Positions 1 to 64,000 of a stretch of DNA of 64,000 bases are shown here, piece by piece; position 1 is the first letter of the stretch, and each line of letters opens with the position of its first letter. The notes beneath the pieces are model-generated. The model did not search any database. It worked only from the letters and a program-made list of their open reading frames with translations, and had not been told where the DNA came from. The stretch is from Hygrocybe punicea. Taxonomy: Eukaryota > Basidiomycota > Agaricomycetes > Agaricales > Hygrophoraceae. The stretch covers positions 186,001 to 250,000 of the forward strand of contig OY744464.1 of NCBI GenBank assembly GCA_963556145.1. Reading direction: 5' to 3'. The position numbers were made by a program, and so were the translations under genes.

Positions 1-3000
1 CCATGCAATTCCTCGGTCCACGAGTGGCTCGGCTGTATTTGTGATGTGTCCTGTGAGCTCAAAAGACAATTCCGTGCAAATTCCAACCAATTCCAAACAA
101 TTCCGTGCAATTCCTCGGTCCACGAGTGGCTCAGCAGTATTTGTGTTGACTGCAGCAAGCACAAAAGACAATTCCGTGCAAATTCCAACCAATTCCCAAC
201 AATTCCATGCAATTCCTCGGTCCACGAGTGGCTCGGCTGTATTTGTGATGTGTCCTGTGAGCTCAAAAGACAATTCCGTGCAAATTCCAACCAATTCCAA
301 ACAATTCCGTGCAATTCCTCGGTCCACGAGTGGCTCAGCAGTATTTGTGTTGACTGCAGCAAGCACAAAAGACAATTCCGTGCAAATTCCAACCAATTCC
401 CAACAATTCCATGCAATTCCTCGGTCCACGAGTGGCTCGGCTGTATTTGTGATGTGTCCTGTGAGCTCAAAAGACAATTCCGTGCAAATTCCAACCAATT
501 CCCCACAATTCCATGCAATTCCTCGGTCCACGAGTGGCTCGGCTGTATTTGTGATGTGTCCTGTGAGCTCAAAAGACAATTCCGTGCAAATTCCAACCAA
601 TTCCCAACAATTCCATGCAATTCCTCGGTCCACGAGTGGCTCAGCAGTATTTGTGATGTGTCCTGTGAGCTCAAAAGACAATTCCGTGCAAATTCCAACC
701 AATTCCAAACAATTCCGTGCAATTCCTCGGTCCACGAGTGGCTCAGCAGTATTTGTGTTGACTGCAGCAAGCACAAAAGACAATTCCGTGCAAATTCCAA
801 CCAATTCCCAACAATTCCATGCAATTCCTCGGTCCACGAGTGGCTCGGCTGTATTTGTGATGTGTCCTGTGAGCTCAAAAGACAATTCCGTGCAAATTCC
901 AACCAATTCCCCACAATTCCATGCAATTCCTCGGTCCACGAGTGGCTCGGCTGTATTTGTGATGTGTCCTGTGAGCTCAAAAGACAATTCCGTGCAAATT
1001 CCAACCAATTCCCAACAATTCCATGCAATTCCTCGGTCCACGAGTGGCTCGGCTGTATTTGTGATGTGTCCTGTGAGCTCAAAAGACAATTCCGTGCAAA
1101 TTCCAACCAATTCCAAACAATTCCGTGCAATTCCTCGGTCCACGAGTGGCTCAGCAGTATTTGTGTTGACTGCAGCAAGCACAAAAGACAATTCCGTGCA
1201 AATTCCAACCAATTCCCAACAATTCCATGCAATTCCTCGGTCCACGAGTGGCTCGGCTGTATTTGTGATGTGTCCTGTGAGCTCAAAAGACAATTCCGTG
1301 CAAATTCCAACCAATTCCAAACAATTCCGTGCAATTCCTCGGTCCACGAGTGGCTCAGCAGTATTTGTGTTGACTGCAGCAAGCACAAAAGACAATTCCG
1401 TGCAAATTCCAACCAATTCCCAACAATTCCATGCAATTCCTCGGTCCACGAGTGGCTCGGCTGTATTTGTGATGTGTCCTGTGAGCTCAAAAGACAATTC
1501 CGTGCAAATTCCAACCAATTCCCCACAATTCCATGCAATTCCTCGGTCCACGAGTGGCTCGGCTGTATTTGTGATGTGTCCTGTGAGCTCAAAAGACAAT
1601 TCCGTGCAAATTCCAACCAATTCCCAACAATTCCATGCAATTCCTCGGTCCACGAGTGGCTCGGCTGTATTTGTGATGTGTCCTGTGAGCTCAAAAGACA
1701 ATTCCGTGCAAATTCCAACCAATTCCAAACAATTCCGTGCAATTCCTCGGTCCACGAGTGGCTCAGCAGTATTTGTGTTGACTGCAGCAAGCACAAAAGA
1801 CAATTCCGTGCAAATTCCAACCAATTCCCAACAATTCCATGCAATTCCTCGGTCCACGAGTGGCTCGGCTGTATTTGTGATGTGTCCTGTGAGCTCAAAA
1901 GACAATTCCGTGCAAATTCCAACCAATTCCAAACAATTCCGTGCAATTCCTCGGTCCACGAGTGGCTCAGCAGTATTTGTGTTGACTGCAGCAAGCACAA
2001 AAGACAATTCCGTGCAAATTCCAACCAATTCCCAACAATTCCATGCAATTCCTCGGTCCACGAGTGGCTCGGCTGTATTTGTGATGTGTCCTGTGAGCTC
2101 AAAAGACAATTCCGTGCAAATTCCAACCAATTCCAAACAATTCCGTGCAATTCCTCGGTCCACGAGTGGCTCGGCTGTATTTGTGATGTGTCCTGTGAGC
2201 TCAAAAGACAATTCCGTGCAAATTCCAACCAATTCCCCACAATTCCATGCAATTCCTCGGTCCACGAGTGGCTCGGCTGTATTTGTGATGTGTCCTGTGA
2301 GCTCAAAAGACAATTCCGTGCAAATTCCAACCAATTCCCAACAATTCCATGCAATTCCTCGGTCCACGAGTGGCTCAGCAGTATTTGTGATGTGTCCTGT
2401 GAGCTCAAAAGACAATTCCGTGCAAATTCCAACCAATTCCAAACAATTCCGTGCAATTCCTCGGTCCACGAGTGGCTCAGCAGTATTTGTGTTGACTGCA
2501 GCAAGCACAAAAGACAATTCCGTGCAAATTCCAACCAATTCCCAACAATTCCATGCAATTCCTCGGTCCACGAGTGGCTCGGCTGTATTTGTGATGTGTC
2601 CTGTGAGCTCAAAAGACAATTCCGTGCAAATTCCAACCAATTCCCCACAATTCCATGCAATTCCTCGGTCCACGAGTGGCTCGGCTGTATTTGTGATGTG
2701 TCCTGTGAGCTCAAAAGACAATTCCGTGCAAATTCCAACCAATTCCCAACAATTCCATGCAATTCCTCGGTCCACGAGTGGCTCGGCTGTATTTGTGATG
2801 TGTCCTGTGAGCTCAAAAGACAATTCCGTGCAAATTCCAACCAATTCCAAACAATTCCGTGCAATTCCTCGGTCCACGAGTGGCTCAGCAGTATTTGTGT
2901 TGACTGCAGCAAGCACAAAAGACAATTCCGTGCAAATTCCAACCAATTCCCAACAATTCCATGCAATTCCTCGGTCCACGAGTGGCTCGGCTGTATTTGT

Positions 3001-6000
3001 GATGTGTCCTGTGAGCTCAAAAGACAATTCCGTGCAAATTCCAACCAATTCCAAACAATTCCGTGCAATTCCTCGGTCCACGAGTGGCTCAGCAGTATTT
3101 GTGTTGACTGCAGCAAGCACAAAAGACAATTCCGTGCAAATTCCAACCAATTCCCAACAATTCCATGCAATTCCTCGGTCCACGAGTGGCTCGGCTGTAT
3201 TTGTGATGTGTCCTGTGAGCTCAAAAGACAATTCCGTGCAAATTCCAACCAATTCCCCACAATTCCATGCAATTCCTCGGTCCACGAGTGGCTCGGCTGT
3301 ATTTGTGATGTGTCCTGTGAGCTCAAAAGACAATTCCGTGCAAATTCCAACCAATTCCCAACAATTCCATGCAATTCCTCGGTCCACGAGTGGCTCGGCT
3401 GTATTTGTGATGTGTCCTGTGAGCTCAAAAGACAATTCCGTGCAAATTCCAACCAATTCCAAACAATTCCGTGCAATTCCTCGGTCCACGAGTGGCTCAG
3501 CAGTATTTGTGTTGACTGCAGCAAGCACAAAAGACAATTCCGTGCAAATTCCAACCAATTCCCAACAATTCCATGCAATTCCTCGGTCCACGAGTGGCTC
3601 GGCTGTATTTGTGATGTGTCCTGTGAGCTCAAAAGACAATTCCGTGCAAATTCCAACCAATTCCAAACAATTCCGTGCAATTCCTCGGTCCACGAGTGGC
3701 TCAGCAGTATTTGTGTTGACTGCAGCAAGCACAAAAGACAATTCCGTGCAAATTCCAACCAATTCCCAACAATTCCATGCAATTCCTCGGTCCACGAGTG
3801 GCTCGGCTGTATTTGTGATGTGTCCTGTGAGCTCAAAAGACAATTCCGTGCAAATTCCAACCAATTCCCCACAATTCCATGCAATTCCTCGGTCCACGAG
3901 TGGCTCGGCTGTATTTGTGATGTGTCCTGTGAGCTCAAAAGACAATTCCGTGCAAATTCCAACCAATTCCCAACAATTCCATGCAATTCCTCGGTCCACG
4001 AGTGGCTCAGCAGTATTTGTGTCGACTGCAGCAAGCTCAAAAGACAATTCCGTGCAAATTCCAACCAATTCCCAACAATTCCATGCAATTCCTCGGTCCA
4101 CGAGTGGCTCAGCAGTATTTGTGTCGACTGCAGCAAGCTCAAAAGACAATTCCGTGCAAATTCCAACCAATTCCCAACAATTCCATGCAATTCCTCGCAC
4201 CACGAGTGGCTCAGCAGTATTTGTGTCGACTGCAGCAAGCTCAAAAAACAATTCCGTGCAAATTCCAACCAATTCCCAACAATTCCATGCAATTCTTCGG
4301 TCCACGAGTGGCTCAGCAGTATTTGTGATGTGTCCTGTGAGCTCAAAAGACAATTCCGTGCAAATTCCAACCAATTCCCCACAATTCCATGCAATTCCTC
4401 GGTCCACGAGTGGCTCGGCTGTATTTGTGATGTGTCCTGTGAGCTCAAAAGACAATTCCGTGCAAATTCCAACCAATTCCCCACAATTCCATGCAATTCC
4501 TCGGTCCACGAGTGGCTCGGCTGTATTTGTGATGTGTCCTGTGAGCTCAAAAGACAATTCCGTGCAAATTCCAACCAATTCCCAACAATTCCATGCAATT
4601 CCTCGGTCCACGAGTGGCTCAGCAGTATTTGTGTCGACTGCAGCAAGCTCAAAAGACAATTCCGTGCAAATTCCAACCAATTCCCAACAATTCCATGCAA
4701 TTCCTCGCACCACGAGTGGCTCAGCAGTATTTGTGTCGACTGCAGCAAGCTCAAAAAACAATTCCGTGCAAATTCCAACCAATTCCCAACAATTCCATGC
4801 AATTCTTCGGTCCACGAGTGGCTCAGCTGTATTTGTGATGTGTCCTGTGAGCTCAAAAGACAATTCCGTGCAAATTCCAACCAATTCCCAACAATTCCAT
4901 GCAATTCTTCGGTCCACGAGTGGCTCAGCTGTATTTGTGTCGACTGCAGCAAGCTCAAAAGACAATTCCGTGCAAATTCCAACCAATTCCCAACAATTCC
5001 ATGCAATTCTTCGGTCCACGAGTGGCTCAGCTGTATTTGTGTCGACTGCAGCAAGCTCAAAAGACAATTCCGTGCAAATTCCAACCAATTCCCAACAATT
5101 CCATGCAATTCTTCGGTCCACGAGTGGCTCAGCAGTATTTGTCTCGACTGCAGTGAGCTCAGAAGACAATTCCGTGCAAATTCCAACCAATTCCCAACAA
5201 TTCCATGCAATTCCTCGGTCCACGAGTGGCTCAGCAGTATTTGTGTTGACTGCAGCAAGCACAAAAGACAATTCCGTGCAAATTCCAACCAATTCCCAAC
5301 AATTCCATGCAATTCCTCGGTCCACGAGTGGCTCGGCTGTATTTGTGATGTGTCCTGTGAGCTCAAAAGACAATTCCGTGCAAATTCCAACCAATTCCAA
5401 ACAATTCCGTGCAATTCCTCGGTCCACGAGTGGCTCAGCAGTATTTGTGTTGACTGCAGCAAGCACAAAAGACAATTCCGTGCAAATTCCAACCAATTCC
5501 CAACAATTCCATGCAATTCCTCGGTCCACGAGTGGCTCGGCTGTATTTGTGATGTGTCCTGTGAGCTCAAAAGACAATTCCGTGCAAATTCCAACCAATT
5601 CCCCACAATTCCATGCAATTCCTCGGTCCACGAGTGGCTCGGCTGTATTTGTGATGTGTCCTGTGAGCTCAAAAGACAATTCCGTGCAAATTCCAACCAA
5701 TTCCCAACAATTCCATGCAATTCCTCGGTCCACGAGTGGCTCAGCAGTATTTGTGTCGACTGCAGCAAGCTCAAAAGACAATTCCGTGCAAATTCCAACC
5801 AATTCCCAACAATTCCATGCAATTCCTGGGTCCTCGAGTGGCTGAGCAGTATTCGTGATGAGTCGTGTGAGCTCAAAGGACAATTCCGTTCAAATTCCAA
5901 CCAATTTCAAACAATTCCGTGCAATTCCTCGATCCACGAGTGGCTCGGCTGTATTTGTGATGTGTCCTGTGAGCTCAAAAGACAATTCCGTGCAAATTCC

Positions 6001-6087
6001 AACCAATTCCCAACAATTCCATGCAATTCTTCGGTCCACGAGTGGCTCAGCAGTATTTGTCTCGACTGCAGTGAGCTCAGAAGACAG
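1..6087. repeat. 102-bp satellite array with 612-bp higher-order repeat
   Basis: About 59 head-to-tail copies of a 102-bp monomer fill this stretch. The monomer holds five AATTCC boxes about 10-11 bp apart, followed by a box reading TCGGTCCACGAGTGGCTC. Three monomer types differ in the spacer after TATTTGTG: GATGTGTCCTGTGAGCTC, GTTGACTGCAGCAAGCAC and GTCGACTGCAGCAAGCTC. The types recur in a six-monomer order (612 bp), clearest at about 44-655, 1064-1675, 2798-3409 and 3410-4021, with four-monomer versions between. From 4022 to about 5245 the third type takes over and variants increase. Because 102 is a multiple of three, two forward frames stay open for almost 6 kb; this is read as a by-product, not a gene. 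Confidence 0.97.
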
Positions 6088-6317
6088 ATCGAGGAATTGC
6101 ACGGAATTGTTTGGAATTGGTTGGAATTTGCATGGAATTCTCCTTTGAGCTCACAGGACACATCACAAATACTGCTGAGCCACTCGTGGATCGAGGAATT
6201 GCACGGAATTGTTTGAAATTGGTTGGAATTTGAACGGAATTGTCCTTTGAGCTCACACGACTCATCACGAATACTGCTCAGCCACTCGAGGACCCAGGAA
6301 TTGCATGGAATTGTTTG
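6088..6317 (-). repeat. inverted copies of the 102-bp satellite
   Basis: The array reverses direction here: about 2.2 monomers are present as the reverse complement. The segment 6177-6317 is a near-perfect inverted copy of 5807-5943. It shares private variants found nowhere else in the array, such as CTGGGTCCTCGAGTGG, TTCGTGATGAGTCG and CCAATTTCAAAC. The array therefore ends in a long inverted repeat with arms of about 140 bp and a spacer of about 230 bp. Confidence 0.92.
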
Positions 6318-6640
6318 GCATGGATTCCCAATTCCCCGCATCTGGATTCCCAATCTGCTGAATCTGGATTCCCAATTTCCTGCATTTGGATTCCCATTCT
6401 TGTAATTTGCATTAATATGCACATTTTCAGGATTTCAATTCTCATAATTGTTGAATTCCAAATCCCTAATCTCCCACAATTTCAGAATTCTACTTTCCAA
6501 ACTTCTCAAACACTTGGAATTACAATTCTCAGAATCCCAAAGCCTGCACTTTGAAATGCCCATTCCTAGCATTCCCAGTATTGCAATTCCAATTCTCAGA
6601 ATTCCCAGAACTTCAGAATCCTAATTCCCAGCCCCATATT
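6318..6640. repeat. decayed ATTCC-rich repeat tract
   Basis: Short degenerate units around GGATTCCCAATT and AATTCCAAATCC continue the AATTCC theme of the satellite but without a fixed period. No coding potential is seen. It looks like the mutated edge of the satellite. Confidence 0.6.
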
Positions 6641-7230
6641 TCCCTGGGTTTTAGTATCAAATAACTGTCCAATACCATTTTGCAAAGTATCTGAACAGTA
6701 TTGAAGCAGTACTATACTATTCTTCAAAGTTCTTTAAGGATATTGAAACAGTATCTTAGATGCATTGAAAGAGTACCTTAAAAGTATTGAAATAGTATCT
6801 TAAAAGTATTGACAAAGTATCTTAAATCCAAAATATGGCAACAGTACTATACTATTTCATCCTGTATCTTGATAGGATTCAAAAGGTATCCTAATAGTAA
6901 AAGTGCCCCAACTTCCTTACTGGTTTAATACTTTGATTCATCTTAGGCTGCAAGTAATCTATCCAAACTATACAGCACTTTGCTGTAAATACAGTAAAAG
7001 TAGTGAAACAAAAGGCTTGATGTTATTGAAAAGGTATAAGTCTCATTTTCCTTCATACTTTCAGATGAATTTGAGCACAAGTATTGTAGTTTATATCTGA
7101 ATACTGTTACAATACCATGCTGAAAGTTCTGGTAATGATATTTAGTATACTTGTCAAGTACTTTCAAGATACTGTGTGACATGGTATGCTACTGTGCACC
7201 CTGTGTATACAATGCCCAAAGTCTATGTAT
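6640..7230. repeat. AT-rich degenerate AGTATT tandem tract
   Basis: Degenerate 20-25 bp units of the form AAGTATTGAAACAGTATCTT recur between about 6640 and 6900. More scattered AGTATT words run to about 7200. The tract is AT-rich and non-coding; short open frames in it look accidental. Confidence 0.6.
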
Positions 7231-7270
7231 GAGATTTACAACATGTCCACACACGAACACAAGTTCAGAG

Positions 7271-7406
7271 TAGTGTTTCCTTTTTCCATTGGCTCGAGCT
7301 GTGGCTAGCAGCTCCAAGCAGGCTGCTAAAAAGTTGGCTCAGCTCCGCTCAATTTCAGCTCAGCTCCATCAGCTAGCCGCTTTCGAGCCAAGCGGCGGCA
7401 ACACTA
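7271..7406. mobile_element. hAT-like MITE remnant
   Basis: A 136-bp segment opens with TAGTGTTTCC and closes with GGCAACACTA, matching the terminal TAGTGTTGCC inverted repeat of the larger element at 38885-40075. The interior is full of GAGCT/AGCTC words (GGCTCAGCTCC), typical of subterminal repeats in hAT MITEs. The 8 bp on either side are not identical, so no target duplication is visible. It may be old, or the ends may be slightly off. Confidence 0.45.
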
Positions 7407-7505
7407 ATTGCAAATGCCCAATATAGAGATTTTTGGCATCATTAGTATAGTGTTTTGAAGCATATAGCATTATATAACAGCTATAAATGTGTTTTTCCAA
7501 TATAA

Positions 7506-8069
7506 ATGTGTTCCAATATGTCACGATTTACACAAGTCAGCGCCTTCAGAGGGGGGCGTGACTGCGTGACGAAGCTCCGATCGAAACAGTACTACGGCCC
7601 TTACAATGGTCTTCTCCTGGAACTGTTTCCTGGACCACAGCATTTTATGATCATTCCCCAGTACAAACGCCCCACATATCCTCAATCTATCGATTTCACA
7701 ACGATCTTCATCGTACGGCACCACAAAGATCCCGTTTTCTTCGTCGAGATCAAGCCATCGGGTCACATCAAAACGATCTCTGATCGTTCGGCGGCGGATC
7801 AGCAGATGAGAGAGAGGTTCGACGCTCTCACGGATCAACTAACCATCGCGACCTTGTATGGAGTCAGTGCTTTGGGGCCCAAACTCTGCGTTTATACCTA
7901 TGACTCGCAGGCCGAAACCCTGGAGCCCGAAGGCATTGAGAGGGATACAAGAAGAGTTAACGACAGAGCACCTGCCGCCCGGTGGGCCCTCGATATTATG
8001 ACGCTGGAAGGAGAGCAGCGACTGCGTGAGGTTGTAACCCACATAAAAGCCATGTGCGGTCAGTTGTGA
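7506..8069 (+). CDS. hypothetical protein, PD-(D/E)XK-like
   Basis: Single-exon protein of 187 aa. I do not recognise a named family, but the layout resembles small basidiomycete proteins that carry a restriction-nuclease-like core. The motif SIDF (a possible catalytic Asp, near residue 60) is followed about 20 residues later by FFVEIK, the E-x-K of a PD-(D/E)XK fold, then SDRSAADQQMRERF, a conserved-looking helix. A second start at 7518 (MSRF) is equally possible. Codon use and GC content resemble a real gene and the frame is intact. Nuclease activity is an inference from three residues only. No neighbouring gene on the same strand suggests a pathway. Confidence 0.6.
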   Translation: MCSNMSRFTQVSAFRGGRDCVTKLRSKQYYGPYNGLLLELFPGPQHFMIIPQYKRPTYPQSIDFTTIFIVRHHKDPVFFVEIKPSGHIKTISDRSAADQQMRERFDALTDQLTIATLYGVSALGPKLCVYTYDSQAETLEPEGIERDTRRVNDRAPAARWALDIMTLEGEQRLREVVTHIKAMCGQL

Positions 8070-8853
8070 TGACTGTAAGTCAATTCATCCAAAGATTTCT
8101 TCCCTCAAATCCCTCAGATGTGTTCCTCAACCTTGCCATTCTTGTTCTATAGGGCAACTTGACCCTTGTGTCCACGATCACGTTTTCGTCAACTTGTCTT
8201 TATCATCTTTATTGGATGAACTCTCCCATGGCCGCATTTCCTTCGCACCAGGGTCATTCCTACCTATTTCACTACTAGTAATATTGTAAACAGCATCAGT
8301 GCATTGTCATCGGCCCCGTCCTCCAGCAGCATTTGGAACACAGACAGAGACTTGACTTCGGAGCAAGCACGCTTTTGCGTTGTGTTTTTCTGTCACACTT
8401 GCGCACAAAGACGGTTCGCTTTGAAATCCCAAGGAGTTCTGTTGCCGGAGGCCCCGCCGAATGAGGATCTGTCTTGGCTGCCGCCTCGTCGGAACTTCGC
8501 TTCTAATTGTTGTTTTGTTTTGGTGGACGACAACCAACGTCGAGAAGATTTTTCTAGCCCTGACGAAGCGCGTGTACGATTCATTGTCTATCCTGTGTTG
8601 ATCGTATCAACAGTTCTAACAGTGACTCAAGGAAATCGTGGCCACTCCGATGGCGGCCAGTCCTTCATGGCACTACTTCACACAACTGGTGCGCACGAAC
8701 TTTGTCGTTCCCTTATATAGGGATCGCTGGGTGCTAGCTGTGGATGCTCAGACACTATTATTTGCGGGGATGTTTACAATCGACCCTCGGCAGGGAAAAA
8801 TCGGTCGTAGGGTTTTGGCGGGCTGAAAACAACGTGACTCACACCCAAAGCTA
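8070..8853. other. intergenic; weak open frame at 8304-8720 (+)
   Basis: A 138-codon forward open frame (8304-8720) starts MSSAPSSSS and shows no motif I recognise. It could be a small gene or chance. The rest holds no clear feature. Confidence 0.3.
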
Positions 8854-9117
8854 TTATCCACGAAGTCTAAGGTACAGCGGGAAAAGCTCCTCAAGAATGC
8901 TCCGCACCTTGTAGGTCACACAGATCAGAAACGCCGGGAGCAAAGCGCGAGGCTCATAGTGGTACGATGGCGTTTGGAAGAGTCTGACTTGGGCGATTGG
9001 TTCCTCGTGTTTGATAACCTCAACCCCGAGTTTCTTCCTTAGGGGAACATCGACCTCGCAAAAGCCAGCGTGGAAAACATTCTGTTCACGTTGAGAAACA
9101 TCTGGTCGCAGTAGACG
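8854..9117 (-). pseudogene. 87-codon open fragment without a start codon
   Basis: On the minus strand an open frame runs from just after a stop (complement of 9118-9120) to a stop at 8854-8856. It has no ATG and protein-like composition, including segments FHAGFCEVDVPL, QTPSYHYEPRALLPAF and EELFPLYLRLRG. It may be the last exon or a remnant of a gene whose other parts are lost or hidden by introns. It lies 35 bp beyond the stop of the small gene at 9152-9391 on the same strand, so a downstream exon of a longer transcript is also possible. Function unknown. Confidence 0.35.
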
Positions 9118-9151
9118 TTACATTGGTAAAGCATCTTCACGTCCCTCCCTA

Positions 9152-9391
9152 TTATTCTGGAAACAAGCCATAGGCTAAGCCACCATTATTATAGATCCAC
9201 TGTAGGGCCTGATCATGTGCGGCAGGGCTCTCGAGGAGATGCCAATCTCCTGTGCGTTGAGCCCCTGCGCTTTCTATTACATTGATGAAGCTTAATTTGA
9301 GCTGCAGCGTTGTCACGGTCACGACTTCTCTCTTGCTGAAGTCCTGGAGGTAAATGTAAACTGGGTACTGTTGATACACGGGTTTGGACAT
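9152..9391 (-). CDS. small protein, paralogue A of a head-to-head pair
   Basis: A 79-aa protein beginning MSKPVYQQYP. It is clearly paralogous to the 77-aa protein at 10524-10757: both share VYIYLQDF/VLIYIQSF, then REV/REF, TLQ-K-F, a central GAQ..G(D/E)W block and a C-terminal NNGG/SNGG motif. An upstream ATG (9445) would add a hydrophobic, signal-like leader, but that leader lies inside an intron with good ends (GTGAGT at 9462, AG at 9398). The intron ends 6 nt before the chosen ATG, exactly as in the paralogue, so the short start is preferred. Likely an intracellular globular protein of about 9 kDa; function unknown. Confidence 0.6.
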   Translation of the reverse strand: MSKPVYQQYPVYIYLQDFSKREVVTVTTLQLKLSFINVIESAGAQRTGDWHLLESPAAHDQALQWIYNNGGLAYGLFPE

Positions 9392-9397
9392 TGTTGT

Positions 9398-9462
9398 CTG
9401 GCATACGAGAATCAATGCACAGATGAATAGGTGTGTGGGGGACATATTTTGTCGGCACTCAC
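9398..9462 (-). other. leader intron of small paralogue A
   Basis: 65-nt intron in the 5' leader, with GTGAGT donor and CCAG acceptor, ending 6 nt before the ATG of the gene at 9152-9391. It matches the position of the leader intron of the paralogue at 10450-10517. Confidence 0.55.
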
Positions 9463-9815
9463 CTGAGTAGAATGTAAATGCAGCACTATGGGGTGATGGA
9501 GGACGGTTGAGGAAAAGTCATGCAAGTTGTGAAATGGTTCAAATAACGCACCTTGCTCCTGACAACCCACAGTTGCGTTTTGATGAAGAACGGCGAAGCT
9601 TTTTATAAGTACTTGTTTTCCATCTTGATCAGTGATCGTTCACAGGACCCGCTATATCCCGTGTTCAAGCTCCAACGAGAGTTACGAGACCGATTTCCAT
9701 GAGGTGAACTATCTCCAATCGAGCTTAGCTTGGTAGCGGGGAATTCGACTCCTGGGAATTGACAATGACCTATCCGTGTCATGTCATGTCATGTCATTGT
9801 CAATCACCGTGTGAA

Positions 9816-10324
9816 TCAATGACGCCGTTCAAGCTTTGAAGTTTCTTCTGGTTTGATACATGAAACCCACTGCTGTACGATACATTGATAGGTTGGTGAG
9901 CGTTTCGTTGCCAAGTTGGTTATATGTGTTAACATGTAATCTTCAGGTTTGAAGCTGAGTGCTGAACGCCGCTTCGACTCAGGTACTATCATTAAACGAA
10001 GCACATAACCAACAACGGCGACCTGAACCCTTGGTCTAGCACTCCACCAGGGTCTTTCCATGGCGAACACTTTCAATAACAAAAACAAGGAAGAAAAGAA
10101 CGCTCTGATAGGCACGTTCCTCATGCGGTGTACCTTGTACTGTCTTCACACACTACAGGTAGCACGAGTTGACTCCCAGGTACCATCGATATCTCTGGTA
10201 TGCCATGATAGTTTTGATTGATGTCGTTATCTGACACACCATCACACAAAGGTGGAGTGATATAAAGGCCGCTGATATGTTCGCTACCAAGGAAGTCGAC
10301 TGTGAAGTATTCTCTGAGCAGCAA
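9816..10324 (-). CDS. possible two-exon hypothetical gene
   Basis: Two minus-strand open segments, 10121-10324 (starting MLLREYFTVDFLG) and 9816-10124, have protein-like composition. They could join across a short intron near 10120-10140. The second contains VQVAVVGYVLRLM and FKPEDYMLTHI. No family is recognised and the splice sites are not certain. It lies between the two small paralogues. It may equally be non-coding. Confidence 0.25.
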
Positions 10325-10449
10325 GGTGCGTAGCCCCCCCTTGATCGCGTTAGCCAGTTCACGAGTTACTCATCGATTATGTATAGCACGGACACCGCCA
10401 AATTTGCGTACGGACGTATCCTCTCAAACGCTCAAGGCTCCGCTCATAG

Positions 10450-10517
10450 GTAAGTATTTCTGAAATGTACTTTCACATTTGTTTCCACGTTCAGCGCGCT
10501 CTTGCCTTTCTTTCTAG
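10450..10517 (+). other. leader intron of small paralogue B
   Basis: 68-nt intron, GTAAGT donor and TTTCTAG acceptor, ending 6 nt before the ATG at 10524. Confidence 0.6.
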
Positions 10518-10523
10518 GCATTA

Positions 10524-10757
10524 ATGTCTGCCGCCTATCAACCGCACACCGTTCTTATTTATATTCAAAGTTTCACTGCCCGAGAGTTCTGCACCTTTCC
10601 TACGTTGCAAACCAAGATCGCCTTCATCGAGTACTTGGAAGCTGGAGGGGCTCAGAGTATGGGAGAATGGTATCTTAATCCGAATATTACCTTCCATCGG
10701 CAGGCCATTCAGTGGGCTCAGAGTAACGGCGGGATAGTATACGCAATGTACACTTGA
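10524..10757 (+). CDS. small protein, paralogue B of a head-to-head pair
   Basis: A 77-aa protein starting MSAAYQPHTV. It aligns along its whole length with the 79-aa protein at 9152-9391 on the other strand; shared landmarks are IYIQSFTAREF, TLQTKIAF, GAQSMGEW and SNGGIVYAM. The 5' leader intron (10450-10517) also matches the paralogue in type and position. The two genes point away from each other about 1.1 kb apart, the arrangement left by an inverted duplication. No domain is recognised; the predicted alternation of beta strands and helices suggests a small alpha/beta fold. Confidence 0.65.
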   Translation: MSAAYQPHTVLIYIQSFTAREFCTFPTLQTKIAFIEYLEAGGAQSMGEWYLNPNITFHRQAIQWAQSNGGIVYAMYT

Positions 10758-11297
10758 CTTCGGGTCCCCGCAATGTACCTGTAAATCCTTCCGTATTATT
10801 ACCCTGGATTACACATAAATAATTAATCAACTTCAAAGTTCCACCTCCCAACTGTGTTCCCGTCGCCAAGCTCCTACATATATCAAACATCTTTTCAATG
10901 ATGAACGGTAGAATAACTTTGAAACTACTTGCATTTCTTGTTGTAAAAAGATATCGTGTTTGGATTATTAGTTCACGAACCAAACCTCGAGGCAATCGGC
11001 CAGACCACAATGTTGTTGCCTCCGGGGCCGCGTTGTGCTAGGTTATAATATGCTCCATCGATGGATCCTTGCAGTAGTACTCGCCCATCTCATGTTGCTC
11101 TTCCTCCTGCCAATCCCCAGGCTATGCCATCTGCCAAAGGAGGCCGGCTGCAGTATAAGGTGAACTGAAGCGTCGATTCGGGACGAGACGGGCCAGAAGC
11201 TTGTTATGTACTAGTACGTTGCGGACCGAATACGTCACAATAAGCCCCACTACTGAGTTTTCCCAAAACACCCATCAAACGAAGTACAGTATACTCG
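10758..11297. other. intergenic region upstream of the peroxygenase gene
   Basis: No gene supported. A minus-strand open frame (10687-11010) overlaps paralogue B and lacks any recognisable motif. The stretch presumably holds the 3' end of paralogue B and the promoter of the peroxygenase gene. Confidence 0.5.
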
Positions 11298-12535
11298 GTG
11301 CAAAAAAAAAAGCGAAAATATCAAATACAATCAAATAAAAACATCATCAGCTCCATCTCCAACGGCATAGTCAACATCGGGGTATTCAGTTGGGACGCGG
11401 CCCTCGCTGTATACAATCTCGTCACCCCGAAGCTGGCGAAAGGGAAAGTCGTGCCGAGGGGATGTCCAGGTGAGGGCGGGAAGTGGCCCGAGTATGTCCC
11501 GCCCGAAGAGGGGGACAGTCGGAGTGCGTGTCCGGCGTTGAACGCGATGGCCAATCACGGTATGTAGTATGTGTTGTTGTACGCTCCTTCGAACGCCGCT
11601 TTATCGCCATCACCACCACTACCACTACGTACCACGCAAGGCATCCTCCCACACGATGGCCGCAACATCAGCTTCAAAGGCCTCAACGACAAGATCCGGT
11701 CTACATTCAACTTTGCGCCGACTTTTTGCTTCTTCGTACCCAACTTCAGCGCAGGGATGCTCCACAAGAGTTATTCCAAGGATACGTTCGATCTCGAAGA
11801 CCTGAATCTGCACAACGGCATCGAACACGATGCGTCTCTCACCCGTGAGTTTCTTTGCTGCCTTTGCTAATTTTTTTTTTTTTTTTTCACCTTGGTTGGT
11901 TTTCAACCACTACCCCCCACCCACCGTCCAGGCGACGACGCCGCGCTGTAACCAGACCAAGGCAAGCCTGCTGTACACCTCGTCAAGGGCCTCCTGGCGT
12001 TCGCGACTGGAAAAGATGCAGACGGGAACCCCGTGCTCACCACCGCCGACCTCTCGCGCTACTCCGGTGCGCGCCGGGCCCAAGCCAAGGACACCAATGA
12101 CCAGTTTTCGCTTAGTTTGTTCCACAAGGTATTTGGGAGCTCAAAGTGCGTTTCTTTTTTTTTTTTTTCGTAAATCCCCCCCCCCCAGCACATATCTAAT
12201 TTATTTATTTCTCATTTCATATATTATTTAGCTCCTCCACCTTGCTCAAATTCTTCGGCGGCAAGATCGCAGACCTCGAAGCCCTTGTCATCGAAGAACG
12301 CTTCCGGGATGGGTGGGAGCCGACGGAGCGCTCACGTATGGGGCTGACCATGGCTGCGTTCAATCGGACGGTGTTTGCGGTTGAGTTTGGGATACCGAGC
12401 GATCCGGTGGTGTTGGGGAAGTTGGTTGGTGATGCGGAGGCGGCGCAGGCTGCTGGGACTGCGCCAACGGGTGATCGTGATCGTGATCGTGATGCTACTG
12501 GGGTTAGTACGGCTGTCGAGGCTGTTGGGAAGTGA
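11298..12535 (+). CDS. heme-thiolate peroxygenase (chloroperoxidase/UPO family)
   Basis: Four exons: 11298-11559, 11641-11844, 11932-12145 and 12232-12535, with introns of 81, 87 and 86 nt; 327 aa before the stop. Family hallmarks are ACPALNAMANHG (the Cys is the proximal heme ligand), ILPHDGR right after the first intron, and EHDASL, the distal acid-base motif. The C-terminal part has FFGGKI and GWEP, as in mushroom members. Such enzymes use hydrogen peroxide to oxygenate organic substrates. The N-terminus is polar at first with only a modest hydrophobic stretch, so secretion is unclear. With the best splice of intron 2 the frame meets TAA at 11949-11951. An acceptor 24 nt further (exon from 11956) keeps the frame and removes the stop, at the cost of eight residues. 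Confidence 0.85.
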
Positions 12536-12806
12536 TGTGTGATCGTCGCGGTCATGCCATCTGAAAGGAATCTATGCGTTTATATGATAGTAAACCTTGT
12601 ATATACACACATCTATGCTTTGTGGAATGCGGACCCATGTAATTACTACTGTCCGACAAACGGATATATGCGAGGTGCGGATATAGCTTTCGTTGAGAGG
12701 TTGGTGATATAAATGTAATGCATTACCGTCAAGCCTAAATTACAGACATATGTAAAGGCTAAAACCTCTCCAGCCCCAACCCTGTTTTCAAGCTTCAACC
12801 AACACA

Positions 12807-13816
12807 TCACGAGAAGGTTCTCACGAGCAGGGCGACAACGCTGCTGCCATTCGTACCGTCAATGCCATTATTTCCAGGTCCCGTTGGACTGGTCCCCGGG
12901 ATCGTGACATCGGGGCCGACTTTGGTGATGTGGTAGTTGAAAAACATGATTGTGAAGGTGAGGGCGAGGCCAGCGTGGAGGAGCGCGATAAGGACGACAA
13001 GGAGCCGGGTGGGCTTTGCTTCTGCCTGTGGGTCAATGGGAAGGGACGGGGGGAAGTACAAACATACAGAAGCGAGGAGGGGGTATACGTTAGCGACGAG
13101 GAAGTATCCGGACAGCAGACATGCGATCCCCACCAGGACCCATTGTACGATTGGGACAGGGATTACACAAAGGATCTATAATACTATCGTGTGAGGGTGT
13201 GGATGATGAGAGTGAATGAAATTGGCCACTCACAGAGACGGGTATCCAGACGAACTGGCCGTAACCCCAAACCGCCACCGCCTCGATGACCCTCCACTCG
13301 CCGACGCCCAGGTACCGCAGTGCAAGCCACAACAAGACGGGCAAGGCGAGTCCGTACGCATAGACGAGGGATACCGCGATGGACAGCAGCGTATTCTGCC
13401 GTCCCTGGTGCGGAGAGGTATACGGAGATGGAGGCAGCGAGGGAGGAAGAGAGGAAGAGGGTGAATATGAGGGTGGTGAGGGTCCAGAAGGGGCCGTAGA
13501 GGTCGGCGGCAGGGGTGAGGTGTGTGGAGAGGTATGAGGAGGATGTGGGGAGGAGAGTGGAGTAGCACCGTTTGAGGACCTATTTGGTGTCGAGGTCGAA
13601 GTAGGGTTGATAGTATTCGATTGTCCAGAATCCGGATGACCTGGAGATATCCTTTGAATATTTATCAGTGAATAAAATGTTGCCACAAAAACCCAAGCAA
13701 TGATGTTCACCTCGGTCAGCGTTCCCGACGCCTGGCGACCGTCCTACATTTGAACGTGTTCCCGGAAGTTGTTCTGCAGCAGGATCTGCGCCAAGAAAGG
13801 CTTGAGAGGTTGTCTT
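12807..13816 (-). pseudogene. Yip1-family membrane protein, apparently damaged
   Basis: Read on the minus strand, segments typical of Golgi/vesicle Yip1-domain proteins appear in order: AFLGADPAAEQLPG, GFWTIEYYQPYFDLDTK, VLKRCYSTLLP, DLYGPFWTLTTLIF, several hydrophobic spans (LVYAYGLALPVLLWLALRYLG, GYGQFVWIP, IACLLSGYFLVANVYPLL), and a last span ending NYHITK. A 58-nt intron (13176-13233) and probably a 42-nt intron near 13010-13050 are visible. The expected frame is broken by TAG at 13580-13582 and by a one-base shift near 13405, and the first exons are missing. These proteins act in ER-Golgi trafficking with Rab GTPases. The DIRS-like element begins just upstream, so its insertion may have removed the 5' end. 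Confidence 0.6.
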
Positions 13817-13997
13817 CTAACAAACACAAAGAATGAGTGTAAATTAGAATTAAGTCTATGTACGAATTTGGCAAGTTGTGGCGCATCTGCCTCTCAGCTC
13901 GTGCCACTCCCACTTGCCACTCCAAAAGATCTTCCCTGCTCAATAGAGCAGATTATCTCTTTCATTTCTCTCCGAAAGTCACACACCAACTTCTCTG

Positions 13998-15353
13998 ATG
14001 CCTCGACTTCTCTTCGACCCTGCCCAACTCCAGTGCCCGGACTATGCATCTCTCTTTTATGCCCCAACCCGAGCACCCTTTGTCAATGCCGCCACGACAG
14101 AGGCCCAAGCGGTACAACTGCTCACCAACGTCTGGACTGCAGGTAACGACCTAGAAAAGCAATTATGGCAAGATCAGCTACACAACGACGCGGCGGAGCA
14201 AGCAGAACAGTTTTTACAGGCCCAAGCAGCCGCGGAACAACACGCTCTCCTAGCCGCCCAAGAACGAGAGGACGTGCGAAAGGAAGAGATGAAGAAGAAC
14301 AAGACCAAGTACATCCCCATCCCGAATCGGCCGATGCCCTCCATCACCCCCGTCTTCGCGTCCAACTACGCCACTAAAAAGATGGACAAAGGGCAATACG
14401 TCGAACTCTGGTACTACACTAATGAGGGCCTAGACGAGGCCATGCAAGCACACGCCACAGTCGACGACGATGCCATGGTGATGGCCCGGAAACCTGATGG
14501 CTCGACATCCTGGGTACCCGCTGCCGCTGCCAGAGACTCCAACAAGGCCCTCGACGACAGGGACATCAAATGGGAAGATTTCTGTCAAGCCGTCCCCCGG
14601 ATGATCCTCGCCATGGAGGAGGCCGACTGGCCAGCCGATCGCGTGGCCATGCTTGCCTCCTTCTGGGGCAAGCTTCAGATCCATGAGATGCGGTCCTCCC
14701 GCGACCCCCTTGACCAGAAGGCCCTGCTCTTATACCAGGCTAGACAACGACGGCTATGGCACCTTGCCATCCCCTCACCCCGCGGCGCCTACAACATCTC
14801 CATAATAGATGAATCCGTCTTGCGTAAAACGAAAGAGGAGGTTTATTGGGAAGATCGGAAGCATAGAGACAATACCAGGGACTTCCGCGTGAGTCCCCCC
14901 TCTTTCCATCCAATGATAGATCACTTGCTGACTGTTGCCCCCCCCGATTTCCCTCTACCATTATCCATCTAAAATGACAACCTCCACCTTCCTTTGCATC
15001 GCGCATGCCTCCTCTTTGCTCCATGCATGCCTTCTCTTTGCTATATGCATGCCCCTTATTTGCTCCACGCATGCCACACACTTGCTCCACGCATGCCACA
15101 CCCTTGCTCCATGCATGCTCTCCGCACCTGCACCCTACGCATCCACGCGCTCAGGCTGACCAGGACATTAGTTCAGCCCACAGCACCGCTGCCAACCCCT
15201 CCCCCTCCAGACGGAGCCGAGAGTACAAGCGGTTAACCGATGCTCGCAGGAGGTCTGGGTCTCCACCCCGGCCTCGCGACAGCCGAGGATGTCCGGAAAA
15301 GAAGTCGGATTTCGGGCAGGCGCAGGCAGTGGGGGCTACTCTGCCTGCGCCGT
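13998..15353 (+). pseudogene. Gag-like protein of the DIRS-like element, first part
   Basis: Exon 1 (13998-14888, 297 codons) encodes an Ala/Gln-rich helical region (AAEQAEQFLQAQAAAEQH) followed by a conserved-looking domain with KGQYVELWYYTNEGL, IKWEDFCQAV, WPADRVAMLASFWGKL and EEVYWEDRKHRD. A GTGAGT donor at 14889 opens an intron of about 280 nt that contains a minisatellite. The acceptor is probably at TTAG near 15169, giving a frame that ends GGYSACAV at the insertion point (15353). The missing cysteine-rich end continues at 21163 beyond the LTR element. Likely the structural nucleic-acid-binding protein of the element. Confidence 0.75.
14995..15150 (+). repeat. CATGCATGCC minisatellite inside the Gag intron
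   Basis: Five to six imperfect copies of a 22-24 bp unit (CTTTGCTCCATGCATGCC and variants), located wholly within the intron of the Gag-like gene. Confidence 0.75.
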
Positions 15354-16251
15354 TGTAGATGCGGGTTCTTGGTGGCTTCGGAACTATATAAAGAAATAAT
15401 ATAAAGATCCTAACCAGAAGGTGTCAGCGTAGAAGTGACTGGATAAGTCAGTGTCGGGAATAGAAGTAAAAAGAAGGGAATGTTAGTAAAAGTAAAGCCG
15501 CCGCATAAAACTGGACTAATAACGACGAATCCGGTGATGAACGGAGTGAAAACGGACAAATAATAAAGAACCCGACGATGCCGACGATGTCGGGTATGGC
15601 GGGTCGGGTCGGGTCGGGTTGGAAACGATGAACGAATATACGGAAACAACGATAAAGATGACGAAGTGAACTATAAAAAGCTAAGGATCTACGTGGACGA
15701 GCATTTGAAGGGATTAAAAGGTGATTCTGACTAAAGGGAAACGGGGACTAATGGTATCTTATTTTGTACGGTCGTCGGGGACCGTTTTTATAGTACATGA
15801 GTGTGTAGCTACTTTCGGACATGTCTACTTCGGCCGATAGAAACTACAAAGAAACACTGGAATGGGGAAGTGGAAAGGGGGGTTGCAAAGCAACGAAGAC
15901 AGGAAAGTGGAGGGGAAAACGAATATCCATGAAAAAGATTGGAAAAGTCCTACATATCTCCGAAAGGACGAGGGGATGCATAAATAAGGTAAATCCGAAG
16001 TCGGGGATTGAGTCCGAAGAGATCCATCTCCTGGAATTGGAACTCCGAGGCGTTTGAGGCTGACGGATTTAGCCCAAAAGCGGCCGTCACAAAGCGGCAT
16101 GTGTCGGGTTACATCGGTCACGTCGGGTCACGTCACGTCGGGTTACGTCGGGTTACGTCGGGTTCGAATGCAAGTCGAATGGCGGCATTGGGTTGGTCCG
16201 GATTCGTGATATATCGATGATATGGACTCAGAGGGACGTCGACCCTCTACA
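15354..16251 (+). repeat. 5' LTR
   Basis: 898 bp, starting TGTAGATGCGGG and ending GACCCTCTACA. It contains short tandem words CGGGTCGGGTCGGGT and CGTCGGGTTACGTCGGG. It is otherwise almost identical to the 3' LTR. Confidence 0.93.
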
Positions 16252-16879
16252 TCTCCAGGGTACTTTAAATAAAGACCATCCCTGGTCGATACTACGTGGA
16301 CTTGGGACTCGGATGTGTGAGATGAGGCCGACGTGCTGGTCATGGAATTGGGCTCGACGGGACGAGGCGGGTTGTGGACAATGCAAAGGGGGAGAGCGGA
16401 TGGTGACTAGCGGAACTCGATGGACGGTCGGAGGCTGAGAGCGGCGAATGGGGAACAAAATGGGTGAAGCCGGTGTCGAGGAAAGGGAAACAAAATACAT
16501 AGAACCGGGGAAAAGGGAACTGAGCGGAAATGAAAAAAGAGATGGAAAGCTACAAAAACGGGACAAACGGGGAGTGGAAACGCAAAATAGATGAGAAAAT
16601 AAATAAATGTTGGGTATCGGAAAGAGGGGACACGATAGAAATCAAGTCGGGATAAAACTAAACGTGAAATGGGATCGAGGGTGGGTGACAGAAATAACAA
16701 AGGCATGAGCGGAAACTCGTAGGGCATAAGCGGAAACAACATAAAGCGAAAGCGGATGACAAAAACGGTTGTAGTCGGGTCGGGTTAGGGTCGGCCGCTT
16801 CGGTGGCTGTGTCAACGGGTGGCGGAAACGGTGGCATCGGCTGTGGAAAGGCTTGGTGACATGGGCATAGAAATACGAT

Positions 16880-17080
16880 GACGACGGTGAACATGATATG
16901 ACGACGGCGGAGGTTCGATACGATATGACGACAACGGAGGTTCGATGGACGATGACGGAGGTTCGATGGACGACGGCGGAGGTTCGATACGATATGACGA
17001 CAACGGAGGTTCGATGGACGATGGCGGAGGTTCGATAGATGATGGCGGAGGTTCGATAGACGATGGCGGAGGTTCGATAT
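16880..17080 (+). repeat. GGAGGTTCGAT minisatellite inside the LTR element
   Basis: About nine copies of GGAGGTTCGAT joined by variable GACGATGGC or ACGATATGACGACAAC linkers. Confidence 0.8.
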
Positions 17081-17351
17081 GTCAATACTAATATGGGGGC
17101 GATAATCAACGGCTGTGATATCAGCCTCATACTAGGCGGTTCAGCACCGGCTTGGACCCGTGGGGAAGCATTCTCCCCCATGGAACTGAAATATAAAGTC
17201 GGGTGGGTTGGGAATCGAAGCCGAGACAGGGAACGTTGTGTCTGGGTCGAAACGGTGGCGGAAATGGTGGGTCATGGAAAGCGGAGAGCGATGTCAATGG
17301 GTGGAATGCGGGTGCGTGAGTGGATGAGTCGGGTGCGTGGGGAATGAGTGA

Positions 17352-17470
17352 AGCGGTGCATTGGGTTCGTAAGCGGGTGCGGCGGGTTCGTAAGCGGGTG
17401 CGGCGGGTTCGTAAGCGGGTGCGGCGGGTTCGTAAACGGGTTCGCTGGGTGCGACGGATTCATAAGCGGG
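17352..17470 (+). repeat. 21-bp minisatellite CGTAAGCGGGTGCGGCGGGTT
   Basis: Four to five copies of a unit made of GTAAGCGGGTGCGG and CGGGTTC, slightly degenerate at the right end. It lies in the non-coding interior of the LTR element. Confidence 0.8.
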
Positions 17471-18699
17471 TGTGTCGAGTACGTCGGGTGTATTATGCGG
17501 GTGTCGGGCGTGTCAGGAACGAGTGTATTTCTTTTTATCTTTCTTTTATCTCTGACGTTTTTCTTTCTTTTTATTTATTTAATCTATTTATGTATATATT
17601 TCTTATGCCGATGGACGGTGAGGGGTTTTCGTAGGGTCGGGTTCGGTGGGTATGGGGGTGCGAAGGTGGTGGGTACGGGATGTGAAACCGGAACCGGAAC
17701 CGGATGCCGCGGAATCGTTGGGAACGCGTCCGGGTTCGTAGTCGGCTGTGATGCGAGTCGCGGATCCGGAACCGGAAGCCGATGTAGCGGATTGGTCGAG
17801 AACGGGTGGTCGGGTGTGGGGACTAGACATGGGTGTCGGTTCTGCGGCGGGTTCGTACAGTGACGACGTTGGGCTCTGTTAGATCGCAGACGGGTGCGGC
17901 GGGTCACGGGCGTTCAGGCGTGCTTCAGGTGCCGTCGACACGTTTTTGGGACGTTCCTGGTGGTGGATCTGACAACGGAGGCGTTTTGACGGGCGGAGGG
18001 ACTCGTCTTTGGGGCGACGGAGGCGACTGTGGGACTGCGTGGGGTCGAGGGAGCGGGGAACGTGTGGTCCGGTGTGGCGGTATGGCATAGGGCGACGTAG
18101 GGCGACGGAGGCGGATGACGTGGGCGGATAAGAGGGAACGTGGGATTGCGTGACGTGGATCGTGGTTTCGTGAGGTCGTTCGAGGATGGCGAGAGGTCGA
18201 GGAGGCAGCAACGGGTGGTCGATGTCGGGGGACGGAGGCGGATGACGTGGGCGGATGAGACGACGTGGACTGGGAGATAGATTGGAGGTGATACGGGTGG
18301 CGTTTCGTGTACTTTCGTGGCGGATATGCGTGGGGATTTGACAACGATGCGTCGGGTCGTGGAACGGGTTTGAGCGGCGTGTGGTCACGGTTTCGCGGGC
18401 GTAACCCAACGGGGGCTTTGTTTGGGCTCGCGAAGGGACTTGAAGGACGTCGTGGGGTTGGTCGAGGGCGTAGGTGGTCGAAGGGGAGTGGACGAGGACG
18501 GGGACGGCTGGGAAGTCGGGGTCGACGGGGAGTGACGTGGCAGCTTGCGTGGGACCACGAGGGACGGGGGCGGACGTGTTTGGGACAGTAGGGAGCCATG
18601 TCGAGGTGCGGAGGCGTGAACGTGGGTGTGGAAGGTGGTTGTACGCGGTGGTCGTTGGCGCTAGGTTGGCGAACGCGGCGGCACGAGGCGAGGTGGCAT

Positions 18700-19640
18700 G
18701 ATATGTCGTTGGGGGCTTGAACACAACGGGGACGGCTTGTACGGACTTGCGAGGGGCGATGTAGGATGCTGGGAACTGGTACGAGGCGGCGGTGGGTCCT
18801 ACGAAGACGTGAGCGGCCGGGGACGTCGAGTAGGCGAGGGCACGACGTGGCGACGCGTGGGGCGTCGATAATGGCGAGGACGGCCTGTACTGGCTTTACG
18901 AACGACGGTGTGGGGCTCTGGGAGGCTGTACGAAGCGGCGGATGGTCCAACGAGGACGTGAGCGGCCGGGGATGTCGAGTACGGGGGCACGAGGAAGTAT
19001 GACGTGGCAACGCGTGAGGCATCGATGACGGCGAGGAGTGGCTCGTGAGTGCTCGCAACTGGTGTCGTGGGGCTGTAGGGAGTGGTACGAGGCGACGTGG
19101 AGGTCCGACGAGGGCGTGAGCGGCCGTAGATCTCGACTTGGCTTGGGCACGAAGCAAGGTGACGTGGCGCATCGATAACGGCGAGGAGGACTCGTGAGAG
19201 CTCGCGAAGGGTGTTGTGAGGACTTGGGAAGCCATACGAGGCTGCGGAGGGGGACCAACGAGGGCGTGAGCGGCCGAAGATGTCGTATAAGCGGGGGCAC
19301 AAGGAGGGATGACGTGGCAACGCGTGAGGGGTCGATGACGGCGAGGACGGCTCGTGAGGGCTTGCGAAGGGCGATGTGGGACTCTGGGAAGCGGTGCGAG
19401 GTGACGGGGTGTCCAACGAAGGCGTGAGCGGCCGGAGATGTCGACTTGGCTGGGGCACGAAGCCGGGTGACGTGGCACGGTGTGGGGCATCGATAACGGC
19501 GAAGATGGCTTGTGAGGCTCGCGAATGGCGTCGTGGGGCTGTAGCTCAGTGTTGAGGGCTCGAACGCGGGGGCTGCTCGCATGAACTCGTGAAGGGCGCT
19601 GACGTGGTTTTGCTGGTAACTTCGTGGGCTCAGACGATGG
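18700..19640 (+). repeat. 149-158 bp tandem repeats inside the LTR element
   Basis: The anchor GTGAGCGGCCG recurs at 18809, 18958, 19116, 19266 and 19424, giving spacings of 149, 158, 150 and 158 bp. Each unit also holds an ACGTGGC word, a TCGATAA/TCGATGA word and GGCGAGGA. The units keep a 606-codon minus-strand frame (17925-19745) open. That product is an Arg/Pro/Ser-rich repeat with no domain, so it is not called as a gene. Confidence 0.85.
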
Positions 19641-20235
19641 GGGGGTCTGTAAGGGCTTGTATCCGGTGACAAGTGCGAGTTCGTAGACGCGAGCGGCTGG
19701 GGGTACACAGGCTAAACCCGTTGCACGGAGATCCGTCTGTTCCAAGTTGTGAGTGACGCGTGAGTGCCGTTGGGCGAGTCGATGTTTTGGGGCTTTCCGG
19801 TCGCGGTTTTTCGACGGGTATCGGTGGGGATTGGGATTCCGAGCGTGTTGGAGGTCTATAAACGATTGTGGACGGTGGATGTGACGAAGTTCGAGTCGAA
19901 AACGAGAGTGTTGGATCGTGGCTGTGCAAGTTTCCTAAAGCGGTAAACGGCCGTTGGGTCGGCCGCGCAAGAGCGGGTTCGAAGTTGTACGTGATACTAG
20001 ACAATCGTAGTCGTTAAAGAAGAGAAAATATTATGAGAATCAAACCCAAATGATAGTGTGGCAGTTGGCGATTGGATTGTCGAGGCATCGGATGTCGGAT
20101 GTAAAGAGGTTGGGTAACGGGAGTCGGATGTGTAGAGTGCTGCAGCAAGGGTTATTTCGAGATGACGAAAGGAAAGTGTAGGGTTATGGAATGAATGAAT
20201 GATGACACTGAATTATCCTCGCGGTGGGCTCCAGA

Positions 20236-21158
20236 TGTAGATGCGGGTTCTTGGTGGCTTCGGAACTATATAAAGAAATAATATAAAGATCCTAACCAGA
20301 AGGTGTCAGCGTAGAAGTGACTGGATAAGTCAGTGTCGGGAATAGAAGTAAAAAGAAGGGAATGTTAGTAAAAGTAAAGCCGCCGCATAAAACTGGACTA
20401 ATAACGACGAATCCGGTGATGAACGGAGTGAAAACGGACAAATAATAAAGAACCCGACGATGCCGACGATGTCGGGTATGGCGGGTCGGGTCGGGTCGGG
20501 TTGGAAACGATGAACGAATATACGGAAACAACGATAAAGATGACGAAGTGAACTATAAAAAGCTAAGGATCTACGTGGACGAGCATTTGAAGGGATTAAA
20601 AGGTGATTCTGACTAAAGGGAAACGGGGACTAATGGTATCTTATTTTGTACGGTCGTCGGGGACCGTTTTTATAGTACATGAGTGTGTAGCTACTTTCGG
20701 ACATGTCTACTTCGGCCGATAGAAACTACAAAGAAACACTGGAATGGGGAAGTGGAAAGGGGGGTTGCAAAGCAACGAAGACAGGAAAGTGGAGGGGAAA
20801 ACGAATATCCATGAAAAAGATTGGAAAAGTCCTACATATCTCCGAAAGGACGAGGGGATGCATAAATAAGGTAAATCCGAAGTCGGGGATTGAGTCCGAA
20901 GAGATCCATCTCCTGGAATTGGAACTCCGAGGCATTTGAGGCTGACGGATTTAGCCCAAAAGCGGCCGTCACAAAGCGGCATGTGTCGGGTTACATCGGT
21001 CACGTCGGGTCACGTCACGTCGGGTCACGTCGGGTCACGTCACGTCGGGTTACGTCGGGTTACGTCGGGTTCGAATGCAAGTCGAATGGCGGCATCGGGT
21101 TGGTCCGGATTCGTGATATATCGATGATACGGACTCAGAGGGACGTCGACCCTCTACA
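20236..21158 (+). repeat. 3' LTR
   Basis: 923 bp, nearly identical to the 5' LTR. It carries one extra 25-bp step in the CGTCGGGTCACGT tract and about three substitutions. Confidence 0.93.
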
Positions 21159-21162
21159 CCGT

Positions 21163-21427
21163 ATGCCTGGGTCGCAACCCCCACAGAATTGTGGAATGCG
21201 CCGCAACGCATACCTGGGATGGACTCCACCTCGCGCTCGCACAGCGCGTCAACAAGTCCCTCGTACTCCGCGATGGCCGCCCCATCTGTGTCGACTTCCA
21301 ACGCGTGGCCGGCTGCACCAGCACCCGCCACGACAATCGTCACCTCTGCTCCGGATGTGGTCATACCACTCATGGCGCACAAGGCTGTCCTCGAGCGCAG
21401 AAGGCATCAAGCCCTCACTCCCTATAA
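21163..21427 (+). pseudogene. Gag-like protein of the DIRS-like element, cysteine-rich end
   Basis: Continues the Gag frame across the insertion. It reads CLGRNPHRIVEC, then a Trp-containing spacer, CVDFQRVAGC and HLCSGCGHTTHGAQGC, stopping at 21427. The spacing of Cys and His suggests metal-binding knuckles that hold nucleic acid. The reverse transcriptase frame overlaps its last 60-70 nt, consistent with a frameshift or re-initiation between the two products. Confidence 0.75.
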
Positions 21428-23387
21428 ACCGGATGCTTGGGAAGCGCTACTCCGTTCAAATAGCATCTGGCCTCGCTATGATCATCTCCCTCAAAGTATG
21501 CGATACGGTTTCAATCTTGAGATACCCACCATTTCACGCACCCAAGCCCCACCCAACAAAGACTCCATCATTGAACATAGCTCTGAATTCCAAAAAATCA
21601 TATCCAAAGAGCTGTCCAAAGGCCGATACCTGGGACCCTTTTCTCAGTCAACTCTCGAGACGCTCATCGGCCCCTTCCAGACGGCCCCCTTTGGCATCAT
21701 ACCCAAACCAGGCCGACCGAATCACTTCCGCAACGTACAAAACTATTCATTCCCTCATAAGACCTCACCAAAATTCCCGAGTCCCTCTATCAACTCCCAG
21801 ATCGACTCGGACCGCTTCCCCAGCACCTGGGGGACTTTCTCAATCGTCTCCTTACTCATCTCACGCCTTCCCCCCGGCTCTCAGGCAGCCACGAGAGACG
21901 TGGCAGAGGCATACCGGACGATCCCCCTGCACCCCTCCCAATGGCCAGGTGCCGTCGTCCGACTCGCTGCCGACAAATTCTGCATCGACACCGCCACCTG
22001 CTTCGGGGTTGCACCATCAGCCGGAGTGTATGGCTCCGTCAGCGATGCAGGCACCGAGCTATTCCGCTGCCATGGGATGGCACCTCTCTCCAAATGGGTC
22101 GACGACCACATCTTCTTCCGGATCCTTCGAGAACGCCTCCACGAATACAACACGCGCTGCAGAGACTGGCACGCCGACATTGCCCCCTGTGGCTGACATC
22201 ACGATGGTGGGCGCCTCTGGTTTGGTGGCAGAGTTTTCCCCGATGGCACGCTGGAAGAATTCGACGAAGATTGCTCTTCCCCTTGCCTCGACTTATCATC
22301 GCACTCACCCCGCTCCTCTGAGGACCAACGCTTCGCCTACAACTTCGACGACATTGACCGTCTATCCGACCAGCTGGGTATCCCCTGGGAGAAATCCAAG
22401 GACCTGCCCTTCGCTTCAACCACGACATTCATTGGCCTGGATTAGAATCTGGAAACACTCATGGTCTCCCTTCCACCAAAGAAGAAGGCCAAATACCTCA
22501 CGTCAATCCATGAATGGGAATGCTCGCCTACCCACATCCTCGGTGATGTACAAAAAATCTACGGAAAGCTCCTTCACGCATCCCTGGTGGTCCCTCCAGG
22601 CCGCGCCTACCTCACCGGCCTGGAGAACATGCTTGGCATCTACGGTGACCGTCCTCTCATGCCACGCCATGCTGACCAGTCGATCCGTGGAGACCTGCAA
22701 TGGTGGCGTGCCAAGCTGGCCCAACCCTTCCTTGGCCGGACAATCCCAAGCCCTGTCCACCTCACAAACCTCGACGCCTTCTCAGATGCCAGTTCGGGCA
22801 TTGGCATCGGAATCGTCGTTGCTGGCCGCTGGCGTGCTTGGCGCCTCATTCCAGGATGGAAGACCCTTGATGGTAAACGCGACATCGGCTGGGCAGAGGC
22901 CCTGGGATTCGAACTCCTCATTTGATCAGTCGCCCGGTCTGCGACAACTGGCCAGCATTTTGAATTATTCGGGGACAACATGGGAGTCGTTGAAGGCTGG
23001 CCAAATGGCCGCAGCAGGAATGCAGCCATCAACGACATCTTTAAACGCATCCACAACTTCATCGAGTCTTGTGACTCCATTATCTCGATCCATGCAACCT
23101 ACATCCCCAGCAAATCCAACCCAGCTGATGGCCCCTCCTGGGGCATATATCCTCCGTACCACCTCCTCTTACCCCCCGTCGAAATACCCGCCGGTCTCGA
23201 CCGGTTCATCATTGATGCGACCCTACCATATTCAGACACTGAGCTCAAGCTGCTCCGAGAGGGCCGATACCCCAAAGCAACCGCAAAACTCATTGCAAAT
23301 TCTCTCAGGAATCCTGGTCCCCCACACAAACAGCCCACCGACTTTGAGACTGATATACGAGCCCTCCGAAGCCAATGGTCTGGTTGA
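21360..23387 (+). pseudogene. reverse transcriptase-RNase H of the DIRS-like element
   Basis: The RT core is visible: FGIIPKPG and FRNVQNYS early on, then RDVAEAYRTIPLHP (first catalytic Asp), FGVAPSAGVYGSV, and KWVDDHIFF, the V-D-D equivalent of the YXDD box. RNase H follows: LDAFSDASSGIGIG, WAEALGFELL, FGDNMGVVEGW and GRSRNAAIND. The frame is interrupted near 22196, by TAG at 22443-22445 (expected Trp) and by TGA at 22923-22925, so several pieces must be read separately. It copies the element RNA to DNA in active relatives; this copy is dead. Confidence 0.85.
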
Positions 23388-23479
23388 TCCACCCTTCAAT
23401 CCCCCCCCGGCCCCAGTTCCTTCTAGGCCACAACCATATCGACTCGGATTGGCCCCTCTTGACTCACCGCTTCGTCCCC

Positions 23480-24567
23480 ACTGCCTTGCCCGCGACCGTC
23501 TGCGGCTATGGGTACCAGCTCGAACACGTACGGCACATGATGCTAACGGACACACCCTCCACATCACTGACGCTGACCTAGACCGAATCCTAGAGGTCAT
23601 CGGTGTATCCTGGGCTCAAGGCACTCGGGCTGGATACGGTGCAGGACTTCTCGCATTTCACCGGTTCTGTGATCTCCGCAGCATCCCTGAACCTCAACGA
23701 TGTCCAGCCGGGCCTGTCCTAGTCCTCGCCTTCATCGCCAACTGCGCCGGAGCTTACTCCGGAAAGACGCTGGCTAATTATGTCTTCACTGTCCGTGCAT
23801 GGCACATTCTCCATGGCCAGCCATGGTCCGCCAATCACCCAGAGATAAAAGCGGCCCTCGATGGCGCCATTTCCCTCACTCCCCCCACATCCATTCGTGC
23901 GAAGAGAGAACCCGTCACCACCGAATTCCTAGCAATGGCCAAGGATAAACTGGACCTAACGCTCCCTTTCGATGCCGCCTTCTATGCTTGCCTTACGACC
24001 GCCTTTTATTCCGTATCTCGGCTTGGTGAACTTACCGTTCCCACTTTAAAAGCCTTCAATCCTAACCTACATGTCAAACGCTCTGACATGACGTGGCGGA
24101 AAGATCGCAACAATCTCAAAGTATCAGTCTTCCACATCCCAGTCACCAAGACTTCATGAGAAGGTGAGGATATATACTGGTCGACACAACCAGGCCCATC
24201 GGATCCAGAGGCCGCCATCAATAACCACTTTGCCATCGACAACCCATCCCCAGCTGATCCTTTATTCGCATGGCGCCACCCTCAAGGACTCCGACCTCTC
24301 ACGCGATCAGCTTTCATATCACGGCTGAAGGATATCAGCAAAGCACTGAAAATACCTCCCTTTCAGGGACATGGGATCCGTATTGGAGCCACACTTGAAC
24401 TCCTACTACGAGGCGTTCCCTTCAAGGTGGTAAAAACCATTGGTCGCTGGACCTCCGGCGCATTCCTAACATACCTACGCCAACACGCAGTAGTCATGGC
24501 CCCATATATGCAGGGAACGCCAATCCTGGAACCCTTCCTCCGCTATGCAATGCCACCTCCCCGCTAA
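23480..24567 (+). pseudogene. tyrosine recombinase of the DIRS-like element
   Basis: The N-terminal core-binding part includes GVSWAQGTRAGYGAGLLAFH. The catalytic residues follow: the Arg in YSVSRLGELTVP, the His-x-x-Arg in GHGIRIGAT, and the nucleophile Tyr expected in GRWTSGAFLTYLRQH. It ends at TAA 24565-24567. A TGA at 24157-24159 (probably from CGA) cuts the frame between the first Arg and the rest. In DIRS elements this enzyme integrates a circular DNA copy by site-specific recombination, usually without target duplication. Confidence 0.85.
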
Positions 24568-25300
24568 ACTGTGAGTAACTCACCCATCTCCTAATCATTG
24601 GGAGTCCACTTCGCTTAACGCGTCGCTGGGCTCCTAACATCTGGGAGTCGCAGCTCATTCGACTTCTCGATTAGGACTGGACACTGTTTTCGAGTTTGAA
24701 AAAACCCCTTCCTGTTTTTTCCCCCAAAAACTGAGTTTCTCGCTATACCACAGATTTGTTTCTCGTAACCACTTCCGAAACAAATTCCTTCTGCCAGAAA
24801 CTTTGCCTGCACGGACATAGAGTGTCAGAGAACAAGTTGTTCGAAGCCCGTAAAGACGTACATCTGAACTGGAGAGCTTCCGGACCCTCGTCGATACGCT
24901 GGGTTGGGTTCAGACGGTCGAGTCAGCGACTAAGTTTTGAAAAGAAAGAACGCGAATTCGTCTGCCTCGACTGAGACGCATGCCATTTCCGAGTCAATGC
25001 CTGATCGGCACTGTTTTACCAATGACAAACTCCGCCAACCGCTACCAGCTACCAAATGATTTCGTGATGCCACTGCTATGAAGGGTGGCATTGGACAAAA
25101 TTAATAATTTTGTCGGGGAGGAATTTCTTCCCAAATTCCAATATTCCTTTGCAGTGACACATTTTCATTTGCAGTGACCTCCAAATTTTATTTCAAGTAT
25201 TTTAAATTTGCTTGAAATTTATATATTTTGCAAGCATGCCATGAACTTCGTGATTGTGCTATTAACTGTCCATGTTAATCCCATAAAATTTGCCGTGGTG
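24568..25300. other. intergenic, 3' side of the DIRS-like element
   Basis: Probably includes the right terminal repeat of the element; the word GGGAGTC occurs twice (24600-24660). No gene supported. Beyond 25080 the base composition turns AT-rich. Confidence 0.4.
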
Positions 25301-25556
25301 CTTGTGAATTTTGCCAGCAGATCTGTAAATTTTGCCAGCATGTCCAGCATATTTGCTAGCATGTCTGTGAACTTTGCAAGAGTATCCATGAATTTTGCCA
25401 GCGTATCCGTAAAATTTGTCAGTATGTCCACCATGTTTGCCAGTGTCTGTGAACTTTGCAAGCTTGTCCGTCAACTTTGCCAGCGTGTCTGTGAACTTTG
25501 CAAGCTTGTCCATCGACTTTGCAAGCTTGCCCGTCAACTTTGCAAGCATACTGTTT
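25300..25556 (+). repeat. 21-bp minisatellite around ACTTTGCAAGCTTGTCCGTCA
   Basis: About twelve imperfect copies of a 21-bp unit (TTTGCCAGCATGTCTGTGAA and variants). The unit length keeps frames open on both strands, but the predicted products are simple repeats and not convincing. Confidence 0.85.
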
Positions 25557-25604
25557 TGACACAAGTGTATTTGATTGTCGGAATTGTGTGGTTAAAATAT
25601 GGAT

Positions 25605-25832
25605 TCAGTGTTTTCTTCCAAGCCATACCTGTAACCCACTGTCCGGATTATTCTTCAACACCTTGACTATGCCATATGCTGCACCTGCCTCCACGCCCCC
25701 CACCAGCAGGGTACTCACTGCACCCCAGATATAATATCCTTTCACACCAACTCCAGCACCCGTCACCCACACTTTCACGGCACCGAACACCAGTAATACT
25801 GCACCTGTCAGCAAGCAAGAGTACAGTAACAC
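25605..25832 (-). other. hydrophobic open frame, unassigned
   Basis: 75 codons with two or three possible membrane spans (LTGAVLLVFGAVKVW, GAVSTLLVGGVEAGAA). It directly follows the ABC-transporter remnant on the same strand and may be a fragment of another membrane protein. Not identified. Confidence 0.3.
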
Positions 25833-26363
25833 TACATGTGTGCGCGGTGAAAAAGTACGTCATGCACGCTCATATCAAAAAGCACGCCACCACACTCTTG
25901 CGACACACACGCAACATGCTCGCGCATCCAAGCATCATCCAAATACGCCATATCTTGGTTGTCCAGCTGCATCGTACCTCCACCACTACCAGCACCATCG
26001 TACATGCGCAGGAAGAGTTGCGCTATGGTGGACTTGCCGGATCCTGAACCGCCAACGATGAACGTCGTCTCCCGCGCTGGTAAGAAGAGCGAGACGTCTT
26101 TGAGGACGGGGATGGACGGGTATGCGAAAGTGACGTTGTGCAGGGCGAGCTCGCCATCCATCCAGCGCTGCTACGCCCAAGACGATCCCGCCAAACATAT
26201 TAATAGTCGACATATCAGTCGCCCTATTCGAGACCGCAACAATAAGACGAGACAGCAGGAACGAGAACACGGGAGTCATGGCACCATTGAGCAAACACGC
26301 AATGAGGCCGAGCAAGATGAGTGCCTTGCATGGAACGTCAAGTGAGCTAGAGTTTTTCCACAA
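25832..26363 (-). pseudogene. ABC transporter (B-type) remnant
   Basis: Two pieces of a half-transporter lie next to each other. The membrane piece (LLGLIACLLNGAMTPVFSFLLSRL, then INMFGGIVLGVAALDG) resembles the start of the second membrane domain of full-size ABCB/Ste6-like transporters. It is followed at once by the start of a nucleotide-binding domain: LHNVTFAYPS, the Walker A GGSGSGKST, and a Q-loop region HVACVSQE. The remaining membrane helices between them, the signature motif, Walker B and H-loop are absent. The frames of the two pieces also differ. An internal deletion followed by 3' loss would explain this. Not functional as a transporter. Confidence 0.75.
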
Positions 26364-26758
26364 AAAGGTGTTGTGGAATGGACGATGTCTCCTAGACGCT
26401 CCTTGATGTGCTGGTTATCCGCGAGGAGGTGTGGACTGTGAATAATGCTGGGAATATATATAACGATAAGAGAATGAAGGCCCCCCCCCCCCCCCCCGCA
26501 CCCGAGTGGAGGATGACATACGGGGTTCTGTGGTAGTGGAAATGAGCTGGGAATTCTCATTGATGGATTCCTGACGGAATCTTTCAGCGGATTGACTCCA
26601 AGTAAGAACGGGATATGCTCACGGGGTGTCTTGTGTTGGCACGGAAGCAGTTGCAGCAGCAGAAGTTGAGGAACCAGGATGTGGTCGTTGTGGTTGTAGT
26701 AGCCCATCAGACAATGGTTTGTTTGGTCGCGGTTGGTCAACTTTTACTTCGATCTTCG
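26364..26758. other. intergenic with a C17-18 homopolymer
   Basis: A run of about 17 C residues lies near 26479-26499. No gene supported. The right end is the likely promoter of the ARFRP1/Arl3-like gene. Confidence 0.5.
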
Positions 26759-27649
26759 ATGTACCATTTACTGAAGGGTTTTCATGAATTTCTAATGAGG
26801 CAAGTCTTTTAGTAACACTCAGTAGTCCGGATCGCTCATTCTGGTGGACATAGGAAGGAGGAGTTTTTGATTATTATTATTGGTCTGGATGGAGCGGGCA
26901 AAACAGTTTGTCATTCTCAAATAGGTCTGTCCCCAAACGAAGAATCCCCTCCAGACACTCCTAGAGAAATTCAAGATGTTATATAATGATGCGCCTGGTC
27001 TTTCTCTGGATAAGATAGGGCCCACCGTTGGCCAGAACAGTGTGCCGAGTCTTGCCGCCATTGCTCTTGTGTGAACTGTTTCGTCTCTAACTTTGATGCC
27101 AAGTGGGAACGATCACACTGCCTTCGACCATCCTCAAATTCTGGGAGTTGGGTGGACTACAAGGCATCCAAAATATCTGGCCAAGGTGTTACGACGACTG
27201 CCACGCTGTAGCGTATGTGATTGACGCCGAGGACCGGGAAAGGCTCGGCGAGGGCTGGGAAGTGTTTGGTACGTGATTCCAATCTCCGTGTCTTATTCCA
27301 TCGACATATGAACTGACATTATGCAAGGAACATAAGACTCGGTGTTCTCAGCACCTCAGATTCTCGGCATCCCATTGTTGCTGCTTACGAACAAACAAGA
27401 TAGTCCGCAGAGCTTGTCTGCTGATGAGATCAGGCACGACTACGAGGAATGGCAGCAGCGTAAGCTGGAGAGTGCGCATAGAAGCTGTGGGTCATCTAAT
27501 AATGCACATTCCCAAATGGAACGGATGGCCAGTCTGAATGTGATGGGCATTTCTGCCTTGGAAGGGTACGGGTCGACTTATTGCGCCTTTTATTTGTGCC
27601 GATATTGATGGATGCATCAAGGACTGGCGTTCATAGTATTATTAATTGA
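26759..27649 (+). CDS. ARFRP1/Arl3-like small GTPase with altered G3 motif
   Basis: Six exons can be joined in frame: 26759-26803, 26858-26905, 26955-27039, 27104-27268, 27337-27565 and 27622-27649. The protein starts MYHLLKGFHEFL. Its nucleotide-binding motifs are GLDGAGKT (P-loop), GPTVGQN (switch I Thr), FWELGGLQG, TNKQD and ISALEG. ARFRP1/Arl3 proteins act at the trans-Golgi in vesicle tethering. Two oddities: the switch II motif, normally WDxGGQ, reads WELGGL, so the catalytic Gln is Leu; and after EGTGV the protein ends within five residues, lacking the usual last helix. The first donor (GTCTTT) is non-consensus. It may be a variant paralogue or an early pseudogene. Confidence 0.7.
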
Positions 27650-27739
27650 CTGTTATCTTCAATAAATTGCTGAAAAGAGGAAATTGGTGTGCCATGTCCT
27701 GAAGCTGAGAGGAAAAAGTAGAGTGCAACTGTATTTCAA

Positions 27740-29690
27740 CTACAAAATAAACATCTGCTGGCAAATCTGAAGTGCTCTACTCCAACAAAGACGGTAAGAA
27801 GCCATACTATGAGACACCAGGAATCCACCTTGGAACAGTTCCGAATTAAGAAAATCGATCTGTTCCTCCATCATCGGACAATTGGGTTCATCCACCTCCA
27901 CACTGGAAAAATGCTCCGGAGCTTGACGTATGAATGGATTGTCAGCAACTTCGTCTTCTAGACCGGCTTGAAGGTTGTTTGCCTCGTCGTGATGTGTTCG
28001 GATTGGTGCATCATCCAATGCCTCCCAATCGACACCATATCCTGCCAAGTCCTCCTTGGTCAAAACCTCCTCTGCTGCAGCTAACTCGACACCTCGAGGA
28101 CCTTGCTCAAGCATCCCAAAAAAGTACATGTCGCGGGGTGGGCGCTGGCGGTCGCCTCGCCTGCTCAGCGTGTGGTTGTTCCATGCGCCAATCCAATCCT
28201 CCACGTCCTTGTTGATGGCTGGGAGGAATAAGTGATGCAACAGCCAGATGTGCGAAAGGTTCTGAACGTCCAAACCGTCCCATAGCTCAAGCTCATGAAA
28301 AAACTTGTTCCACTTCCTGCCAAACCCTGAGGTGACATCGAACCAAAGGCGCTCAATCCGAATATTATGGACACTCCTGTATTGTCTTTGAGCAAATAGA
28401 AAGATAGCTATACAAACGACTTCACCTTCCCCATATGTATGATCCCCATGCAATCCTGCGTGTCTCCTCCATAAAAGCTGCTACAAGCAGGTTTTCGATG
28501 CCATGATTGCCGCGAACTCGGCTCGGAATACCATAGATTTTAATGATTTCCATGAATAAATTCAATACGGTCTGTGCACGGTTGTTGTTACTAGCACGTA
28601 TACCAGTCACCAGGCGGGAGAATCCATCAATGAACCCATGGATGACAATTTTCCATCGAATAAGCCCTGTAGGAAAAGAAAATCAATTTAATTATGTCAA
28701 TATGTACACCAGTACAGCAATTGTACCATGTTGCCCATCGTGATGCCACAAAGAGTTTGGTCCAGGAACTGAGTACACTTGTCGTTCTATTCTTCTCGCA
28801 CCAAAAGAGGCTGCTGGTCACCCATGGACCCGCAAGTAGGATGCTTGCACCCATTCATGTGAAACGCGTAGCCCCAGATATTTGAGATGTCCATCTATCA
28901 TCCTATGTCCAAAGTCAGGGAACGAGTTGATTATTTTAATTGTGACGGTATCGAGTGCATTGTCAGAGAGGTCAGACATGGCGGGGGTTGATGACATGTA
29001 AAATCGGTGGATTGCGCCATCTTCAGCTTCATAATCTACATATACGGCTGCGCCTGGCTCTACAAGGCCATATTCCAGCGCACGACGACGAACTGTCCTT
29101 GCAGATGTGTGAAAAACAGAAGCCAAACCTGTCGGCCCACGCATCTCAAGTCCTGTTGCCAGGACATCTGGATTAATCTCAATTTGTGGTCGACCTGGGC
29201 GTCCAGTTCGTACAGTACGAGTTGTTTGAAAATTTGGACCATCTGGAGGATCTGCTGATATCAACGCTGCCTGATCCAGATGGCTGATCATGGACTGCAA
29301 ACTAGTGTCAATTATCAATCGGTTCTGAGGTGAGATGATAGTAGCATGCTTCAGAAAAGTAAGCCGAAAACAATGTCATTATTGGGCTTACAACATACCT
29401 CCTGCACTGCAGTCATCAAGCGCAGGCATTCATCTCGATTTTTGTTCAATCGTGTGGCATTGCCGACCTGTGTACGAAGGGCTGTATTGACTCGGTCACC
29501 TAGCGCTTCATATGCAGCCATGATAGTTTGCAGGGGCAACAAGTTCTCTACAGGATGGGCTGCCATCAAGTGACCAAGTAACTCAATGTCGGTGGGGATG
29601 GTGTTTGTACAGTAAGAAATTCTACACCCTTGCAAAGTTGGAGATGATGTGCAAAATAAATTCAAACCATGTGTAAAATAAATCACACCT
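27740..29690 (-). pseudogene. integrase-core-like (DDE) protein, inactivated
   Basis: Minus-strand multi-exon gene. From the N-terminal side: a helical region (LGHLMAAHPVENLLPLQTIM), a GRPGRPQIEI linker, an HTH-like part with SARTVRRRALEYGLVEPG, and SFPDFGHRMIDGHLKYLG. Then come YSVPGPNSLWHHDGQHG and a core with HGFIDGFSRLVTGIRASNN, GIPSRVRGNHGIEN, RIERLWFDVTSGFG and an acidic C-terminal tail. This pattern belongs to a mushroom-expanded integrase-like family often found near transposons. Damage: TGA at 28818-28820 right after LRVHG, and the usual GDHG Asp is Asn (codon 28506-28508), so a catalytic acid is lost. An intron lies between HDGQHG and LIRWKIV. Confidence 0.7.
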
Positions 29691-29835
29691 GTGCAAAGTT
29701 TTCAGGACTGCGTGCAAAATAAATTCACAGCCTTGCAAAGTTTTTGAGATGACGTTCAAAATAAATTGACACCTCTGCAAAGTTTTCAGGACTGTGTGCA
29801 AAATAAATTCACACCCTTGCAAAGTTATTTGTTGC
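29620..29835. repeat. about 41-bp minisatellite, TTGCAAAGTTTTCAGGACTGTG
   Basis: Five imperfect units combining GCAAAGTT and GTGCAAAATAAATTCACACC. It overlaps the first exon end of the integrase-like gene. The GCAAAGTT word recalls the 21-bp repeats at 25.3 kb (AACTTTGC). Confidence 0.8.
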
Positions 29836-30883
29836 GTTGCAAAGTTGGCACATTGTCAGAAAAGCTGATTGCTTGGTGTCAAAGTTCTTAATACCTGGGT
29901 AAAGCTGGCAAAGTGTTAAATCCTGAGTATTTTGTCGTGATATTCCTTTCTTTGGCAGATATCTGATATATTTTGTATTTGACATATTTATTTTGTATTC
30001 ATATGGTGTGCGAAGATAAAGTGATACTACACTGGTGTTCGATTGGTCATCCCAAATCAGCCATGTGACCTGAGAGGCTGAGGCGGGCCAGATCCAGCCA
30101 TGCTGCGATACAAAAAAGGCAGCGTCTGTCCGATATCCAGGGTTTGCCACACGGCATCGACGTGAAAGTTCTATGTAGATTTGATATAGAACTTTATAGA
30201 CCACCAAATCAGGAAACGTGATTATTGCACAATTTCTGGTACTATATACAGGCCAGCTACACCAAATCTCCTCCTGCTCTGGCGGCACTCAGCCCATCAT
30301 CCTCTGTGTTAAAAGAAGTCAATCAGTGTAGAAGAGTAAAGGAAAATAGTAAAAGGGGATGTACTTGCCATTCTTTATCCTGGTAGTGTAGAGGAATGGC
30401 GGAGAGACGACGTGGTTGAGAATAAGTTGAACATGGCGAAGGTTCAAAAATTGGGCTCGGAGTTGTGACGGAGTTTGAATATATCACCTTGTTTCGCCAA
30501 GTCCTTCCACAATTTTCGCTAAGTCCTTCCGTGACATCAAATATACATGGAATCGATGTTGACCCGACATTGAGCTGTCAGTGATCGGTCCAGCCCAAGA
30601 TTTGGCGCTGGGCCATACTTAAATTTGATCAAAATTATATAAGTAAAGAAGTCGATCTGTGATGACCATGAATACAATGTCATTTTCATCACCTTCTATC
30701 CACTGCCGAATTTAGATTGGGTTTGCAGCGGGATCAGAAATAAATTTCATCTATTTCTAGCGCTGCCTTTTTTAGGTCCCAGGGACGCTGTGAGCCAAAC
30801 GGCGGTGTAAGCTAACATAAACAATAAAGTCCAGTCAGACCCGTCATACACTGCCACAGTCTACCGGTGCTTCCGCGATAATC
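29836..30883. other. intergenic region
   Basis: A 159-codon minus-strand open frame (29809-30288) has no recognised motif and starts in repeat sequence. Nothing else is supported. The last 200 bp are the likely promoter of the gasdermin-like gene. Confidence 0.4.
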
Positions 30884-31959
30884 ATGTCCAGGAAGAACCT
30901 TTTTCACACTTACGCGGACTCGATGAGTAGGCATGGTTATGGTTATGCCCTTTATGAACCAACCTCTTCAACGATCGTGAAGCCCGGTGTTTGCGGGTAC
31001 CTCGATGAAAGTGGTTGCTGGAACCCGATTGTAGACCTAACCGACAAAGACTCCCTGCAGGAAAAAGGTTTCGGGCCTATTGGAAACTTGGAAAGGATGC
31101 CCGATTCAACGCGATCATGGGGTCCGAAGATCTCTGAATCTGTAACGTGGAAGCGTTATGATTTGAAGTCTGGCATGTCGTACGCCTTTTTTTTTGCATT
31201 ACCTGAATTTACGACTAACACCTCTCCTTTTCAGGATCAGAGCGGCTGGCATTCCCGCTGAAGCTACAGTTCAATACGAATACTCGACTTCCCAAAACTT
31301 TGGCGCCATTTTGCTCTGCTCAAAACCAGTCACCCGAGAAGGCTTCTATCACAGAGGAGTTTTCAGTAAATGGGCAAAGGAGAATGCAAAAAATATTCTA
31401 TATCGGTATCCGGATGTGGAGAAGCACGGATTCTTCATTGTCACGACCACTTTCTCGACGCCAATGGCGTCATTGAACGTTTGGAACGATGCAAACGCCA
31501 AGATTGTCGTTGGGTTCAAAACGAGTTTTGTTGACGTTTTTGAGACTGCTCCTGCTTCGGAATGGTATTCTGCTGACTTGGTGAATGGATGGAATCATTG
31601 TGAAGCCGAGGTGGGTTAAAATGCTTACTTGGAGGGATCATGCTTGAATTGCCCATATAGGAAAACGAGAGGCAAGTTGTGTTTTTTGGAGGTGTCAGGT
31701 TTGGGTACCGCAAATGGACTGGCAATGTAAGTGACCGTGATGGATTCATCTGTTTTCTCGACATGTAACATTAATTCTTGTCAATTTAAAGCGTATGCTG
31801 AAGGAGATACCCCAAAATGAATGGCAATTTCGTTCTGGGAAGGAGGAAACCAGCTTTACTATTCATGACCCAGACCGGGGATCATACGAAGTCGATTCTA
31901 TTACTATAGGAGATGATTTCAAGAAAGAGGACGAAGATCATGATGAAGACGAAGATTAG
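30884..31959 (+). CDS. candidate gasdermin-like protein
   Basis: Four exons (30884-31179, 31235-31610, 31661-31726, 31792-31959) joined by GT-AG introns give 301 aa. Features in order: a short N-terminal helix, then STIVKPGVCGY; a strand-rich block (GIPAEATVQYEYS, NFGAILLCSKPV); a helix WAKENAKNIL; a hairpin-like pair HGFFIVTTTFST and KIVVGFKTSF; a strand RQVVFFGGVRFGYRKW; and an acidic tail rich in Asp/Glu. The order (KPG turn, amphipathic strand pair, LYVV-like strand, late strand before a short tail) resembles the pore-forming domain of gasdermins, which in fungi lack a large inhibitory domain. Convergent with a CHAT protease gene 99 bp away, a pairing reported for fungal gasdermins. The assignment rests on visual pattern and neighbourhood, not on a search. 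Confidence 0.5.
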
Positions 31960-32058
31960 AGACTTATGGAGGCATGAGGTAATATTCATCGAGATATCCT
32001 GTTACGATACAAACCGAATATCATTACAACTAACACCATCAAACGATTCCGCAATATC

Positions 32059-35000
32059 CTAAGCACCAGAATGAATATACGCTCCCCAAAGTATTGCATC
32101 CACACCTCTATCCCTCAACTTTTGGACAGAAGAGTGGAGAACTATCGCCGAGCAGTCAAAATCAGTAACATCATCATCCCCTTTCAGGTTCTTGTAGAAT
32201 AATGAGGCAACTTCGACTGAAACCAGGTCAGAGACGCTCCACAAAGCTGAGATTGTGTGCGGAACACCCGCCATATGGAAGGCCCCGGCAACATGGATGC
32301 CCTCGTCGCGGAGACGGAGATCCTTGTTCTTGGATAGCTCGCACGCCGAAAGGTATGCCAACTGACATTGCGAGAGTTTTATCCTGAGAAGCATTCGGAC
32401 GTTCAACGGCTTATTCTCCCAATCCTCCAGGCGAATCGTGCTTAAAGAGGGGTCTTCACTATTCACAACGCCATGGCATGCAAAGAGTGCCATGCAGCAG
32501 GTCTCGAGCTCCGGCTGGACCTTGCTCAGGCATTCATTTCGAAGAGTTTTCAGTTTGAAACTGCCTTCAAGTGTTTCGGTTATTGATTGCAGTTCAGATT
32601 CGACATTGAGATTTTGGCCATCCATACCAGGTGTTGTGGGCATTGCGATGAGCAGGGCAGTTTGGTTACCAGAAATCTGCTGGCTTTTCAGCATGCGTGA
32701 TCGATCTCTGGCAAATGCTAGTGCTCGTAATGAAGGTGTGTAGGAAGAAACCACCCGTTCGTGCACTGAACGAGGCTCGTCGTTTGTCGGTGGGCTTCTA
32801 AAGTCACCCGCGGCGTGGATTGGTAGGATTCCAATCCATCCTGCTGTTACCCAAAACACGCGAGGCTTCTCTCCGGGCTTGATCTTGTATTGGGAGAAAT
32901 CGATATTATCCAGGATTGGTTTGGCAACCACGTCCCAAAGCCACTTCATGGCCTCCTCGTAGTTGTCCTTGGCCTCTGTATAATTGCTTTCTATATGATC
33001 ACTGGCGGAGAGAAACTTGGCGCCGGCGCCCTCCTTCATCACCATGTCGGTATCAAATGACGGTATATTCACGCTGTAGACATCATTTTTTGCTATGATG
33101 AGGGCTTTGCTACCAAATTCGTTGACATTGACGTAGATGACTGGTCCCATCAGTCCGTACTCTCGTAAGTCTATTGAGTCACTGGGTAGCTTCAAGAATT
33201 CTTTGAAGCCCTCCCTCTGTCGTATGATGTCCACGAGTTTCGTGTACTTTTCCGCTGTTTGGTGGCGTCGAATTCGAAGTTCGTCCTTTGCCGTCATTAA
33301 CATCATTGGTTCCATATCCTTGTTGGCGCTGCTGGGGCGTTCAAATAACTCTCCACGAAGCTGTTGGAATTGTGCATATAGAGACTCATCCGCTTCACGA
33401 AGGTCATCGACAGCTAGTCTTTCATCGAGAAGGCGATTCCAAATCATACCCCGTCCACGTTCCAAGAGTCGAATGGCTGCTGTAGCAGAGTCTCCAGCCG
33501 CTAAAGAGGTCGCAGCAGCCCCACCAGGGAGATAAGAAAACTGTCTGATGAACCGCAATTGCTCCCAACGTCTGGAGTGAAGAAGGACAGCTTCCGGAAG
33601 TAGGTTAATCCCTTGAATCAAGAAATCTCTTGCTCCAGAAGGATCATGTAGCATATTATCCAGCAAGCTCGCTGCAACACCGCACGCTGCAATCCTATAA
33701 CGTGTTTCGAAGGTAGGTTCACTTGCAACCTTGCGAAATTCCTCCAATGCCCTCTCTCCAAATTTATGATACTCCGGTACCATTTTGCCCATATAGATGC
33801 GGTTGAGGACGAAAGCCATGCCAAACCGGATTGACCATTGCGTCGGGTCATTCGCATGTAACAACTTCCCTCCAAGTTCGTAAGTAGTCAAGGCGGAGAG
33901 GTAGTATTCGGGGCTCTTGGTGCCAGTGATAGTAGCCTTATCTTTTAGCGCAGCTGCGATGTTCACGAGCGTTCTGGAAAGGAGCACAGGTTCTATGCTC
34001 CTGACTTTCAACGCCAGATGATAATGTTCCAATGCTAGTTCAAGATTGGACAATCCTCCAATTTGCGTATAGATATTGCCGAGGTGTGTTTCCAGTACGT
34101 TTACGTATTCCCTGCTGAGTTTTGTTGTGTCTCTCAACGCACGTTTGATCAAGTCCTGCGCTTCCAACAGAAGATCTTGCCTGCCCTTCTGTATTTCGAA
34201 CTTTAGTTGAAGGGAGTAACTTAAATTTCCTGCTCGGTGGGCGTCAGAGGGGGTCAAATTTGGGTAAGAGGTAAGGGCCATTTACCAGCTCGTAAGGCAA
34301 AGCGTGGGTGGTTCTCGTTGATTCCTGAAATGCTTTTGCGCATGTACTTGATAGAACTATCAAGATCATCCGCAGAATCCCAGAATATGTGTCGATGAAG
34401 TAGAGCCTGACCAAGAGATGAGTATACAATCATCGCAGTTGGATGCGATTCCTTTAGATCAGCTTGATGAACGTCACCCATAGCCTTCTTGTACCAAGAT
34501 ACACCAGCGCCTATGTCTCTAGAGAGCCTCGTATGCTGGAACATGCTGCAATAAGCATTTCCCAGATCAATTCGAACCAAAGCTCGTATCTGGTTGTCGC
34601 CGTCCATGAGTTCCTCCGCGGCGGTAAACTCCTTGATGGCGTCTTCCAAGCCCTTTTCGTCCCTCTTGCCGTCGTATATCTTTCTAAGGATTTTTCCTAA
34701 CTCCCAAATACACAAGCCTCGGTTCCGCGGGTTTTGATCTGCTCGATAGATTGCGATTTTGACGGCGGATAAAGCGTCGTCGAGGCCCCCTGACTTTCCC
34801 CGTTCATATTGCAGGAGCAACACAGAACTGAGATTTCGAAAGTAATCCCAACTGCTGCTCTCTTTTACGAACACCGTGGCTTGTTTAGAAAATTTGACGG
34901 CATCATCCAGGTTTTGCAGATCACCATCTATTTCAAACTTTTCCAAACAGACGGCACAGCACCTATCCAAAATCCAGCCCCGCGCTCCATAATGGGCTGG

Positions 35001-36212
35001 CATGCGCTCAACGCATTTCTGCATAAGGTCCCATGCTTTCCCGAGGTATGCCTGCTTTTTGTCTAGATTGGTCGCAGCACGTTCCAGCAGCGACGCAGCA
35101 AACTCGCTCGCTCCCTTTAAGCAGTGATTTAAGGGGTAATCCAGAGCTTTGTCGAAGAATGAAACAGCCCCTTGCAGGTCCTCTTCTTCTTCTGTGAGTT
35201 TAAAGCGAGCCTCGAACGCAAGTGCCGCGTTGCGATAAACCGTGCCATAGGGTACCGGTAGCCTGTCGTTCTTGTCCAGCAAAGCAACAGCTTGCAACTG
35301 AAGCTCGATGGCCTCTGTCGCCAACTCCAAACGACGCGTTGACAACGGAATGGCATTGCTGCGGATAAACTCGCCTTGGTTCGATAGCATCTTAGCGTGA
35401 CTAGGGGTGCCAATTGAAAGCGTACAAGCTTTCTCATAACTTGTCCTAGCCTCCTCGAAATCGTTGATATTCTTTTCGGTCTGTGCATCGAATCGCCAAG
35501 TAAGTGCCACGGCGAGATCGCAGATAAAGGCAACCAGTTCCGGAGACGATTGATCTGCAATGGTGATAGTTTTCCGATACCACTCTATGGCAACATCCAT
35601 ATCCTTCAAATCATTAAATACCTCCCATTTTTTCTGCAAGACGAATGCGAGCATATGCGTGTAGCTGGCGCTTCTTGCATCGTTGGCAGTCGCGAATTTG
35701 ACGGCGATAGCGAAGAGCGCTATGGCCCTCTCTAAATCATCCTTGGAATACGTTCGGTTGAATTTAGCGAGCGCGCCGTAACCCTGAGTATTGGCTGGTT
35801 TTGGCGGATAGGCGCCGCGTTGGATGATGGCGCACACAACGACCTGGGCATCACGAGGGAGAGAGTCGAAATAGGCTGGGTCCTCAAATAAAGTCCCCGG
35901 ATTGGGGTTGGTTATTACGGGGATGTTAGCGGCGAGAATTGCCTTGACATTTGCGATGGCTGCAGAATCGAGGGTACGAGGTTCTGCCATTTCACTAGGA
36001 CCTAGTACTTTGCGATAAATCTGAGTTTTGACTTCGGACGTATTATTATCATCTTCGAAACGATTGAAGGTCCGATCCCTGCACACCGGAAAATAAACAA
36101 TTTCAGTTGTATTGAAAACTACACGCCCAAACGGGAAAAGCCCTTGATCCATGCCATGGACGTTATGTTTGGACGGAGTTGTAATAGCCCTACTTCGGTA
36201 CCTAGCCATCAC
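32059..36212 (-). CDS. TPR-like repeat protein with C-terminal CHAT protease domain
   Basis: Two exons, 34286-36212 and 32059-34229, joined across a 56-nt intron (34230-34285) at LRAG/NLSYS, give 1365 aa. Translation may instead start at the ATG at 35990 (MAEPRTLDSA). About 1000 residues of paired helices with TPR-like spacing (for example LERAIALFAIAVKFA, AIEWYRKTITIA, LELALEHYHLALKV) are followed by a CHAT domain: LERGRGMIWNRLLDERL, FWVTAGWIGILPIHAAGDF, the catalytic His in FACHGVVNSEDPSL (near residue 1229), and the catalytic Cys in LAYLSACELSKNK (near 1275), then GAFHMAGVPHTISALWSVSD. CHAT proteases are caspase relatives. In bacteria and fungi they often pair with gasdermins. Both catalytic residues and the frame are intact. 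TPRs probably sense or bind partners. Confidence 0.88.
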
Positions 36213-36235
36213 AGGCAGTACTTTTCACTCTACCA

Positions 36236-36800
36236 CGTGTTCCTACCCACTCCCTAGGGATTCCATCTGAAAATCCCAATTTCATCAAATTTTACTCCCT
36301 AAGGAGTATTTGTAGTAGTCCCCTAGGGAATCCCTAAAAAACTTGGCTTTTCATAACCATTTTGCTTATATCTCAATCACTATTCAAGTTGTTGCCATTT
36401 TGTTGTTACAGTTCAATTTAAAGCTTCAAAGCCTTTGATTTGGCTTGTTAGCTCTAGATTTTTATTCAAGTTGTCCCTAGGGAGTCCCTAGGGAATCCCT
36501 AAAAAACTCGGCTTTTCTCAATCATTTTGCTTATATCTCACTCACTATTCAAATTGTTACCTTTTTTTTTTGTTACAGTTCAATTCAAAGCTTCAAAGCC
36601 TTTGATTTGGCTTGTTAGCTCTGAATTTTTATAAGTTGTCCCTAGGGAATCCCTAAAAAAACTTGGCTTTTCTTAACCATTTTGCTGTTATTTGACTCAC
36701 TTTTTAAGTTGGTTACATCTCAATGTCCTACATCGCTCAATGTAAAGCATGTAAGCCTTTTATTGGGCTTGCTTTATATATTTTCACTGATATTGAAGCT
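36236..36800. repeat. 155-165 bp tandem repeat with CCCTAGGGA palindromes
   Basis: Three units begin with CCCTAGGGAATCCCTAAAAAAC at 36321, 36486 and 36640 and continue with TTGGCTTTTC, CATTTTGCTTATATCTCA and GCTTCAAAGCCTTTGATTTGGC. A partial unit lies before the first. No coding content. It abuts the Tc1-like element. Confidence 0.85.
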
Positions 36801-36932
36801 AATACAACTTTAAGACTGGAACTAGAATCAGTTGATTTACAGCCGTTTTTGTAATTGTTGGCACTCGCGTGGAATTTTGATGAATTAGGCAGTAGTCGGA
36901 CTTAGTCATTTTTCAGCTCCTCTGTACCATCA

Positions 36933-37954
36933 ATGTACCGTCGTATCAGCTGCGACGTCAAGATCACAGCCATCCAGCTTCACGAACACCAACTTCTCCC
37001 TCTTAATGACATTCTCTTGTGTTGCAGCCTCTCCAAATGAACCTTTTACCATATTCTCAAACTTTGGCAGACAACTGGAGATGTAGTTACCAACACACCC
37101 TCTCGCACTGGACGCCTTCACCAACTTGACTACAACGATGTTCAGTATCTATTACAACTTGTCAAAGCTAACCCTGACTACTTCCTCGACGAACTCCTTT
37201 CTTTGCTCAGAACCAATTGTTTCATCTCAATCCACTTTTCTGCTATCAATAATGAACTATCCCGGGCTGGCATCAGCCGCAAACAGCTCCAGCGCATTGC
37301 AATTGAACGCAATGAGACCCAACGTGCCAATTTTGTGTCTCGCATGGCACAATACACAGCCGAAGAACTTGGGTTCATTGATGGAGTCTCGAAGGATGAG
37401 CGTACTGTTGGAAGGCGCTATGGCAGGTCCCAACAAGGTTCCCGTGCCCGCAAGTCACTGCCGTTTGTGCGAGGGAGACGCACCTCAACAGTCGGCGTCC
37501 TTACCATTGATGGGTTCGTGTCTAGAACATCAGTTGAAGGGTCCCTCACGAAGGCAGTATTCCTCCACTGGATGGAGCACTCTGTCGTGCATATGCTATC
37601 CTGGGATATTGTTCACCCTTTTCTGACCTCAGATCACTGCAGCTCCCACTCTGCAATCCCTATCCTAACCCTCTCAGTGTTCTAGTACTTGACAATGCCA
37701 AGATCCATCACAGCTACGAGCTTCTTGAGCTCGTCAATCATTTTGGTGTTCAAATTGAGTATCTTCCACCATACTCCCCCGATCTCAACCCTATTGAGGA
37801 GGCCTTCTCACAAATCAAGCATTTCATTCGCCGCCACCACGACTACTATGCTGCCTCAACAGGTGATGGGATTCTCTTTGACATGTATGAGGTCCTCGAC
37901 GTTGTGTCACCTGAGGATGCTTGTGGGTTCATAGCACATGCTGGTTATATCTAG
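36933..37954 (+). pseudogene. Tc1/mariner transposase, DD34E, inactivated
   Basis: Reading from ATG at 36933: DVKITAIQLHEH (first HTH), SLSK-stop-TFYHIL, TTGDVV, DYNDVQYLLQLVKANPDYFLDELL, GISRKQLQRIAIERNE, then the catalytic core with LGFIDGVSKDERT (first Asp), LVLDNAKIHH (second Asp) and PPYSPDLNPIEEAF (the Glu, 34 residues after the Asp). Damage is limited: TGA at 37038-37040 where an Arg codon CGA is likely, and one frameshift between about 37615 and 37637. The stop codon is TAG at 37952-37954. The near-perfect terminal repeats suggest the element moved not long ago. Confidence 0.9.
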
Positions 37955-38884
37955 TAGTTTCACTTGTTACCATTGCCACATTTTTTCAGTCTCATCTTCA
38001 TACCCTCTTGTTTCTTATATGTACTTGGACAATGAATGTATGTATTTCACGATTGAAAGCAACAGGCTTTGTAATATTATGGCGAGAACAAATGAATGAT
38101 GGCAACAAAAGACTACGCTATGGTCGACCAACACTGGATGGCATCTCTCACCATGGCAACCTCTCCCAACATAAAGTCCATCTTTGTGAGGTCCTGGATG
38201 GTGAGGAACCTCAGCATACGTGCATGGAAGTATCTATTTGCTTCAAACTTCTCCTGAACCTCAGCACTGAGTTCAAACTCCTTGCAAAAATGAGGGATTG
38301 ACATATCCGGCCCAGGTTTGCGATTCGTCTGGAGAACTGTTGGGCAGTCCAAATTGTAGATGTTAATGTCAGCTGCTGGTGCAGCCTGAGTGGGAAGAAT
38401 GGCAGGTGCAGGCGGCTGCATGCCAGCTGGATGCAGTAAGTCGATGAGTTCTTTTCCAATACTGACATTGAAGATCGGCGCGGTGACCAGCTGCACAGTT
38501 TTGACAGCCTGGGCTTCTGCACGTCGGTGCAGGACTGGGGAGAGTTTCCAGTTATCAATGTCGAAGTTTCTGTGATTTGGAGGGCTATCAATGGTAGCGT
38601 ATTTATCACCCTGTAGCTGTGAGAGCCGTCAATACACTGGGCATGCTCAGGAACATAAGTAACTCACAATTGAAGCTGCCCAGCAATCAAGATGCTCATT
38701 GTTGAGTATAAGATGACTACCGTCGGCATCAATGTAGCAAAAGGCACAAAACACGTCGCCTGCTTCTTCTCGCATCTGCATCTCTCCCGTAGAGCCTCTA
38801 TTTGGCCTGTCTTTTGCATATTGCCCAGGAGCAAGCTCGGATCTTTGGTCCTTGGTTTTGACTTCCCACCGCTTCCAGCTGCGT

Positions 38885-40075
38885 TAGTGTTGCCGAAGTT
38901 CAGTTCGGTCCAGTTCTGACCCTTTTTGGCGGAACCGCGAACCGAACTTTGGGTCCGGTTTGGTGCTGGGCCAAACCTGGACCCAGACGGCATCGAACCG
39001 CCTGTCCGCGTTCGGTCTGGGTTCAGACACGGTCTGAACCCCGGACCGAGATGGGCTCACCCCATGAGCTCTGTTCTCCTCGCGAATGGCAGGCACATAT
39101 CAATTGATACGGCGCTGCACTTCGCGAGGTAGTTGGGCTGCAGGGGAGCCATCCGGCGCTGCTGCTGCTGTTGTGGCCATTGCTGCTGCCGTCACCGGTG
39201 CCGCTGCCGGCGCTGCTGCTGCTGCCGTCGCCGTTGCTGCTGCCACTGCTGCTGCTGCTGTCGTGGCCATTGCTGCTGCTGCTGCTGCTGCCGTTGCTGC
39301 TGTCGTTGCTGCGCTCCTGCTGCTGCTGTTGCCGTTGCCGCTGCCGCTGTTGCTGCTGCTGCTGGCATTGCTGCTGCTGCTGCTGGCCGTCGTGGTTGTC
39401 CTTGCCATTGTTGTTGCCGCCGCTGGTGGTGATGTTGGATGGCATTTGCCGTTGCCGCTGCCACTGCCACTGCTGCTGCTGCCGTTGCTGCCGGCGCTGC
39501 TGCTTCCACTGTTGCTGCTGCTGCTGGCCATTGCCGTTGTCATTGCCTGGTTGCTGTTGCCATTGCCATTGCCGTTGCCACTGCTGGTGGTGGTGGTGGT
39601 GGTGGTGGTGTTGCGGCTGTCCCGCGTCCATTGGCATCGTGTTGGCGTTGGGGCAGTGGTGTGCTCGCGATGTGGTCGCGGTTGAGTTTCCTGTAACAGA
39701 TAATATTAGTAAAGTTAAGATAAATGATAAAACTTACCTGTGTCCATGAACGCGACATTGTGTCGTGTTCATTGGCCTTGCGTTCAAGTTGTTGTTGTTG
39801 GTGAAGAAACCTTGTGTAATGGTCACATGATACCGTTTAACATGAAAAAGTAAGTAAAGAAATATGAAAAACAAATGAAATAAATACCTTGAAAATATCT
39901 GCGTTCGCGGTTTGGACGCGGTTTGGAGCCGTTCAGGAAATCCGGCAGGCCTCGAAACCCGGAACTGAACCCGTGGTCCGGTTCAGCACTTGGCTGAACT
40001 TAGACTGAACCTAGGGTTCGGTTCGGGGTTTGAACCAGGTTCGGCTAGGTTCGGAACCGAACTACGGCAACACTA
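38885..40075. mobile_element. hAT-like MITE inserted in the Tc1 accessory gene
   Basis: 1191 bp with ends TAGTGTTGCCGAAGTTC and, inverted, TAGTGTTGCCGTAGTTC. It is flanked by an 8-bp duplication AGCTGCGT (38877-38884 and 40076-40083), the length typical of hAT elements. The outer 150-200 bp at both ends are dense in GGTTCGGTTC-like words in both directions. The centre is a long GCT/CCG microsatellite. No transposase is present, so it depends on a partner elsewhere. Confidence 0.9.
39150..39620. repeat. GCTGCT/GCCGTT microsatellite
   Basis: Imperfect GCT, GCC and GTT triplet repeats for about 470 bp, ending in (GGT)9. All six frames yield Ala, Leu, Gln, Cys or Ser runs, so the open frames here are not genes. 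Confidence 0.93.
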
Positions 40076-40772
40076 AGCTGCGTTGTCCTGGGGCGCAACA
40101 TTCTCCTTGTCAGCCCCAGCATCAAGCTGAACGATGGTGAGGTTCATGAGCATCCCAGTCTTGTTTTTGTCCTTGCCTGGTGTTTTCTGCAGAAGAATGG
40201 CATAGTCGGCTTCGCTAACAAATGGAATGCCAGGTTTGGAGATGACACGGGGGATGTAGAGAAGGATGTCATAGTGAGTGAAGTCAAGCACAGGAGGGTT
40301 CAGTGCTGCAGAAATCTTGACTAGGATCTGGGCCTTTATGGTGTCCCAAACCTCATCTGAACGAAGCTGAAAAGAAAGATTCCTTGGGATCCGCTTGGAC
40401 ACAGCCTTCCGCATCTCAGCCACTGAGTATATTGCAGATACATAGGTGAGTAGGATGGACGCAGGAGCAGCGGGAGCAGTGGGAACACGACTGTTTTTTT
40501 TTGTTGCTTTTCAAGTGGTCGTTTTTGTGGGACAATAGTTGTCGCATTGGAATGAGTTGAATGTTCACTATCACTGCCAGTATCTGAGGCTGAGAACTGA
40601 GCATCAAGCTCACTGGTGATGATGCTGGGCTGCCTGCAAATCTTCTTGCGGCGAGAGCGGGCCATGGTCTGGTGAGAGTACAGCACAGAGGAGCTGAAAA
40701 ATGACTAAGTCCGACTACTGCCTAATTCATCAAAATTCCACGCGAGTGCCAACAATTACGAAAACGGCTGTA

Positions 40773-41324
40773 ATGACTATTCAGCTTGATTGCTTATATA
40801 TATTATAGAGAAAAATGCCATCAAGTATTCCAAGGTTCAGTCATCTCTGTCAATATCAATTCCATAGTCCTCATCCTCATCTCCATCTTCATCTTCATTT
40901 TTCTGAGCACCTTTTGAGTTTTGCTTGTCAATGACATGTTCTGTATGAAGAAACAACATTGCATGTAAAAACCAGTCAAAATTACAAGGAAGCATTCTTT
41001 TGAGAATAGGTTCAAATCCACCCAGCCATGCATTCAGTCACTCACATGCCTATTAATATCATCAATTTCAATACAAGTTAAAAGAGAAATCATTTAATAC
41101 TCACTTTGGTATTAAAAGCACATTTGTAATAAGGTCTTCATTGCCTATCACATTCCACAATAACCAGATTTTGAGCAGATCTATTCAATGGAGCAAGATT
41201 GCACCATTTACAACAAAGATAGTCCACTGTTCTGTGGTTGACATAATGATAAGAATCCACAATAAATCAGGTAGTTTCCTTCCAGATATTCCAGCTTCCA
41301 TTGGCAATACTGGTTCTGAGCAGT
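40773..41324. other. intergenic between the Tc1-like element and the KDZ element
   Basis: AT-rich, with no supported gene. Confidence 0.5.
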
Positions 41325-41516
41325 GTAGAGGCTCCGGACCCTCTGGACCCGAATCCTCTTCATATCCCACTTCGTCCCCGTCCATTCCCATTCATGTATC
41401 GTTGATTCCGCCCGATTCCGGTCCTCTCCGTCGATTTTGCTCCGGATTCCGCCTCCGGATTCATTCCTACATGCACTGCAATGTCTCTAACGACCCGGAA
41501 TCAGTACGTTTATAGT
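41325..41516 (-). pseudogene. fragment of the Zn-cluster gene found at 63.0-64.0 kb
   Basis: The plus strand reads GTAGAGGCTCCGGACCCTCT and continues to CGACCCGGAATCAGTAC, closely matching 63818-64000 in the same orientation. Translated on the minus strand it contains EWEWTGTKWDMKRIRVQR, which corresponds to the first exon of the gene at 63031-63967. It is an isolated 5' piece and not functional. Confidence 0.8.
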
Positions 41517-41758
41517 CATATATCATGTATCTACGTTTCCCATCTCCTAGTACATAGCATTCCTCCACTCCACTCCACTCCTATCAGTTACAGCCTTCGC
41601 TTGTAGTACATAGTTACTACAGCACAGGATCACTCCCAGTAGTATAAAAGATGTACCCTTATACTACAAACTATATAGAAAAATACAGGTTATCACTCCC
41701 CTTCAGTTCTATTTCTTAGTCCTCGCTTCGTATCGTCTCATCAGTCTTCGAGCCCTTT
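41517..41758. other. possible LTR-like or promoter-like sequence
   Basis: Follows the Zn-cluster gene fragment. It contains TCCACTCCACTCCACTCC and a TATAAAAG box near 41642. The window ends before the corresponding part of the 64-kb copy, so a shared repeat cannot be tested. Confidence 0.35.
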
Positions 41759-41904
41759 CAGCATATCTTTTCCATGATACATGGGTCAGCCGAGATGGAC
41801 AATTCCCACTCCAAGTGGGCTGGCTTATCTCGGCCGACCAATATCTTTCTCCAGGGCAGATGGCTTGGCCGAGGGTTCCATGTTCAGAGAAGCATGGGTT
41901 GGCC

Positions 41905-42425
41905 GAAGCAGAGGGATATATCGGCTGGCCATGGAACATGGATTGGCTGACTGCGCTGGGTATCTTGGCTGGCCATGAAAGGTGGATTGGCCGACCTGGC
42001 TGGGTATTTTGGCTGGCCATGGAACATGGATTGGCCGACTGGACTACGTATCTTGGCTGGCCATGGAACATGGATTGGCTGACCTGGCTGGGTATTTTGG
42101 CTGGCCATGGAACATGAATTGGCCCACCTGGCTGGGTATCTTGGCTGGCCATGGAACATGGATTGGCCGATGGGTCTGGGTATTTCAGCTGGCCATGGAG
42201 CATGGATTGGCCGACTTCCCTGTGTATGTTGGCTGGCCATGGAACATGGATTGGCCGACCGGACTATGTATCTTGGCTGGCCATGAAAGGTGGATTGGCC
42301 GACCTGGCTGGGTATTTTGGCTGGCCATGGAACATGGATTGGCCGACCTGGCTGGGTATTTCGGCTGGCCATGGAACGTGGATTGGCCGATGGGTCTGGG
42401 TATTTTGGCTGGCCATGGAACAGTG
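41905..42425 (+). repeat. 45-bp minisatellite, left end of the KDZ element
   Basis: About eleven copies of a unit of the form TTGGCTGGCCATGGAACATG followed by GATTGGCCGACCTGGCTGGG and TATTT. The 45-bp period keeps several frames open. The products (MDWPTWLGILAGHGT-type repeats) are regarded as artefacts. Confidence 0.95.
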
Positions 42426-42430
42426 TTGCC

Positions 42431-42794
42431 ACAAATGCAACAGGTGGGTTGTATCTGTTCATTCAGCCTGCTCTGAACATACCCACCTTACATCTTTGGA
42501 CTCTTACCCACCCCTTGCCATGTGCCACAGATTTGGTACTTGCTCCTCTATCCTTGTGTTCTGGAATTTATCAATATTCACAATTCATCATATTCTCCTA
42601 ATCACGTCCTGCACCGACTTGCAATCCCCTGAGTCATCTACTTGTAATCCACATTGCTATTTGTTGCCATCAATCACGTGATTTGTCATCACCTCATGTT
42701 CACCACGAGGCATTCTTCCATTGTTCTGGACAACGACGTTCTGCCTTTGTTCCAGACAACGACATTTGCCTTCATTCTCCTCAGTTTTTGCCTA
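42431..42794. other. non-coding left subterminal region of the KDZ element
   Basis: Starts CAGTGTTGCCACAAATGCAAC, which resembles a hAT terminus, but no matching end was found. GACAACGAC words occur at 42730-42770. No gene supported. Confidence 0.4.
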
Positions 42795-45165
42795 AATGAA
42801 GTGGATCACCCCAGAATTTACTAAGATCCTCGAGGACGGTTATCCTGATTTTAGGAGATCCACTGGTGAAGATTGTATTCGTGTCCTGAAAGGGATCAGG
42901 AAACTTTAAAAAAAATCAGCACAACAAACCAACACACAATGGCCCCCAAATATGCAACAGGTCTGTATATTCTAATACTACCCTTCAGATAAGCCTAACA
43001 GCATTATACCATGAATACAGAAAATTCAAACTTGGTACCACAATCATCGGTCAAAATTGGAGAGCGACACTGAGGATGCTCCGAAATATACAAAGAAGTG
43101 GAATGCAAGGTTGGTTACAAGAGAAAAGATGACCAAGGAAATTGACGCTAGGACGGTGGAGCTGTCTGGAGAAACTGGAGGAAAGCCCGGCTACATCAAG
43201 CACTATGGGAAAGCGTGGAGTGATATTTACGGTTCCTTGACCGAAGAGAAAAAACAAGAATTTGAAGCTCTTGCCAACGCCTGGAACCAGCAAGGTCCAC
43301 CCTTGGAAGTCAAACGACGGTACTAATAATCTTCTTTCGTCTGCATGATGCTAATCTTCTACCTTATCCAGCCGAGCAGCAAAAGATTTTGGTAAGATGG
43401 CGATGAAGTTTATGAAGGACATAGATGAGCAGATGGGAGTAAAAATATTCATGTTGGTGGGATATGAAGACGAAGATGGGACTGTAACCAAAGGAAAGTG
43501 GGTCGATTCCTGCTTTGTGTCAATCACGTACTTATCTTCCCTTCCTGTGAGGTTCGAGACACCGGCCCCGGTACACAAGAAGTTCATCGGCGTCTTCAAA
43601 AATAACGGGGATGACATTTGGACCAAATGGGATGAACATTTGGGGTCCCTTTTTAATCATGACGGTACGATTAGCCATTGTTCCATCTTTCCCATGTAAT
43701 GTATTCCAGATGAATCCGATGGAGTGAAGACCGACAGTGAAGACGATGATGGTGGTCCAACTACCAGATATGACAAAAGCCTGCCGTTCAAGCTTGAGAT
43801 CGATGAGGATGGTTTTCCTATGGTACCGAATGTGTCAACTATGTCATTGGTCGATGTAAGAAACATGTTTAGATCACTGATGACCATGTCATATCGTACG
43901 TACCTCGACGTTGGCCAAGCTTACTGTACTCATATTCATTTGAAGGTCAGATGTGCAACAACAGCGTCGTCACTGTTCCATGGGGAAAAATTGGACAAAA
44001 TCGAAACCAATACATCGAGGACATCTACTTTCCCTCTCACATAGAACTACGGGAACCGTGGAAAATGAAACTCGATGAACTTCGGACCGTCCACCAATTT
44101 TGGTTGCAACGGCAGAAACTCGGTGAAAAACCATTCTGATTTAAAACCGTCCTGAAGACCGACCAGCGAGCACCAAATGCATTCGTGCAAAAAAAGAAGA
44201 AGTTCCATGCTGCTGCTGCTTTGGCCAGGACCGATCGTTCGGCGCCATCAAACTCCAGTGGGGAAACGACATCTATTCCTGCCGGAGCTGCACAATCGAG
44301 TGCTATGGGAGCTGCACAATTGAATGCTATCGGACCTCGCAGATCCAAATTGAATGTTCCAGCATTAAAGACAGTCCACCCCAAGAAGAAAACAGAAAAT
44401 GCCGCCAATTCCAGCAAGGGAAAACAGAAAGCAGTCAGTAGCGAAGAGGGCGATGATAGTTGGAGTGACGAGAGTGCAAGTAGTGGTAGCTTTGATGGAC
44501 GTGGTGGCGACAGCGAGATGGATGACGATACATTGATGTTGAAGCTTCTGTGGATGAAAAAGAAGATGGAGAGACAAGCAAAGCAAAAGGAGCAAGCAGA
44601 ACAGGTAGCAGCACAGAACCGAGAGATGGCAAGACAGTTACAAGAAGTACAAGAGCGGGAGATGCGAGAGGCCCAGGAGAGGGAGGCACGAGAGGCGCGG
44701 GAGAGGGCTGCAGGGGAGGCACGCGAGGCACGAGACGCACAGGACAGGGAGGCACGAGAGGCGCGGGAGAGGGCGGAACGGGAGGCACGAGAGGCACAGG
44801 AGAGGGACGCACGAAAGGGCTGGGAGGAGGCCAGGAAGAAAGAGGCACGAGACGCCCAGGAGAGGGTGGCATGAGAGGCGCGGGAGAGGGCTGAAGGGGA
44901 GGCACGCGAGGCATGAGAGGCACAGGACAGGGAGGCACGAGAGGCGCGGGAGAGGGCGGAATGGGAGGCATGAGAGGCACAGGAGAGGGACGCACGAAAG
45001 GGCCAGGAGGAGTCCAGGAAGAAAGAGGCACGAGACGCCCAGGAGAGGGAGGCATGAGAGGCGCGGGAGAGGGAGACAAACGAGGCACGGGAGAGTGATG
45101 TTGCACAACAAAGACGCCCAGGGAAGTTGGACAGCTCAAGAAATGCTGGTAAAAATGCGAGGTAA
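42795..45165 (+). pseudogene. HMG-like, coiled-coil protein of the KDZ element, decayed
   Basis: Exons read in order: MKWITPEFTKILEDGY; TWYHNHRSKLE and PKYTKKWNARLVTREKM; GKPGYIKHYGKAWSDIYGSLTEEKKQEFEALANAWN, an HMG-box-like helical block; RAAKDFGKMAMKFMKDID; KKFIGVFKNNGDDIWTKWDEH; RYDKSLPFKLEIDEDGFPMVP; then VTVPWGKIGQNRNQYIED. A basic and Ser-rich linker leads to a long coiled coil of REAREARERAE repeats. Stops interrupt it: one near 42907, TGA at 44137 (expected Trp) and TGA at 44872, 44914, 44971 and 45055, after which the frame runs to TAA at 45163. Similar proteins accompany KDZ transposons in mushrooms. A DNA-bending or scaffold role is a guess. Confidence 0.65.
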
Positions 45166-45580
45166 AGCTATCCCGTTTGTGGGGATGCAGCTCACAATTT
45201 GCATTACCACAAGCAGTCAACCCTTGCGACGTTCTACACGGCGGAAATAGGCTTTGTTGAATGTGCCTAAAAAGGTGATATGTGGAATAAATCATAAATA
45301 TATAATACTTGTGTCAAGACGGTCCAACGTCACATGTCACCAGTGTTATGTCATGTTTGGATGACCCAACGTGACATAACATTTTCCTCTACCCATGCCT
45401 CTCAATGGTTCGGTGTTTATTACAAGGAATACATTTAACAGCAGAGGAGGCAGATGATGCATTGCGATGTCAGGAATATACATGAGTAGGAAGCAGTATG
45501 AATGATATGATCCTCCCGGCCACTTACGACGGCGTTTCAGGTCTGTGGAACGTAGTGGTGAATCTGTGTGAATGATCATA

Positions 45581-48500
45581 TCAGTGTATATACAAGTTGT
45601 TGAGGCAATTTATTGTATCTGAGTCTTCCCTCTGAGGACGTTTCACAGGGGGTGTCGGGGGTTGGGGTGATCCATCGAAATCATTATACACTGCATCACT
45701 GCCAGATGAGATGTCCATTTGATCGTCATCCTCTCCCTCGTCACTGTCCACACTCTGGGCATTTAACTTCCCCACCATCTCATTTCGATCCTCCTCCTCT
45801 TCGTCCTCCTCCTCTGCCCCATCCCCATCCGTCTCCTCCTCCTCTTCCTGCAGCTCCCCCTCCTCCTCCCCCTCCTCCTCCTCCCCCTCCTCCTCCTCCT
45901 CCCCCTCCTCGTCCTCCTCCCCCTCCTCCTGCACCTCCCCCGCCTGCACCCCCTTGCCCTGCACCGCGCCCTCCTCCCCCCCCTTCTTTTCCTGCTGCTT
46001 CCCCTCGTCACGGTCTACATCTTCCTCATTTGACATACCCAGGGGCATGATTAGACCGTCCTCATTCCACGAAGCTGCGTCATTTGAATTTCCCACCTGC
46101 TCAGGTGGATCCTCCTCATTTGGGCCAGCGACGTCCATTTCTTCTCCCGCATCTTCCCCAGCCACGTCGGCTGAATTTCCCACCATTACAGGTGGATCCT
46201 CTTCCCTCTCAGTGTCCACAGCCATGTCGTTTGCACATCCAACCGTTGCAGGTGGATCCTGGTTTTCCTCTGTGGCTACCTCTTCGCCAGCTGCATCCAC
46301 TAAATCTCCCACCTTCCTAGATGGATCATCCGCCTCTTCCTCACCATCGGTGCCCTCCCCTTTGTCGCACTCATTGTCTTTCGCCTTTTCCCGTGTATCT
46401 GTGTCATCCTGTACCTCGCCTTCACCGGTAGTTGTGTTGACGAGCAGAATTGGATGAGGTGGAAAATCTAAGCATTCAACAAGAATGGGACTGATGGGTT
46501 CCACTGGACGGGTCTGAATGTGTATTTTGGGGCCGGTCCAGAAGAATTCCGATGGTGGGATCTGAAGCAGCTCATTCAGCTTTGGCACCAAATCTGGCCA
46601 ATCGTTTTGAAAATGTCGGCGGACCGCTGACTCAACAGCTTTGGCTGTGCAATGTGCTGGTGCCTTCACAACCCCATCCTTGTCCCATTTATACCCAACA
46701 ATTGCAGCAGATAGTTCCAAAAGACTTCGTTGGAAAATGTAAGAGGGGCTGATCCAGTGGTCTTCCATGACGACAACAAAATGTTCCGCAAACCAGATTT
46801 GGAAACATCTATATCTGCATCGTGCAATATTCTGTTCCTCATGAATGTCAGCCGATATGGTATGGGTGTAGAACTTCCTGTTGATGATATCTGCAAGCTC
46901 AATCAGGTTTCCCACAATCACAAGGTCGAGGAAGCCGTCTTTGGTTTCGATCTTGGGCATATGAGACTTGGTAAAGACAGTAGCTGTGCAGTGAGCATTT
47001 TAATCTTCAGGAATTTGTAAACCTCGCCCAAAGTAGCTCACATGATGATTCGTGGTTCCCCGTGAAGTACTCCATCCACATGGTGAGAAGTCGGCGCAGA
47101 AATGTACGTGTCACATTATGCTCCGTGTTTGTGATGGTATGACTCATCACGAAAGTATGGATAATCCCATAACAGGTATCCCGTATAGTTGACGTCGCAT
47201 AGAGATGATGCCCATTCACAATGGAGTGCTCCACACCGAGGACATAATGTGGGGTGCATGGCCTCATGTAACTGTGTGTTTCAGCACACATCCGAGTTGT
47301 CACGAAATATATTCCCACTTACAGCACTGAACCCTTTGTGAGCAGTAATCCTTCTGCTTCCCACAAGCCTTTCCCACCATGTTTTCTCGGCTCCCACTCC
47401 TGAGGATAGGCCTTGTTAGTCGCAAGATTGCCCGCCTTGCGATCCCATTCGGCATCCCTTCGAGGCCTCATGAGGACCCAGTACTTTGCGCCAGTCCTGA
47501 CAATAACCACCGTGCCAAAGCCATCATCATCTACGTGTGTCCAAGAAATGGCTTGAGCTGTCGCTGCCGTTCCCCAAGCCAAATCGTCATTTAAAGGCTG
47601 CTCGCGGACAAACCCCGGTTGGCCGCAGGTTTCGTGCCAAGCAACCTCAGATGATGAAAAGGACCTTTTCAGGAATAGACAGGTAAATCTCGTGTTCGAT
47701 CTTCGAAACAAGGTTGCTCACCGAAATTTTGGAGGTGGGTCCAACGTCATATGACCCATGGGAAGGTCAAGGAAATTGAAAACCCTTTCGTTGTCAGGGT
47801 CAAGCGCAAGCTGATATAATGTCTCCAATGTGCCAGGTTTGTTCATATTCTCGATATTAGGCACCAATCGCAATTCAGCAACTAACAAAGGCACTTTAGT
47901 CGCTATGCCCAGACATCGCTCCGGAAACGGACCTTGCACTGAACGAATGGACGACAAAGACCCCAATGTCTCCAAACCTTCTCTATCAAACTCCACTGTT
48001 TCTACAGGGGCATTGAGCACGAGGATGTGACGATGATGAAAGATTCCTTGAATTGTTGCAGCATCCATCGAGTTGAAGATGTTCCATTCCACCACGAACA
48101 CACATGATGCATGAGGATCATACATTTGTTCTCTTGCACTGGGCAGCCGATGTGGAGGAACCCCATCAATGTAACTGGATCGGATCATTTCATATGTTTC
48201 CCGCAACAATGCATGTTCCACTTTTGCCTGTATCGTGCTTACCAGTTAACAATCAAACAGTACAAAAATCAGACATCAACGTACAACGACGGATGGTGAA
48301 TAGTGCACATGTTCAATGGGTTCGTGTACAGCGTCACCATCATACATCATGAGATGAACACCCTCTGATGCTCGCTTTATGAATCATCAGTGGGGTGGCA
48401 CGTTATCGAACAACAAAAGACACACAATGGGTGCTGGACGGCTGAGCAAATCAGGTTCCCCATAATCCTATCAAAATATTCATTCATGACAAATGACACG

Positions 48501-49011
48501 TTCTTGAATCACTTACATCTCCGGTAAGGTTGATGATCACGTTCACTTTCTCTGGCGCTTTCTTATAGTCATCCTCGTCATCATCGTCATCTTCATCCTC
48601 AAGATCATCACGTTTCTTGGACTTGGGATAACTTCTTGTCGACCAGCGAGTGGATCTTTTCTTCCTCCGATAGGACCTCCCCAGCACAATTACGACTTTC
48701 TCTTCCTTCTGGACTTTCTCTGCCTTCTGCTTCTCCTTGCCTTTCGAAGAGTCCCCAACCTTGTCCAACATTTTGGCCTGGCTTCGGGTCAACATGGAGC
48801 TCTGTCCACCTGAAGCAAGCTCCTTCGATGGTCCACCCCTCTTCTTCCTTGTTAATTTCAATTGAAGCGGTTCATCATCGCTGGACAGAGGGTTGCCTGA
48901 TGCAGGCTTGTCATTCTTTGCCTTGGGGTCTGTTGGAACATTTTGTTTCGTTGCCACCGTAAGCTGACTAGCAGAGTTGGTCAGGTCATCCACTTCCTTA
49001 TCTTGCAACAT
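45581..49011 (-). CDS. JmjC-like 2-oxoglutarate oxygenase with acidic tail
   Basis: Multi-exon minus-strand gene. The N-terminal exon (48517-49011) is basic and disordered (LTRKKRGGPSKEL, GRSYRRKKRSTRWSTRSY, then an acidic run). The next exons read DYGEPDLLSRPAPIVCLLL, HYSPSVVV and KVEHALLRETYEMI, then the oxygenase core: FHHRHILVLN, FDREGLETLGSL, VFNFLDLPMG, SWTHVDDDGFGTVVIV (HxD iron ligands), GAKYWVLMRP, and MRPCTPHYVLGVEHSIVNGHHLYATST with the distal His. The C-terminus (45581-46960) carries a helical domain and then a long Glu/Asp tract. Two adjacent TGA codons (48384-48389) fall in the assumed frame unless a very short intron removes them. Likely a nuclear oxygenase; substrate unknown. 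Confidence 0.65.
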
Positions 49012-50640
49012 CTGTTGTCAGTCCCAGCAATAAATGTAGAGACAGGCGGCGTACTGTCAAAACAAAACCAACTAAAGTCCTGTTCCGTTCCCTGGACGCT
49101 GTCCTCCAACAAATCATATTCTTGGAGGAATACATTGAGCTCCTGCATCGCCGAAGATCCTAAACATATTCTTGTAATGGCCCTCCAAAGCGCCCTCTCC
49201 GTTTTGGCAAGGAATGAAGGCCTTTCATTGCCCAAGGCAAACGTGATCTTTTCCTTATGTCAACTACGTCCAAGTTGGCACAAATAATGGACTCACTGCC
49301 ATGAGAGATGGCCGTGCATGAGATTCATGATTGAAACGTCGTGGGAGAAGAGTAATTAGGGGTGACAGTGTGAGGCTTAGGTGGAATAGATTTCTCATCC
49401 GATCATACATTAAACCTCCGAAAGACTTGGTGGTGAGGGCATTGACAAATGAGTCTTGCAACGGTAGATCAACACTCTTGGCCATCCTGAAACCATGTGA
49501 ATTATTTATTTGCGGCAGGCGTAATGTGATTGTAACGCAATCCCAACCTCTGTAGCTTCTCCACCCATGTTGTGAAGTCGCAGTCTACATATGAGTTGCC
49601 CTGTTTTTGTACAAAATCTGACACACGTTTCATATAGGACATACGTCACATACCTGGCCAAACCACGTGAATGAGAATGCAAGAAGCTCTAGATTGAGGA
49701 GGATCTGGTTGACGTCGGAGGATTCAAGGTTGACAGATGCATGGTAAAGGATCCGGATGTTCATTTCTACTTCTTTTTGGGCTGGTGTCAAGTGTGCTGG
49801 GAGAGCGACTGCAAAGATAGGGATGGTGTCCATACTGGACACCACTTTCTGCAGCACTGCCACGGCTGAAACACCCACCACTTCTTGATCTTGTTGCGTG
49901 ATTAATAGACTTTTGCATGTCATACGAAGCTTCGTGATCGGCTTACTCCAGTCTCTCAGAAATTTGTAGAGCTTCAAGACGGTGTGCAAACGTCAACTTA
50001 AAACGTCTGCCCAAATGTGAATGGTGAACTCACCTTGGTCAACTTCTCGCTCATCTCTGGTTTCGCTGATCTCCGAATTACTTTGAAACTTGGATGACGA
50101 GGCAACCCAACAGCGTCCATGAGCTTATCGAGCAGGGTATAGCGAAGGATTGAGTGAGCCGCTACCAGGAGGTCATTCCGGTACACAGTAGTCCACCTTG
50201 CCACATCACGCATAGCAGAGCCATCAGCAGAGAGGTATTCTTGGATGGTTTGGGCTTTACGTGAGATTTCACCTGTGGGATTCACATAATCCAATTGCTT
50301 TGCCAGGGCCTAGCAGACAAGTTGACCGTCAATGTTACAAGGTGGGAGATTTGACGCACCATCACAGCCAAGGTGGACGGTGTGTTTCCTAGAGCAGACT
50401 GATTGCCAATTAAGGTTACGATAGCCTTCTCAAGTGAATCTTCAGCAAGAGGCGTGCCATTGACCCACGGGAAGTCCTGGAACACATTCATGCTTCGGAA
50501 ATTACTGCCAGACATTACAGACGCATGTAGAGAAGCGATTGACGGCGCCGAGGTGCTTGCTGATGACGACATTGCCAAAATGTTCAATTCGAGTGTATCT
50601 GAGAGCAATTCAAGAGAGGCTGAGGCTAGATGATAAGGGT
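48981..50640 (-). CDS. hypothetical multi-exon protein of the KDZ element
   Basis: Minus-strand exons with strong protein character: MSSSASTSAPSIASLHASV, NVFQDFPWVNGTPLAEDSLEKAIVTLIG, LDYVNPTGEISRKAQTIQEYL, WTTVYRNDLLVAAHSILRY, LYKFLRDWSKPITKLRMTCK, QKVVSSMDTIPIFAVALPAH, VNLESSDVNQILLNLELLAF, NSYVDCDFTTWVEKLQR, FVNALTTKSFGGLMYDRM and ERALWRAITRICLGSSAMQEL. It looks all-helical. I know of no named domain. It ends close to the start of the JmjC-like gene on the same strand, so the two may be one transcript or even one protein. Confidence 0.5.
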
Positions 50641-50965
50641 GCAGAAGGTAAAAAAAAAAAAGACGTGTCACGGTTTACTGTGATCACGTGTGACCACATC
50701 ACGTGAATTGCCACATTTAAGTACACATTTCGAATTGACTGAGTTGTCAATGTGACAGAGTTATCAATGTAAAGCCATGGAAGTTCTCCGAACACTGTCT
50801 AACACTGTCTAGCTATCTGTTAGTTGAAACTCATATGCCTTCGTCGTCCGTGAATGAGGATAACGAGATTTAGTTCCACAGAGGTTTCTGACTACAGTCG
50901 TACAAAGCATGCAACGGTAGCTGTCGTACTTTTACGTTAGGATGATATCTCCCTTGGCACAATAG

Positions 50966-52524
50966 CTAATTCCATCTCCATTCCTGTGATGCCCAAAACT
51001 CAGCATTCATCTCCCTTACAAACACATTGTGTCGGCTCCAGGTGGGCTTGTCAATGTTGAGACGGTCATGTACCATGTTTCGCATATAATGCGCCATGCA
51101 TATTCTTTCACCGCCCTCCCATCTGCCTACACTGTGACTGAGAACCTTGCCACAAATTTCGATGACGGTTCCTGGCGAATAAGAGAACGTAGCATCCAAC
51201 TCAGGGATGGCTAGTTCCACGTTCATATGTGTCCCACAACTCGCCAGCAAATCATACCATTCTGGACACCCTCCAGCATCTCTGTGTCGAGTTGTAATCC
51301 TGTTAACGATAACGGCGATTCCAGTGTAAACAGATGTCCACTCCTTAGCATTTTCGTGTGTTTCCACGTTCTTGATCGTTTCGCCGTCCCGGATTTTTGA
51401 CAGCCAGAAGGCCAGCTGTGTACAATGACTGATGGGTTAACGCAGTAATTGCGTTGAAGATCAGCTCGCTGGGTTCGATTGCAGCCATCCACATGGTGGC
51501 TTCAGTTGTTCGAAGAGTTGTCGACGTGATCAACCTATCGGTAAGTCGCTGAAAAAACAGGCGGTCAGCTCATGTAAAACAGACGACTAACTAAAGGTGT
51601 TACCTCTCTACCCTGAGCAAACCATGCTGCGGTGAAATCCACTGATCCTGGGTGAAATCGTGGGTTTGGAGGTGGAAAGAAAATGTTTGGATCTTTCCTC
51701 CATTGCGGATCTTTCCCTTTCTCAAGTTTTTTGAGGGACTCTGAATAGGATTCTTCCAGAATTTCGGTTATCATTTCAGCACTGACATTCAATTCCTCCT
51801 GTGTCGCAGTGGGTACTGTCAAAAACCATATTTCCGGGGGGCAAGTGACTCACAATACGTCTTGGAGTTACAACATCAGGTAGATACCTGACCAAAATTG
51901 AACCACACGTGTCGATTACTGTAGCTGGTTCATTCACATGTCCGATGTGAATCTCCTGAAAAAACCTGAGTAGGTTTTCATTGTCAGCATCCGAAGTGTC
52001 CTTGATATTCTTCACTCGATTTGCCAGTCTATTCGCATCCAAGGGCACAATTACTTTGAGGCAAGATGTCAGTCTAAATATGCCGACTTTCATGGCAGCA
52101 ACGTACTAGGGTTCAAAATCGCGGCTGCCACAGTGAGGAGAACCCTCTCCAGTTTGGATTCTGAGACCATGTCCGACTTGGAGAATGTTTCGCAATCTGG
52201 GGCCGAATCTCCCAAGACCTTGCTAACTGGAAGCTGATCCCTCAGCATCATCAAATGTGATCTACAAAACATGTAAGATATGACATTGAAGCAGCATGGA
52301 TCTGACCTCAGCCGTTTGCATTCCTCTACAGGAGACTTCGGAGGGCGCATGCCCGACTTCCTATAATACGATGTAGTGTTTGAGAGGATTCTTCTCAGCC
52401 TCGTCCACATATGTTTCTTTAGATTTGGAGCGAGACCACAATCCTTTGTTTTCATGTTGACGGAAAGCGAGGCTTCCATTGCCTTGGATTGTGCATTCTT
52501 TGAGGGGATTCTGTCGGCGTACAT
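50966..52524 (-). CDS. TET/JBP-family 2-oxoglutarate dioxygenase
   Basis: Multi-exon minus-strand gene. The N-terminal part is basic (MYADRIPSKNAQ, HMWTRLRRILSNTTSYY). Then come LTSCLKVIVPLDANRL, GSILVRYLPDVVTPRR, AEMITEILEESYSESLKKL and FHPGSVDFTAAWFAQGRE. The core reads EWTSVYTGIAVIVNRITTRH-RDAGG, with H-x-D iron ligands, then EWYDLLASCGTHMNVELAIP, FSYSPGTVIEICGKVLSHSV and GRWEGGERICMAHYMR, which holds the distal His and the Arg that binds 2-oxoglutarate. These residues and the NR-T-H-D layout are hallmarks of fungal TET/JBP enzymes, which oxidise 5-methylcytosine. No stop is seen in the core. The join near 52090 is not fully resolved. Carriage by a KDZ element fits reports of such links in mushrooms. 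Confidence 0.8.
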
Positions 52525-52835
52525 AATGGTTGAGAAGTGAGATTGGTTGAGAATTGGGAAGGTCAGTTTTAGTACACATGGTGGCCTCGAGGCGGTATAA
52601 TTTAATAAGGTGTTATTATGGTTAGAACTTTTAGCATTTAATAATTTGCTGCATACAGCAATTTCACCATGTCACAAGAACGACCAACTATGATATAACA
52701 CACAATATAGCACAAAAAATGGCAATGCCGAGCAGATTCAGTGTATATACATATACAGACCATGCACATTTATAAGCTGATTGATACCTGTGCCGTTTGG
52801 TGAATGATATAATAGTCAAAAGTACAGCAAGACTT
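52525..52835. other. non-coding spacer in the KDZ element
   Basis: AT-rich; no gene supported. Probably the promoter of the TET/JBP gene and the 3' side of the next minus-strand candidate. Confidence 0.45.
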
Positions 52836-53330
52836 ACTTTTCTTGACGTCAACAAGGCCACCAGGCCCACTACAGGGAGGTTGCCTGGCAAGGAAATCAG
52901 GGGGATTCACCCGCCCTTTCATTCCAGGTTGACCGGCAGCGGCAAGCGCCCATTTCTGAGGACGGGCCACCACCGGTTTGGCACGCACTGATGCCACAAC
53001 TTGCGCTATGAAGGAGTGGTCTGAAATAAGTAAAATTGTCAGCAAGCCTATTCACCGTGACAAAACATGATGGACAGAGCAGCTGTAATGAAAGTGAATC
53101 ACTACTAAAAGCGCAATATTAAAATGAGAAGACACACACCTTGGATGCAAATGGGTATACCGCCAGGCCTGTTGCAAGGAGGTTGCCTGGCAAGCAAATC
53201 GGTGAGATTCACCCGCCTTTTCATTCCAGGTTGACTGGCAGCAGCAAGCACCCATGTCCCAGGACCGGCCACCATCGGTTTGGCACGTACTGATTCCACA
53301 ATTAATGCATGTGGAAACCTTGGCAGGAAG
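52836..53330 (-). CDS. hypothetical gene with a duplicated exon
   Basis: Two minus-strand blocks about 300 bp apart encode near-copies of one 50-residue segment. Block one (about 52840-53000) has VRAKPVVARP, LAAAGQPGMKGRVN and LARQPPCSGPGG. Block two (about 53150-53310) has VRAKPMVAGP, LAAASQPGMKRRVN and LARQPPCNRPGG. The conserved Cys, Pro and Gly suggest a small structural motif. Flanking sequence looks intronic. The full gene structure and function are not known. Confidence 0.4.
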
Positions 53331-53913
53331 CTGTAGAAGATCAATCGCAGTGACAAACAATCAGTCACTTACGAATATTCTAAGTGAATGGCATTCAGCA
53401 GAGACATAACAAACCACTCACCATTCGGGTAGAAGAATGATATGTAACCTAAAGTGCGTGGCATCCCATAATGCGAAATTGTTGCCCGGTACAACAATCT
53501 CGCAGTGTGGGATGTACAATGATGAGGGGGAAAACAACGAAGGATGGGAAAAAGAATTTAATCAGCGCTTGTGATTGGTTGTATTTGTTCACGTGACAAA
53601 CGTGGTTGGTTTTCATCACGTGAAATGACTTGACTCACATGATGTGGCCAAGTTTGGATGGTGACAAGTCACGTCCGTGACTCGTTGTTGTGTGCATTCA
53701 TATACTGGCTAGGAAAGTCGTAAATGGCAGTGTTGCAAAGGCCCATAGTTACGGAAACGTCAGTACTGTATATTGTTACATTTGAAATTCATGCTCTGGG
53801 CAGGAAGCTTGTGAATGGCACTTTGTTGCACAAATGTTTAATTACAGCGTCGCTGCCGAATAATGAACACCTTTGCCTTGATTTCAACTGTATATGTGGG
53901 CGGTTGGTGAAAA
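53331..53913. other. spacer in the KDZ element
   Basis: Contains several CACGTGA/TCACGTG words (about 53590-53680), which also occur near 50685 and 54655 and may be shared promoter elements. No gene supported. Confidence 0.4.
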
Positions 53914-54645
53914 TTAACGTTCACAGGTTTCACCGACAATCAAGGGATGTAGCACACCTGCAACAAACCCAGTGGTGAGGTGAATGAAATATCCCATACG
54001 CATATGAACATTTTCATCCACACCAAACATGTGTGGCCAGCCTCCTTTCAGGAACGGCGTTCGTGCATGGCCTGCGTCTTCCGATCGCATCATGCCGAGC
54101 CATCGGACAGAATATTGTTCTTGTTCGGTGACGGCCGCATGAAAAGACACGAATAGATTTCAGGCACATCCTAAACAATCAAAAGTGGGGTCAGTGTAAT
54201 GTTGTAAACACACTGGGGGAAGCATTCAATGTCGTGAAAAGCAGCAGCTTTACCAGGCTGCATGTCAACAAGAACCGCCATAAATGCAGCGTTCCACATT
54301 TCCCTGGTACAGCGCCCTACCAAGGATACAACGGCGCTGTCATTTGCTGCCGTACTAGTGATTATTGCCATGCAGCAAGATGGTAGTGTGTTGGAATCAA
54401 GAGAACTTACCTTGGCCAACGTTGATGGTGCGACTCAGGATGTGATGGAATAAGGTGATTTCTGACCAAATAAAAACAAATGCCCATTTTAGGGTATCAT
54501 ATCTACTAGAAAACATAGAATAATGGCTACGTGGGGAATGAGCAATCTCATAGAGGATGTGCAATTTGTGCAGTGCTGCTATGACCTCTTCTTTGCTATC
54601 CAATTTCCCTACTGCGTTAAATGTGTCCAACAGCGGCGTGACCAC
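53914..54645 (-). CDS. hypothetical gene of the KDZ element
   Basis: Three minus-strand segments have coding character: LLDTFNAVGKLDSKEEVIAALHKLHILYEIAH, then VSLVGRCTREMWNAAFMAVLVDMQPGKAAAF, then VRWLGMMRSEDAGHARTPFLKGGWPHMFGVDENVHMRM. Intron borders are not settled. No family recognised. Confidence 0.4.
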
Positions 54646-55494
54646 ATTACATGTGACCCGGCATCACATGATTGAACAGCTCTCTTTGTTCTCAACCATC
54701 ACGTGCATAACCTCACATCAATCGAATATGCCATCTCTCCTACTCCCCGTCCTTTTCACCGTCTCTGGTGGAAACACCTACCACAAATCTCTGGAAGGGA
54801 CCACATCTGTTGAGTTTGAATGCAAAGGATCATGGTAAGTCATCATGTTCAGCATCCTAATCATCACTCACTGTCGTATACAAGTGTTTGTTGTATTTTG
54901 ACAGAGGACAGCTCTGTGACCATGCAACTATTGGTGGAATGTGATGTTGTCAGTTGCCAGGTGATTGTCAGTCTTCAACAGCCCACCCTTGATATTCAAG
55001 TAATTTTGTAGGCCACCAAACCAAATGAAGAGCAGATATGCGGCTTGGTATTGTATGTGCTTGTTTCTCGGCATGTGGATAAAGCCACATGTGTGTTTTT
55101 AGGCAGAGAGAACAATGGTACGCCACCATTTCAATAAGCTTACATGTGACTGCAATTGATACTCAGAGATTGTTTCAAAACATCAAATTGGCATTTATTT
55201 CGACAACGAGCATGCATCCTGGACATCAGATATGTATGCGGATTTGCTCAGTTTGCTCACCAGTACACTGGGCGAAAGTAGCATCAAGTATTTACAGTGA
55301 GTATCACACATTCATCATACCACAACTAATCTCTACTTCAACAGAAATGACATCGAAACCAATGGCCGATTTTTGCAGTTGAATGAAAGGCCAGATGCGG
55401 TCATGTACATCACATTGCCATGGCCAGGCCTGTCACTCACCTCAGGTGTTCTAGGGTTGAAAACACGTGTACTGTTGCAAAATACTCAGAGCGG
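54646..55494. other. region upstream of the Ulp1-like gene
   Basis: May hold early exons. A short open piece starts MPSLLLPVLFTV (54728) and ends at a good donor GTAAGT near 54836. Another piece lies after an acceptor near 54903. Their frames do not join cleanly to the protease domain, so they are left unassigned. Confidence 0.35.
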
Positions 55495-56551
55495 GGTGCT
55501 GTTCCGTGGATGTCATATCAACGTTTGGAAAAGGATTGGCTAGATGACGAACTGATTAATTTTGGTACCCAGTAGGTACATTTCAACCCTCCAGTGCAGT
55601 AGCTTATTCCCCGTTTCAGTTACGCTCTGCAGCAAGCAGCAATCCATCAGCCGGAGTTGCCGGCAAACATACACATATTCATTACTTTTTTCATGGAGAA
55701 ATTGAGGTGCACGTTGCTTGGTTGTTCATATAACTTCATTTCCTCTGAATCTGGTCATAGGAAGAATGGGGTGAAGACTTTGAAGAGGTGGATGAAGGCA
55801 ATCGACATATTTTCGCTCCCATACTTGGTCTTTCCTGTGCCCACTGGGTGAGTGTAGTCAGTTTTCGTGAAGGCAACATCTCACTTCACCATCAGTGACC
55901 ACTGGTATTTGATTATCGTGGCAAATCCTGCTGCATGTTTGTTAGAAAATCCTCCTGATGGACGACACACGTAGTTATCCATTTCAGCTTTGCATTGAAC
56001 TTACTCATCGTCGGTTAGCGTAACATTTATTCTCGATTCACTGCCCCCAGCACACCATCAAAAAGATATATCCCTGGTTCATGCGTGGCCAGCCTGCATT
56101 GCGAAGAACACCAGACAGGTGAAAAAGCTGGCACCTATCAAGAGAATCACCCCCAAGGTGAACCACGTCTAACCTCTGTGTTGCGAATGAATTGAACGTT
56201 TGTTTTCAGGTACCTGTCCAGCCGAATTTTGATGATTGCGGCATCTACATGCTGCACTTCCTCCGAATCTTCTTAGAAAACCCAATAGAAATGATGAACA
56301 TCATGCTGGGTGACGAGATTGCTATCAGAGCTGCCAAAGATCCATGGCAAGACGGGCGGATACCCACGCTCCGTCAGGAACTCCAGGGGGCGTTGCGCAG
56401 GCAAGCTGTTCGTAATTGCATTCAGGGTGATGCGCTGGAAAGGGTTGTATTGGAAGGAAAGGAGGGTTCATCCGGTGATGTTAAATTGGTCTCCGGTTGG
56501 TTTGAGGCCCCAACTATGGTATCAGATTCTGACAGTTCATCGGATTTGTAA
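55495..56551 (+). CDS. Ulp1-type SUMO protease (C48 family)
   Basis: Exons read MSYQRLEKDWLDDELINFGT, donor GTAGGT, then YALQQAA and IHIFITFFMEKL, GVKTLKRWMKAIDIFSLPYLVFPVPTG, donor GTGAGT, then DHWYLIIVANPAACLL (catalytic His), FILDSLPPAHHQKDI (catalytic Asp), and after another intron VPVQPNFDDCGIYMLHFLRIF (Gln and catalytic Cys). A 90-residue tail ends in SDSDSSSDL. The His-Asp-Gln-Cys set defines SUMO/ubiquitin-like proteases. KDZ elements of fungi often carry such genes, perhaps to act on SUMOylated chromatin proteins. The N-terminus is not resolved. The catalytic exons have no disabling change. Confidence 0.8.
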
Positions 56552-56694
56552 CATTTTCCTGTCCTCAAATGTATTTGTATATCAAGCGACATAATAATCT
56601 TTATTATTATCCATGTGTTTTGCCTCGTGTATTGGTCTTTATAAGGCGTGTCATTTTCTCACTTTTCCCACACTCATCTAACTATTGTTCATCC

Positions 56695-59600
56695 ATGCCG
56701 AAATCAAAAGTCATTTCCCGGTCAGGAAAAAAAAAGGAATTTGCCAGAGAGGTTGAATTTATGGTGGTGGAAAAGAAACGAGGTGGAAAGACAGTCAAGG
56801 CTCGTCCAGTTATTCGTCCGCCAAGTCCTGTAAAACAATCACATAGGAGTGAAGATCTTCCCTTGCCCTCAACGTCGTTTGTGGAAGAGGAGGACCCTCA
56901 GACAAGGAGACATCGCAATAAGCGTGGAAAGGTTGACACAACTATTATCTGTACGACTTGATTTTGATTGCATGTCAATTAGACACAGAATGATGAAATG
57001 GAAGCCTGGAAAGCGATTCACAAGCAATACCTCTCCGAACTCTTATCATCTGAGGCCCCCCCTTCCGATGTTACATGCCAGTCATGTCTGATGGCCGATA
57101 TCACCATTCATTGCCCTGATTGCTATGGTTGCCCTTCGTTCTGCCAGCGTTGTTGTTTGCAGACACACATTCATAATCCATTCCACAGAATTGAGATATG
57201 GAATGGCAGATGTTTCCTGAAACATGACCTTAATACGATTGGCCTGGTCATGCGTCTTGGCCATGGTGGAGGCGATTGTCCGTCATACAGAAAAGATGGC
57301 CCCCAGCCATCTGTCGAAGATACATATCTGCATGATGTTCTTATGTCAGGTGGTGGTGAGGAGGACGATTTGGATCCGGCTTTGGCAGTTCACGCCGAGG
57401 AAGATATCATAACTGTCACTCATACGAATGGAATTTACCGACGTCGAATCCGATGGTGCTCCTGCCCAGATGCCCCCACTCGAGATATTCAACTACTTCG
57501 AATGCATTTGTATCCTGCAACAGCAAAACGGCCGTCATCAGCATTCACTTTCCAGCTCCTGGATCATTTCTACATTGATTCGATGGAGTGCAAAACGTCT
57601 GCAAACAACTTTTATAACAAGTTAAGGAGACTGTCTTCCAATGCATTTCCAGATACATTGCCGGTTTGTGATATACTAGTTGTTTTGTTACATTGTGCAT
57701 ACAGAACGGAGTACTGAGTTATGGTGTTCAGGATCGTTATCGTGAGCTAATGAGGGTGTCAAGACAGTGGCGATACTTGCACCTCAAGAAACGATTCGGC
57801 TTTGGGCATGACACTGAGAGGGAGCCTGGTAATGGCGATCTGGCATTGTTTTGCCCTGCATGTCCCCAGCCAGGGATAAATCTTCCGCAGAACTGGATGG
57901 ATAGACTGCATCAGTGGGTCATTCTGATCAGCTTTCATGTAGTTCCACACCAAATAGGGAAACAGGTGGCTTTACAGGCCCAGCATCGTCGTCGATGGCA
58001 ATTTCAAAGCTGAGCAGATTAACATGCGGAAGCCTGAGGACGACGTTGGGCTTATCGATGGACAAGGCTATATGGTTGAGGATGCACCTTATCGTGCTCA
58101 TCTGGCAGCTTCCCTGGAGTCCAAAGAGGTATTTATCGAATTGTGAATTTCGTGAATGCTAAATCAATGATCATGTATCAGAGGTCACAGTGCTCCAATC
58201 ACAAGGCCATCAACCAAGCAAACGCCAATCGTCATAACTTATACGCTACTGGCATCGGTGCATGTGCATGTGCCAAGCATGGTTGCTTTGTACCCCACAG
58301 TGTCGTCGACTTCCAGAAGGGTGAACGGTTAGTCATGTATTTTGAGCTATGAATCGTGACAAATTTATTAAAGAGTCTGCACCAGACACATGAACGTTGA
58401 TTATTCGATATGCAACGCTCTCAATAGGCTGTGCCACAGTGGTATCACCCAAGCACTGGTGGAATATGATATTGCCTGCAGTTGGCTGATCAATTTTGCT
58501 AAAAGGGTTTCCGATTCCGACCACCTCACTCTCCCTGAGGCGCTTGAGATCATTGGGGCTGTGGGCAAGTTTCATCTTGGTGCACATGTTGCCAAGTATT
58601 TTGCCCTATTCAGTCTCAACTTCGTTCGTGGTGCTGGTTAGCAGGATGGTGAAATTTTGGAGACACTGTGGGCTATCATCAACAAGATTTCCAGTTTTAT
58701 TCGTTTCATGTCAAAATCCCAACGACGTGAGATCTTGGATGACCTTATGAGGGATTTGAATTGGAAGAAGTTGGTAGGAATGGGCAGGTGATTCATAGGC
58801 ATGTCATCAATACATATCATCACCATAGCTGTCACACAGTTCGGTCTTTGTTGAAACGATATGATAAAGCAGTAGATGGAATGCAGGAAATGAAGGCAGC
58901 CTTTGAGGAGCTTTCCGAAACTGTGGATGAGCAAGTGCTGGTGGAGTGGAAGGAAGAAGAAAGAAGGGCAATGGATTTCCGTGGTGACTACTTGAGGGTA
59001 TTTGACGTCAGAATGGAGAAAGGTTTGTCTTGTAAAGTGTTGGTGTTTTGGACATGGTAATGATGTTTCACCAGCACCATCGCAGGCTGAGATCAGGTTG
59101 AGACTGATGACAGGGAATCCCAAAGATGTAATGGCTGGTCGGGTGACCATCTTAAATGAAGGAATAAACATAGAACAAGCACAGTAGGATGTATCCTCAT
59201 TCTCATCGATCGTCTCTTTGACATTTGTTTACCCTACAGGAATACTCTGAAAACAACGGCTCGTGCTGTTCAAAAAACGGGCAGTTTCACAGACAAGGCA
59301 AATCTGGAGGATCGGCGAAATAGACTGCAGTCTCGGATCGACTGGTTCCACAGAAAAATACAAGGAATACTTGGTGAAGATGTGGATGAGTGTAATCTGG
59401 TCAATTATGATCCCACTGCTGATGACTGGATTGTGGATGTGGATGAGGAGGGTGGGGTAGACGAAGAAGATGATGACCATGTTGCAGAATGGCCAGAAAA
59501 TTTCCGACTCACAATGCCATCGACCTTAGGAGTGGAGGAATGTGCTCAGCTGGGTTTGGAAAATTTGGTGGCTCAGGAGGTGGAACTCAGGGTGGGCCAA

Positions 59601-60258
59601 GCAAACGATTGTTTGGAAAACTTGAGGATGACACTGGGTGAGAAAATGGTAATCTTTCGAACCTCTGGTCATGGAGCAAACAGCCAGAAGAAGAAGACTC
59701 GAGCATGGGACGACATACATGCCATCCAGCAAAAAGTTGGTAAATATGCCACCAGCTACAGGCAGGCTCGTCGAGCATTGGTCAATCTAGGGGGGAATGC
59801 AGACATTTTGGATTGTTTCAAAGTGCTGAGGCAGGAGGATATCAAGATGAGTGGTGATATGCTTGAGGAGAATAGAGTGGGCCAGAGGAGTCACAAGCTG
59901 CCCTGGATCTGGCGGAGGAAAGAAAGGAATAATACTGGTGACAACGATTGGATGCAAGAAGGTGAATGGTTCTGCTACAGCAATTCATGGAAGATCTTAC
60001 TGCTATACAGTGTATCGTGTAAACTGGCTCCGTGGCAAGGCCAGATATGATCGGTGGTCTGAAGAATTGCAAAGCGTCAAGTCAGAAATGGGTAACGTGA
60101 TTCGTTGGCTGCAACAGCAGAAGGTGCAATGGGAAGCACGTCGTGACAAAGTTGGTCTGGGACTGAGGGGGCACATCTGTTATGCAGAAAAACAAATGGT
60201 AATGTGGAGGAATATGATAGCACAAGCAGAAACTGCCTTTTCCAACAAGATGGAGTAA
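56695..60258 (+). pseudogene. KDZ transposase with CxC2-like cysteine cluster
   Basis: Starts MPKSKVISRSGKKKEF. A basic N-terminus is followed by the CxC2-like cluster (CQSCLMADITIHCPDCYGCP, CQRCCLQTH, HRIEIWNG, GLVMRLGHGGGDCP), then FTFQLLDHFYIDSMECKTSA. The transposase core has LALFCPACPQPGINLP, IVVDGNFKAEQINM, DDVGLIDGQGYMV, NHKAINQANANRHN, TGIGACACAKHGCF, VDFQKGER, MNVDYSICNAL, LVEYDIACSW, AVGKFHLGAHV, DGEILETLWA and LDDLMRDLNWKK. The C-terminal helical part runs to TGA at 60256-60258. One clear lesion: TAG at 58639-58641 where CAG (GAG-QQDGEI) is expected. Otherwise the motifs look intact, so loss of activity may be recent, or this copy moves in trans. Confidence 0.85.
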
Positions 60259-60404
60259 TACATATTATTAGAGAAGATATAGTTGAACAGAAGAAAGTAA
60301 TATATTTTTAACCAACTGGACCATAACCATCTGCCAAGAATGACCAGCAAGCCAATATATGGTATTTGCCAACCCATGTCCCATGGCTGACGGTATACTA
60401 ACCA

Positions 60405-60680
60405 GGATTGGCCAATCCATGGCCAACCAAAATACCCAGACCTGTCGGCCAATCCATGTTCCATGGCCAGCTGAAATACCCAGACCCATCGGCCAATCCA
60501 TGTTCCATGGCCAACCGAAATACCCAGTGTGGTCGGCCAATCCACCTTTCATGGCCAGCTGACATACCCAGACCTGTTGGCCAATCCATGTTCCATGGCC
60601 AGCTGAAATACCCAGACACGTCGGCCAATCCATCTCCCATGGCCAGCCAAAATATCCAGACCGGTTGGCCAATATATCCC
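60405..60680 (-). repeat. 45-bp minisatellite, right end of the KDZ element (inverted)
   Basis: About six to seven copies of the same 45-bp unit as at 41905-42425 but in reverse orientation (GGCCAATCCATGTTCCATGG). It ends against the inverted terminal block at 60680-60834. Confidence 0.95.
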
Positions 60681-60834
60681 CCTGCTTCGGCCAACTCCTG
60701 TCCCTCAGAACATAGACCCCTCGGCCAAGCCATCTCCCCTGGAGAAAGATATTGGTCGGCCAAGATTGGCTGGCCCACTCGGAGTGGGAATTGTCCCTCT
60801 TGGCTGAGCCATGTCTTGTGGAAAAGATATGCTG

Positions 60835-61200
60835 TAAGGTGTGAGTCTTCGTACTCCACTCCCTTCACTTCCCCTCTGATCCGGAACCCTTGATTCGGGT
60901 TGGATTGACTAGACTACATAGACACTAAACTCCTCTGATCACTTCTTAGCTGATCACCCATTTTCGTAGATTCCCATTCGGGTCTACAACCGAACTCGCC
61001 GTCACAACTGGAGCCCACCGCAAGGAGTTTATTTCTTTTGTCTTTTCATACCCTCCCCACGGTCGGCTTTGACTTTCATGACGTTTCCCTCTTCTACCTG
61101 ACTCTAGTTAGTTAGTTCCGCTTACGACTTCGACCTCGACCTCGAACCTCCTCGACCCGACCCGCTTTCCGACCCGCATCCCGATTTAGACATTCCCGAT
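60835..61200. other. leader region of a Gypsy-type element
   Basis: Non-coding. It precedes the Gag start and may contain the end of an LTR and a primer site, but neither could be defined. Confidence 0.4.
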
Positions 61201-62880
61201 ATGACGTACGGATTCATGCCTCTCCGAGGTGATCCCTCAGCCCCGACATTCGACGGAAACGAACTCGACCTCCCCCGCTTCTTCGACGAAATCGACATAC
61301 TCAGTTCCGATTGTGGACTCATGGACGCTTTGAAGATTCGCTACACGCTACGGTACCTCAACAATGACGATTACGAACTCTGGTCGACACTTCCCGCCGC
61401 TTCTGCTAAAGACTTCATCGCTTTCCGACGTGCCGTCTTCAACTTTTATCCCGGTGCTACGGATTCCATCCGGTATACGATCTCGGATCTCGATCAACTT
61501 ACGCGACGACAATCGGCTTACGGTATAGAGAACAAAGTGGACTTAGGACAATATTTCCGGGATTTCATACGCATTTCCGGTGTCTTGTTTGACAACGGCC
61601 GTCTATCGGATAAGCAACGGAACACATACTTCGCCAATGGATTCGACTCAGACCTTCGTCTACATATTGAAGAATGCCTCCATTACCTTCATCCCGACCA
61701 TTACCACGACGATCCGTACCCGCTTGACGTTTTCCACGATGCCGCCTTATTCCTGCTTTCTGGTTGTCGCTCTGTTCCGAAATCCCCTTCCCTTGCCATT
61801 ACTATCTCTAGTCCCGATTCCAGTCCCAGTCCCCCACCCATCATAGCTTTGTCATCTCTGGTCCCGATTCCGACCTCAATCCTGCCCACTGTCGTTCGTT
61901 CCGTCCCCCACATTCATTCCGGTCCTTCGTATACTCCGTCCCCGTCATCGTGTTCCCCATCCCCGTCCATTCCGGTGCCCGTCGAGACCGTTATTTGTTT
62001 ACAGGTTTTGTCATCCAGTCCCGTGTCGCCCCCATCTGATCCCACTCCCGATTTATCGATGCCGGTCAACGATTTATCCATTCCATTTCCTATTTCGTCC
62101 CCATTATCTCCGGTTTCGTCCCCTCCGGTTTCCATCCACGAACTCGTACCGGACCCACTCCCATTGTCCTTGGATTCTCCAGAAATAGACATTCCGTCCC
62201 CGATATTGCCGCCATATTGTCCTCCGTCACCGTCTATCGAGATTCCGTCGACTTTGGTTGAGTATTCCATACCCGTTCCCAATCCGGACTCCATTCCACC
62301 CCTTGTATTTGATTTCGATTCCGGTTCCGATTCCGTTATGTCAACCCCTTCGCTCCTGGTTCCCCTCGTCGTTTCTGCTCCCATATCGTTGTCGGTTCTG
62401 TCTTCGCCCGCTTGGGGCACCCCGTCGTTTTTAGACCCATCACGCGGCACACCCCTTATATGGGATCATGTCGGTGTCGGCACTCTGGTTCTCAATTTTA
62501 TTTTATTCCTCGTTTCCATCTTCATTCTACTTTGTCATCGCATTTTGGACCTCCGCCCCCTCGACACCTCGCTCGAATATTTGCAAGAAGCTCTTCGTCT
62601 CCTCTCGTCGTTCCGCCTCCGACCTTCTTTCAGAAACTCTTGTGGGGATGTAGACCCGTTTCCGTCTCCTATTTTTGCGTTTTCGTCTTCCGTTCCGCTT
62701 TCCGTTCCCGTTCCCATTTCTCGTTTATTTATATTTTTATTTCCGTTTCTAGTTCTCTTTGTTTCCCGTCCTTTCCGGACCTGTTTCATTTCCATTGTAT
62801 TCCGGTGCCATCCTCCTCCTCGACCCCCAGATTCCGGTTATCTTATCTCGTCGTTCTGTTTCCCTCTTTTCCGTTTATAG
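61201..62880 (+). CDS. Ty3/Gypsy-type Gag-like protein with Ser/Pro-rich tail
   Basis: 559 codons. The first 190 residues look like a retrotransposon Gag capsid: MPLRGDPSAPTFDGNELDLP, FFDEIDILSSDCGLMDALKI, RYLNNDDYELWSTLPA, FRRAVFNFYPGA, ISDLDQLTRRQ, YFRDFIRISGVL, FANGFDSDLRLHIEECL and a DDPYPLDVFHDAALFLLSGC block. The remainder is Ser/Pro/Val low-complexity sequence, then a Phe/Leu-rich run, and looks like an open but perhaps non-coding continuation. No zinc knuckle, protease, RT or integrase follows within the window, so the element is partial or non-autonomous. Confidence 0.65.
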   Translation: MTYGFMPLRGDPSAPTFDGNELDLPRFFDEIDILSSDCGLMDALKIRYTLRYLNNDDYELWSTLPAASAKDFIAFRRAVFNFYPGATDSIRYTISDLDQLTRRQSAYGIENKVDLGQYFRDFIRISGVLFDNGRLSDKQRNTYFANGFDSDLRLHIEECLHYLHPDHYHDDPYPLDVFHDAALFLLSGCRSVPKSPSLAITISSPDSSPSPPPIIALSSLVPIPTSILPTVVRSVPHIHSGPSYTPSPSSCSPSPSIPVPVETVICLQVLSSSPVSPPSDPTPDLSMPVNDLSIPFPISSPLSPVSSPPVSIHELVPDPLPLSLDSPEIDIPSPILPPYCPPSPSIEIPSTLVEYSIPVPNPDSIPPLVFDFDSGSDSVMSTPSLLVPLVVSAPISLSVLSSPAWGTPSFLDPSRGTPLIWDHVGVGTLVLNFILFLVSIFILLCHRILDLRPLDTSLEYLQEALRLLSSFRLRPSFRNSCGDVDPFPSPIFAFSSSVPLSVPVPISRLFIFLFPFLVLFVSRPFRTCFISIVFRCHPPPRPPDSGYLISSFCFPLFRL

Positions 62881-63030
62881 TTTTATTATGTACTCTATTT
62901 TTCTTTATGTACATTGTCCCGCATTCCGTTTTCCCTTTCCGTCCGTTCTCTTTTATTCCCTTCTCCCTTTGTCGAGTTTGGTGTCAATCATGTCGAGTTG
63001 ACCCAGGATATGGGCCTGGTTCGCGCGTAG

Positions 63031-63967
63031 TCAATTTAGCTCCTTCGTCCAACGGGTTAGCTTGGTGTGGACCTCCGCGACGTATTCAGAAAGGCCATCC
63101 GCGATCGTCGATATCTCCCTTTGCGTTTCTGTCGCCATCTCGCGTACTGCCTGGACATGGTCGTTGATTCCGGCTCCGATCCGCGGGCGCTTGAACGGAT
63201 TCCCTCGCCTCCCATCGTCCCGCTCCAATTCCGTATCTGGTTCGACGTCGGTCAACGTCCGCTTACTCGTCGACGCCTCTCCGGTCCGCAACCTAGGCTT
63301 CCTCACGGGCTTTGGTATCTTCTTCGCGACGACCTTTCTCTTCGGACTACCCGCCTTCGCCTTCCCTTTCCTTTCTGCTTTTCCAGATCCGGTGGCCGGT
63401 CCCTTCATCGACAATCCGCAACGTCGTTTAAGTCTTTTGCACCGATCACACGCGTATCCCTCGATTCCACGACAAACCGCGTTGGCAGTCACGCACGCAT
63501 CGCATTGCCGGATCCGGAATGATTGCATATACTACGGAATTGTTAGACGGAAATGATATACGAGTCCGCGAGATATCACTTACCCCCGGAATCTTTCCCT
63601 TCGGTTCCGCGTCCTCGTTCCCGCTCGCATTCGAGAAATCGTTGCCGCTGTTGTAGTCCCCATGAACGGTCTCGTCGTCCCGGGTGACCCTCTTATCCCG
63701 GTTGAGCTTTTTGTTTTTGATCGCGTTCAGTACTTGGAGTCTTTCGTATTTTCGAAGTTGCTGATTGGACCAGGTGTCCTCCTCGTCCTCGCTTCCGTGA
63801 TCGCTGGTTTGTGCGGTGTAGAGGCTCCGGGCCCTCTGGACCCGAATCCTCTTCATATCCCACTTCGTCCTCGTCCATTCCCATTCACGTATCATCGATT
63901 CCGCCCGTTTCCGGTCTTTTCCGTCGATTCCGCTCCGGATTCCGCCTCCGGAATCGTTCATACTCAA
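63031..63967 (-). CDS. Zn-cluster-like protein linked to repeats
   Basis: Two exons, 63584-63967 and 63031-63531, with a 52-nt intron (GTAAGT...GTAG) between KIPG and YMQSF. The N-terminal half is charged (RKRAESMIREWEWTRTKWDM, HGSEDEEDTWSNQQLRKYE). Then comes a Cys cluster, CDACVTANAVCRG followed by CDRCKRLKRRC, resembling a fungal Zn2-Cys6-like motif. A basic nuclear-type linker and a helical C-terminus (HVQAVREMATETQREISTI) follow. It may bind DNA. The start may lie further upstream, beyond the window. A 190-bp fragment of the same gene lies at 41325-41516, so the gene belongs to a repeat family. Confidence 0.6.
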
Positions 63968-64000
63968 GATGCGATGTCTCTAACGACCCGGAATCAGTAC

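What the first reader, a model, noticed from the sequence alone, without database searches (positions are those of the whole stretch)
41759..60834. A 19-kb KDZ transposon carrying TET/JBP, JmjC-like, Ulp1-like and HMG-like genes
One pair of inverted ends encloses a KDZ transposase, a 5-methylcytosine dioxygenase candidate with H-x-D and R intact, a JmjC-like oxygenase with H-x-D...H, a SUMO protease with its full catalytic set and an HMG-like/coiled-coil protein. Links between KDZ elements and TET/JBP genes are known in basidiomycetes. This copy is notable because the whole set, its ends and the gene order are visible at once. An element that brings its own demethylation and deSUMOylation tools could keep itself out of silenced chromatin.
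Basis: partly seen in the sequence, partly recalled or inferred. Interest (0 to 1): 0.88.

Follow-up and report, generated by a model that had tools for sequence, protein, structure and literature searches.

The report
Jumping gene with de-silencing cargo
A 19-kb fungal jumping gene, found in many near-identical copies, carries a fixed set of companion genes, among them a DNA-demethylation-type enzyme and a SUMO-cutting protease, that selection has kept, although its copies still bear the scars of being methylated.

Summary
The element is real: a KDZ DNA transposon at 41750-60843 (19,094 bp, 9 bp wider at each end than reported), flanked by a 7-bp target duplication and inserted in a retrotransposon LTR whose uninterrupted partner shows the empty site. 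Fifteen full-length copies (18.5-22.0 kb) were paired in this genome. All 15 hold HMG-like, JmjC-like, Ulp1-like and KDZ exon hits in one order; 14 of 15 also a TET/JBP hit. Four genes, one read in two parts, show dN/dS 0.12-0.21 against a diverged relative. A more distant family (24-56% amino-acid identity) keeps HMG, JmjC-like, TET and KDZ but shows no Ulp1.

Corrections: the window's own TET/JBP is frameshifted and its transposase has a stop; the JmjC and HMG labels have no database support; copies decay mainly by CpG transitions (4.4% vs 0.2%) along the whole element, so they do get methylated.

KDZ transposons carrying TET/JBP, some with 7-bp duplications, are published (Kojima 2025). Added here: the complete delimited gene set with JmjC-like and Ulp2-like members, selection on it, and its stepwise history. 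Anti-silencing is the best mechanism but is inferred. New variant of a known kind.

The parts
41743..41749 (.). 7-bp target site duplication, left copy (AGTCTTC)
   Evidence: empty site
41750..41925 (+). left terminal inverted repeat with the nine outer bases
   Evidence: 40 of 40 scored matches (316 candidates) at 97-100% identity
41923..42422 (+). left subterminal array of 44-bp units (11.4 copies), with the CpG word TTGGCCGA
   Evidence: length differs between copies mostly in steps of 44 bp
42796..45162 (+). HMG-like / coiled-coil gene; the window copy has stops in the model
   Evidence: no Pfam match; exon hit in 15 of 15 paired copies
45581..49148 (-). JmjC-like gene (HxD, GxKxW, P-x3-HxV); open in the window copy
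   Evidence: 97 exon matches in the genome
49502..50491 (-). G3: conserved stretch, probably the front part of the JmjC-like gene
50966..52524 (-). TET/JBP dioxygenase gene; 2-nt deletion in the last exon, near 51,398 by reading the frames
54820..56551 (+). Ulp1-family (C48) SUMO peptidase gene, nearest SENP7/Ulp2; open in the window copy
56695..60258 (+). KDZ transposase gene; stop at 58639-58641 and GC donor after 58783 in this copy
60416..60673 (-). right subterminal array of 44-bp units (5.9 copies)
60668..60843 (-). right terminal inverted repeat with the nine outer bases
60844..60850 (.). 7-bp target site duplication, right copy (AGTCTTC)

Best explanation
It is a recently mobile KDZ (Kyakuja-like) cut-and-paste DNA transposon whose own inherited gene set, not loose host cargo, is transposase + TET/JBP + HMG-like + JmjC-like + Ulp2-like SUMO protease. 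Shown: one mobile unit with exact borders; the same gene set in the paired copies; purifying selection on transposase, TET, JmjC-like (with G3) and Ulp1; methylation-type decay of copies. Inferred: the transposase acts through the inverted ends and the CpG-bearing 44-bp subterminal repeats; TET/JBP oxidises 5mC that the host puts on the copies; the HMG-like, JmjC-like and Ulp1-like proteins help to open SUMO-rich silent chromatin, acting in trans on the population of copies long enough for expression or transposition. Silencing wins in the end, so copies decay by CpG mutation while new ones are made.
For: Pfam and PDB matches; 15 paired copies with one gene order; 7-bp duplications and empty site; dN/dS 0.12-0.21 with shifted-frame controls 1.15-2.01; gene set kept in a family with 24-56% amino-acid identity; neighbour counts within 25 kb of KDZ hits far above 4-6% chance; CpG transitions about 22 times other C-to-T; methylase-family matches in the genome (5).
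Against: CpG decay is 3.9-7.0% in every region, with no protected ends or promoters. The window's TET and transposase are broken, and none of the 8 copies read has all genes open by my models. The JmjC and HMG identities are unproven. A KDZ group at 42% identity or less has none of the four partners in 17 of 31 cases, so KDZ elements can live without them. No expression or methylation data were available.
Confidence: 0.6

Rival explanations
1. The accessory genes serve the transposition reaction or target choice rather than escape from silencing: TET readies the CpG in each subterminal repeat for transposase binding, HMG bends DNA, and the Ulp1-like and JmjC-like proteins modify the transposase or host partners.
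For: Each 44-bp unit carries a CpG word; the arrays are kept at both ends in all 8 copies and in the distant family; HMG and TET are the partners that reach the most distant KDZ groups.
Against: Ulp1 and JmjC-like are absent beside many KDZ hits, so they are not needed by the chemistry in general; no binding data.
Confidence: 0.25
2. The cargo genes are host genes captured by chance as passengers without use to the element.
For: Most copies have one or more of them broken.
Against: dN/dS 0.12-0.21; the set recurs in other KDZ tiers and in 15 of 15 paired copies apart from one TET.
Confidence: 0.04
3. The JmjC-like protein is not a JmjC or 2-oxoglutarate oxygenase at all; the motifs are coincidental.
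For: No Pfam or PDB profile match of use up to E 10; AlphaFold models without confidence.
Against: HxD and GxKxW are kept in the window, Q1, Q8 and two metagenome relatives (P0009, P0011), and P-x3-HxV in the window and Q8, the rows that reach that far. A pattern written after seeing the protein occurs in 0 of 20,000 shuffles of each of two sequences (not an independent test).
Confidence: 0.25

Closest known systems
Kyakuja TET+ transposons of Agaricomycetes (Kojima 2025, PMC12730594; parts 1-5 of 7 of the text read, and passages)
   Same: KDZ transposase, TET/JBP of the AG type (Gly331 and Asp337 equivalents kept), 7-bp target duplications, proposed escape from silencing.
   Different: Kyakuja-1/2_LB are described as CA..TG ended and without TIRs; this element has TIRs of about 175 bp and a GA left end. 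The paper's main text does not mention JmjC, Ulp1, SUMO, protease or HMG; its supplement was not available.
KDZ elements with TET/JBP and a divergent HMG protein (Iyer 2014 PNAS; recalled, not held)
   Same: KDZ-TET-HMG association.
   Different: From recall I cannot say whether JmjC-like or Ulp1 genes were listed; not checked.
Zisupton of fish, named for a zinc finger and SUMO protease (recalled; PMC9297572 passages, do not mention the protease)
   Same: KDZ superfamily, an Ulp1 domain.
   Different: 8-bp duplications (PMC12730594); here Ulp1 is a separate gene beside TET, and duplications are 7 bp.
KDZ1-3 of Cryptococcus (PMC12810828; passages)
   Same: Long TIRs (139-241 bp), KDZ transposase with a CxC domain, proven mobility.
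   Different: 9-11 kb, described with transposase domains only, 8-bp (4-8 bp) duplications, little or no methylation detected.

Membership tests
KDZ superfamily | KDZ transposase domain with CxC cluster | tested here: met
   PF18758 2.2e-46, PF18803 6.4e-25
KDZ superfamily | TIRs and 7-8 bp target duplication | tested here: met
Kyakuja | 7-bp target duplication | tested here: met
   exact in 6 of 8 copies, one CG-to-CA mismatch in 2 of 8 (the two read by eye from the printed flanks)
Kyakuja | CA..TG termini and no TIRs (as described for Kyakuja-1/2_LB) | tested here: not met
   right end ..TG, left end GA.., TIRs of about 175 bp; therefore called Kyakuja-like
Kyakuja | transposase groups with Kyakuja in a tree | not tested
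   no reference Kyakuja sequences at hand
Zisupton | 8-bp target duplication | tested here: not met
   7 bp (the window alone allows an 8th base)
TET/JBP dioxygenases | Tet_JBP domain with HxD, H and R | tested here: met
   (copy F); residues present in the window but out of frame with the start
Ulp1/SENP (C48) peptidases | C48 domain with H, D, Q, C | tested here: met
   PF02902 3e-23; SENP7 1.6e-13
JmjC oxygenases | HxD...K...H motif | tested here: met
   motif meaning recalled
JmjC oxygenases | profile match to JmjC or cupin families | tested here: not met
JmjC oxygenases | double-stranded beta-helix fold | tested here: inconclusive
   models with pLDDT 29.9 and 33.8
HMG box | HMG profile match | tested here: not met
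   no Pfam family up to E 1; fold job not run

The most novel reading that the evidence does not exclude
The family carries a layered anti-silencing kit maintained by selection: a DNA 5mC oxidase, a new family of JmjC-type oxygenase acting on chromatin or on a silencing protein, and a poly-SUMO protease that takes SUMO-dependent heterochromatin apart. It works in trans on all copies, so that single copies are methylated and mutate while the population keeps transposing.
Probability: 0.3. Interest if true: 0.8.

Novelty: new variant of a known kind. Interest (0 to 1): 0.55.

Why it matters
Transposon-borne TET/JBP genes are known in fungi but their use is unproven. A delimited family with many near-identical copies, a fixed gene set under purifying selection, presence or absence of Ulp1 between tiers, and a measurable methylation scar makes the anti-silencing idea testable. 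It also points to a selected JmjC-like protein family without a Pfam match (97 exon matches in this genome; eight metagenome relatives).

Tried and rejected
Chance pairing of ends: rejected (reversed pattern 0). Composite of nested elements: rejected. RIP as cause of the decay: not supported, since CpG transition rates are alike in ACG, CCG, GCG and TCG (3.8-5.1%) and on both strands (217 and 214). G3 as an independent gene: doubtful; the gene finder joins it to the JmjC-like gene in two relatives, and in the window a joined 1,324-aa stop-free model scores lower than two genes unless gene ends are penalised. JmjC fold: two AlphaFold jobs failed in confidence, so no fold search was run. A single-sequence search for JmjC-like relatives found 0; the profile search found 8. 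PHROGs gave one chance-level row (E 0.3). Host species not identified; a basidiomycete is inferred from gene content. The copy on C1 used for dN/dS (L055+L056, called Q1) gave no HMG hit in the 20 kb read; whether it is truncated is not settled.

Limits of counts: one search scored 40 of 316 and 40 of 312 candidates; one search lists 100 of 116 places and pairing used, so more pairs may exist. One search used 91 of 97 JMJ rows; one search used those, 93 of 99 HMG, 68 of 74 ULP and 107 rows (174 matches, not all listed), leaving out second pieces of one exon and short partial hits. dN/dS for ULP rests on 171 codons, some from very short matches. P0010 was dropped from the structure alignment because it aligned wrongly. 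Of the 14 other paired copies 7 were read in full; for the other 7 only hit positions were seen.
Full report
WHAT IS THERE. The window lies in an unnamed 92.2-Mb genome (42 contigs; C6:186001-250000). The exact end pattern occurs 116 times, the reversed control pattern 0 times. Left-type and right-type ends face each other at 18,467-22,011 bp in 15 places, the window included (tabulated).

BORDERS. Seven of the other 14 copies were read in full. The element is therefore 41750-60843. The flanks joined over one duplication match a 300-bp stretch at C6:251548-251847 without a break at 99%, and 39 further places at 94-98% (42 matches, 40 over the full length; 40 of 850 candidates scored). At least six pairs of those places lie on one strand 4.3-4.7 kb apart, as LTRs do, so the element sits in one LTR of a retrotransposon and the other LTR shows the empty site. 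That this is an LTR is an inference from the pairing and from the gag-like ORF beside it.

GENES. Spliced models and Pfam give, from left to right: an HMG-like/coiled-coil gene (+), a JmjC-like gene (-) with a conserved front part G3 (-), TET/JBP (-), an Ulp1-family peptidase (+) and the KDZ transposase (+). TET (copy F) matches CcTet (7vpn, 1e-22) with HxD, H, R and the equivalents of Gly331 and Asp337; the role of those residues is taken from PMC12730594 (text) and PMC11040006 (search listing only). The peptidase is nearest SENP7 and Ulp2. In the window copy TET carries a 2-nt deletion upstream of HxD and the transposase a stop codon and a GC donor. Among the 8 copies, by my models: transposase stop-free in 2 (B, D); TET last two exons open in 4 (C, D, E, F), of which C has lost the AG before the last exon and D lacks 1 nt further up; G3 in 6; JmjC-like in 2 (W, D); Ulp1 in 3 (W, C, F; E has lost a donor); HMG-like in 2 (E, F). 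None of the 8 has all of them open.

ONE UNIT. Of the 15 paired copies 15 hold HMG, JMJ, G3, ULP and KDZ exon hits and 14 a TET hit, all in the same order. The seven copies read in full align with the window element over their length and pairs of copies are 97.65-98.46% identical; they differ by array length and by nested insertions.

SELECTION AND HISTORY. Against a diverged relative on C1 (68-94% DNA identity in the well-matched exons), dN/dS is 0.20 for JMJ (707 codons), 0.18 for G3 (236), 0.12 for the TET core (246), 0.21 for ULP (171) and 0.18 for KDZ (808); shifted frames give 1.15-2.01. HMG was not tested. A family on C8 has inverted arrays on both sides and HMG (28%), JMJ (35-39%), G3 (24%), TET (30-39%) and KDZ (30-56% amino-acid identity) in the same order, HMG and TET turned round, and no Ulp1 hit up to E 0.01. 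Neighbours within 25 kb of KDZ exon hits: at 94% or more, 25 of 31 have all of TET, JMJ, HMG and ULP; at 80-87%, 10 of 26; at 43-46%, TET 18, JMJ 13, HMG 13 and ULP 2 of 19; at 42% or less, 17 of 31 have none, 12 have TET, 12 HMG, 2 JMJ and 3 ULP (chance 4-6% per gene). JMJ hits lie within 12 kb of a TET hit in 40 of 54 cases at 78% identity or more, 1 of 4 at 58-67%, 14 of 29 at 44-50% and 0 of 4 at 41-42% (chance 3%). So HMG and TET look like the oldest partners, JMJ follows, and Ulp1 is the youngest or the most easily lost.

METHYLATION SCAR. Of singletons among the 8 copies, CpG transitions hit 431 of 9,880 site-copies and other C-to-T 109 of 54,248, about 22-fold less, without 5' context or strand bias. 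The rate is 3.9-7.0% in each of 12 regions including the ends. This is the mark of 5-methylcytosine decay (established knowledge). It shows that copies are methylated and gives no sign of a protected zone. The genome has 5 exon matches to the DNA methylase family. It has 122 Tet_JBP exon matches, against 0 of 14 control genomes.

MECHANISM. Most likely the genes buy the family time against silencing: TET oxidises 5mC, and the HMG-like, JmjC-like and Ulp2-like proteins help with chromatin and SUMO. Each enzymatic step beyond domain identity is inferred. The main rival is a direct role in the transposition reaction, since the subterminal units carry a CpG word.

KNOWN OR NEW. KDZ-TET transposons are published: Kojima 2025 (PMC12730594) describes Kyakuja elements with AG-type TET and 7-bp duplications and proposes escape from silencing. 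Iyer 2014 (recalled; not held) reported KDZ, TET/JBP and a divergent HMG protein. Zisupton is named for a SUMO protease (recalled). In the library searched, no paper held all of the words KDZ, JmjC, transposon and fungi, and Kojima's main text has no mention of JmjC, Ulp1, SUMO, protease or HMG; supplements were not seen. Added here: the complete delimited set in 15 copies, the JmjC-like member, selection on the cargo, its stepwise history and the decay signature. The JmjC and HMG labels remain unproven.

Noticed in passing
window 1-6060: A tandem array of about 59 copies of a 102-bp unit, with 2.3 copies of a similar 102-bp unit just after it at 6087-6317 that look reverse-complemented.
   Followed up: no
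window 16001-20000: A GC-rich stretch (up to 63% GC) with strong GC skew (up to +0.43) and CpG observed/expected 1.47, unlike the rest of the window.
   Followed up: no
window 61108-62880: A 590-aa ORF, gag-like by eye (no Pfam match), in the retrotransposon whose LTR holds the KDZ element; the 300-bp joined site is repeated widely (850 first-look candidates).
   Followed up: partly
genome G000, KDZ hits at 42% identity or less: A KDZ group of which 17 of 31 hits have no TET, JMJ, HMG or ULP hit within 25 kb: a possible cargo-free control family. Its ends were not examined.
   Followed up: partly
G000:C2:114551-149914: Two ends of a variant type (TGAA) face each other 35 kb apart, with a KDZ hit between them at C2:144197: perhaps a larger or nested relative.
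   Followed up: no
G000:C34:2637241-2658163 (copy K): The only one of 15 paired copies without a TET/JBP hit.
   Followed up: no
copies A (C1), B (C1), C (C2), G (C8): Insertions of 1,767, 1,066, 1,157 and 2,504 bp inside the element, at window-equivalent 60296, 46447, 53945 and 48573.
   Followed up: no
P0013, JGI metagenome protein: 92% identical to the JmjC-like protein over 26% of the query: a near relative of this family occurs in a metagenome sample.
   Followed up: no
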